IMG/VR virus record: IMGVR_UViG_3300028837_000375
Span: 1-37,038 of that record
DNA from: a virus
Direction: 5' to 3' (one strand)
Length of the DNA: 37,038 nt
Shown: positions 1 through 37,038 of the stretch, in pieces
How positions within the stretch are numbered: position 1 is the first letter of the stretch
Layout of the letters: each line of letters opens with the position of its first letter
Program-made: the position numbers and the translations under genes
The notes under the pieces: model-generated
Told to the model about the DNA's origin: nothing
The model's database searches: none
The model's input: the letters and a program-made list of their open reading frames with translations, nothing else

Positions 1-1980
1 ATCAATGGAGACACGGAAGGTGCGACTGATGAGTTAGAGAAAGCTCCTAATATTATTGAATGGATAGTCGGAAGTGATTTTCTTGCTCAACCTGAGTTGT
101 TTAAATATAAAAGGCAGTATCAGGTGTTAAGGGATTTCTTTCAATTGAGATGTCCTGTGTGTAATCCACAAGGTTCTCAAGCTGCTGATGTTTGGGATAA
201 GAGTAAAGATTATTTAGAGAGTGAAGTTTTATTAGTTTGGAATGATAAGAATAAAGATGATACTTGTCCTAAATGCAGTTGGACAAGGAGAGAGCTTGAA
301 GAAGAGGAAGTTTTAAAAAGATATAATACTATGGTTGGTTGTGCAGGTATGAGAAGTGGTAAATCAATGACCGCAGGATTTATTGCTTCGTGGGTAGAGC
401 ATAACTGTCTTGTTGTAGATAATCTTCAGAGATACTTTGATGTCATTAACAGGCAACGTCTTGAAGCTGCTTTTGTTGCAACTACAGGTACACAGGCTAA
501 GGATACTATTTATGATACCTATACCACTATAAGAGATTCATCACCGTGGATGCAGTCTTATATTAAGAAGATTAAGGCTGAACAGGTACGAGAAGATATG
601 TATAAAGAATATCCTAGCGGTTCTATAGAACATCGTAACAAACGTTTATTTATGATGAGTTTGAATTCTAATTCTTCAGGTTTAGCAGGAAGAACACGTG
701 TAGCAGGATTCATTGATGAACTTTCACGATTCGATTTATCTGAGAGTAAACGTTCAGCAGATGAAATTTTTTCAGTTATCAATCATAGTTTGTTAACAGT
801 ACGAGCTGCAGCAAGAGAAAGGTACTTACCTAATTGGGTAGGGCTGATGGTTTGTGTTTCAAGTCCTATCTCTGAGAGTGACAAAACGATGCAATTGTTA
901 AATGTATCGAAAAAAGATAAAACGATGTTTACCTTCCATTATGCTACCACAGATTTTAATCCTAAAATAACCCAAGAAGATTTACAACCTGAATACGATA
1001 AAGATGAAGTAAAAGCTGAAAGAGATTTTGGTGCTAATCCCCCTGGTGCTGAAAATCCGTTAATCATTCATTGGGAAGAATGGTTTAATAATAGCTGTGA
1101 CACGACTAGAAAATCTGTAGCAGAGTTTTCTTATTACCATCCAAAAGACCAATTTGGACAGGAGTATATTGCTGTAAAATTGATGAGTATACTCGCAGAT
1201 AAAGGTTACGATTATTATATCAGTATTGATGCTGGTAAAAGTGGTGATTCATTCACTTTAGCAATGGGTCATGGAGAGTATGTCGATACTCCTATAGGAG
1301 AAATGTTTGTAACCGTATTAGACCTTATTCTTCATCTTAAACCGCAGAGAAAGCCTATAAAGCGTCTTGCATATTTTCTATCCATTCCTGATGTCGTTAA
1401 AGATATTAAAAAGAAATTAAGAATAAAGTCGGTTCAATATGACCATTGGCAGTCTGAACATCAGATTCAGGAATTGAGAAACGTTGGTATTTGGGCTGAA
1501 GCTCATAATTTAAATGTCAATGACTATGAGAATTTAATGAGAGATGGTTATACAGGTTTGTTAAAACTTTTACCTCCAACAACAGATTATAATCAACCGT
1601 TAGATAAACTTGATGCACAGACAAGGTTTTGGAAAGAAGCTAAACAGTTAGAACGTAGCAGGGATTTGAAGAAGGTTGACCATCCTGACGGTGGCTCTAA
1701 TGACTTAATACAGGTAGTATGTGGTATTCACAGGTTAGTACAGCTTAGTCGGACAATTGAGAATGAAGAAGATAGATTTTATACAACAGGAAAACAGAAG
1801 AGAGCAAAAACACGTCAAGCATTTAAAAGGTTCACAGATGCTCGTTCACGTTTAGGTGTAGGAAGTCCAGGAAGACTTGGTACAGGTATATCAAGATGGC
1901 AGGGACAGAGTATGTTTCGTGAGAGAACTAACGGAGAATCTGCCCCCATTAAACGGAATCAGGACAGGAGGAGAAAATAA
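1..1980 (+). CDS. terL: Phage terminase large subunit (5' partial)
   Basis: ATPase and nuclease motor that packages phage DNA through the portal. The frame is open from base 1 with no good start, so the gene begins upstream of the window; a TTG at 97 is only an in-frame codon. Counting residues from that TTG, a Walker A-type loop GCAGMRSGKS lies at 81-90 and a Walker B FIDE ends at residues 207-208. Candidate RNase H-like nuclease acidic residues are D378 (YYISIDAGKSGD), D449 (VQYDHW) and D536 (GGSNDLIQ). An N-terminal CxxC pair (CPVC at 19-22, CPKC at 57-60) suggests a zinc ribbon before the ATPase. The C-terminal tail is basic and Arg-rich, a plausible portal or DNA contact. It is the first gene of the head cluster, three bases upstream of the next gene. 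The family assignment is secure; the missing N-terminus is not visible. Confidence 0.95.
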   Translation: MNGDTEGATDELEKAPNIIEWIVGSDFLAQPELFKYKRQYQVLRDFFQLRCPVCNPQGSQAADVWDKSKDYLESEVLLVWNDKNKDDTCPKCSWTRRELEEEEVLKRYNTMVGCAGMRSGKSMTAGFIASWVEHNCLVVDNLQRYFDVINRQRLEAAFVATTGTQAKDTIYDTYTTIRDSSPWMQSYIKKIKAEQVREDMYKEYPSGSIEHRNKRLFMMSLNSNSSGLAGRTRVAGFIDELSRFDLSESKRSADEIFSVINHSLLTVRAAARERYLPNWVGLMVCVSSPISESDKTMQLLNVSKKDKTMFTFHYATTDFNPKITQEDLQPEYDKDEVKAERDFGANPPGAENPLIIHWEEWFNNSCDTTRKSVAEFSYYHPKDQFGQEYIAVKLMSILADKGYDYYISIDAGKSGDSFTLAMGHGEYVDTPIGEMFVTVLDLILHLKPQRKPIKRLAYFLSIPDVVKDIKKKLRIKSVQYDHWQSEHQIQELRNVGIWAEAHNLNVNDYENLMRDGYTGLLKLLPPTTDYNQPLDKLDAQTRFWKEAKQLERSRDLKKVDHPDGGSNDLIQVVCGIHRLVQLSRTIENEEDRFYTTGKQKRAKTRQAFKRFTDARSRLGVGSPGRLGTGISRWQGQSMFRERTNGESAPIKRNQDRRRK

Positions 1981-1982
1981 TA

Positions 1983-2642
1983 ATGAAGAGAAAATCATTT
2001 CTAAGCGTTGACCAAGCATTTGCACAGGCTAAAGCTCTAATGCGTGGACTTATCTTATCTCAAGATGATTATTTAGCAATTTTAAATAGAATGTTAATCT
2101 ATGATATATATCCATTTACTATCAAGTTGGTTAACGTAGGAATCAAGGTAGCTGAAAGCAATCCTAGAATAAGCATGGATTTGATTGCTGTTTGGTGGGA
2201 AAAGCGGAGATTTAAACATCCTGAAACGGGTCATTTAGTTCTTTTTAAATCATTACCATTAGAAACTCAGAGAGAATTAAACCGTAAAGTAGAGCAGAAG
2301 GAATCAGCACCTGGAGAAGAGATACCAAAAGGAGAGACCTTGAATCAATGGAAGGAGATAGATAAGCAACATTTAGATTTTAGTAATAGTGAGACAGTAG
2401 TTAAGTATAAAGATGTAATGGAAGATACTGCAATAGCAGAAGACATTTTGTTTCACGATAAGCCTTTTGATATTGAAGATTTTGCGGATAAGTTGAAAGA
2501 TGAATCTGACAAAGAATTAGGTGAGTCAGAGAATGTAAATTGGATGGAGCTTGCGGAGCGTATTTGGGATGACTCAGCCTACGAACCGCCTGATTATGGG
2601 TCACAAGAACCTGATATTTCGGACTATAGACATAATGGCTAG
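1983..2642 (+). CDS. Hypothetical protein downstream of terminase
   Basis: A 219-residue protein that I do not recognise. The ATG follows a strong AGGAGGAG site at 1966-1973, which lies inside the end of the terminase gene, so the two are translated as a unit. The N-terminal ~100 residues are mixed helical with an aromatic stretch (AVWWEKRRF). The C-terminal half is very acidic and ends in a disordered-looking D/E/P-rich tail. No membrane segment, signal peptide or Cys pair is seen. The last 8 bases overlap the start of the endolysin gene. The position next to terminase allows a role in packaging or in the virion, but nothing in the sequence proves it. Confidence 0.7.
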   Translation: MKRKSFLSVDQAFAQAKALMRGLILSQDDYLAILNRMLIYDIYPFTIKLVNVGIKVAESNPRISMDLIAVWWEKRRFKHPETGHLVLFKSLPLETQRELNRKVEQKESAPGEEIPKGETLNQWKEIDKQHLDFSNSETVVKYKDVMEDTAIAEDILFHDKPFDIEDFADKLKDESDKELGESENVNWMELAERIWDDSAYEPPDYGSQEPDISDYRHNG

Positions 2643-3303
2643 TAGAAAATTAGAAGATTTATATGAACCCTTGAGATTAGTATTAGAAGAGGCTCTAGAA
2701 GAAGCTAAAGAGAAAGGTCTTAAAGTTTTAGTGACCTGTACTCTTAGGTCTCCTGAAGAGCAACAGGCTCTCTATGCTCAAGGAAGGGAAAGTGTATCTA
2801 AGGTAAACAAGAAAAGGGAAGCGGTTGGGTTAGTACGTATAAAAGAAGTAGCGAATAAAAAAGTTACATGGACTTTGAAATCCTATCATACCTGTGAACC
2901 TAAGTCTATGGCATTTGATTTTGCAATTGGAAGTAGTGGTAAAGTATTTTGGGATTTGAAAGTCGATGTAAATGATAATGATATACCTGATTACAGGGAG
3001 TTTGCAGAAATTTGTAAATCTAAAAATCCAAACATAGAGTGGGGAGGTGATTTTAATACTACGAAAGATTGTCCTCATATTCAATGGAAGAATGGGATGA
3101 ACATAAACCAAGAAGAATCAGTACCGTTAGGAGAAGAAAAGACAGAGGAAGTGAAGGAAGAGAATATAAAAGAGGAAGAGCTTGTAAAAGAGGAAGAAGT
3201 TGCTGAAGACAAGGCTCTAGTAGAAGTAGAGCCACAAGGAGGGTTTATCACATGTCTGAAAAAACTGAAAGATTCGATATTGAAAAGTTTCCAAAAAAGA
3301 TAA
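2635..3303 (+). CDS. Endolysin, L-alanyl-D-glutamate peptidase type (peptidase M15)
   Basis: Predicted cell-wall peptidase that cuts the peptide stem of peptidoglycan at the end of infection. With the start at 2635 (222 residues), the M15 zinc-site pattern is visible: SYH (His85), then AFDF (Asp95), then WGGDF (136-140) followed by DCPHIQ (His148). This matches the VanY/CwlK/Listeria-phage Ply500-type peptidase core. The early TLRSPEEQQALYAQGR is also typical of this family. After the core there is a long acidic K/E-rich linker (about residues 160-200) and a basic amphipathic tail ending in SFQKR, which might bind membranes or wall polymers (inference). I chose the ATG at 2635 because the conserved domain begins just after it; upstream in-frame ATGs add residues coded inside the previous gene. 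The 5' end overlaps the upstream gene by 8 bases and the 3' end overlaps the PAS gene by 52 bases. Confidence 0.88.
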   Translation: MASRKLEDLYEPLRLVLEEALEEAKEKGLKVLVTCTLRSPEEQQALYAQGRESVSKVNKKREAVGLVRIKEVANKKVTWTLKSYHTCEPKSMAFDFAIGSSGKVFWDLKVDVNDNDIPDYREFAEICKSKNPNIEWGGDFNTTKDCPHIQWKNGMNINQEESVPLGEEKTEEVKEENIKEEELVKEEEVAEDKALVEVEPQGGFITCLKKLKDSILKSFQKR

Positions 3304-3650
3304 TGAACTCTTTAGATTCCCCTGTAATAGTTGTAGATGTTGACGGAAACATAGTATGGGTTAATCAGGAATGGCAAGACATTACTAAATTATCTAATGG
3401 AGCTATATTAGGTAAAAATATAAGCGATGTATTACGAGATGGTGACTGTCATCATTGTCCTGGTAATGTTACTTTCAAATTACACGAAATTACTACAGAC
3501 TACGGAAAGGTACTGATAGCTAGAAGAACTGATGGATTTGAGATTGCTTGCAACACATTCAATGGTATCGCACAGAAAAACAAAGTGGTTTTAGAGAGGA
3601 TGGTTAAAACATGGTCGGAGAAGGGCAACAACATAGTGGGGATGACATAA
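3252..3650 (+). CDS. Stand-alone PAS-domain protein
   Basis: A 132-residue protein made almost entirely of one PAS fold. The signature is SPVIVVDVDGNIVWVNQEWQ followed by DITKLS..AILGKNISDVL, the classic strand-strand-helix PAS core with its W.N motif. Later strands (YGKVLIARRTDGFEI) complete the sheet. A small Cys/His cluster (GDCHHCPGN) sits in the middle of the domain, where PAS proteins often hold a cofactor. No kinase, cyclase, HTH or other output domain is present. The start is fixed by a strong AAGGAGGG site at 3236-3243, giving a 52-base overlap with the endolysin; an ATG at 3303 (TAATG) is the alternative. The 3' end overlaps the next gene by 40 bases. It is probably a sensor or protein-interaction module; ligand and partner are unknown. 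Confidence 0.8.
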   Translation: MSEKTERFDIEKFPKKIMNSLDSPVIVVDVDGNIVWVNQEWQDITKLSNGAILGKNISDVLRDGDCHHCPGNVTFKLHEITTDYGKVLIARRTDGFEIACNTFNGIAQKNKVVLERMVKTWSEKGNNIVGMT

Positions 3651-3988
3651 GCAAGCACGATTTGGAATTGTTAGTTAATGCTAATACTGAGACACAAAAA
3701 ATGTTTGGTGATGTGTTACATGCTTTTGAGTTATTTACCACGCAACAGAGGGGGTCTGTTTCGGGAGCTAAAGTTTTGTTAAATGAAATTAAAAATCTTA
3801 CTACAGAACTGAAAGATACCATTAATGCACATGAAGGTAGATGTGTTATGTGTTCTGATTGTGTCAATAAAATAAAGCTTGGTGTCGGAGAGCTTAAGAG
3901 TTCACTTTTTAATTACACCTGTGTAATAGTTGCTCTAACTGCGGTTGTCTCTGTTATTATTAATGTGATATTCAAATATTTATCTTAG
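3611..3988 (+). CDS. Tail-anchored membrane protein, possible holin or lysis accessory
   Basis: A 125-residue protein with a long helical, probably coiled-coil N-terminal part. A Cys cluster (CVMCSDC) lies around residues 79-85, followed by one hydrophobic C-terminal segment of about 22 residues (CVIVALTAVVSVIINVIF) that ends in KYLS. A soluble helical region plus a single C-terminal membrane anchor resembles XhlA-type hemolysin/holin-like phage proteins, which usually sit beside endolysins, and this gene is two genes from one. Its ATG overlaps the end of the PAS gene by 40 bases and follows a GAGAGGA site. The CxxCxxC cluster is unusual for a holin and could bind metal or form disulfides. 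The lysis role is inferred from topology and neighbours; it could also be a membrane signalling partner of the PAS protein. Confidence 0.55.
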   Translation: MVGEGQQHSGDDISKHDLELLVNANTETQKMFGDVLHAFELFTTQQRGSVSGAKVLLNEIKNLTTELKDTINAHEGRCVMCSDCVNKIKLGVGELKSSLFNYTCVIVALTAVVSVIINVIFKYLS

Positions 3989-4002
3989 CTTTGGAGAAAG
4001 TT

Positions 4003-4404
4003 ATGAAGAAAAGTTCTATGGCTCTAGTGTTAACACCACCTGCGAAATGGATAGTACCTGAGTTAATTACTCAATTCGGTAAGTTGGTACAGAAGGTGAG
4101 AGGTAATGTTGTTAACTTGAAAGGTATTTCTCAAAGGGATATTGAGAGATTTTTGGACAGTAAAGGTCTCAGACCACAGGACTATGTTTTTCAGGCTGAG
4201 GTAGTACCAAGATTTCCCCTACTTAAACTTATTTTATCAGAAAAGGATGTGAAAGAAGAAAACAGGTTTGTAAGGACTTTAGTTATTGGTGCTTTAAAAA
4301 GTTTGAAAGAAGCGTCTAAATTAAGTTCTGATGCACAGCTTATTAATATTGTTGCGATGCTAGAGGGGTGGATAAAATCAACATACAAACCAACACCTAG
4401 TTAA
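4003..4404 (+). CDS. Hypothetical protein
   Basis: A 133-residue, mostly helical protein that I do not recognise. The ATG at 4003 is preceded by GGAG at 3993-3996 with six bases between; an in-frame TTG at 3991 overlaps that site and is unlikely to be the start. The sequence contains LTPPAKWIVPELITQFGKLVQKVRG near the N-terminus, here only described as amphipathic, and an LKGISQRDIERFL helix-turn-helix-like stretch. There is no clear membrane span. It begins 14 bases after the membrane-protein gene and ends 12 bases before the next gene, so it belongs to the same transcript. Confidence 0.65.
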   Translation: MKKSSMALVLTPPAKWIVPELITQFGKLVQKVRGNVVNLKGISQRDIERFLDSKGLRPQDYVFQAEVVPRFPLLKLILSEKDVKEENRFVRTLVIGALKSLKEASKLSSDAQLINIVAMLEGWIKSTYKPTPS

Positions 4405-4416
4405 AGGAATGAAAAA

Positions 4417-5199
4417 ATGGAAATGAAGGCTGAAGACTTGAAAATTGATGGACTTGAAAGAAATCCTGTGGGTAAAAGGACGGAAACTAAAAGTGAGATT
4501 GAAAAGATAGCTGATATACCGAAATTCGTGTTTTCTCCTAGTTGCCCTGTTTGTTCAATGGAAGATACTGAACTTCAAAAAAAGATACATCATTGGAAAT
4601 TCGTAGAGAAGAAGACTTATACAGAGATTCAATCATTAGTAGAGCCTATGGTGTTTACAGAGGATATGTTAGATAAGCACTTTCATAGGCATTTCCCTGT
4701 TAAGAAGGAAACCAATGTTGAAGTTTTATCTCCTGAATCAAAGCTTAGGGCTTATTACGAAGAGCAAGTTGAAGCAAGAGTTAAACCTGTTGTAGAGATG
4801 GAAAAATTATATGATAAGATTGCTAATTGGTTTGACATTTGGGAAGCAAAGCAGGTAAAGGATGATAAGAAGTCTCTAAAAAATTCTGATGTCGAACCTT
4901 TGGTACGATTAAGCTCAGAACTAAAGACTCTATTGGTAGAACTTAATAAGATGAGACAGGCTGAAGCAATGGCTAAGATTTGCGTTCAGGGATTTATGAC
5001 ACGTTTTATTAAAGTTTTATTGCATGGTCTAGAAGAAGTAATGGAGAATCTGCTTGTAGATTTACAAACGAAATATGATGATGACAAAGAGATAGCAGAT
5101 ATGTTAAAGAAAACAAAAACAGGTTTAGCACGTCAAATAAAAGATGGAGCACGTGAGGCTTTAATTGCTACTGTCCAAGAATACGGTTTAAGGGGGTAA
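4417..5199 (+). CDS. Putative zinc-dependent HTH protein upstream of portal
   Basis: A 260-residue protein. Residues 43-92 follow a recurrent pattern in phage and bacterial DNA-binding proteins: a CxxC pair (C43, C46), a helical region with a TYTEIQSLV turn, and an HxxxH pair (H88, H92). This suggests a helix-turn-helix stabilised by one zinc. The rest is a long, charged, helical and probably coiled-coil region. The gene ends one base before the portal start. A DNA-binding protein with a coiled coil beside terminase and portal would suit a small terminase subunit, but its place downstream of the large subunit is not standard and the family match is only by pattern. A head-assembly accessory role is the main alternative. 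Confidence 0.6.
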   Translation: MEMKAEDLKIDGLERNPVGKRTETKSEIEKIADIPKFVFSPSCPVCSMEDTELQKKIHHWKFVEKKTYTEIQSLVEPMVFTEDMLDKHFHRHFPVKKETNVEVLSPESKLRAYYEEQVEARVKPVVEMEKLYDKIANWFDIWEAKQVKDDKKSLKNSDVEPLVRLSSELKTLLVELNKMRQAEAMAKICVQGFMTRFIKVLLHGLEEVMENLLVDLQTKYDDDKEIADMLKKTKTGLARQIKDGAREALIATVQEYGLRG

Positions 5200-5200
5200 A

Positions 5201-8200
5201 ATGATAAACATATATGACAAGTATGCAAAGCTAGATAAAATTGCTAGAACATCTGCTGATATTTCGCCACAGTTATCTGCATCGCAGATGCAAACAACGA
5301 GAGATGCCCTGAGTAAGATTAAACCGAAAATTGGCAGACTAGCTACAACGAATAAGAAATCTTCTTTAATGCAGGGTATCGCTAGTGATTTGAATAAAGG
5401 GGCAGCAGGACAAGGCGGTGGTGCAGGAGATACATGGTTTAGTTTTCCATTTGCTTATGACCCTTCTGTTTCTAGTATGGACAGGATATGGCTTCCTGAA
5501 GATAGGAGAGAGCAGAATCGTTATTGGAGAACTTTTTATGCTTCTGACCCTCTAGTTGGTAACGTCTTAGACATGTATGCCGAGACTCCAATATCTGAAT
5601 TTACACTAAGCGGAAAAGGTATTGATGGTGAGGTAAAACAACAGTATGAGAAAATGTGTGAGGAATGTGAAATTCTCAGTACTCTTATCTTTTTAATTAA
5701 AGAATTTCTCATTATCGGTGAGGTTGCCCCTCATTGCTTTTTCAATAAAGATGAGGGAATTTGGACTCACATTACAATCCATGACCCTGACCGTCTAGAA
5801 GTTTTTGATAGTCCATTGGTGGATAATGACCCGATTATCGAGCTTATTCCTGATGAGGACATGCGAAGAATTTTCACCTCTACTGACCCTAGAATGATTG
5901 AGTTAAGACAGAGAATACCAAAGGAGATTCTTAACCGATTAGTTTCTAGAATGAATATTCCTCTTTCAAATCTTAATTGTACATTCATCCCAAGAAAAGC
6001 ACATCCTTATTTTATTAGAGGGATGAGTATTCTTTCTAGACTATTTAAGATATTTATTTATGAGGATGCTATCTATGATGCTTCTATCGCTACTGCACGA
6101 AGGCACGCTGGACCTTTAAAGGTTGTTAAATTGGGAGACCCTCAAAGTGGTTGGTTGCCTGAGCCTGGAGAAGAGGACAGGGTAGCAGAGCTTCTAGCAC
6201 AATCAGAGCTAGACCCTAATGCATTTCTCATTTATCACTATGGTATTAACTTTGAGACTTTTGGTACTACCGATAGGATAATGAATATCGGAAAGGAATG
6301 GGATTCAATTGAGCGGATGAAGCTTGTTGGATTAGGTATCAGTAAAGCATTCCTGACAGGTGAGGTCACCTATGCTTCTGCGGAGAAAGGTTTAGAAGTA
6401 TGGTTGAGCAGAATACTTACGCTGAGACAGTTTTTTGAGAATCAATGGTTAAAACCAAAATTCTTTAAACCTATTGCTCAAATTAATAAATGGTATCAGC
6501 CTACTGAAGCCGAAGTTAGTCACAGAGTTAAAGTTAAACATGGGAGAGAAGAATTAGAACGAAGGTTGATTATCCCTACTATTGAATGGCAGAAAACACT
6601 TAAGCCAGCGGTTGATGCTGATAAAATGGATGCATATACAGCCTTGAAAGATAAAGGTTTTATTGTTTCTGATAGAACTGTCATGTCCACAGCAGGATTA
6701 GATTTCAAAGAACAAGTGAAAATGCATAAGGAAGAGGAAGCATATTTAAAGAAAGAGGGAGTAGAAAGACCGCAACAAGGTGGCGGTATGGGCGGTATGG
6801 GAATGGGTACAGGTTTAGGTGGTGAAGAAGGTGAAGAGGGCGGTGGCGAAGGACAGGAAGCTCCACCACCTGCGGGTGAACCTGGTGGTCAGCCTGTTGC
6901 TCCTGATGGACTTCCTGGAGTTCCTGCGGGTAAAGATGACTTAATTAAAGAGGAAGAGCCTGAAAAAGACAAAAAAGTAATTCATTTTCAGAAGAAAGAC
7001 AGTTTTCTTTCAGGTGAAGGAAAAGCTTCAGACATAGATGCAGAAGATGACATGATGGTTGAGGGAATGCGAGAAGAGATGGATGGATTGGGTAAGGTAG
7101 CAGAATTTAAAACTCCCGATATAGAACCACCAACTAAATATAAGAGCAGGGAAGATTGGCAAAAAGCTCTTCATCATACTGATATGTCACTTGATGCTAA
7201 GAATTTTATCAAGTCTACTGAGAATATGGTTGTCGATAATTGGGAAAAGTCCTTTGAAGGTATGTGGAATAAGGTAAAGCCAATGATTGACAGAGATGGA
7301 AATAAGGTAAGTGAGGCAGAAGTTAATAGTGCAGTAATGGATAGCCTGTTTGACCATCTCAAAAAGATGGATGTTGACAAACTAGAAAATAATGTCACAG
7401 GAATCTTTCATGAAGGAAAAATATATTCTTATGGTCCTCTAGATTATGAGAAATATAAAAGAGAAAAGTTAGGATTTAAGAAAGTTAGTGTTTCAATTTC
7501 AACAATGGAAGACGATTTGGCATTAAGAAATATGAAAGACCGTCTGAAAGACCGTCTATATAATATAACTAATGCTAAAGTACGAGATGCTATAACTGAT
7601 AAAATAAAACTTGCTCTGAGTGATGCAATACAGAAATCATCTAGTGCCTCACAGATGAAAGAAGCGTTAAGAAAAGCGTATGATGATGCTCTGTGGAGAC
7701 TTCAACAAAGCGTTAGAACCGAGACTACCAATAACCTTGTGGTGGCGAACTTGCTTGGGTATAAAGAGCAAGGGATAAAGAAGGTACAATGGAATCCACA
7801 TCATGACGCTAGGACATGTGAGAAATGTAGGGGTATGGATGGATTGGAATATGAGGTAGACTACCTTTTATCCTTAGGACCGTACCCTCTAGTAGCAATG
7901 ACACATCATCAATGTCGTTGCGGTATATCTCCTGTGATAAGTCATGTTGAGAGAGAAAAACTGATAACTGATTTATTAAGTTATAAAAAGAAGTTTCCTG
8001 CTCCTGCGAAGATAACGTACCCGAAAAATATTGTTAAACCTTTGGTTACCGCAGAAGGAAAAACTTTTAAAAATGTTCCTGTTGAATATACAAAGCCAAT
8101 AAAATCACTTTCAAGAAAGTTTGGCAATATCTCATACGGTAATTTATTTCCTAATGAGCTTGAATTTGTTGCAGATGTAGCGGATACTCCTGCATTTCAA

Positions 8201-8830
8201 AAAGTGTATGGGAAAAGGGATGACCTAAAGAACCGTGTTCAATATTGGAAAGATAAGACAGGTAAGGTTTGGGTGTCTAATTTTTATATGACAAACAAGA
8301 ATGCTGAGAGTGCTTTTTTACGAATTTGGGCTGAGAATGTTTGGTCAAAAGTACAAGCACCGTGGAAAAAGTTATACGAAGCTAAAATGAAACCTGTATT
8401 GCTTCCTGACTTATCGGCTGATACCGCAAGTAAAATGGATAGCAGTCTTGAACCTGTTGTAGCAATACCATTTAGAGTAGGCGGTGTTTGGGGAATATCT
8501 TTGGACAAAAAATTCCGAACAAATAATGATGACAATGTTCGTACCGCTTTGCAGAATTTGAAAGTAAACGATAAGGATATTGAGACAATTGTTAAATGGA
8601 GAAATATAAATCCTTCATGGACGATGCAGGGAGCTTCAATGGAAGTCGGTCAAAAATCACTTCAGGAAGAAGGATTCGTGAACGAAACTGCAAAACGTTC
8701 AGCAAAAGATATGTTTACTGAATCTGTATCGGGATTTGTTGGTGATGGATTTTTGCTAGAGTTCAGAGACCCTGATTCTTATAAATTACTGAAGAAAACA
8801 CTATTCAAAGGGAAGGAGTTTGCACAATGA
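5201..8830 (+). CDS. Portal protein fused to MuF head-morphogenesis domain
   Basis: A 1209-residue fusion. Roughly residues 75-510 form the portal, the dodecameric ring through which DNA enters the head (core includes YWRTFYASDPLVGNVLDMY, the IHDPDRLEVF wing and GEVTYASAEKGLEVW). Residues about 525-590 are a Gly/Glu/Pro-rich linker. Residues about 660-920 are a Mu gpF/SPP1 gp7-like minor head protein: RTETTNN, then DARTCEKCRGMDG, then HHQCRCGISP, the typical CxxC...CRC signature. The last ~270 residues form another domain that resembles the C-terminal parts found on other MuF proteins (see findings). Start: ATG two bases after the previous stop region, with AAGGGGG upstream. Portal and MuF genes are normally adjacent, so the fusion is logical but makes an unusually long portal. 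Free MuF might also be released by the prohead protease (inference). Confidence 0.9.
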   Translation: MINIYDKYAKLDKIARTSADISPQLSASQMQTTRDALSKIKPKIGRLATTNKKSSLMQGIASDLNKGAAGQGGGAGDTWFSFPFAYDPSVSSMDRIWLPEDRREQNRYWRTFYASDPLVGNVLDMYAETPISEFTLSGKGIDGEVKQQYEKMCEECEILSTLIFLIKEFLIIGEVAPHCFFNKDEGIWTHITIHDPDRLEVFDSPLVDNDPIIELIPDEDMRRIFTSTDPRMIELRQRIPKEILNRLVSRMNIPLSNLNCTFIPRKAHPYFIRGMSILSRLFKIFIYEDAIYDASIATARRHAGPLKVVKLGDPQSGWLPEPGEEDRVAELLAQSELDPNAFLIYHYGINFETFGTTDRIMNIGKEWDSIERMKLVGLGISKAFLTGEVTYASAEKGLEVWLSRILTLRQFFENQWLKPKFFKPIAQINKWYQPTEAEVSHRVKVKHGREELERRLIIPTIEWQKTLKPAVDADKMDAYTALKDKGFIVSDRTVMSTAGLDFKEQVKMHKEEEAYLKKEGVERPQQGGGMGGMGMGTGLGGEEGEEGGGEGQEAPPPAGEPGGQPVAPDGLPGVPAGKDDLIKEEEPEKDKKVIHFQKKDSFLSGEGKASDIDAEDDMMVEGMREEMDGLGKVAEFKTPDIEPPTKYKSREDWQKALHHTDMSLDAKNFIKSTENMVVDNWEKSFEGMWNKVKPMIDRDGNKVSEAEVNSAVMDSLFDHLKKMDVDKLENNVTGIFHEGKIYSYGPLDYEKYKREKLGFKKVSVSISTMEDDLALRNMKDRLKDRLYNITNAKVRDAITDKIKLALSDAIQKSSSASQMKEALRKAYDDALWRLQQSVRTETTNNLVVANLLGYKEQGIKKVQWNPHHDARTCEKCRGMDGLEYEVDYLLSLGPYPLVAMTHHQCRCGISPVISHVEREKLITDLLSYKKKFPAPAKITYPKNIVKPLVTAEGKTFKNVPVEYTKPIKSLSRKFGNISYGNLFPNELEFVADVADTPAFQKVYGKRDDLKNRVQYWKDKTGKVWVSNFYMTNKNAESAFLRIWAENVWSKVQAPWKKLYEAKMKPVLLPDLSADTASKMDSSLEPVVAIPFRVGGVWGISLDKKFRTNNDDNVRTALQNLKVNDKDIETIVKWRNINPSWTMQGASMEVGQKSLQEEGFVNETAKRSAKDMFTESVSGFVGDGFLLEFRDPDSYKLLKKTLFKGKEFAQ

Positions 8831-9171
8831 TACAGGTAGCCTTAATTACGAATGATAAGAATACCAATGTAGGCTTGGTCGGTAGTGATACTTCTTCAGG
8901 GAGAATTGTGTACAAGTTTATACCAAGTGCTCAATTTTGTGCTGATTTAATAGACACTTGGGTAAGTCGGTCAATCATAAGCGAATCTATTGAAGAGTCA
9001 AAAGAGGGTGATTTTAGTCTAAGAACAAAAATTATACCGAATGAGGAAGAGTATTTAGGTGCGTTACTTGCTAAGGCGATTAATCCACCTTACAGCGTTA
9101 AATACATCGAAAAAATGAAACAGGGTAGTGTGAGTAATATCGTAGAAAAAGATTTTAAAGAATTAATTTAG
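8827..9171 (+). CDS. Hypothetical protein after portal
   Basis: A 114-residue alpha/beta protein that I do not recognise. The ATG overlaps the portal stop (ATGA) and is preceded by AAGGAG at 8813-8818, so it is translationally coupled to the portal-MuF gene. It starts with a hydrophobic strand (MIQVALITND) and has a helix-rich C-terminal half. No Cys pairs and no membrane segment are present. A small head protein is possible from the position only. Confidence 0.65.
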   Translation: MIQVALITNDKNTNVGLVGSDTSSGRIVYKFIPSAQFCADLIDTWVSRSIISESIEESKEGDFSLRTKIIPNEEEYLGALLAKAINPPYSVKYIEKMKQGSVSNIVEKDFKELI

Positions 9172-9251
9172 GGAAAAAACTAATATTCTATTAGAATTCT
9201 CACGTTTAGTAAAAATTCATTATTTAAGAATTCAAAGGAGATAGTGATGTA
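9172..9251 (+). other. AT-rich intergenic stretch with short inverted repeats
   Basis: One of the few real gaps between genes. It holds a small inverted repeat (CTAATA-TTC-TATTAG, 9180-9194) and a second pair, GAATTCT at 9194-9200 with AGAATTC at 9227-9233. Both are AT-rich and weak, without a T-run, so a terminator cannot be claimed. I see no convincing -35/-10 pair. Confidence 0.3.
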
Positions 9252-9252
9252 A
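9247..9252 (+). promoter_or_regulatory. ATG-TAA start-stop element ahead of small ORF
   Basis: The AAGGAG at 9235-9240 has an ATG six bases downstream that is followed at once by TAA (9247-9252). The real start of the next small gene, ATG 9252, overlaps this stop as TAATG. Minimal start-stop ORFs can pause ribosomes or tune reinitiation; whether this one does so is inference. Confidence 0.3.
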
Positions 9253-9401
9253 TGTTTTGCGAAAAGTGCGGTAAACAAAAAGACAAGTGTGCCTGTCCTG
9301 AAAAGATTGCGGAAAAGAATCCTGGATTCACCAAGCGTGGTGACTCTAAACTTATCGGTGTTGTTAAAACTGAGGAAAAAGTAGCAAAATTAAAATCTTA
9401 A
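9252..9401 (+). CDS. Small zinc-ribbon protein (49 residues)
   Basis: A short gene in the gap between the portal operon and the protease. The product begins MFCEKCGKQKDKCACPEK, giving CxxC and CxC pairs that form a likely zinc-binding knuckle, then a basic tail ending in KLKS. It has an AAGGAG site at 9235-9240, and its stop is 24 bases before the protease start. Size, cluster of four Cys and ribosome binding site argue that it is real. Function unknown; a zinc-stabilised peptide acting in head assembly or binding nucleic acid is possible. Confidence 0.6.
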   Translation: MFCEKCGKQKDKCACPEKIAEKNPGFTKRGDSKLIGVVKTEEKVAKLKS

Positions 9402-9425
9402 AACGTAATCTTTTGGGAGGTGAGA

Positions 9426-12353
9426 ATGGAAACGGGATTTATCAAATACGCTACTGTGAAAGTCTTGGGATGGAGAGATAAAACCCACAAGAAAGTTGCG
9501 AGAACGGAATATGGTGAGAAAGTAAAATCGTATTATCTCGATGAAGCACCTTCGCTAAATCTCCAAGCTGTGCTGAATGATTGTGCTGACTACTACAAAG
9601 TATCTTCTAATCCAGAAGACTACGAACTGATTGTTGTGCGGGCTGTTGAAGCGGATATACCGAATGATAATGGAGATGCATTTACCGAAGATGAGTTATT
9701 GAGGTGGGATGAGAAACAGGGGCAGAGAGTATACAGAACCTTTAACCTTAAGGGACATCACGTTAATCATCAATCTTCAAATCCTGTAATGGCACGTGGA
9801 ATCATTATAGATTCCCATTTTAATCGTGGAAACGATGGAAAATTTATTGAAATTCTAATTGCGAGCGACAAGCGGAAAGACCCTCTACTAGTGCGGAACA
9901 TCACTTCGGGAAAATTAGATAAATTTTCAATGGGCTGTCATTGCGAATATACCAAATGTTCTATATGTGGACACAAAGCATACAGCGAATCACAGTTTTG
10001 TGAGCATGTTCGGAACTCAAAAATGCAGGAGATTGGTGGTAAAAGGGTGTATGAGGAATGTTTTGGAGTCGTTTATGACGAAATTTCCTCTGTATATGAC
10101 CCCGCAATGAAGAATTGTGAAGCGATAGATTTTATAAAGGCTGAGAAAGATAGCGGTCTAGAAGAACAGATTATGGCTCAGACTGAGGATTTGTTGGCTC
10201 ATCAGGTTGTAGCAAAAAAATCTGCTACTGAATCAGATGACTCCATTACGATTACAGGGATGAGACCGAATCAGACAGTTACTATCACAAATCATAAGGA
10301 GGTGAAGGACGATATGGCTAAAAAGGCTATGGGGAATAAGGCTAAACTGACTAAGAAAGCGGATGATGATTTATTTGATGAGTTGGAAAAAGAGGAACAA
10401 GAGGAAATGCCTGAAATTCCCGAAAAAGAAGAAGTAATCAACATCGAGAAAGAAGAACAAGGTCTTGAGGTAGAAGAAGCACCTCCTGAGATGACTCCTG
10501 AAGAGGAAGTGGCATTGGCTCAAGAAGAAGTGGAAGAGGAATTACCTGTAGAGGAATTAGAAGCTCAGGACGAAGTAGTGGAAGAAGGCATACTGCCTGA
10601 TGAGGAAGCGGTAGCTCAGGAAGAGGTTTATGAGGAAGAGGATGAGCTTTCGGCTGAGTTATCCGATGAAGACTTGGAAGAGATGGCTCAAGAGGAATAT
10701 ATCGAAGAGGAAGATTTAGCAGCAGAGGTTAATATTCCTACGGAAGAAGAGACCCAAGATGAGATGGAAGCTCAGGACGAAGTAGTGGAAGAAATCTCTG
10801 AAGTTCCTGAAGGGGTTATCGAATCTCAGGATGAAGAAGACGAATTACAGCTTCAAGATTTAGAGGGTGAAGAAGACGAAGAAATGACCGATGATGAGTT
10901 TGGCATCAAGGGTGGTCTCTTAGACCTTGAAGCTGAAAGAATCAGAAAAACTTGTTGGGTTATTTCCGACAAAAAGGGTCCTTTGTACATGGTGGGGCTG
11001 AAAAAGTCATTTCCAAACCAACATGCTAAATTTGCAAAGAGATTTGCAAGTAAGGCTTACGGTGAGGATTTGATGAGAGCTATTCTTGATGATGGCTTTA
11101 TCAAAACCATGAACCGTGTTAACGCAATCAATGTAGTGAGTGACGTTAAGATGGACAAGGGTATTAAGAGACCTGACCTGTGGTTAGGACTTGTTGCTCA
11201 ATCTGAGGAAACTGATAGCAGACAGATTCGGGCGAAATACAATGCTCTTATAAAGAAGGCTGAAAGTAAGAAAGCGAAAAAGAAAGTAGCAAAGCCTAGA
11301 AAGAAAGCAGACGGACCAGCTGACGTTCCTACCGATGATGAAACACGGGTTGACTTCGATGAAGGACACGATGTTACAACTACCGAAGATGTTCAACCAC
11401 TAATTCCCCCCGCAGAAGTTAAGAAAGATACTGAGGATGCAAAAAATGAGATGGTAGAAACTGATACCCATCATTTTACAGGCGAACTGAAACCTGCCTA
11501 CGAAAATATAAGTGCCGAGTTTGATAAAGGTGCTTGGAAAATTCTAGACGGTAACAAACACCTGTTCAGTATCAAATCTAAGAACGCTACTCGTAGGGTA
11601 GGGGAAAAGATTTTGTATAGGATTGCAAGTGAAGGTCTTGTGGATACATGGAAGAGATTCGGTGCTGACGATTTACCTGGAAGCATTACCGAAGATTCCA
11701 TGAACGATTTGGATGAAGCGGCTCAGAGCGATTACGATGACAAGGATGATATTCCTGACATCGTTGGAGCGGGAGAGTTGAAATCCGATAGTGAGCAAAC
11801 CATTGATGATTTAGGTGAAGCTCATCCAACTGATACTTCCGAGCTAGAAGCTTCGCTGAAACGCAAAGCTCTGAAAGATGCAGAAGAAGTATTGGAACAA
11901 GAGAAACAAGCTTTCAAAGTTAAATATGTTAGAGCGTTGAGACTTGCAGCTAAGAGGGCGAATTACAATATTGAGGATAACCCTCTAAAAGCTTCTCTGT
12001 GGGATGCTCTCACAAAAGTAGGCTTGGCAGAAGACCTTTCGGAAGTAGCAATCGAAGAGTCATTTGATACTGGTGGTGAGGCTTTTGTTGACAGTATTGT
12101 AAACAGGGCAGAAGAGTTGGTTGAATACACCACACCAGCATTTGCTCAGTTGGAAGAGGATATGGGAAACATAAAGTCTGTAGTTGCTCAAGATGACGAA
12201 GAAGTAGAGGAAGAGAATGAGGAAGATAAGGAAGCGAGTAAGATTGCTAAACAGGCAGAAGCGGGTTCATTGCTTCTCAAATCAACAGTAGAAACGGGCA
12301 AAAAGCTCACAAGTAAGATTGCCAAAGCGGTAATGAGATATAACGTCCGTTAA
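9426..12353 (+). CDS. Prohead protease fused to acidic scaffold
   Basis: A 975-residue protein combining the capsid maturation protease with the scaffold. Residues 1-~240 are the serine protease: an early IPNDNGDAFTEDELL segment, a catalytic His region (GHHVNHQ, H112 or H115) and a likely catalytic Ser168 in DKFSMG. Straight after this comes a zinc-type insertion with C173, C178, C181, H183, C192 and H194, a known variant in large-phage prohead proteases, and then YDEISSVYDPA. Residues ~300-500 are extremely acidic (Glu/Asp-rich) and the rest is helical, as expected of a scaffold that is digested during maturation. The start ATG 9426 follows GGGAGG at 9415-9420; an in-frame GTG at 9420 overlaps that site and is rejected. 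A nested start at 10314 probably makes scaffold without protease. It is followed directly by decoration and capsid genes, the usual order. Confidence 0.87.
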   Translation: METGFIKYATVKVLGWRDKTHKKVARTEYGEKVKSYYLDEAPSLNLQAVLNDCADYYKVSSNPEDYELIVVRAVEADIPNDNGDAFTEDELLRWDEKQGQRVYRTFNLKGHHVNHQSSNPVMARGIIIDSHFNRGNDGKFIEILIASDKRKDPLLVRNITSGKLDKFSMGCHCEYTKCSICGHKAYSESQFCEHVRNSKMQEIGGKRVYEECFGVVYDEISSVYDPAMKNCEAIDFIKAEKDSGLEEQIMAQTEDLLAHQVVAKKSATESDDSITITGMRPNQTVTITNHKEVKDDMAKKAMGNKAKLTKKADDDLFDELEKEEQEEMPEIPEKEEVINIEKEEQGLEVEEAPPEMTPEEEVALAQEEVEEELPVEELEAQDEVVEEGILPDEEAVAQEEVYEEEDELSAELSDEDLEEMAQEEYIEEEDLAAEVNIPTEEETQDEMEAQDEVVEEISEVPEGVIESQDEEDELQLQDLEGEEDEEMTDDEFGIKGGLLDLEAERIRKTCWVISDKKGPLYMVGLKKSFPNQHAKFAKRFASKAYGEDLMRAILDDGFIKTMNRVNAINVVSDVKMDKGIKRPDLWLGLVAQSEETDSRQIRAKYNALIKKAESKKAKKKVAKPRKKADGPADVPTDDETRVDFDEGHDVTTTEDVQPLIPPAEVKKDTEDAKNEMVETDTHHFTGELKPAYENISAEFDKGAWKILDGNKHLFSIKSKNATRRVGEKILYRIASEGLVDTWKRFGADDLPGSITEDSMNDLDEAAQSDYDDKDDIPDIVGAGELKSDSEQTIDDLGEAHPTDTSELEASLKRKALKDAEEVLEQEKQAFKVKYVRALRLAAKRANYNIEDNPLKASLWDALTKVGLAEDLSEVAIEESFDTGGEAFVDSIVNRAEELVEYTTPAFAQLEEDMGNIKSVVAQDDEEVEEENEEDKEASKIAKQAEAGSLLLKSTVETGKKLTSKIAKAVMRYNVR
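10296..10305 (+). promoter_or_regulatory. Internal Shine-Dalgarno for nested scaffold start
   Basis: AAGGAGGTGA, fully complementary to the 16S rRNA 3' end, lies inside the protease-scaffold gene, 8 bases before the in-frame ATG 10314. The GGAGG-to-ATG distance (11) equals that of the strongest neighbouring sites: decoration gene 12, major capsid gene 12, gene at 15090 11. Confidence 0.7.
10314..12353 (+). CDS. Nested in-frame scaffold protein (internal start)
   Basis: Translation from the internal ATG 10314 would give a 679-residue protein identical to residues 297-975 of the protease-scaffold, so it lacks the protease. It starts MAKKAMGNKAKL, enters the acidic region, then continues through the helical C-terminus (ending in KIAKAVMRYNVR), which is the part expected to contact the capsid protein. 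This is the same strategy as lambda C/Nu3, where the scaffold gene lies in frame inside the protease gene. The evidence is the perfect ribosome binding site and the domain boundary falling just at the start; expression itself is inferred. Confidence 0.6.
   Translation: MAKKAMGNKAKLTKKADDDLFDELEKEEQEEMPEIPEKEEVINIEKEEQGLEVEEAPPEMTPEEEVALAQEEVEEELPVEELEAQDEVVEEGILPDEEAVAQEEVYEEEDELSAELSDEDLEEMAQEEYIEEEDLAAEVNIPTEEETQDEMEAQDEVVEEISEVPEGVIESQDEEDELQLQDLEGEEDEEMTDDEFGIKGGLLDLEAERIRKTCWVISDKKGPLYMVGLKKSFPNQHAKFAKRFASKAYGEDLMRAILDDGFIKTMNRVNAINVVSDVKMDKGIKRPDLWLGLVAQSEETDSRQIRAKYNALIKKAESKKAKKKVAKPRKKADGPADVPTDDETRVDFDEGHDVTTTEDVQPLIPPAEVKKDTEDAKNEMVETDTHHFTGELKPAYENISAEFDKGAWKILDGNKHLFSIKSKNATRRVGEKILYRIASEGLVDTWKRFGADDLPGSITEDSMNDLDEAAQSDYDDKDDIPDIVGAGELKSDSEQTIDDLGEAHPTDTSELEASLKRKALKDAEEVLEQEKQAFKVKYVRALRLAAKRANYNIEDNPLKASLWDALTKVGLAEDLSEVAIEESFDTGGEAFVDSIVNRAEELVEYTTPAFAQLEEDMGNIKSVVAQDDEEVEEENEEDKEASKIAKQAEAGSLLLKSTVETGKKLTSKIAKAVMRYNVR
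10560..10793 (+). repeat. 27-bp direct repeat within acidic scaffold region
   Basis: The same 27 bases occur at 10560-10586 and 10767-10793, coding for EAQDEVVEE both times. They lie in a region where (A/S/T)-Q-(D/E)-E recurs about seven times. The repeat is in frame and coding. Confidence 0.7.
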
Positions 12354-12380
12354 AAAACAGGAAGGAGGTGTTAATACAAT

Positions 12381-13124
12381 ATGCTAGATATTAAACGATG
12401 TGCAATTTACACAAATTTAGGGATTCTTGAGGTTGATGATGGATGTGCTGCCTTTGAAGCAGGAACTCTTCTGCAAAAAGTGGATGACAACGGTACAACC
12501 AAACTCACTATCTCTGACGGTACGAATCCTGCGGGTATGGCTAAATGGGACCACTGTACAGGCTTCTTAGGTGTTGCAGTTGAGGAAGCTCATACGTTTG
12601 CTGCCGCTGGCGGTGCAGATGTAACAGTTAATCTTGATAACGCTCACGTTATCACGTCATCCTATAAGGTTGAGGATTCAGCAGGAAACAACTACACCGA
12701 AGGTGCTGCGGCTGACTACACCATGAACACCACGAATGGTATTGTTACTCGTATTGACGCAACTACTACTATCCCTGATGGTGGTACGATTTACGTTACA
12801 TACAAGTGGCAGAAGACCGATGCACAGATTGATGCAGGGGACTATCCATTTGGGCTTATCGGTGGTAGAAATCTTCGCAACTCGTTAGATGATGTTCCTG
12901 GGTCTAATCGGATGACTCTGATTCAGGCTTATGCTCTCATCTACACAACCGTTTTCGATAGCTCACTCGACTACACGTTGGGTGAAAAAATCTATTCTGA
13001 TGCCAATGGAATGATTACTAATGTTGCTGGTGGTAATCCTGAAATCGGTTCAGTTCACGAACTACCATCAACAGATGATGCATTCCTAGGTGTCGAACTA
13101 AAGATGTTTACGCCTGGTACATAA
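12381..13124 (+). CDS. Putative capsid decoration (head stabilisation) protein
   Basis: A 247-residue, beta-rich protein between the scaffold and major capsid genes, the position of lambda gpD-like cement proteins. The flanks show the compact decoration-protein style (residues about 1-70 and 155-247: ...GFLGVAVEE, FGLIGGRNLRNSL, DAFLGVELKMF). An inserted Ig-like beta module sits between (about 85-150: VITSSYKVEDS, GIVTRID, TIYVTYKW). It has a perfect AAGGAGGTG site at 12362-12370, similar in strength to the capsid gene, which fits a high-copy virion protein. The role is inferred from position, fold pattern and expression signal. Confidence 0.62.
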   Translation: MLDIKRCAIYTNLGILEVDDGCAAFEAGTLLQKVDDNGTTKLTISDGTNPAGMAKWDHCTGFLGVAVEEAHTFAAAGGADVTVNLDNAHVITSSYKVEDSAGNNYTEGAAADYTMNTTNGIVTRIDATTTIPDGGTIYVTYKWQKTDAQIDAGDYPFGLIGGRNLRNSLDDVPGSNRMTLIQAYALIYTTVFDSSLDYTLGEKIYSDANGMITNVAGGNPEIGSVHELPSTDDAFLGVELKMFTPGT

Positions 13125-13149
13125 CTATGAAGGGAGGTGACAGCAGATT

Positions 13150-14295
13150 ATGGGTAATCCTTATAAGAACCAAAAACGAGTAAAGGTTGCGAAAAAAGTT
13201 GCAGCCACTAAATCGGAAGAGAATCTATACGATTCGCAGACTAATTTTAACCCGACTTCCTTTGATGGCTCTACCAAGATTGCGAAAGCTCTTGGTAACC
13301 AGAACAGGATGTTCGATGAAAAGGGCGAAGTTAATGCCTATGATAAGAAAGATGCCTTACAGCAGATTGCTCACTTGTTGAACAATGTGTTAGGAAAAGA
13401 GAAGGTAGCGAAGTTCCGTGTTGACCCTGATATTACCCCCGAAGCAAGGCGGGATATTCTAGCAGGAGCTTTGCAAGACCCTACAGGTGAAGGTCATAGG
13501 ATTCTTGGAGCAGAATTGCTTCAGCCTGTTAAAGAAGTAATCGACTACGAAGGATGGTCTCGTAAGATTCTGTCTGTTCGTCCTCTTGCTCAGGGTGAAC
13601 TCTTTAGGATTTCTAAGGACGTTGACGTTGTAGCATGGGTTGTAGGACAGGACGGTGCAGGAATTGAGTCGAGAGTTCGTGGGAGATATATCTTCCCGCC
13701 TGAATTCAAAATCGTGGCTTTCCCCACGATAGATATTGCTGATATTTATCAGATGAACTTTGACGTTCTGGATAGAGCACAGGACAGGGCAAGACAGGAC
13801 ATCGAGAGGAAAGAAGATAAAGCTCTGATTGCGGCTCTAGACGCTGCTTCAACGACTGTTAATACCACTACCAACTTTGTTACACTTGGTCTGACGGTAT
13901 TTGAAGACATTCGTTATCAGGTTGAACGACACCGCCTAGTCGTTGATAAGTTTCTTATCAACAGGCAGGAAGTGTCTGACATCGTGAAAACCATGTCGGC
14001 AAACGTTGACCCTGTAACCGAGCGTGAGTTAATTCTTGCGGGTTATATTGGTACAGTCTTGAATTGCCAAATCATCACCTCTGCGGGAACAGGTGTTCTT
14101 GAAGTCTTACCTGCTGGTACTGTGTACGGTTGTACTGACGGTGCATATATCGGACAGATTGGTGAGAGAGTTTCCCTCTTTAGCGAACCTTTCAATAAGT
14201 ACGCTATGGGCGAAATGGTAAGAGGTTGGGCTTTTGCAGAAATCTTAGGACAGGCGATTGCCAATCCTAAAGCTGTAGCGAAGGGAATGAAATAA
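13150..14295 (+). CDS. Major capsid protein, HK97 fold
   Basis: A 381-residue protein forming the icosahedral shell. It follows scaffold/protease and decoration genes and carries a GGGAGGTGA ribosome binding site at 13132-13140. Visible hallmarks: a basic, possibly cleaved N-terminal arm (residues 1-~50), a helix with DIERKEDKALIAALDAA (spine-helix-like), the segment VDKFLINRQEVSDI, and a C-terminal half with GCTDGAYIGQIGERVSLFSEPFNK then AMGEMVRGWAFAEILGQAIANPKAV, typical of HK97-fold capsid proteins of large myoviruses. The N-terminal arm may be removed by the prohead protease (inference). Two hairpins directly follow the gene. Confidence 0.92.
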   Translation: MGNPYKNQKRVKVAKKVAATKSEENLYDSQTNFNPTSFDGSTKIAKALGNQNRMFDEKGEVNAYDKKDALQQIAHLLNNVLGKEKVAKFRVDPDITPEARRDILAGALQDPTGEGHRILGAELLQPVKEVIDYEGWSRKILSVRPLAQGELFRISKDVDVVAWVVGQDGAGIESRVRGRYIFPPEFKIVAFPTIDIADIYQMNFDVLDRAQDRARQDIERKEDKALIAALDAASTTVNTTTNFVTLGLTVFEDIRYQVERHRLVVDKFLINRQEVSDIVKTMSANVDPVTERELILAGYIGTVLNCQIITSAGTGVLEVLPAGTVYGCTDGAYIGQIGERVSLFSEPFNKYAMGEMVRGWAFAEILGQAIANPKAVAKGMK

Positions 14296-14353
14296 TCCTG
14301 ATGGATTATTCCTGATAATCATATAGGGCAAGCCTTCACAGGCTTGCCCTATA
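14291..14353 (+). terminator. Tandem hairpins after the capsid gene
   Basis: Hairpin 1 at 14291-14310 (AATAATCC-TGAT-GGATTATT) includes the capsid stop codon. Hairpin 2 at 14322-14353 has a perfect 13-bp stem (TATAGGGCAAGCC, loop TTCACA). No T-run follows, so this is not a standard intrinsic terminator. It may be a partial terminator or an mRNA end that protects the abundant capsid transcript. Confidence 0.45.
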
Positions 14354-14396
14354 ATGAAACTGAAATTGAACTTGTATTAATAAGGAGGTTGTGAAG

Positions 14397-15071
14397 ATGC
14401 AAAATGTGCTAAATGAACTAACTAAGTATTTTTCTGAAGAGAAGGATGTGTATGTACAGAATGTTTCAAACGGAATTGTGAGTCTAGCTTTTGGGGAGAA
14501 ATTGGAAGTGGGTTATAGTTTGCCCGCTGGTCCAAATCCTATCTGTCTAACATCACATGTTCCTTTTAAGCTTATTAAAGAATCCGTTATTTTCAGAAAG
14601 GCTTTGTTAAGGAAACCGCCTTTTGTACGGTTGCTCTCTCATGAAGACTACATGACGTTTTTCACGAAGAAAGCAAAGGTTTTAGAAAAAAGTCCTGAAG
14701 AGTTAATCGAACAGGCAGAAGTAAAACAGCAGAAGTTTGCAGATAAAGTAATGGATGATGAGCCAACAGAAACACCGCCTGTTACTTCTTCTACCGAGCC
14801 AGAAACTTTGGACGAAGTTCTTACACCAAGAGTGATTCAAATTGTCAATAATCTTAATCAGCCTTCGGAAGAAGAAGGTGGATTGAAGATTTCAATTCCT
14901 GAGATTGTTGAGGAATTGGAAACCTTACAACTCAGCTACGAAGACCTTGAGTATGTTCGTTCTATGGGAAGATTCAGAACGGTCAAGAAGTGGGCTGAAG
15001 GAAAGCTATCGACAATAGACCAAAAATCCATACCGACAACTGACGAAATCTCAGAATCGGTAAACAAATAA
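14397..15071 (+). CDS. Hypothetical protein after capsid
   Basis: A 224-residue protein that I do not recognise. The ATG 14397 lies 8 bases after AAGGAGG (14382-14388); an in-frame GTG at 14391 is too close to that site. Residues 1-~100 look like a mixed alpha/beta domain; a T/P/E-rich linker follows (about 110-140); the C-terminus has a helical segment (EDLEYVRSMGRFRTVKKWAEG) that resembles a small helical hairpin. A head-proximal or connector-type accessory role is possible from the order only. Confidence 0.65.
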   Translation: MQNVLNELTKYFSEEKDVYVQNVSNGIVSLAFGEKLEVGYSLPAGPNPICLTSHVPFKLIKESVIFRKALLRKPPFVRLLSHEDYMTFFTKKAKVLEKSPEELIEQAEVKQQKFADKVMDDEPTETPPVTSSTEPETLDEVLTPRVIQIVNNLNQPSEEEGGLKISIPEIVEELETLQLSYEDLEYVRSMGRFRTVKKWAEGKLSTIDQKSIPTTDEISESVNK

Positions 15072-15089
15072 AAGGAGGTGAGTTAATTA

Positions 15090-15581
15090 ATGGCTGCGAC
15101 TTTTGAATGGGTTGAAACTAATGGTTCTCCAGGTTCAAAAACAACGGGAAGGACAGAGTGTAATTTTAAATCGGTGGATGACTCTACCACGAATTACGCT
15201 ACGTCCCCTATCCAAGCTCCGACTGTTGGCTCTAGCTACAGTTATGAGAAATGGATTCAGGGTCATTTTCAGGGTTCTTACTCCGACATCAGCGATGTCA
15301 AGTTTTGGAAGAGTGGTGGAACTCTCGATGCAGCTCTGAGTATCAATTCGGGAACTGCTGACCATAGCACAGGGTACGCACAGCCTGTCAATAGCAAGAG
15401 TGTAGTGGCAGGTCATAACGAAGTACCCACCGATGAAGCCTCTGCGTTAGCTCTAAATACTGATGGTGTCACGGGAGATGAGTACACCGATTATGTAGTC
15501 CTACAGCTTCAGGTAGGTACGGCAGCTCCAAGTGGTGATATTGGTGTCCAAACTTTCACCATGAAGTACAACGAAAGTTAA
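15090..15581 (+). CDS. Putative virion surface/decoration-type protein
   Basis: A 163-residue beta-rich protein, rich in Ser, Thr and Gly, with no Cys pair and no membrane segment. It starts MAATFEWVETNGSPGSKT and contains YEKWIQGHFQGSYSDISDVKFW, a layout that recurs in small structural proteins of many phages near the capsid gene. The strong AAAGGAGGTGA site at 15071-15081 suggests high expression. A capsid-associated or tail-surface role is inferred; the exact family is not certain. Confidence 0.55.
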   Translation: MAATFEWVETNGSPGSKTTGRTECNFKSVDDSTTNYATSPIQAPTVGSSYSYEKWIQGHFQGSYSDISDVKFWKSGGTLDAALSINSGTADHSTGYAQPVNSKSVVAGHNEVPTDEASALALNTDGVTGDEYTDYVVLQLQVGTAAPSGDIGVQTFTMKYNES

Positions 15582-15606
15582 GAATTAGGATAGCCTAGTT
15601 CTGAAA

Positions 15607-15635
15607 TTGAAAACTGAATAATGGATTTGTTTAAT
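15607..15635 (+). promoter_or_regulatory. Possible sigma70/sigmaA-type promoter
   Basis: TTGAAA (15607-15612), a 17-base spacer and TTTAAT (15630-15635): five of six matches in each box. It lies in a 146-base gap ahead of the gene at 15728. Such matches arise by chance in AT-rich DNA, so confidence is limited. Confidence 0.35.
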
Positions 15636-15657
15636 GCAATAAACATTTCAATAAGGT

Positions 15658-15689
15658 AAGGTGTGAGCTAATCCAATGGTTCAGACCTT
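15658..15689 (+). other. Imperfect hairpin in leader
   Basis: AAGGTGTGAGC (15658-15668) pairs with GTTCAGACCTT (15679-15689) in nine of eleven positions over a 10-base loop. Directly upstream ATAAGGT (15651-15657) can also pair with ACCTTAT (15685-15691), giving a competing fold. It sits between the possible promoter and the ribosome binding site of the gene at 15728. Confidence 0.35.
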
Positions 15690-15727
15690 ATCTTTACGGA
15701 AAAATTAAATTGAAAAGGAGAATGAAA

Positions 15728-16171
15728 ATGGCTCAATATGACGGTTTAGAATATATGTGGATTGCTCAAATGACAGATGGAAAAGAAGTTCCTCAGTTTG
15801 ATGAGAACGGTGAGAATGAAACCTTATTTAAAACAATAAAGGAAAATCGCAATATAGCTACTTTTTGGCTGATGAATACAAAGAACAAAAAGAGAGAATT
15901 TGCGGTAAATCTTCAGAACGGAACTTTTCTAGCTTTTGGAAAATGGATTGCAGTAGCACAAGGTGATACCATTTTAAGTAGCAATGAACTTTTAAAATAT
16001 AGATTAATTTATTTCAGACAAGTAACGCAGCTCTTTGGAACAGCAAAATTGGAAACTCAAGCGACTACGATTGTTTTCGTAATTGGATGGCAAGCGAATG
16101 ACCCGATTACAGGGCAAAACATCAAAAGGATGTTGCAAGTGCATAATGCTGATACAATTGCGATTGGGTAA
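15728..16171 (+). CDS. Hypothetical protein
   Basis: A 147-residue alpha/beta protein that I do not recognise. I chose ATG 15728, 7 bases after AGGAG (15716-15720); an in-frame ATG at 15722 and a TTG at 15710 are too close to, or overlap, that site. The body holds alternating strands (NIATFWLMNTKN, FLAFGKWIAVAQG, TTIVFVIGW) and ends in QVHNADTIAIG, a compact beta-domain style. It leads the small set before the first giant repeat gene. Confidence 0.62.
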   Translation: MAQYDGLEYMWIAQMTDGKEVPQFDENGENETLFKTIKENRNIATFWLMNTKNKKREFAVNLQNGTFLAFGKWIAVAQGDTILSSNELLKYRLIYFRQVTQLFGTAKLETQATTIVFVIGWQANDPITGQNIKRMLQVHNADTIAIG

Positions 16172-16185
16172 TCAGGAGACTGAAA

Positions 16186-16473
16186 ATGATGAAGATGCAA
16201 ATAGGTAAGATGATTTTTGAGAAGCAGTTGTCAATGATGAAGGCAACACTCCGTATGGGCGAGTTCAAGTTTGGGAGAGATACTGATTCCTATAAATATT
16301 TTAAGGAACAGGTTATGGATACCTTTTATAAAGGTACACTCTCCCTATTAAGGGACATGGAGAAAAATGGTCTACTGAAGAAATGTCAATGTCATGGAAA
16401 CTTGAGAGAGGGTTACCAAGATTGCTCGTTCTGTAGTGGCTGTGGATACTGTAACTACGATACAGAATTCTAA
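16186..16473 (+). CDS. Small Cys-rich zinc-binding protein
   Basis: A 95-residue protein with a helical N-terminal part and a C-terminal Cys cluster: C67, C69, H70, then C80, C83, C86 and C89 (CSFCSGCGYC), likely to hold one or two zinc ions. The pattern recalls the CxxCxGxG repeats of DnaJ-type zinc fingers but is shorter. ATG 16186 is 7 bases after AGGAG; two more ATGs follow within nine bases. The gene ends 26 bases before the first giant gene. A small zinc chaperone for the following protein is one idea (inference); the function is unknown. Confidence 0.6.
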   Translation: MMKMQIGKMIFEKQLSMMKATLRMGEFKFGRDTDSYKYFKEQVMDTFYKGTLSLLRDMEKNGLLKKCQCHGNLREGYQDCSFCSGCGYCNYDTEF

Positions 16474-16499
16474 GCACACACAAACTCTCAGGGTAAATT

Positions 16500-19400
16500 A
16501 TGAGTTGGTTCGCAACTACATTAAATCCACAAACAGGTACGATAAGTAGTGGTACTTTATCAGATACCTATGCAGATGATACTAATGAATTAGTATTGAC
16601 TGAAGTAGGGGCTACTCCTGGATTTGAGTATTGGTTTGATTTTACAGGTGTGCCTACTGATACAAATCTAGTTCTGAACCTTGCTGCGAACTATGATGGT
16701 TCGGGTACTCATATTGTCAAGTTGTATTTATGGAATTTCAATACAACTACATTTGATGCTCTTACACTTTCTGCTGTAGATTTACCTGATAGTGCAACGA
16801 AGCAATACTACCAATTTGTTTTGCCTGATACACCTAATATTAATGATTATGTTGATGGTGGTGTTTTAAGACTAAATATTGAACACGTCAACGGTGGTAA
16901 TGCTGCTCATACATTACACATTGACTACATGGCATTGGATTATCAGTTTCCACCATTACCTGCTGTTGCAAGAATCGCTCCTGTGATTGGCGGTAATGCT
17001 CTGATAGCATGGCCTATGATTGATGCCGATGGTAGGGTGATACCGACTATCCCTGCGAATGCATTAATTTCTGACATTAGAATCGGACATGTATATGCAA
17101 TAGGTGGCTACTCTCCTAGTGGTTACACAGGAGCTAATGAAGCGTTATCTGTTGTTGAGAATGCATGGTATTCTAGAACCCCTTTAGCAGTACCTAGAAC
17201 AAAGCTTGCTGTTGCTACTGACGAAGAACGTCCGTTTGCTTTCGGTGGACTAGGTGCTCCTAAAGCGGTAAGTCGTTATGACCCTGTTCCTCAGACATGG
17301 ACAGAGTTAGGTGACATGATTCGTTCCCTCTACAGTCATGGTGCTGTAGGGGTTTCGATAAGTAAAAAAGAACCGAATAACCAACTTGACGAACTGAAGT
17401 CATTAATATTTGTAATGGGTGGTAAAGACCAAGTTACCACTCTACCGTCAAATGGTAATGAAGAGTATGACCCTGATACAGATACTTTTACAACCAAAAC
17501 AGGGTTACCATTAGCAAGACAGGATTTTGGTTATAGTGCTGTAAATAACGAAAAGATTTATGCTACAGGTGGTACTCCAAGTCATGATACGAACTATGAG
17601 TATGACCCTGTAACAGATGCATGGACAGTAAAGGCAATATTACCTACAGGACGTGATGAGCTTGCAGCTTCAGGAAATGCAGAATCTAATTTCACGTTCA
17701 ATGGTAGCCTTTTAGGTATAAGTCAGAAGTTAGTAGAAAAATATCTTCCTGCTATAGATTTATGGGTTACTGAAACTCCACCATCAATCGCACGTGGTAA
17801 GTTAACCTCTTCAATTTGTATGGGAGCGGGTGAACAAGCTGCTGTGATGGGTGGTTTAGAGATTCCACCTGATTGTACAAATGGAACTCCTTCTGATTTA
17901 GCAGAAACTTATGATACCTTAGCGGAATCATGGGTTAATAAAACTGACATGCCTACTGCTCGTCATAGCTTGGGAAGTAGTGATGTCAGGGGTGTAAGCA
18001 TCGCAATCAGTTACCAATCAATTCAAGGTAACGCAAATCTGCAACCTGCAAATAAGTATATTGAAGGTAATGCACGAATCAAGGCAGTAGAAATAAAGTA
18101 CATTACTGCTGACGGTAGGATAATACCTACGATAACTGCGAATGCTCATATTGTCAGGGCTATTACAGGAAGAGCTTATATCTTAGGTGTATGGACTGAG
18201 TATATAACTGCGACTGCAAGAATAGCTCCTACCTTACCTGCTAATGCGAAACTGAAGCAATATTATACTCAGACATTAACATGTGTTGCAAGAATTGGAA
18301 CATCACTTACCGCTACTGCAAGAATTAAAAATCTTAGAATCAGGGCTAGAGCTAGAATTAGACCTGTTATTACCTCTCTTGCTAGGGTAAGACCACGGAT
18401 AATTTGTAGGGCTAGAATCAGACCGAGAATCATAGCCAATGCTAAGATTATAGCTGTATGGCAAAGAAATATTACTGCCGATGGAAGAGTGAGACCTGTC
18501 TTAACAGGTGGTGCAAGAATTCAGCCTACAATCAGTAGTACTGCACGTATAAGTCCTACAATTAGTGCGAGTGCAGAAGTTATAATTTATCCAAGCATAC
18601 CAGCAAATGCTCATATCTTAACCTTGTGTGTGCCAACGGTAGTTCCTTCTCCAACATCAGGAGCAGGACAGGCAACAATTAGCGGTACAGGAAGAATAGG
18701 TTTTGAATGTATCGGTTCTAACATCGGAAAGGTTTATGTCTCAGGTGGTTGGAGACATACTTATGATAATAAGCAGACTGTTCATGAAGCGTATGAAGCT
18801 CTGCATGATTTTTGGTTCACAGTCCAAGAACTACCGAAAAGAAAAGCTCAACATGGTGAAGGTTCTAGTGAGCTTCAAATAACCATGTACGCATTAGGTG
18901 GTGCTTCTGATGAGCCTGAGCTAGATGCACCGAGTGGTGAGAAAGATAATTTAGAATATAATCCTGATTATAATGTTTGGACAACAAAGACTTCTCTTGT
19001 TGTTGGGAGAAGAAATAATGCTGTAACAAATGCCTGTGATTTCAATGGGTATGAAGAAATATTCAGTATAGGTGGTAGGGCTGAGGATACAGGAGTAGCA
19101 ATCGGTAATAATGATGCTTATGACCCTGCTACTGATAGTTGGACAACAAAGACAGGGATAACACCTAGAGATAGATTAGCTGCAGCTTATATAAACGATA
19201 ATACTACAGGCGATTTAAAGATTTATGCTACAGGTGGTGAATACACATTAAGCACCAATGAAGCATACGATGTGGCTACAGATTCTTGGACTACTAAAGC
19301 AGGAATGACTCAGGCACGACAAGAACATGCTTCAACGTTTGTTCAAGATGGAGTGTTTGAATATATTAATGTATCAGGTGGTCTAGACAGTCTAGGGTAT

Positions 19401-20534
19401 CCTATAAGTGCGATTGAAAGTTATCTCGATACTTTAGATGTATGGGTAACTGATATTAGTTGGACAACCGAAAGAGATAGAATTGTAGCTGAGACCGTTC
19501 ATACAAATTCTACACGTTCTCCTGTGGCAATAATGGCAGGGGGCGGTGACTATAAAGATGCAACCGAAGAATACAGCTTGTCTGTTGGTTCTAGTTGGCT
19601 GATTTCAAAAGCTGACATGATAACAGGGAGAGCGGATGCAGGAAGTGGTTTTGTTAGAGGAATTCAATGGTATTCCATTAGTCAAACGCTGACAGGGAAT
19701 GGAAGAATTCAACCTTCCATATCTGCTAGGGCTGAGATTGTTGGAAATGTTCCCCTGTATGCTGTAGCAAGAGTTATACCAAGTATACAGGCAACCGCTA
19801 GAATCAGACCTGTTATTTCTGCTGACGCTAGAATCAGACCTGTTATTTCAGCGAGTGCATTAATCAGAACAACAAATCTCTTTGCCAATGCTACGATAGT
19901 TTATGTAATTCAGGCTGATGCAAGAATTCAACCTACGATTAGCGGTACTGCTAGACTAGTTGAAACTGAATTAAAAACGATAGTAGGCGATGGAAGAATT
20001 CAGCCGAGTATTCCTGCGAGTGGTAGGATTGCTCATTTAAAATATCCACCTTATCCTTTACGTGCAAATGGACGGATAAGTGTTGCTCAGGAAGATACAA
20101 TAGATGCGAATGGACGGATAAGACCTTCATTAACTTCTGTTTTTAGAATTCAGCCTTCAATAAAAGCTGATGCAAGAATTCAGGTTACTGTTGAAGAAAG
20201 TATCGGTTCAGACGCAAGAATCAGACCTATAATCGGTGGGAATGCATTTATCGCTCCTTATATTCAGGGTAAAGGTAGAATAAGACCGATAATTACTGTA
20301 ACAGCTAGAATTGCTCCTTCTATTGGAGCTAACGGAAAAATTCAACCGTCTATTGGGGCGAATGCTAATATAGCACACGGAATCATTGCTGATGGTAGAA
20401 TAATACCTTCAATCAGAGCGGATGCTAGAGTGAAAGTTTTAATCCCACATTCTGAGACAATTGAAGCAAACGCTTTTATACGAATGGCAAAACTCAGGAG
20501 TGAAGTAGTTCAGGTTTATTGGGAGGAAAATTAA
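16500..20534 (+). CDS. Giant kelch-propeller/GRI-repeat protein A
   Basis: A 1344-residue virion protein, probably an adhesin or fibre. Order of parts: an N-terminal jelly-roll-like domain (~1-150; VKLYLWNFNTTTFDAL, then LRLNIEHV); a short GRI-repeat stretch (~155-190); a six-bladed kelch-like propeller (~190-495; blades end in patterns such as YDPVTDAWT and open with YATGG); a GRI array (~502-710); a second six-bladed propeller (~720-1055); and a final GRI array (~1060-1335). The GRI unit is about 10 residues, [G/A]RI[R/Q]Px[I]xA, in places exactly tandem. There is no signal peptide. The start has only a weak AGGG site. It lies between capsid and connector genes. Kelch propellers bind ligands, often glycans or proteins, so host attachment is the leading idea. 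An alternative is capsid or neck decoration. Confidence 0.8.
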   Translation: MSWFATTLNPQTGTISSGTLSDTYADDTNELVLTEVGATPGFEYWFDFTGVPTDTNLVLNLAANYDGSGTHIVKLYLWNFNTTTFDALTLSAVDLPDSATKQYYQFVLPDTPNINDYVDGGVLRLNIEHVNGGNAAHTLHIDYMALDYQFPPLPAVARIAPVIGGNALIAWPMIDADGRVIPTIPANALISDIRIGHVYAIGGYSPSGYTGANEALSVVENAWYSRTPLAVPRTKLAVATDEERPFAFGGLGAPKAVSRYDPVPQTWTELGDMIRSLYSHGAVGVSISKKEPNNQLDELKSLIFVMGGKDQVTTLPSNGNEEYDPDTDTFTTKTGLPLARQDFGYSAVNNEKIYATGGTPSHDTNYEYDPVTDAWTVKAILPTGRDELAASGNAESNFTFNGSLLGISQKLVEKYLPAIDLWVTETPPSIARGKLTSSICMGAGEQAAVMGGLEIPPDCTNGTPSDLAETYDTLAESWVNKTDMPTARHSLGSSDVRGVSIAISYQSIQGNANLQPANKYIEGNARIKAVEIKYITADGRIIPTITANAHIVRAITGRAYILGVWTEYITATARIAPTLPANAKLKQYYTQTLTCVARIGTSLTATARIKNLRIRARARIRPVITSLARVRPRIICRARIRPRIIANAKIIAVWQRNITADGRVRPVLTGGARIQPTISSTARISPTISASAEVIIYPSIPANAHILTLCVPTVVPSPTSGAGQATISGTGRIGFECIGSNIGKVYVSGGWRHTYDNKQTVHEAYEALHDFWFTVQELPKRKAQHGEGSSELQITMYALGGASDEPELDAPSGEKDNLEYNPDYNVWTTKTSLVVGRRNNAVTNACDFNGYEEIFSIGGRAEDTGVAIGNNDAYDPATDSWTTKTGITPRDRLAAAYINDNTTGDLKIYATGGEYTLSTNEAYDVATDSWTTKAGMTQARQEHASTFVQDGVFEYINVSGGLDSLGYPISAIESYLDTLDVWVTDISWTTERDRIVAETVHTNSTRSPVAIMAGGGDYKDATEEYSLSVGSSWLISKADMITGRADAGSGFVRGIQWYSISQTLTGNGRIQPSISARAEIVGNVPLYAVARVIPSIQATARIRPVISADARIRPVISASALIRTTNLFANATIVYVIQADARIQPTISGTARLVETELKTIVGDGRIQPSIPASGRIAHLKYPPYPLRANGRISVAQEDTIDANGRIRPSLTSVFRIQPSIKADARIQVTVEESIGSDARIRPIIGGNAFIAPYIQGKGRIRPIITVTARIAPSIGANGKIQPSIGANANIAHGIIADGRIIPSIRADARVKVLIPHSETIEANAFIRMAKLRSEVVQVYWEEN
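18004..18640 (+). repeat. GRI-type ~10-residue repeat array (protein A, central)
   Basis: Coding repeat array between two propellers. Units such as ARIRPVITS, ARVRPRIIC, ARIRPRIIAN, GRVRPVLTGG and ARIQPTISST follow one another every 10 residues. The R-I/V, P and I/L positions are the most constant. Confidence 0.8.
19675..20500 (+). repeat. GRI-type repeat array (protein A, C-terminal)
   Basis: About 275 residues of the same repeat family closing protein A. It includes near-identical tandem 30-base units at 19797-19826 and 19827-19856, each coding ARIRPVISAx, which suggests growth by slippage or unequal recombination. Confidence 0.8.
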
Positions 20535-20536
20535 AA

Positions 20537-21406
20537 ATGGATGTACAAATTAATGGTTCTACCGCTACCCAAATGGGATTTGAAAGTATCAATAGGTGGA
20601 TGGAGCTAGTCCTGCCAGGTGCAGCTAGGCAGATGGATATAAGAGTTTTAGATGAGGATGGTAGACTCTTAACTACTGACCCTGATGAGATTAAACTCAG
20701 CGTCTATAATGACAATGAGGAACTTATCTATCAAGGTGACTATCCTGCTCCTTCAAGCGGTACTACGCAAATTCAAAAGAGGGAAGAGGGTGCTTACTAT
20801 TATAATTTAAATGCTGATGAACGAACTCTCTATGATTACATGCTGTATTGGCAGGTGTATATTGGTACAGGTTACAGTACTCTTGAGGTCTTTCAGTATG
20901 CAAAGGTAGCAAAGGTAAGAGCCTTAATGTTACTTCCACGATTGAGAGGTCAGTTAGACAAATCAGGAAAAGATGTACATGAAACACATGGTTGGACAGA
21001 TGACCATTTGTATCTTTTACTAGAAGGTGGTGTGCAAGAAATATGTAAGCAACATCCTAGAGTTAATTATACTTTATCAACCTTTCCTATTGATACATGG
21101 TGGCAACTCCTGATTGATAGTGCAACGATTTTGGGATTGATAGCTCAAGGTATATTCTCAATTGATACTGATTTGAATTATAGTGACCAGGGTATAATGC
21201 TAAATGTTGACCATGCAGGTTCTATAAATTCTTATTTTGGAGCTTTAGTGCAGAGGTTTAATGACAGCATACAAAAGTTCGGGCTAAGACATTATCAGAG
21301 ACCGAGCTTATTAATGCAGTACCCACGTGCATACTACGGATTTTGGAGCGTATGGAATGCAGCTCCTTATGGTGTAAGTTTTCCACGTATATTTGGAGTG
21401 AGATAA
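20537..21406 (+). CDS. Putative head-tail connector/neck protein
   Basis: A 289-residue protein. The N-terminal ~90 residues form a small beta domain (MDIRVLDEDGRLL, IKLSVYNDNEELIY). The C-terminal part is a helical domain with LLPRLRGQLDKSGK, a WTDDHLYLLLEGGVQEIC helix, and LGLIAQGIFSIDTDLNYSDQGIMLNVDHA, followed by a tail ending in FPRIFGVR. This pattern is common in adaptor/head-completion proteins of large myoviruses. Start ATG 20537 follows GGGAGGA (20521-20527), which lies in the end of the giant gene A; the in-frame TTG at 20519 overlaps the site. Likely docks onto the portal to extend the DNA channel. The role is inferred from pattern and position between head and tail genes. Confidence 0.62.
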   Translation: MDVQINGSTATQMGFESINRWMELVLPGAARQMDIRVLDEDGRLLTTDPDEIKLSVYNDNEELIYQGDYPAPSSGTTQIQKREEGAYYYNLNADERTLYDYMLYWQVYIGTGYSTLEVFQYAKVAKVRALMLLPRLRGQLDKSGKDVHETHGWTDDHLYLLLEGGVQEICKQHPRVNYTLSTFPIDTWWQLLIDSATILGLIAQGIFSIDTDLNYSDQGIMLNVDHAGSINSYFGALVQRFNDSIQKFGLRHYQRPSLLMQYPRAYYGFWSVWNAAPYGVSFPRIFGVR

Positions 21407-21407
21407 A

Positions 21408-21548
21408 ATGAAAATACTGATGAAAAATTTACTTGCTAGAAAGCCTAGACCAACAAATCAAGTTCCGTCACAGAAAGTTCCTGAACAGGATATTGACGAA
21501 CAAGATATTCCTGAAATGAAAGTTCCTAAAAAGAGGTTACCACAGTAA
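21408..21548 (+). CDS. Small basic protein (46 residues)
   Basis: A short gene filling the space between two neck genes with no gap: its ATG starts one base after the upstream stop, and its TAA is followed at once by the next ATG. GGAG at 21395-21398 precedes it by nine bases. The product (MKILMKNLLARKPRPTNQ...) has a basic N-terminus and then a V/I-P-rich stretch with recurring VP/IP pairs. No homology recognised. The exact packing argues that it is translated. Confidence 0.55.
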   Translation: MKILMKNLLARKPRPTNQVPSQKVPEQDIDEQDIPEMKVPKKRLPQ

Positions 21549-22535
21549 ATGGCTATATGGTTTCCACCACAACGTAGATTTCAGCAATTATCTTATTGGC
21601 AAAGGGTGAGAAAGACAAATGAGTGGCTCTTGTCTGTTAACCCCTTCTATGCCTACTTGTGGCTAAAAAAGATAGACGGAATACCCTGCACCTGTATCAA
21701 GGATACCACGGAACAGTCAGACAAAAAGTGTACAATCTGTTATGGAACTAAGCTTGTAGGTGGTTACGATAAGTGGGGTTTTGTCAGCACAAACATTGAT
21801 TCTCAATATGAAGGTTTAGAGATTGATAATCATATAAAAGTGTGGACTGAGCTAAGACCTCATAGAATGGTTTTGGATAGAGGATGGGAAAGAGGGGAGA
21901 TAATAACTCCATTTGTTTCTCAGACAAATAGTTTAGGATGGGATGGTTACTCAGTAGATGACTATGTATATGATGAAGAGCATTCAGGTATAGATTACTA
22001 CTACCAGGCGAGAGGTAGTGATGAATGGAAACCTTTAAGTCACATTAATTTCCCTGCATTGACAGAGACAGATAATTTCTACAGATTTAAAATTGTATTG
22101 TGGAGAGATAATCAGACATATAAAAGTCCTGTATTCGGAATGATTCAGGTTAGGTATCAGGTTAAAGAAATCCCTAGAATGAGAATGTCACGAAAATCTA
22201 TGGGTAACAGACAGAATATAAGAGAAGAGTACGGTAACATAGAAGGTGAGGGTGGTCTTCAGTATTGGACATTAGATGCTCCTACAATAGTAACTACAGA
22301 ATGGGTACGAGCAGGATATAATCCAATATCTTCAGTTACACCTTTTACAAAACGTGAGAGAGAAATTCCAATTATACATACCGAAAGTTTTCTTGAACTT
22401 CATACAGGTCAACAAGAGGACAAAAGGTACTCTGTGGTAGCATTTCAGCAGAGTGAGCCTGGTGGGGTATTGCTGAGTCAGCACTTCAGTTTAAGAATTC
22501 TCCAACCTCATGAAATTTACTATAAGGTATTTTAA
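21549..22535 (+). CDS. Putative neck/virion protein with zinc-knuckle insert
   Basis: A 328-residue protein. Near residues 47-64 a CxC...CxxC cluster (C47, C49, C61, C64; CTICYGTKLVGGY) resembles the zinc-knuckle element of structural proteins in the neck regions of large phages. The remainder is beta-rich with many aromatic residues (DYYYQARGSDEWKPLSHI, FYRFKIVLW) and a segment of basic residues (RMRMSRKSMGNRQNIREEYG). The stop overlaps the next start (TAATG), so it is coupled to the 3088-residue gene. A head-closure, neck or fibre-attachment role is inferred from location. Confidence 0.55.
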   Translation: MAIWFPPQRRFQQLSYWQRVRKTNEWLLSVNPFYAYLWLKKIDGIPCTCIKDTTEQSDKKCTICYGTKLVGGYDKWGFVSTNIDSQYEGLEIDNHIKVWTELRPHRMVLDRGWERGEIITPFVSQTNSLGWDGYSVDDYVYDEEHSGIDYYYQARGSDEWKPLSHINFPALTETDNFYRFKIVLWRDNQTYKSPVFGMIQVRYQVKEIPRMRMSRKSMGNRQNIREEYGNIEGEGGLQYWTLDAPTIVTTEWVRAGYNPISSVTPFTKREREIPIIHTESFLELHTGQQEDKRYSVVAFQQSEPGGVLLSQHFSLRILQPHEIYYKVF

Positions 22536-25500
22536 TGGGTATTCTAACAGAAACAATTACAGGCATTGCAAGAATTAAGACTACAGGTAAAGTGTGGGTA
22601 ACCCAAGATGATTTTCTAGAAGGTCTATTATCTAACACATTTTTCAGGGGTAACTTGCAGTTGTCTTATAGTTGGGCTGTAGGAGCAACTTTAAATACAG
22701 CTAGAAGACTCTTAGGTGCTGCGGGTACTAAGAGTCTAGGTTTGACTTTTGGTGGATACACCACTAGTACGGTAAATACTTGTGAGGATTATAACGGAAC
22801 TGCTTGGTCATCTGCTGGAAACATGATTAGGGCTACCTATAGTCCTGGTCCAGCAGGTACTCAGGGTAATGCGATAGCTATAGGTGGTAATAAAACAGGT
22901 GCAACAGCTTATGACCCTAGAACTGAAGAGTATCATGGAACAGCTTGGTCAAGTGGTGGTAATTTAAATTTAGGAAAAAGGGAGAATGGGGCAGTAGGAA
23001 GTGCAAGTGAAGCGTTATCTTTTTGCGGTTATCGGTATACTGGTAGTGATACGGTTTATAAGACTTCTGAACATTATAATGGAACAGCATGGAGTGTTGA
23101 TGCTGATTTAAGTGAAGCAAAATCGCAAGTATCAGGCTTAGGAACTCCATCTGCTGCATTGTGTTTGGGCGGTATAAATCTGGTTCCTACTCAATTAGAT
23201 ACTACAGAAGAATATAATGGTACATCATGGTCAGTTGTTAATTCTCTAAATGTTGGTGTGTATAGAATGGCTGCTGGCGGTAATGTAGATAGTGCATGGA
23301 ATTGTACAGGAACTACAGCTACCGTTGGCTACAGAGCTGCTTCAGAAGAATGGAATGGAGTAACTTGGTACACTCAGAATAGTTGTAATGCTGGAAGAAG
23401 AGAGTCAAGTGGAGATGGTGGTGTCGGTGATGGTTTTATAGCAGGTGGTGGTAATGCCCCTGTCATGGACAGTACTGAGATAAAAGAATTCTCAACTGGA
23501 GATACAGGAACATGGACAGTTGATATTGATAGTGGCTTCGATGCAGAATCGTTAGATATACCTAAAACACAATGGGAAAATCTTAGGTGGGATAGCACAG
23601 GCGGGAGTGTTAAATACAGATATAAAACAGCTAGTACGGAAGCAGAGCTAGGTGGAGTATGGTCTACAGGCGGTGACCTGAATGCATTAAAGTATGGACA
23701 GTACGGTAATGGTGTACAAACTGCTTCACTAAGTTATCTTGGTAGAATTCCGAGCGGAGATAATAGCGATGAAACTGAAGAGTATAATGGAACTGCATGG
23801 TCTTCAGTTGGTGATTTAAATCTAGCTAGAAGAGTTCCATCAGGATGTGGAACTGTAGATGCTACCCTAGCTTTTGGTGGTTATACCTCAGCTTATGTAA
23901 AAAACACAGAAGAATATAATGGTACTTCTTGGTCTAATGTTCAAGATTTACCTATTGAGATAGGAAATGGTGGCGGCACAGGAACACAATCAGCAGGATT
24001 ATGTGTCGGTGGTACAGACGTAGGTCTTGCGGCTATAGATGATACCTATGAATACTCTGAAGCTTCATGGTCTACAGGTGGTAATTTAAGTGTTGCACGA
24101 AGACTAAACAAAGCGACAAACGGTACATTATCAGCAGCTCTAACTAATGGTGGTTACACTACTGAGTATGTTAAGACATCCGAAGAATACAATGGTACTA
24201 CGTGGACTGCTTCTGAAGACTTAAATATCATAAGAGGGAATCACGGTGGGGCAGGTTCAGCAACATCGGCTATAAGTTTTGGTGGTACTGACGGTGTAGA
24301 CCTTTCTTCTTCCGAAGAATTTGACGGAGTTAGTTGGACTATCACAGGTGCGGGTTTAAATCTAGGAAGAAGAGCATTTGCTAGTTCGGGAACACTATTA
24401 GCAGGACTTTGTTATGGTGGTTATACTACAGAAGCTACTACTTTAACAGAAGAGTATAATGGTGGCACAGCTTCTTGGAGTTCTTATTCTGCAACTGAGC
24501 CTGCCGATATTGGTAGTGCTGACAGGTGGATGAGATTAGAATTAACTCTAACAGAAGGAAGTACTCCTGAAATTACAGAAGTTGGTCAAGATTATTATGC
24601 TCCTGCTAATCTTGAAACATGGACAACAAAAGCTGATTTCAAGGAAGGTACTCCTGACGGTGTATCGTTTACTAGAGTTGATGGAGAGCTTCAATTAATT
24701 GGAGCATGGACAACCGCAGGAACGTTGAATGCTGTCCGTTCTCTTCATGCTGCTTTTGGTGCTTCTGTCAATGCTTCTCTTGTAGTCGGTGGTTATAACA
24801 GAATAGCTACTACCAATAGGGATACAACAGAAGAGTATGGTGGTACATCATGGTCAAATGCAGGTAACATATCTGTTGCAAAAAGACAATTCAGAGGTGT
24901 CGGAACTATACTCGCAGGATTGAGTTTTGGCGGTACTACAGGAACTACGGTTGCTACCGCAGAAGAGTATGGTGGTGTTTCATGGAGTGAAGTAGCTTCT
25001 CTTAATACAGCGAGACACGGTATAGCTGAAGCAGGAACAGCATCGTTAGCTTTAGCTATTAGTGGTTATAGTACTATACTAGGAACGAATCAACCTTCAT
25101 GCGAACAGTATGACGGTACAAGTTGGTCTAGTCAAGCAGATGTTAATACAGCACGAAGGAATCTAGGTGGTTTCGGTAGTACAGTTGATGTTGCTACTTG
25201 TTTTGGTGGTTATATAGCTGTTAGAACAGCTATCACAGAAGATTATAATGGTACTTCATGGTCAGTTAGTGGAGACTTAAGTCAGGAAACTCAGAGTATG
25301 GCTGGTTGTGGTACGCAGACAGGTGGATTTTGTGTATCAGGACAAACAGACGTTTTCCTAAAAACTGTAGAAGAATATTGCAGTCCTACTTGGCATATAG
25401 GAGCGGATTTACTAGCTGCTACAAGATGGGTTGGAGCAGCGGGTAATACAAATTCAGCCTTACAGTCAGGTGGTGATTTAGATGCTTCCAATTCTTCAGA

Positions 25501-28500
25501 TACGTGTGAAGAATATGGTTCATGGGCTACAGGAGCTACGGGAACGTGGCTTTCCGAAGGACGTGATAGTGGTAAGGAATATTTTGCTGATGATGGTTAC
25601 GAGTGGAGAAGATTACTTTGGGAAAACACAGGTGGTGGTAGTGTCAAGGCAAGAGTTAGAACTTGCGACAATGCTAGTATGTTTGATTTCAAAGGGTGGA
25701 CTACTGAAGCAGAAGTAAATCTTCCTGTTGATTATATTCATGGTAGTGGTTTTGGAACTGCAACAGCAGGAATGAAAACAGCTGGTGATAAAGGAGCAAA
25801 TTACGAAACAGAAGTAACGGAAGAATTTGATGGACTTTGTTGGTCAAGTGGTGGTGACTTACTTGAGATAAGAAATAGACATGCAGGGGCAGGAGTAGTA
25901 ACAGCAGGATTGATATGGTGTGGTAGTCAGGATAGAAACTCAGGAATTAAAAATACCACCGAAGAATACAATGGTCTTTGTTGGAGTGCGGGCGGTAACA
26001 TGTTGATTGCCTGTAGACCTGGGACAGGTTTTGGTTCTCAGACAGCTGCTCTTAGTATAAGTGATAATACTAATGATAAAGACGTATATCATTATAATGG
26101 TACTGCATGGTCTAATTATGTAGACCTGAATATTGGTAGGTCAGCTTGTGGTGGTAATGGAACAGCTACAGATGGTTTGGTAGAAGGTTCTGGTTACGCA
26201 CCATCAGAGAGTACTACTGAAGCATTTAATGGAAGTTCATGGTCTACAGGTGGTGATTTAAATTATGGTAGATATGATTGTACAGGAGCAGGAGCAGGGT
26301 CAACTTCAGGGTTAGTAGCGGGCGGTAGAAATGCTACCTTCAGAACTGAAAAATATGATGGCACTAGTTGGACTAATACCAACAACATAAGTGCTCAAAG
26401 AGAAAGACATGCTGGTTGTGGCTCAGACACTTCAGCATTGATGTGGTGTGGTTATTATTCAGGTATTTTAGGAACTACTACATTATATACAGAAGATGTA
26501 CCTACATGGTATCCTACAGGTGGAAGCGGATACTTTGAAGCTTCAGGATATGAAACTGAAGCTCCTGCGAAAAGATACTTCCAAGTTGAGATGGTTCTGA
26601 CAGAGGGAAGTAGTCCACAAATACCTGAGATTGTTGGGGAATTTGGTTTAGCAAGTAATTTTCATACCGATACTATAACTGCTAATGGCAGTATAGTTGC
26701 AGTTGTTACACAGACTATCAATGGTAGTGCAAGCATTCAACCTATCTTATTAGGTAGTGCTTTCATCACTCCTTCTATTACTGCAAATGCTGATATTGTT
26801 TCGGTAGGTTTAGAAACGATTACTGCAAATGCTAAAGTGCAACCTATCATTACAGCTAATGGTCAAGTGTTCCCTGGGATTAGAGGTAATGCTAATGTAA
26901 AAGTTTTTGATAAAGTATGGTCTTCCAAAGCAGAATTTGACACAGGTTCTTATGATGATGTTGAAGTGCTTCAAGATTCTGATGGAGATTCATTAATATT
27001 AGGTACTTCTCCTGTTTGGAGTGCTGGTGGTAATTTACCAACAGGTAAGAGAAGAACAGCAGGAGCAGGAACAGTAGACGCAGGGTTGTGTTTTGGTGGT
27101 GAAGTTGACCCCGCCACAGCAACAGGAAGTACACAAGAATATAATAGTGGTGCATGGACTAATGTAAATGCCATGAACACTACTAGATGGTATTTAGCTG
27201 GCTGTGGTACTCAGTTAGCAGCTCTAGCGATAGCAGGAAATAATGCTAACAGTAGAACGGAAGAGTACGATGGAACTACGTGGACTTCAGGTGGCGATTT
27301 AAGTAACGGTAGAGATTATGCAGGGAGTTCTTCTAGCGGTTCTGTTACGTCTGCTTTTATTTGCGGTGGCTATTGGACGAATGCAACTCATACTGAAACT
27401 GAAGAGTATGATGGTTCAGTATGGGCTACAGGTGGTACATTATCTAGAAGTCGAAGATTACAGGGTACGTGCGGTACGGTAAGTGCAGGATTAACTTTCG
27501 GTGGTTCATATAGAGCAGGGAGTTTCTTTAATACTGACCTTACTGAAGAGTATAACGGTACTGTTTGGAGTGGTGGTGGAGACTTAACTGCTGCTAGAGA
27601 CCTTCTATACGGTCATGGAACACAGTTAGCAGGGTTAGCGACTGGTGGAGCGAATCAGGGTGGTAGAGTAGAGACATACGATACTAGTACTTGGTCACAG
27701 CAAGGTAACATGAATGTGTGGCGAATTACTCATGGTGGTGGTGGTCCTTCAAATACCTCTGCTTTTACGGTAGCGGGTGGAACGTATCTAACATCTACTT
27801 CTATACTTGGTACACCCACTACAGGAACATGGACAGTAGATTATGACACAGGTTTTGATAATGCTGATTGGAAACAAGCAGGGTGGATAAATCTTGATGC
27901 AGGAAGTGTAAAACTCAGAGCAAAAACAGCTTACTCACAATCAGCATTAGATGGTGCTTCATGGTCAAGTTACTATACTGATAAGTATACGGACATTGAT
28001 GTTCCTGATGATAGATGGTTACGAGTAGAGCTTACTCTTGAGTCAGCTAGTAATCCTAAAGTAAATCAGGTAGGGGTTGCTTTTGATGAGGTAGGCAATC
28101 CGACTATAACAGGTGATGCTAGAATTAGACCTGTAATTACTGCTAGAGGTGACATACTAGTAGCACATATCGAGACTCTCAATGCCAACGGTAGAGTAAG
28201 ACCTGTAATAACAGGTGATGCTAGAATTGCTCCTGTCATTGGAGCAAATGCTGTTATATGGCCTTCACTCCCTGCGAATGGAAGAATTCAAGTAGCTGAG
28301 TCTCATACTATCAATGGTGACGGAAGAATTCAGCCGACTATTTCAGGTGACGGAAGAGTTAGACCTGTCATTACTGCGAAGGCTGAGATTTCTGTAGAGT
28401 TTGTTAAAACTATCAATGCTAATGGTAGGATTCAAACTACTGAGACTCAAAACATAAATGGAGATGGAAGGGTAAGACCTGTATTAACAGGTGACGGAAG

Positions 28501-31500
28501 AGTTAGACCTATCATTACTGCAAAGGCTGAGATTTCTGTTGAGTTTACAAAAACTATAAATGCAAACGGTAGGATTGAAACTACTGAGACTCAAACCATA
28601 AATGGTGATGGTAGAGTAAGACCTGTCATAAGCAGTAACGCTAGAATCCAACCTTCAATTACTGCAAAGGCTGAGATTTCTGTTGAGTTCACAAAAACTA
28701 TAAATGCAAACGGTAGGATTCAAACTACCGAAGAAGATACAATACCAGGTGATGCTAGAATTCAACCTACCATTGGTGGAAGAGCAGATATAGTAGCCAC
28801 AAATAGCGAATCAATAAATGCTAATGCGAAAATCCAACCTATCATTACTGCGAAAGCAGAGATTGAAGTTGAGTTTACAAAAACTATAAATGCCAACGGA
28901 AGAATTCAAACTTCGGAAACTAATACCATAAGCGGTGATGCAAGGATTCAACCAATAATTACCGCTAATGCAATGTTAATTGATTACATTCCTTCTAATG
29001 CAAGAATACAAGTTACTGAGACAAAAACCATAGAAGGAGATGGAAGAGTAAGACCTGTCATTGGTGCGAATGCTGAGATACAAGTAGAATTCTCTCAGAC
29101 TATTGGTGCTAAAGCAGAAATTGAAGTTGAGTTCAACAAGACAATAACCGCTAATGGAAGAGTAAGACCTGTCATTACTGCAAGGGCTGAGATTTCTGTA
29201 GCGTTCACACAAACCATAAATGCGAATGCAAGAATTAGAAATACAGCAGAAAGGACAATAACAGGTGATGCTAGGATAAGACCTTTTATTACTGCCAATG
29301 CTGAGATTGACCTAACTGCTATTAAGACAATCACATCAAATAGCAGGATTAGACCTGTACTAGTTGCAGACGGTAGGGTTTCTCCAAGTATCTCTGCAAA
29401 TGCTAATATTGTCTTATTCGATAAAGTATGGAAGACACAGGCTGATTTCGATACAGGAGTTTATAATAATACTAAGTATGATGTTCCTTCTGAAACATTA
29501 CAATTAGATGGGGCTATATTAGGAACGTGGACAGTAGATTTCGATTCAGGTTTTAATGATGCTGATTGGAATACATTAGGATGGATAAATCTTCTTGGTG
29601 GCGGGAGCGTAAAAGCGAGAATAAAATCTGCACCTTCACAGGCAGAATTAACTACCGCTCCGTGGTACGGTTATTATACTGATAGTTTTCAGGACATCGG
29701 TGTACCAAATAATAAGTGGATTCGGATAGAATTAACATTAGAAACTGCGAGTGACCCTTACGTATCATCACTTGGAGTTTCTTATGATGAGTTTAATAAT
29801 CCTCTTCAACATGCTGATGCGAGAATAAGACCTGTCATTACTGGAAGGGCTGAGGTTTCTGTACCGTTTACTCAGACAATACCTGCTAATGGAAGTATTG
29901 TTCTTCCTTCTAATCTGATAACAGGTTCAGGTTTTATATCTCTGCCAAAGACCATAACTGCGAATGCAATGATACAGCCAAGTATCACAGCAAGAGCATT
30001 AGTTGTTGATAGGACAGCAAGAACTATTGATAGTATTGCAAGAGTTTTAAGAGATACTACCACAAGACTATTTATAAGTTCCGATATAAAAGAAAATATC
30101 TTGATGTATGACAGGTATCAAGACCTACGTGGTCTTGTGGTCGATGAGAATTACTACACTAGGGATGGACATATTATTCCTAGAAAACGTGGAAGAACTC
30201 TTGTACACAGCTACTTGTTCGCATTACAGAGTCCTTTACATCCTGATACAATTTGGTCAGTTTATCTTAATAATTCATACCAATACCACATATTAACAGA
30301 TGCAGTAGGAATCACTCCGTTTAGATTGTTTTTGGATAGAGGTAGAAACAGAGTAGATGTTGTAAGAAAAGCAACTGATTCTCAGGTTATGCAGATTAAT
30401 CCTACGACTAGGGTAAATCTTATACCATTTGAGTCAAACAGTAGCACAGTTCAGGAAGAGACTTTTATTCTCAGAAATATTGATGGTTCAATCATAAGAT
30501 TGGAGAATAGTGAATATTCTTTTATTGATGCTCATCATGTTCAGATAGCTAGTTCAGCGTATGATAGCACAGCGATTTACACTATTTACTATTCTGTTCT
30601 AGAGAATCAAGCTCAGGAAGTTTGGACTAAAAAATATTCTGCTTGGGTTAATGCTCTTAATTATGTCACATGGTTTGGTGCTTATTCTGAAGAGATGATG
30701 CTTGTTGATGATTCTATCGAAGAGACAAGAGGTAACACATATATTCGGGAAGCAACACATCAGGGATTAGAGCAAAATTTTGGTGAAGTATTTATTAAAA
30801 CTTCTCCTGACCCGAAATGGAGTGTAGAGGGTTATAGAGAATTAATAGAGGAATATTTCCATTCTTATCACAGGTCTTCGATTACGTATAAAGGTGTTAA
30901 GGATGGTGTTGGTAACATAAGCACTATTCCACCAAAGATTGAATCGTACAGAACTTACAAAAAATGGGTTTTAGGATGGCAGTTCTTACCAAACAGAGAC
31001 TTAATTGTTGATACGCTTTCGGGTAAACCTGCTGGATGGCTAGTTACAGGTGGAACATCAGCTAATCCTTCTTCTCCTGCTCCTAAGTTTGGTGATAGCC
31101 ACTTAGAAGTGACAGCTACAGGTGGTGAGTCAGTAGTATTAGAAGCTAATGCTATCCATACATGGAAGCGTTTTGCTCACAGGAAATGGAGATTAAGAGG
31201 ATGGTTGAAGAAGGATAGCGGACCAAGCATACCGATGTTCTTACAACTGTCTGAGGATGGTGGTCACACATGGCATCAATCAGGACAAATGCTTGTAACA
31301 AATACTTATAAACGATTTACATTTGAAAAAACTATTTCAAAATATGCAACTAGTCTGAGAGCACGTTTTGTTATAGGGACAACTACAACTCTTCCACCTG
31401 CGGGTAGAAAAATTTATCTTAACTTCCCTTCACTAGAAGAGCAGAGAGATAAATCTCTACACTTAGGGGCTTCAGTATATTCACCTGACCCAACTGATTC

Positions 31501-31801
31501 TGTTTATTGGTCTACAGTTCCTAGAGACAAGGCAAAATCATATCACGGTTTTAGGATATTCTGTTGGGGAATTAATACACTTACGGATAACGAAAAAGAG
31601 TTGGTAGGATTTACAGATGTGAATGGTAGCGACATAATGAATCCAAATACAGGACATCCGTATTGGATTAAATCAGCCGAAGCTATTCTTGAGTTAATAA
31701 CAGAAGATGATTATAGACTGTGGAGTGGGTACGACATGTTAGAGACAGGAGAGAAAGAAAACATGGAAGCAGTTCTCAGAGAGGATTTAACTGATGATTA
31801 A
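22535..31801 (+). CDS. Giant multi-propeller/GRI-repeat protein B
   Basis: A 3088-residue protein, the largest in the window, probably a virion adhesin or long fibre. It contains five six-bladed kelch-like propellers (blade pattern EEYNGTSWS..G.LN.AR....G.GT..A.L.FGGY) at about residues 47-318, 375-644, 725-1000, 1055-1322 and 1492-1758. Four copies of a beta-sandwich module (GTWTVDxDxGF...SVKxRxKT, then WLRxELTLE) hold or separate them: two propellers in each of copies 1 and 2, one in copy 3, none in copy 4 (2297-2424). GRI arrays occupy ~1378-1458, ~1856-2294 and ~2427-2505. The C-terminal ~580 residues are non-repetitive and include a CBM4/9-like jelly roll (~2818-2968; GKPAGWLVTGG, KWRLRGWLKKD). 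No signal peptide. Translation is coupled to the upstream gene by TAATG and to the downstream gene by an 8-base overlap. Confidence 0.82.
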   Translation: MGILTETITGIARIKTTGKVWVTQDDFLEGLLSNTFFRGNLQLSYSWAVGATLNTARRLLGAAGTKSLGLTFGGYTTSTVNTCEDYNGTAWSSAGNMIRATYSPGPAGTQGNAIAIGGNKTGATAYDPRTEEYHGTAWSSGGNLNLGKRENGAVGSASEALSFCGYRYTGSDTVYKTSEHYNGTAWSVDADLSEAKSQVSGLGTPSAALCLGGINLVPTQLDTTEEYNGTSWSVVNSLNVGVYRMAAGGNVDSAWNCTGTTATVGYRAASEEWNGVTWYTQNSCNAGRRESSGDGGVGDGFIAGGGNAPVMDSTEIKEFSTGDTGTWTVDIDSGFDAESLDIPKTQWENLRWDSTGGSVKYRYKTASTEAELGGVWSTGGDLNALKYGQYGNGVQTASLSYLGRIPSGDNSDETEEYNGTAWSSVGDLNLARRVPSGCGTVDATLAFGGYTSAYVKNTEEYNGTSWSNVQDLPIEIGNGGGTGTQSAGLCVGGTDVGLAAIDDTYEYSEASWSTGGNLSVARRLNKATNGTLSAALTNGGYTTEYVKTSEEYNGTTWTASEDLNIIRGNHGGAGSATSAISFGGTDGVDLSSSEEFDGVSWTITGAGLNLGRRAFASSGTLLAGLCYGGYTTEATTLTEEYNGGTASWSSYSATEPADIGSADRWMRLELTLTEGSTPEITEVGQDYYAPANLETWTTKADFKEGTPDGVSFTRVDGELQLIGAWTTAGTLNAVRSLHAAFGASVNASLVVGGYNRIATTNRDTTEEYGGTSWSNAGNISVAKRQFRGVGTILAGLSFGGTTGTTVATAEEYGGVSWSEVASLNTARHGIAEAGTASLALAISGYSTILGTNQPSCEQYDGTSWSSQADVNTARRNLGGFGSTVDVATCFGGYIAVRTAITEDYNGTSWSVSGDLSQETQSMAGCGTQTGGFCVSGQTDVFLKTVEEYCSPTWHIGADLLAATRWVGAAGNTNSALQSGGDLDASNSSDTCEEYGSWATGATGTWLSEGRDSGKEYFADDGYEWRRLLWENTGGGSVKARVRTCDNASMFDFKGWTTEAEVNLPVDYIHGSGFGTATAGMKTAGDKGANYETEVTEEFDGLCWSSGGDLLEIRNRHAGAGVVTAGLIWCGSQDRNSGIKNTTEEYNGLCWSAGGNMLIACRPGTGFGSQTAALSISDNTNDKDVYHYNGTAWSNYVDLNIGRSACGGNGTATDGLVEGSGYAPSESTTEAFNGSSWSTGGDLNYGRYDCTGAGAGSTSGLVAGGRNATFRTEKYDGTSWTNTNNISAQRERHAGCGSDTSALMWCGYYSGILGTTTLYTEDVPTWYPTGGSGYFEASGYETEAPAKRYFQVEMVLTEGSSPQIPEIVGEFGLASNFHTDTITANGSIVAVVTQTINGSASIQPILLGSAFITPSITANADIVSVGLETITANAKVQPIITANGQVFPGIRGNANVKVFDKVWSSKAEFDTGSYDDVEVLQDSDGDSLILGTSPVWSAGGNLPTGKRRTAGAGTVDAGLCFGGEVDPATATGSTQEYNSGAWTNVNAMNTTRWYLAGCGTQLAALAIAGNNANSRTEEYDGTTWTSGGDLSNGRDYAGSSSSGSVTSAFICGGYWTNATHTETEEYDGSVWATGGTLSRSRRLQGTCGTVSAGLTFGGSYRAGSFFNTDLTEEYNGTVWSGGGDLTAARDLLYGHGTQLAGLATGGANQGGRVETYDTSTWSQQGNMNVWRITHGGGGPSNTSAFTVAGGTYLTSTSILGTPTTGTWTVDYDTGFDNADWKQAGWINLDAGSVKLRAKTAYSQSALDGASWSSYYTDKYTDIDVPDDRWLRVELTLESASNPKVNQVGVAFDEVGNPTITGDARIRPVITARGDILVAHIETLNANGRVRPVITGDARIAPVIGANAVIWPSLPANGRIQVAESHTINGDGRIQPTISGDGRVRPVITAKAEISVEFVKTINANGRIQTTETQNINGDGRVRPVLTGDGRVRPIITAKAEISVEFTKTINANGRIETTETQTINGDGRVRPVISSNARIQPSITAKAEISVEFTKTINANGRIQTTEEDTIPGDARIQPTIGGRADIVATNSESINANAKIQPIITAKAEIEVEFTKTINANGRIQTSETNTISGDARIQPIITANAMLIDYIPSNARIQVTETKTIEGDGRVRPVIGANAEIQVEFSQTIGAKAEIEVEFNKTITANGRVRPVITARAEISVAFTQTINANARIRNTAERTITGDARIRPFITANAEIDLTAIKTITSNSRIRPVLVADGRVSPSISANANIVLFDKVWKTQADFDTGVYNNTKYDVPSETLQLDGAILGTWTVDFDSGFNDADWNTLGWINLLGGGSVKARIKSAPSQAELTTAPWYGYYTDSFQDIGVPNNKWIRIELTLETASDPYVSSLGVSYDEFNNPLQHADARIRPVITGRAEVSVPFTQTIPANGSIVLPSNLITGSGFISLPKTITANAMIQPSITARALVVDRTARTIDSIARVLRDTTTRLFISSDIKENILMYDRYQDLRGLVVDENYYTRDGHIIPRKRGRTLVHSYLFALQSPLHPDTIWSVYLNNSYQYHILTDAVGITPFRLFLDRGRNRVDVVRKATDSQVMQINPTTRVNLIPFESNSSTVQEETFILRNIDGSIIRLENSEYSFIDAHHVQIASSAYDSTAIYTIYYSVLENQAQEVWTKKYSAWVNALNYVTWFGAYSEEMMLVDDSIEETRGNTYIREATHQGLEQNFGEVFIKTSPDPKWSVEGYRELIEEYFHSYHRSSITYKGVKDGVGNISTIPPKIESYRTYKKWVLGWQFLPNRDLIVDTLSGKPAGWLVTGGTSANPSSPAPKFGDSHLEVTATGGESVVLEANAIHTWKRFAHRKWRLRGWLKKDSGPSIPMFLQLSEDGGHTWHQSGQMLVTNTYKRFTFEKTISKYATSLRARFVIGTTTTLPPAGRKIYLNFPSLEEQRDKSLHLGASVYSPDPTDSVYWSTVPRDKAKSYHGFRIFCWGINTLTDNEKELVGFTDVNGSDIMNPNTGHPYWIKSAEAILELITEDDYRLWSGYDMLETGEKENMEAVLREDLTDD
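26670..26905 (+). repeat. Short GRI-repeat array between sandwich copies 2 and 3 (protein B)
   Basis: About 80 residues with units such as NGSIVAV, GSASIQPIL, GSAFITPSI, NAKVQPII and NGQVFPGI. It is more diverged than the long array and links the second and third sandwich modules. Confidence 0.65.
28100..29422 (+). repeat. Long GRI-repeat array (protein B)
   Basis: About 440 residues of repeats alternating short units (GDGRVRPVI, NARIQPSI) with longer ones (KAEISVEFTKTINAN). A higher-order period of exactly 144 bases (48 residues) is seen: the ITAKAEISVEF element begins at 28370, 28514 and 28658, then after 186 bases at 28844. All spacings are multiples of three, so the reading frame is kept. 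Confidence 0.82.
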
Positions 31802-32417
31802 ATTAAAAGTTAAATTTACAATGGGAAAGAGTTGGAGTGGGATAAAAAATTCTCACATGTGGAATGATTTGAAACAACAACTGCTTATGACGATGGCATA
31901 CACTTTACAGAAGACTATTGCTGACCAAGCAGAGATTATGCATAAAAAACCAACAGGTAAATCTTATAATAGTTGGTATGTCCATTCTAAACCACAAGAG
32001 GGAAAGGCGATTATCGGAAATAGTCAGCCTTACATGTATTGGCAGAATTATGGTGTTAAACCTCATATAATGAAATACCTTATGAACATTGGGTACAGAC
32101 AGTATCTTGCTTTTGGTAGGTATCCTTATTGGGGTAAAAAGTTTATTCCTATAAGAGCCTCTGACGGTAAAATAATATTCAGACGTGCAACTAAAAAATC
32201 TTTTAATTCAGCAATACTTCCTAGAGAAGCTTTGCAGTATGCTAAACAAGCTTTCGGGAGTGCGACAATAGGTACAGGGTGGTATCATCCAGGATATGAG
32301 GGAAAGAATTTTGTTGATACAGGAATAAATATTTTCAAAAATATACACATGCCAGCTATTCTGAATGATATTAAACTTAGAGGTGGCTCTGTTAAATTAA
32401 CTAGGTACTCAGGATGA
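31794..32417 (+). CDS. HK97 gp10-like neck/tail completion protein
   Basis: A 207-residue protein. The segment KPTGKSYNSWYV...IIGNSQPYMYWQNYGVKPHIM follows the HK97 gp10/neck-protein pattern (short TGxx-S helix, strand, then Y...xNxG..PH), and the C-terminal part (GYEGKNFVDTGINIFKN) fits the closing helix. Such proteins join the head to the tail or help complete the tail end. The ATG overlaps the stop of the giant gene by eight bases, without its own clear ribosome binding site, so it depends on coupling. The stop overlaps the next ATG (ATGA). Its place ahead of the tail terminator and sheath matches this role. Confidence 0.7.
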   Translation: MIKLKVKFTMGKSWSGIKNSHMWNDLKQQLLMTMAYTLQKTIADQAEIMHKKPTGKSYNSWYVHSKPQEGKAIIGNSQPYMYWQNYGVKPHIMKYLMNIGYRQYLAFGRYPYWGKKFIPIRASDGKIIFRRATKKSFNSAILPREALQYAKQAFGSATIGTGWYHPGYEGKNFVDTGINIFKNIHMPAILNDIKLRGGSVKLTRYSG

Positions 32418-32761
32418 AAATTAAACTAAGTGATTTAATGCGTGATACTTGTAGCAGATGTGGGGCAGAACTATGTTATGCTGGTTTATGGTTTGAAGAT
32501 TGGCTAGGCAATAGGTACTGCTCTTATCGGTGTAAGTATCTTACTTTAGAAAAGGAGAAAGAGAAAGTAGGAAGCACAATTACGATTTCAGATGCTAATG
32601 ATTTTACAACCACTAAAGAGAAAATAACTAAAGCTGAAAAAATCTTAAAAGGGAAAGGAAAGATTTGGACGGATAGGCATGAGTATAAAGGAGAGGTGTA
32701 TTGGACGAATGATAAAAAACCTGTGGCAGAATTAATACGTAATGAACTTTTTATAATTTGA
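32414..32761 (+). CDS. Small treble-clef-like zinc protein
   Basis: A 115-residue protein coupled to the upstream gene by ATGA. The N-terminus holds CSRCGAELCYAGLW then NRYCSYRCKYL: a CxxC pair followed by a CxxxC pair, as in treble-clef or TRASH-like zinc modules. The rest is Lys-rich and helical with a final beta segment (HEYKGEVYWTNDKKP). Function unknown. Its place among neck genes suggests a virion or assembly role; a nucleic-acid-binding role is also possible. Confidence 0.6.
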   Translation: MKIKLSDLMRDTCSRCGAELCYAGLWFEDWLGNRYCSYRCKYLTLEKEKEKVGSTITISDANDFTTTKEKITKAEKILKGKGKIWTDRHEYKGEVYWTNDKKPVAELIRNELFII

Positions 32762-32770
32762 GGTAATAAA

Positions 32771-33484
32771 ATGGGTGGTTTTGGGAAATACACAGAGAAT
32801 GCCAAAGACCAAGTTATCAACATGATAAGAGACCAATTTAGGACTCAAGGGTTTGCTCAGTCAGAAATGCCTACGATGGAAAAGTTTAATTTCTATTCTG
32901 ATGACCCTTATGAGACCTTTGTAAGAGTGTTGACTTCTCTGCCTGATATTGACCAACAGCTTCCGTTAGTAGCTGTTACAATCGGAACAGCTACGGGTGT
33001 TCCAATGGGTATTGGAACAGGTGGAGATTATGTGGGAATGTTTCCCGATGAAGATGGTTACTACCAAAAGATTTACAGTAGTAGAGTTAACATGACGGTA
33101 AATATAGATGTAGGAACAGAAGATACCAATACCCGTTCAGAAATAACCGATATAATAATCAGTATAATCCAATTTTATTTGAGAGACTCGGCTTGGGAGC
33201 TTAATGCCCCTGAAGATTCGGAAGAATGTTGGCAAATGATTTTTGATAGAGACCTTAGTTTATCGGGAGAGCAAGAAATCCCTAAACCTGAAGCTGACCC
33301 AGAGGATAAAATATATGTCCAACGGATGAGCATCAACGTAATCTATATTGATTACGTATCTAGACTAGCACCAGGTCAAGGGAAGACTGGTCCAGGAGTT
33401 CCTGAGTCACACAAAGGACCTGTCACCGTTGTTCCTGATGTTACAGACCCAGGTTATCACCCAACTATGAGATGGATAAAATAG
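32771..33484 (+). CDS. Putative tail terminator protein
   Basis: A 237-residue protein immediately before the sheath gene, the normal place of the tail terminator in myoviruses. It has an N-terminal helix (NAKDQVINMIRDQFRTQG), a Gly-rich loop, and the strand-strand-helix RVNMTVNIDVGTEDTNTRSEITDII, which continues to QFYLRDS, as expected for the gpU/gp15-like fold that caps the last tube ring and binds the neck. A later strand pair (YVQRMSINVIYIDYVS) completes the sheet. The C-terminal ~40 residues are Pro/Gly-rich and probably flexible. The gene starts nine bases after the previous stop. Assigned by position and fold pattern. Confidence 0.62.
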   Translation: MGGFGKYTENAKDQVINMIRDQFRTQGFAQSEMPTMEKFNFYSDDPYETFVRVLTSLPDIDQQLPLVAVTIGTATGVPMGIGTGGDYVGMFPDEDGYYQKIYSSRVNMTVNIDVGTEDTNTRSEITDIIISIIQFYLRDSAWELNAPEDSEECWQMIFDRDLSLSGEQEIPKPEADPEDKIYVQRMSINVIYIDYVSRLAPGQGKTGPGVPESHKGPVTVVPDVTDPGYHPTMRWIK

Positions 33485-33514
33485 TAATTCAAACTTTATA
33501 AGGAGGTGTTAGTT

Positions 33515-35209
33515 ATGCCATACAGCAGTTACATACGTCCTGGTGTTTACATCGAACATGAGTACAGGGCTGTACTTGCAGCCTTTGGGGGACTGCCGAG
33601 AGGAATATGTTTAGTTGGAGAAGCTAGTAGGGCAAAATATGTTTTTGATGAAGTTGTTAGAAGGGGTTACGTGATTGACGAGAGTGTTACTCCCGCTGCC
33701 ACTTCACCACATCAGGTTACTCTAGCTTATACAGCTAATCAGTTGAAATCAGACACTAGTGTTAGTAAAGATGGTGTTGAAATTTCTCCTGAATCATGGG
33801 ATTTCGATGATAGCACTCACATAACTATCAAAGATTTTATTTACACCGCAGGTTCAAATTGGACAGTAAGCTATCAAGCAAGCTCAGGTTCACCACCTTC
33901 AACTGACCCATTAGTTAATGCGAATGCAGATGCAATTGATTTGGTGGGTACGTATCCAAGAGTAGCAACGTATGTTCAGGGTACTGACTATCAATTAACA
34001 GGTGACACGGTTGATTGGAGTCTTGCTGGTTCTGAACCTGCATTGGATACATCTTACTATGTGTCTTACACCTACGTAAGACCTGCAACTGATTACAATA
34101 CACCGAAGTTAGCTTTCAGTTTAGATGAAGTGTTAAATGACATCGGTGGATTGGACGGAACAAATCTTTTAGGTATAGGTGCTCAAATTGCATTTCAACA
34201 GAACGCTCCGTTTGTATGGTACGTTCAGGTTAATGATGCGGATGATGACGGTGTGTATACCAAAGAAGATTATAAGACAGCAATTGATGGCTGTGCGAAT
34301 AAAGAGGAAGTCACAGACATTGTTCCATTGATGCCAAACTACTTTACTGATGCTGATTACGATAACATCGCTTCTCATTTAAGACAGCATGTAATTGATG
34401 AGTCAAGCGTCTTTATTAAGCATGAAAGATTAGGATGGTTTGGTAGAAAGGTAAATACTGATATTGGCGATAAGTCTACTCAGTATTCCTTTGTGTATAC
34501 CGCAACACAGTTGCTTTATGCTGTTGCAGATAGTCCTGGAAGGGGAAGGCTGATTTTGGTCGGACCATCTTGGGTTAAGAAAACTATAGTCATGGAGACA
34601 GGTCAGGAGTTAGTTATGACATTAGATTCTAGCTTTATTGCTTGTGGTATCGCAGCGAAGCAGAATAGTTTCGATAATGTCTCTGAGTCTCTGTTGAGGA
34701 AGACCATAACAGGTTTTGATTCAATAGAGGAATGGTCTCCTGAGCAAGTTGACTATGCTGCTTCTTACGGTGTATGTGTGGTTTCTTACAAAGGTGGATT
34801 GCTCATCCTGCTAGACCCAATTACTACTGAGCCTACTGACATTGAGTTTCAGGAAATTTCAGCAATGTGTCAGAAAGACTTGGTGACAGCACGAATGAGG
34901 GAATACCTTGATGATAATATTGTCGGGATAGTTCCTGATGATTTGGATGACTTCATTTGGGATATTAAGGGAGCAATCGTGATAGTGCTTAAGTCTGCAA
35001 TTTCCGATGGTATTATTTCAACCTACAAGGATGAAAATGGATTGACGAGAGAGGTTGATACCACTAAGGATATTGAGGTCAGGCGAGATGAGACTGATGC
35101 TACCAAATACATTTTTAAGTATTGGTACAATCTTAAGTACCCTGCTAAGAGACTGTTTGGTACTTATACTGTTGACGCACCATTCACATCTCAGAAAGCT
35201 TCAGCATAA
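33515..35209 (+). CDS. Contractile tail sheath protein
   Basis: A 564-residue sheath subunit; it shows the phage has a contractile tail. The N-terminus PYSSYIRPGVYIEHEYRAVL is the standard sheath start that threads to neighbours. The C-terminal domain carries the conserved sheath region (YGVCVVSYKGGLLILLDPIT, then the MREYLDDNIVGIVPD helix, then KYWYNLKYPAKRLFGTY), which forms the core of the helical lattice. Between them two Ig-like beta modules are inserted (HQVTLAYTANQL... and TYVQGTDYQLTGDTVDWSL..YYVSYTY), probably exposed on the tail surface. Start ATG 33515 follows AGGAGGTG at 33501-33508; a GTG inside that site, in frame, is rejected. Tail tube follows directly. Confidence 0.93.
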   Translation: MPYSSYIRPGVYIEHEYRAVLAAFGGLPRGICLVGEASRAKYVFDEVVRRGYVIDESVTPAATSPHQVTLAYTANQLKSDTSVSKDGVEISPESWDFDDSTHITIKDFIYTAGSNWTVSYQASSGSPPSTDPLVNANADAIDLVGTYPRVATYVQGTDYQLTGDTVDWSLAGSEPALDTSYYVSYTYVRPATDYNTPKLAFSLDEVLNDIGGLDGTNLLGIGAQIAFQQNAPFVWYVQVNDADDDGVYTKEDYKTAIDGCANKEEVTDIVPLMPNYFTDADYDNIASHLRQHVIDESSVFIKHERLGWFGRKVNTDIGDKSTQYSFVYTATQLLYAVADSPGRGRLILVGPSWVKKTIVMETGQELVMTLDSSFIACGIAAKQNSFDNVSESLLRKTITGFDSIEEWSPEQVDYAASYGVCVVSYKGGLLILLDPITTEPTDIEFQEISAMCQKDLVTARMREYLDDNIVGIVPDDLDDFIWDIKGAIVIVLKSAISDGIISTYKDENGLTREVDTTKDIEVRRDETDATKYIFKYWYNLKYPAKRLFGTYTVDAPFTSQKASA

Positions 35210-35246
35210 AACTCTAAACGTTAACTTTTAAGGGAGGTGAATATAC

Positions 35247-35696
35247 ATGCCAGCACCATTTACTAAAGCAATTACTCAACACGTTGTTAGCATCAGAGTT
35301 AATGGACAGACGGTAGGTTACATTCAGTCATGGAATTCTGACCAAACGAGAGGTTTGACTAGGGTTTACGAACTGAACGCTGCCACTTCAGGTAGAACGG
35401 TTGAGGTAGTTCCTGGTAATGTCGATAGTGATACGCTCGATATTTCTAGGTACGACATTTACAGAAGGCTTCTGTGGAGAGCATTTGGTTTTGAAGCAAG
35501 CATAGTCCACTTGGCTGACCATCTGAGACCGTTTGATGTGAAGGAAATTTGGAAGACACCGCAGGGAGATACGTATGGGACACTCTATACAGGCTGTTGG
35601 TTCGCTAACACAGGAAGGAACATGGCTGCTACAGGAGACCGTCTTATCATGGCTTCTGCGAAAATGGAAGTAACAGACAGACTACCATTGAGGTAG
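35247..35696 (+). CDS. Tail tube protein
   Basis: A 149-residue protein forming the inner tube under the sheath. It is beta-rich (HVVSIRVNGQTVGYIQSW, LTRVYELNA, ATGDRLIMASAKMEVTDRL), of usual size for myovirus tube proteins, and follows the sheath gene as in nearly all contractile tails. It has a strong AGGGAGGTGA site at 35231-35240 in keeping with many copies per virion. The identification rests on order, length and strand pattern, without a single diagnostic motif. Confidence 0.85.
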   Translation: MPAPFTKAITQHVVSIRVNGQTVGYIQSWNSDQTRGLTRVYELNAATSGRTVEVVPGNVDSDTLDISRYDIYRRLLWRAFGFEASIVHLADHLRPFDVKEIWKTPQGDTYGTLYTGCWFANTGRNMAATGDRLIMASAKMEVTDRLPLR

Positions 35697-35742
35697 ATTG
35701 AATGAAAATGAAATACTGAAAATTTGAAAGGAGACTGAAAAA

Positions 35743-36207
35743 ATGGAAGAGAAAAATCAGGTGCAAAAACAGACAATGAAAGAGGTGAAAGAAGCGTTGG
35801 GAACTCCATTAGATGCTCTGAAAGATATGCTAGTAAATGGGGAGATAACAAAGGACGTAAAGTATAACGGACATACCTACACGTTTGCAAGTCTGACGGA
35901 AGAGGAAGAGGTATGGAGAGATAAGTTTGTGAGCCTAGAAACTCCCCTTGTTCTAGCAAGCTCTAGGAGAGCACCAACGTTAGCTATTTCACTCAGGAAG
36001 ATGGATGGGATTTATGTGGAAGACATCTTTGCTGAATCACTTGATGCTTCTGATGAAGGTAACAAGAAATATGTAGTAGCTGATAAATTGTTTCGTGAAT
36101 ATTTCAAAGAGATGAAACGGGAACATGTAACTGAGTTGTATAAGCTTTATGAATCAGCAATTGAAGGTACTGTAGCAGGAGCAGTAGCGGAAGTAAAAAA
36201 CTCATAA
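35743..36207 (+). CDS. Tail assembly chaperone, short form
   Basis: A 154-residue, acidic, helical protein between tube and tape measure, where gpG-like tail chaperones sit. These coat the tape measure during tail assembly and are absent from the finished virion. The sequence has LGTPLDALKDMLVNGEI, then KYNGHTYTFASLTEEEEVWRD and ALSLR-like helices. Its end carries a slippery heptamer, so a fraction of ribosomes should shift to -1 and extend it into the following frame. It has a GAAAGGAG site ahead of ATG 35743. Confidence 0.8.
   Translation: MEEKNQVQKQTMKEVKEALGTPLDALKDMLVNGEITKDVKYNGHTYTFASLTEEEEVWRDKFVSLETPLVLASSRRAPTLAISLRKMDGIYVEDIFAESLDASDEGNKKYVVADKLFREYFKEMKREHVTELYKLYESAIEGTVAGAVAEVKNS
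36177..36201 (+). promoter_or_regulatory. Programmed -1 ribosomal frameshift site
   Basis: Slippery heptamer A_AAA_AAC at 36195-36201, in the correct phase of the short chaperone frame (GTA AAA AAC), two codons before its TAA. An SD-like AGGAG at 36177-36181, 13 bases upstream, could stimulate the shift as in E. coli dnaX. Downstream only a weak 5-bp stem (CCTTC 36213-36217 with GAAGG 36227-36231) is seen. Confidence 0.82.
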
Positions 36208-36623
36208 ACGAGCCTTCTTGGAAGTTGAAGGCAGATGTATTAGCCTCAAAAGGAGTGCTCGTTTCCAATCCTGATTTTAGAAAAATGAATGCGGTAAGAT
36301 GGCAGTTTGAATATCTTGCAATGATAAGAAAGCGAAAGCAGGATATGGCAGACTTAGCTTTTCTCTTAGTAGGAGATACGTTTCAAGAATTAGATATAGA
36401 CAAACAATTAGTCATTGTTCCTTTAGGATATATAGTTAGTCCTGAAAGGATGGATAAATTAAAACAGCATAAAGATGAAGAAGAGCTAAGAGAAAAAGAA
36501 GGTACTTTCATGAATGATGAAGAGTATGAAGCAATGCTGAAAGAGATGGAAAGTAAAGGTCATGTCCTAGATGATTTAGAAGAGTTAAGCGTAGCTAATG
36601 ACAATCGGGAGACTAAAAAGTAA
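36201..36623 (+). CDS. Tail assembly chaperone, frameshift extension (gpGT-like)
   Basis: This frame has no credible start or ribosome binding site of its own; its first usable codon is a TTG at 36225. It is open back to the slippery site, and a -1 shift joins it to the short chaperone: residues up to Asn153 (codon ending 36201) and then 140 residues read from 36201, giving about 293 in total. The extension is helical and acidic and ends in VANDNRETKK. Its stop is followed at once by the tape-measure ATG. The G/GT two-form arrangement is conserved across tailed phages, the long form recruiting tape measure and tube proteins. Confidence 0.82.
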   Translation, partial: LINEPSWKLKADVLASKGVLVSNPDFRKMNAVRWQFEYLAMIRKRKQDMADLAFLLVGDTFQELDIDKQLVIVPLGYIVSPERMDKLKQHKDEEELREKEGTFMNDEEYEAMLKEMESKGHVLDDLEELSVANDNRETKK

Positions 36624-37038
36624 ATGCCTGATTCCAATGAACTTCAACTTGAATTAGGGTTAGACAACGAAAAGGCGATAGCCGAAGCTCAAGAGCTATA
36701 TGACTTCGTAGATAAGATGACGCAAGACTTTGTTACGATGTTTGGGGAAGCTTCGGCTAAAATGGAGTCTTACGCTGACGGATTCAGCAGGATGAGAACT
36801 AAAGCTGAATCCAATATGGAAAGAACAAGAAAGGAAGTTGGAAAAACTAATAAAGCAGTTGAAGAAAACAGGGAAGAGACAAAGAAAACTACCAAAGAGT
36901 ACGGTATAGCAGGAAAGGCAATGAAAGCTGCTTGGGTAGATGCCAAAGCAGGTGCATCAACAGCTTTCTTAGCTATAAAAGATATTGCAGGATTAAGCGG
37001 TCTTGCAGGGGGAGTAGGAGCAGCGGGTGGATTAGTAG
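36624..37038 (+). CDS. Tape measure protein (3' partial)
   Basis: The gene starts directly after the chaperone stop and runs past the window end; 138 residues are visible. It begins MPDSNELQLELGLDNEKAI, continues with a long charged helix (coiled-coil pattern with many Lys, Glu, Arg and Asn), and reaches a hydrophobic Gly/Ala-rich stretch (SGLAGGVGAAGGLV) at the edge. A helical start and Gly/Ala-rich hydrophobic segment directly after the frameshifting chaperones is typical of the tape measure, which sets tail length. Full length cannot be judged. Confidence 0.8.
   Translation, partial: MPDSNELQLELGLDNEKAIAEAQELYDFVDKMTQDFVTMFGEASAKMESYADGFSRMRTKAESNMERTRKEVGKTNKAVEENREETKKTTKEYGIAGKAMKAAWVDAKAGASTAFLAIKDIAGLSGLAGGVGAAGGLV

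Follow-up and report, generated by a model that had tools for sequence, protein, structure and literature searches.

The locus and the parts of protein B

The window, that is the whole stretch of DNA analysed, is the linear 37 kb virus record IMGVR_UViG_3300028837_000375 (37,038 nucleotides). The gene order is that of a contractile-tailed phage and runs head-to-tail: large terminase, endolysin, portal fusion, protease, major head protein, connector-like genes and tail sheath. A single ORF at 5201-8830 encodes a 1209-residue fusion of a portal protein with a head morphogenesis (minor head) domain. Protein B, of 3088 residues, is encoded on the plus strand at 22535..31801 and all the parts described below lie in frame within this one ORF. 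Upstream are genes 20519-21406 and 21549-22535, neither of which matches a known family; they are called connector-like from their position only. Downstream, gene 31794-32417 carries a weak tail-completion/Neck1 match (E 0.0019) and is followed by gene 32771-33484 and then the tail sheath, 33506-35209. Protein A (16500-20534, 1344 residues) displays a different Kelch-type repeat region, with matches to PHROG 12615/16120, and long runs of ARI-type repeats of the type seen in protein B.

Four copies of one beta-domain of approximately 125 residues, here termed the scaffold, make up with their inserts most of the N-terminal 60% of protein B. Loop 1 of the scaffold lies between the strands 'LQL' and 'GTWTVD', and loop 2 between 'SVKxRxKT' and 'W..Y'; they divide the domain into segments 1, 2 and 3. 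The limits that follow, all on the plus strand, derive from a scaffold profile and a search with copy 4 for the scaffold, and from a blade HMM for the propellers. In copy 1, segment 1 (22586..22663, profile match to 22684) is followed in loop 1 by the six-bladed propeller 1 (22667..23485, residues 48-316), then by segment 2 (23483..23656, profile match to 23665), in loop 2 by the six-bladed propeller 2 (23657..24478, residues 377-648) and finally by segment 3 (24467..24595). Copy 2 is arranged likewise, with segment 1 (24614..24697, profile match to 24724), propeller 3 with six blades in loop 1 (24701..25528, residues 726-997), segment 2 (25526..25690, profile match 25505-25705), propeller 4, also of six blades, in loop 2 (25691..26506, residues 1066-1321) and segment 3 (26501..26653, profile match 26495-26644). 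The first blade of propeller 4 is weak and starts near residue 1054. Copy 3 has segment 1 (26906..27007, profile match to 27019) and the six-bladed propeller 5 in loop 1 (27011..27817, residues 1496-1761), after which segments 2 and 3 run on unbroken (27806..28090, profile match from 27803).

Short repeats of the ARI type, read directly from the sequence and possibly forming a stalk, occupy 28091..29395. Copy 4, identified by a structure model, the profile and the copy 4 search, then presents all three segments unbroken and without a propeller (29417..29791). A conserved C-terminal region, 30059..31798, is 60% identical in a related virus described below and is likely to be the virion anchor.

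Six-bladed propellers of Kelch type

The blade HMM identifies 30 blades in protein B, in five runs of six. A seven-bladed reading was not supported, as the HMM assigns six blades per propeller. Each blade is a repeat of about 44-48 residues that has a GG doublet and spaced aromatic residues; the blades run in tandem and are of Kelch type by these features. A profile search against solved Kelch propellers matches SAKe6BE (PDB code 7onc, E 5.6e-15), KLHL3 (4ch9, E 1.7e-11) and KLHL2 (2xn4, E 2.4e-11). The Pfam Kelch models give no match to the propellers, where the only Pfam match is a sub-threshold one to SPK, and PHROG 27227 matches over protein B with an E of 1.2e-178. Since the Pfam Kelch models miss what is a divergent phage branch, we use the term 'Kelch-type' rather than 'Pfam Kelch'. 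Other PHROG 27227 proteins of uncultured phages share with protein B the GG and TEEYNGTSW blade motifs and the six-blade units.

How are such propellers used elsewhere? A scan of viral contigs identified at least 579 propeller relatives, 579 of the 600 listed stretches being confirmed. Among the loci kept from the matches listed, 158 of 169 complete blade runs have a length of 6 or 12 blades; the median gap, among the matches listed, is 0 residues from blade to blade inside a propeller and 8 residues from one propeller to the next. The initial annotation had treated the propeller as a cassette, and a six-blade unit employed in so many phage contexts bears this out. In the other loci examined the PHROG 27227 propellers occur singly, in tandem, or spaced like beads on a string between or after other repeats; one of these loci (L039) has, after its propeller, a repeat form (KTIQSKARIE) that looks related to the ARI-type repeats of protein B. 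A profile search of the other propeller loci among the matches listed found the scaffold domain in none outside the two related contigs considered below (L008 and L009). Uncultured viral contigs (L016-L094) are rich in six-blade phage propellers, which are almost absent from records of isolated phages.

The scaffold domain and its two loops

The scaffold profile was built from the copies that it detects, so tests that avoid this circularity were used: a search with copy 4 only, a leave-out profile and comparison with shuffled sequences. With copy 4 as the only query, phmmer matches query parts 3-21, 31-79 and 77-123 in order in copy 1, parts 4-36, 36-76 and 84-118 in order in copy 2, parts 1-40 and 31-125 in order in copy 3 and, in the L008 protein, parts 3-30 and 35-123, again in order. 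The independent E-values range from 6e-34 to 0.04, the weakest being for segment 1 of copies 1 and 2 and segment 3 of copy 2. The query breaks near 21-40 (mostly 31-36) and 76-84, the same two places in copies 1, 2 and 3 and in L008. A profile made without copies 1 and 2 recovers their segments 2 and 3 at 3e-13 to 4e-6 and their segments 1 at 0.025 and 0.0013, values that are weak alone.

The initial annotation had read this part of protein B as four copies of a three-segment module and had proposed aligning the four joined sandwich sequences with each other. Joined copies, compared with each other and with L008, score z values of 20-52 over 500 shuffles per pair, with identities to copy 4 of 30-53%, and together with the profile and the copy 4 search this upholds the module. 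The five runs of six blades also agree with the filling described there for copies 1 to 4, of 2, 2, 1 and 0 propellers at the same two break points, and the blade HMM places the limits within about 20 nucleotides of those first given. The consensus proposed for the segments holds in part: the module is recovered in all copies, but copy 2 departs from the consensus (TGTWLSEGRDSGKEY; RYFQVEMVLTEGSSPQIPEI).

In the model of copy 4 (pLDDT 64, pTM 0.65), segments 1, 2 and 3 all contribute strands to a single domain. Insertion 1 maps between strands 34-37 and 43-50, a predicted loop at about 38-43, and insertion 2 between strand 72-79 with a short helix and strand 92-94, in a loop at about 84-91. 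The view that one domain is split at two fixed positions is thus supported, both falling in predicted loops of the copy 4 model. The two loops would sit at opposite ends of the sandwich if the strands simply alternate in direction. A model of copy 1 with its two propellers, based on 17 alignment rows, has a pLDDT of 42.8, too low to read closure, and no fold search was made with it. The sandwich presumably stays closed around the propeller inserts.

Compared with solved structures, the copy 4 model has galactose-binding-like jelly rolls in most of its best VIA rows, the top row being 4a42_A (Z 7.8, RMSD 3.1, 107 residues). The model aligns with members of this group (CBM32, F5/8C discoidin, APC10/DOC and SUN) over 1-128. 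The alignments of the jelly-roll rows start at residue 1 or 2 and reach about 128, so segment 1 belongs to the matched domain. Foldseek with the same model against two libraries gave no E of 0.001 or less, the best being 0.015. Given Z values of at most 7.8, marked by the tool as common, and this Foldseek result, the fold is called tentative: the scaffold may be a small galactose-binding-like jelly roll. The likeness to CBM32, discoidin, DOC and SUN jelly rolls is structural, with Z below 8, and is not accompanied by a sequence match; among curated families no Pfam match to the CBM32/F5/8C type was found, nor any solved relative by profile search.

Could each segment instead stand by itself, as a linker or small closed unit between propellers in tandem, with copy 4 the remnant of linkers after propeller loss? 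Propellers in tandem with short linkers are common in other phages, and the low-confidence copy 1 model (pLDDT 42.8) showed no closed sandwich. Against this, the prediction for copy 4 is one domain to which all three segments contribute strands, its structural neighbours cover 1-128, and segments 2 and 3 are continuous in copy 3 and in L008. In addition, the segments amount to a conserved, domain-like unit of about 125 residues, compared with propeller linkers of about 8 residues elsewhere among the matches listed. We regard the linker explanation as very unlikely. The sequence shows one scaffold domain with fixed insertion points that receive six-blade units, and the filling varies between copies and between viruses.

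Relatives, proposed propeller turnover and a possible role

Two contigs, IMGVR 3300031669_000026 (L008) and 3300031578_000156 (L009), come from two metagenomes and represent one related virus. The L008 protein, at 3068-6919 of that contig and 1283 residues long, comprises segment 1, one six-blade propeller, segments 2 and 3 unbroken, ARI repeats and a C-terminal region. The protein of these contigs thus shares with protein B the gene order, the C-terminal region (60% identity), the scaffold, the loop 1 propeller and the ARI repeats, but has one scaffold copy and one propeller as opposed to four and five. Between L008 and the window the sheath is 72% identical, gene 20519 70% and gene 21549 52%; the L008 propeller is 33-43% identical to those of protein B. 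Repeats of about 10 and 14 residues (xANARIxPxI) fill 28091-29395 of the window and 3-2894 of L009. In L008 an ORF that looks by eye like a homing endonuclease (1166-2170) separates the homologue of gene 20519 from that of gene 21549.

Nesting at loop 1, with conserved neighbours, is thus stable in the phage group, and loop 2 can be empty. The case also bears on a technical concern: the window is a metagenome contig rich in repeats, and the nesting might have arisen through an assembly chimera or misassembled repeats. The one open frame of 3088 codons, the diverged copies within it and the recurrence of loop 1 nesting in two contigs from other samples leave that explanation with hardly any credibility; the independent case of L008 and L009 indicates that the layout is no artefact, and the chimera was rejected on this ground.

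Two more distant relatives, L014 (virus Rctr197k) and L101, the latter found by a sheath search, retain genes 20519, 21549 and 32771 and the sheath in an unchanged order. A search between these conserved genes in both relatives found neither protein B nor gene 31794, so that protein B looks like an added virion part. Searches of viral contigs with the scaffold and the C-terminal region found relatives only of the L008/L009 lineage, one related virus with protein B; genome contigs and solved structures gave nothing, and phage records nothing beyond weak matches, at E 1-2, in jumbo phages of Erwinia and Pseudomonas, which were taken as chance. Pattern-based scans may miss distant relatives, which makes such absence weak evidence.

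The initial annotation also proposed that propellers were gained or lost as cassettes. Loop 1 is filled in copies 1, 2 and 3 and in L008, and loop 2 in copies 1 and 2 only. Scaffold alignments were made from pieces, because whole-copy alignments misplaced segments 2 and 3, or segment 1. A tree of the scaffold places copies 3 and 4 as sisters (support 99.7/100), and these differ by one whole propeller. The tree is unrooted, and its simplest reading is one propeller loss in copy 4. The propellers of protein B are mutually 29-36% identical, and these identities do not split loop 1 from loop 2. A propeller tree, made to test a loop-specific or swapped origin, has long branches, is poorly resolved and shows no grouping by loop; with the low identities, this makes a recent duplication unlikely. 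No direct DNA repeats of 8 nucleotides or more were found at the cassette borders. The peptide 'ILGT' flanks propeller 5 on both sides, though the DNA that encodes it is not exactly repeated there. A search for a diversity-generating reverse transcriptase gave no hit in the window or in the two relatives, which are fragments. Turnover of propellers as cassettes, whether by gain or by loss, gains support from the filled and empty states of sister copies 3 and 4 and between viruses.

Copy 4 might alternatively be the ancestral empty scaffold, propellers having been inserted independently into copies 1 to 3 and into L008. The low identity among the protein B propellers and the absence of loop grouping in their tree would suit such a history. 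It sits less well with the filling of loop 1 in all three of these copies and L008, and with copy 3 being the sister of copy 4; a single loss in copy 4 would be the simpler history, with the caveat of an unrooted tree. We consider independent insertion rather unlikely.

A propeller nested in another domain is already known in phage. In the podovirus nozzle protein (phage SU10; T7 gp12) the chain enters the propeller from a split platform domain and leaves to it, but that single propeller has seven blades and is part of the tail tube, with no repeated, variably filled scaffold (PMC9509320). Protein B is not a nozzle protein, as it has six blades per propeller and the genome encodes a contractile tail sheath. 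The jumbo phage CBB, which has a contractile tail, encodes Kelch propellers, one Kelch protein being detected in the virion, and its tail bears hair-like whiskers that are not assigned to genes and to which a Kelch link is unproven; the accessible part of that report describes no nested scaffold for these proteins (PMC5259590).

Outside phages, a single chain of galactose oxidase carries both a Kelch propeller and a CBM32-like domain. That propeller has seven blades, the domains are in tandem rather than nested, and the protein is an enzyme. Searches of the open-licence literature, which omits most subscription papers, turned up no scaffold that is both repeated and variably filled. The remark in the initial annotation that no described phage protein was known with this layout is to be narrowed: within that literature it stands for a repeated and variably filled scaffold, but nesting as such has the nozzle precedent (PMC9509320) and L008 and L009 share the layout with one propeller.

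What might protein B do? It is probably a virion appendage of an uncultured contractile-tailed phage, in which a repeated scaffold carries propellers plugged into two loops. Each of the two surface loops of the scaffold can take one complete six-bladed Kelch-type propeller. An anchor near the neck or tail may be provided by the conserved C-terminal region and a stalk by the ARI repeats, and the propellers would present binding faces to molecules of the host surface. Gene position and variability make an adhesive appendage attached to neck or tail the most likely role. The branching, multivalency in three dimensions and fibre nature suggested in the initial annotation are, like binding and the direction of change, features that we infer.

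A purely structural role, with the propellers packing protein B on itself, the neck or the sheath, and so bracing or decorating the particle without host binding, appears unlikely. The gene does lie between connector-like genes and the sheath, outside a typical receptor-binding cluster, and the podovirus nozzle propellers are tail-tube parts (PMC9509320). Yet propeller number differs between related viruses, five as opposed to one, while the neighbouring genes are conserved, and the failure to find protein B in the two distant relatives suits an accessory surface role better.

For the adhesive appendage, the comparison with L008 is instructive: the C-terminal region is conserved (60%) while the number of propellers (five versus one) and their sequence change. 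This suggests a modular host-attachment protein with binding heads that can be added or removed. Since the loops tolerate being filled or empty, in-frame gain, loss or exchange of whole heads could leave the anchor undisturbed. A further step, for now a tentative possibility, is that the scaffold serves as a plug board on which propellers are gained, lost and swapped at two loops by in-frame recombination while the anchor remains constant. If so, both the number and the specificity of binding heads would change, and adhesin domains would diversify in loops and not at fibre tips.

Protein B would offer a natural, repeated case of large domains placed in two loops of one small scaffold, with filled and empty states in one chain. 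It would represent a built-in experiment on the tolerance of a fold to inserts of about 270 residues and on the remodelling of surface proteins by phages, and it gives the abundant six-blade propellers of uncultured phages one clear context, beside a tail sheath gene.
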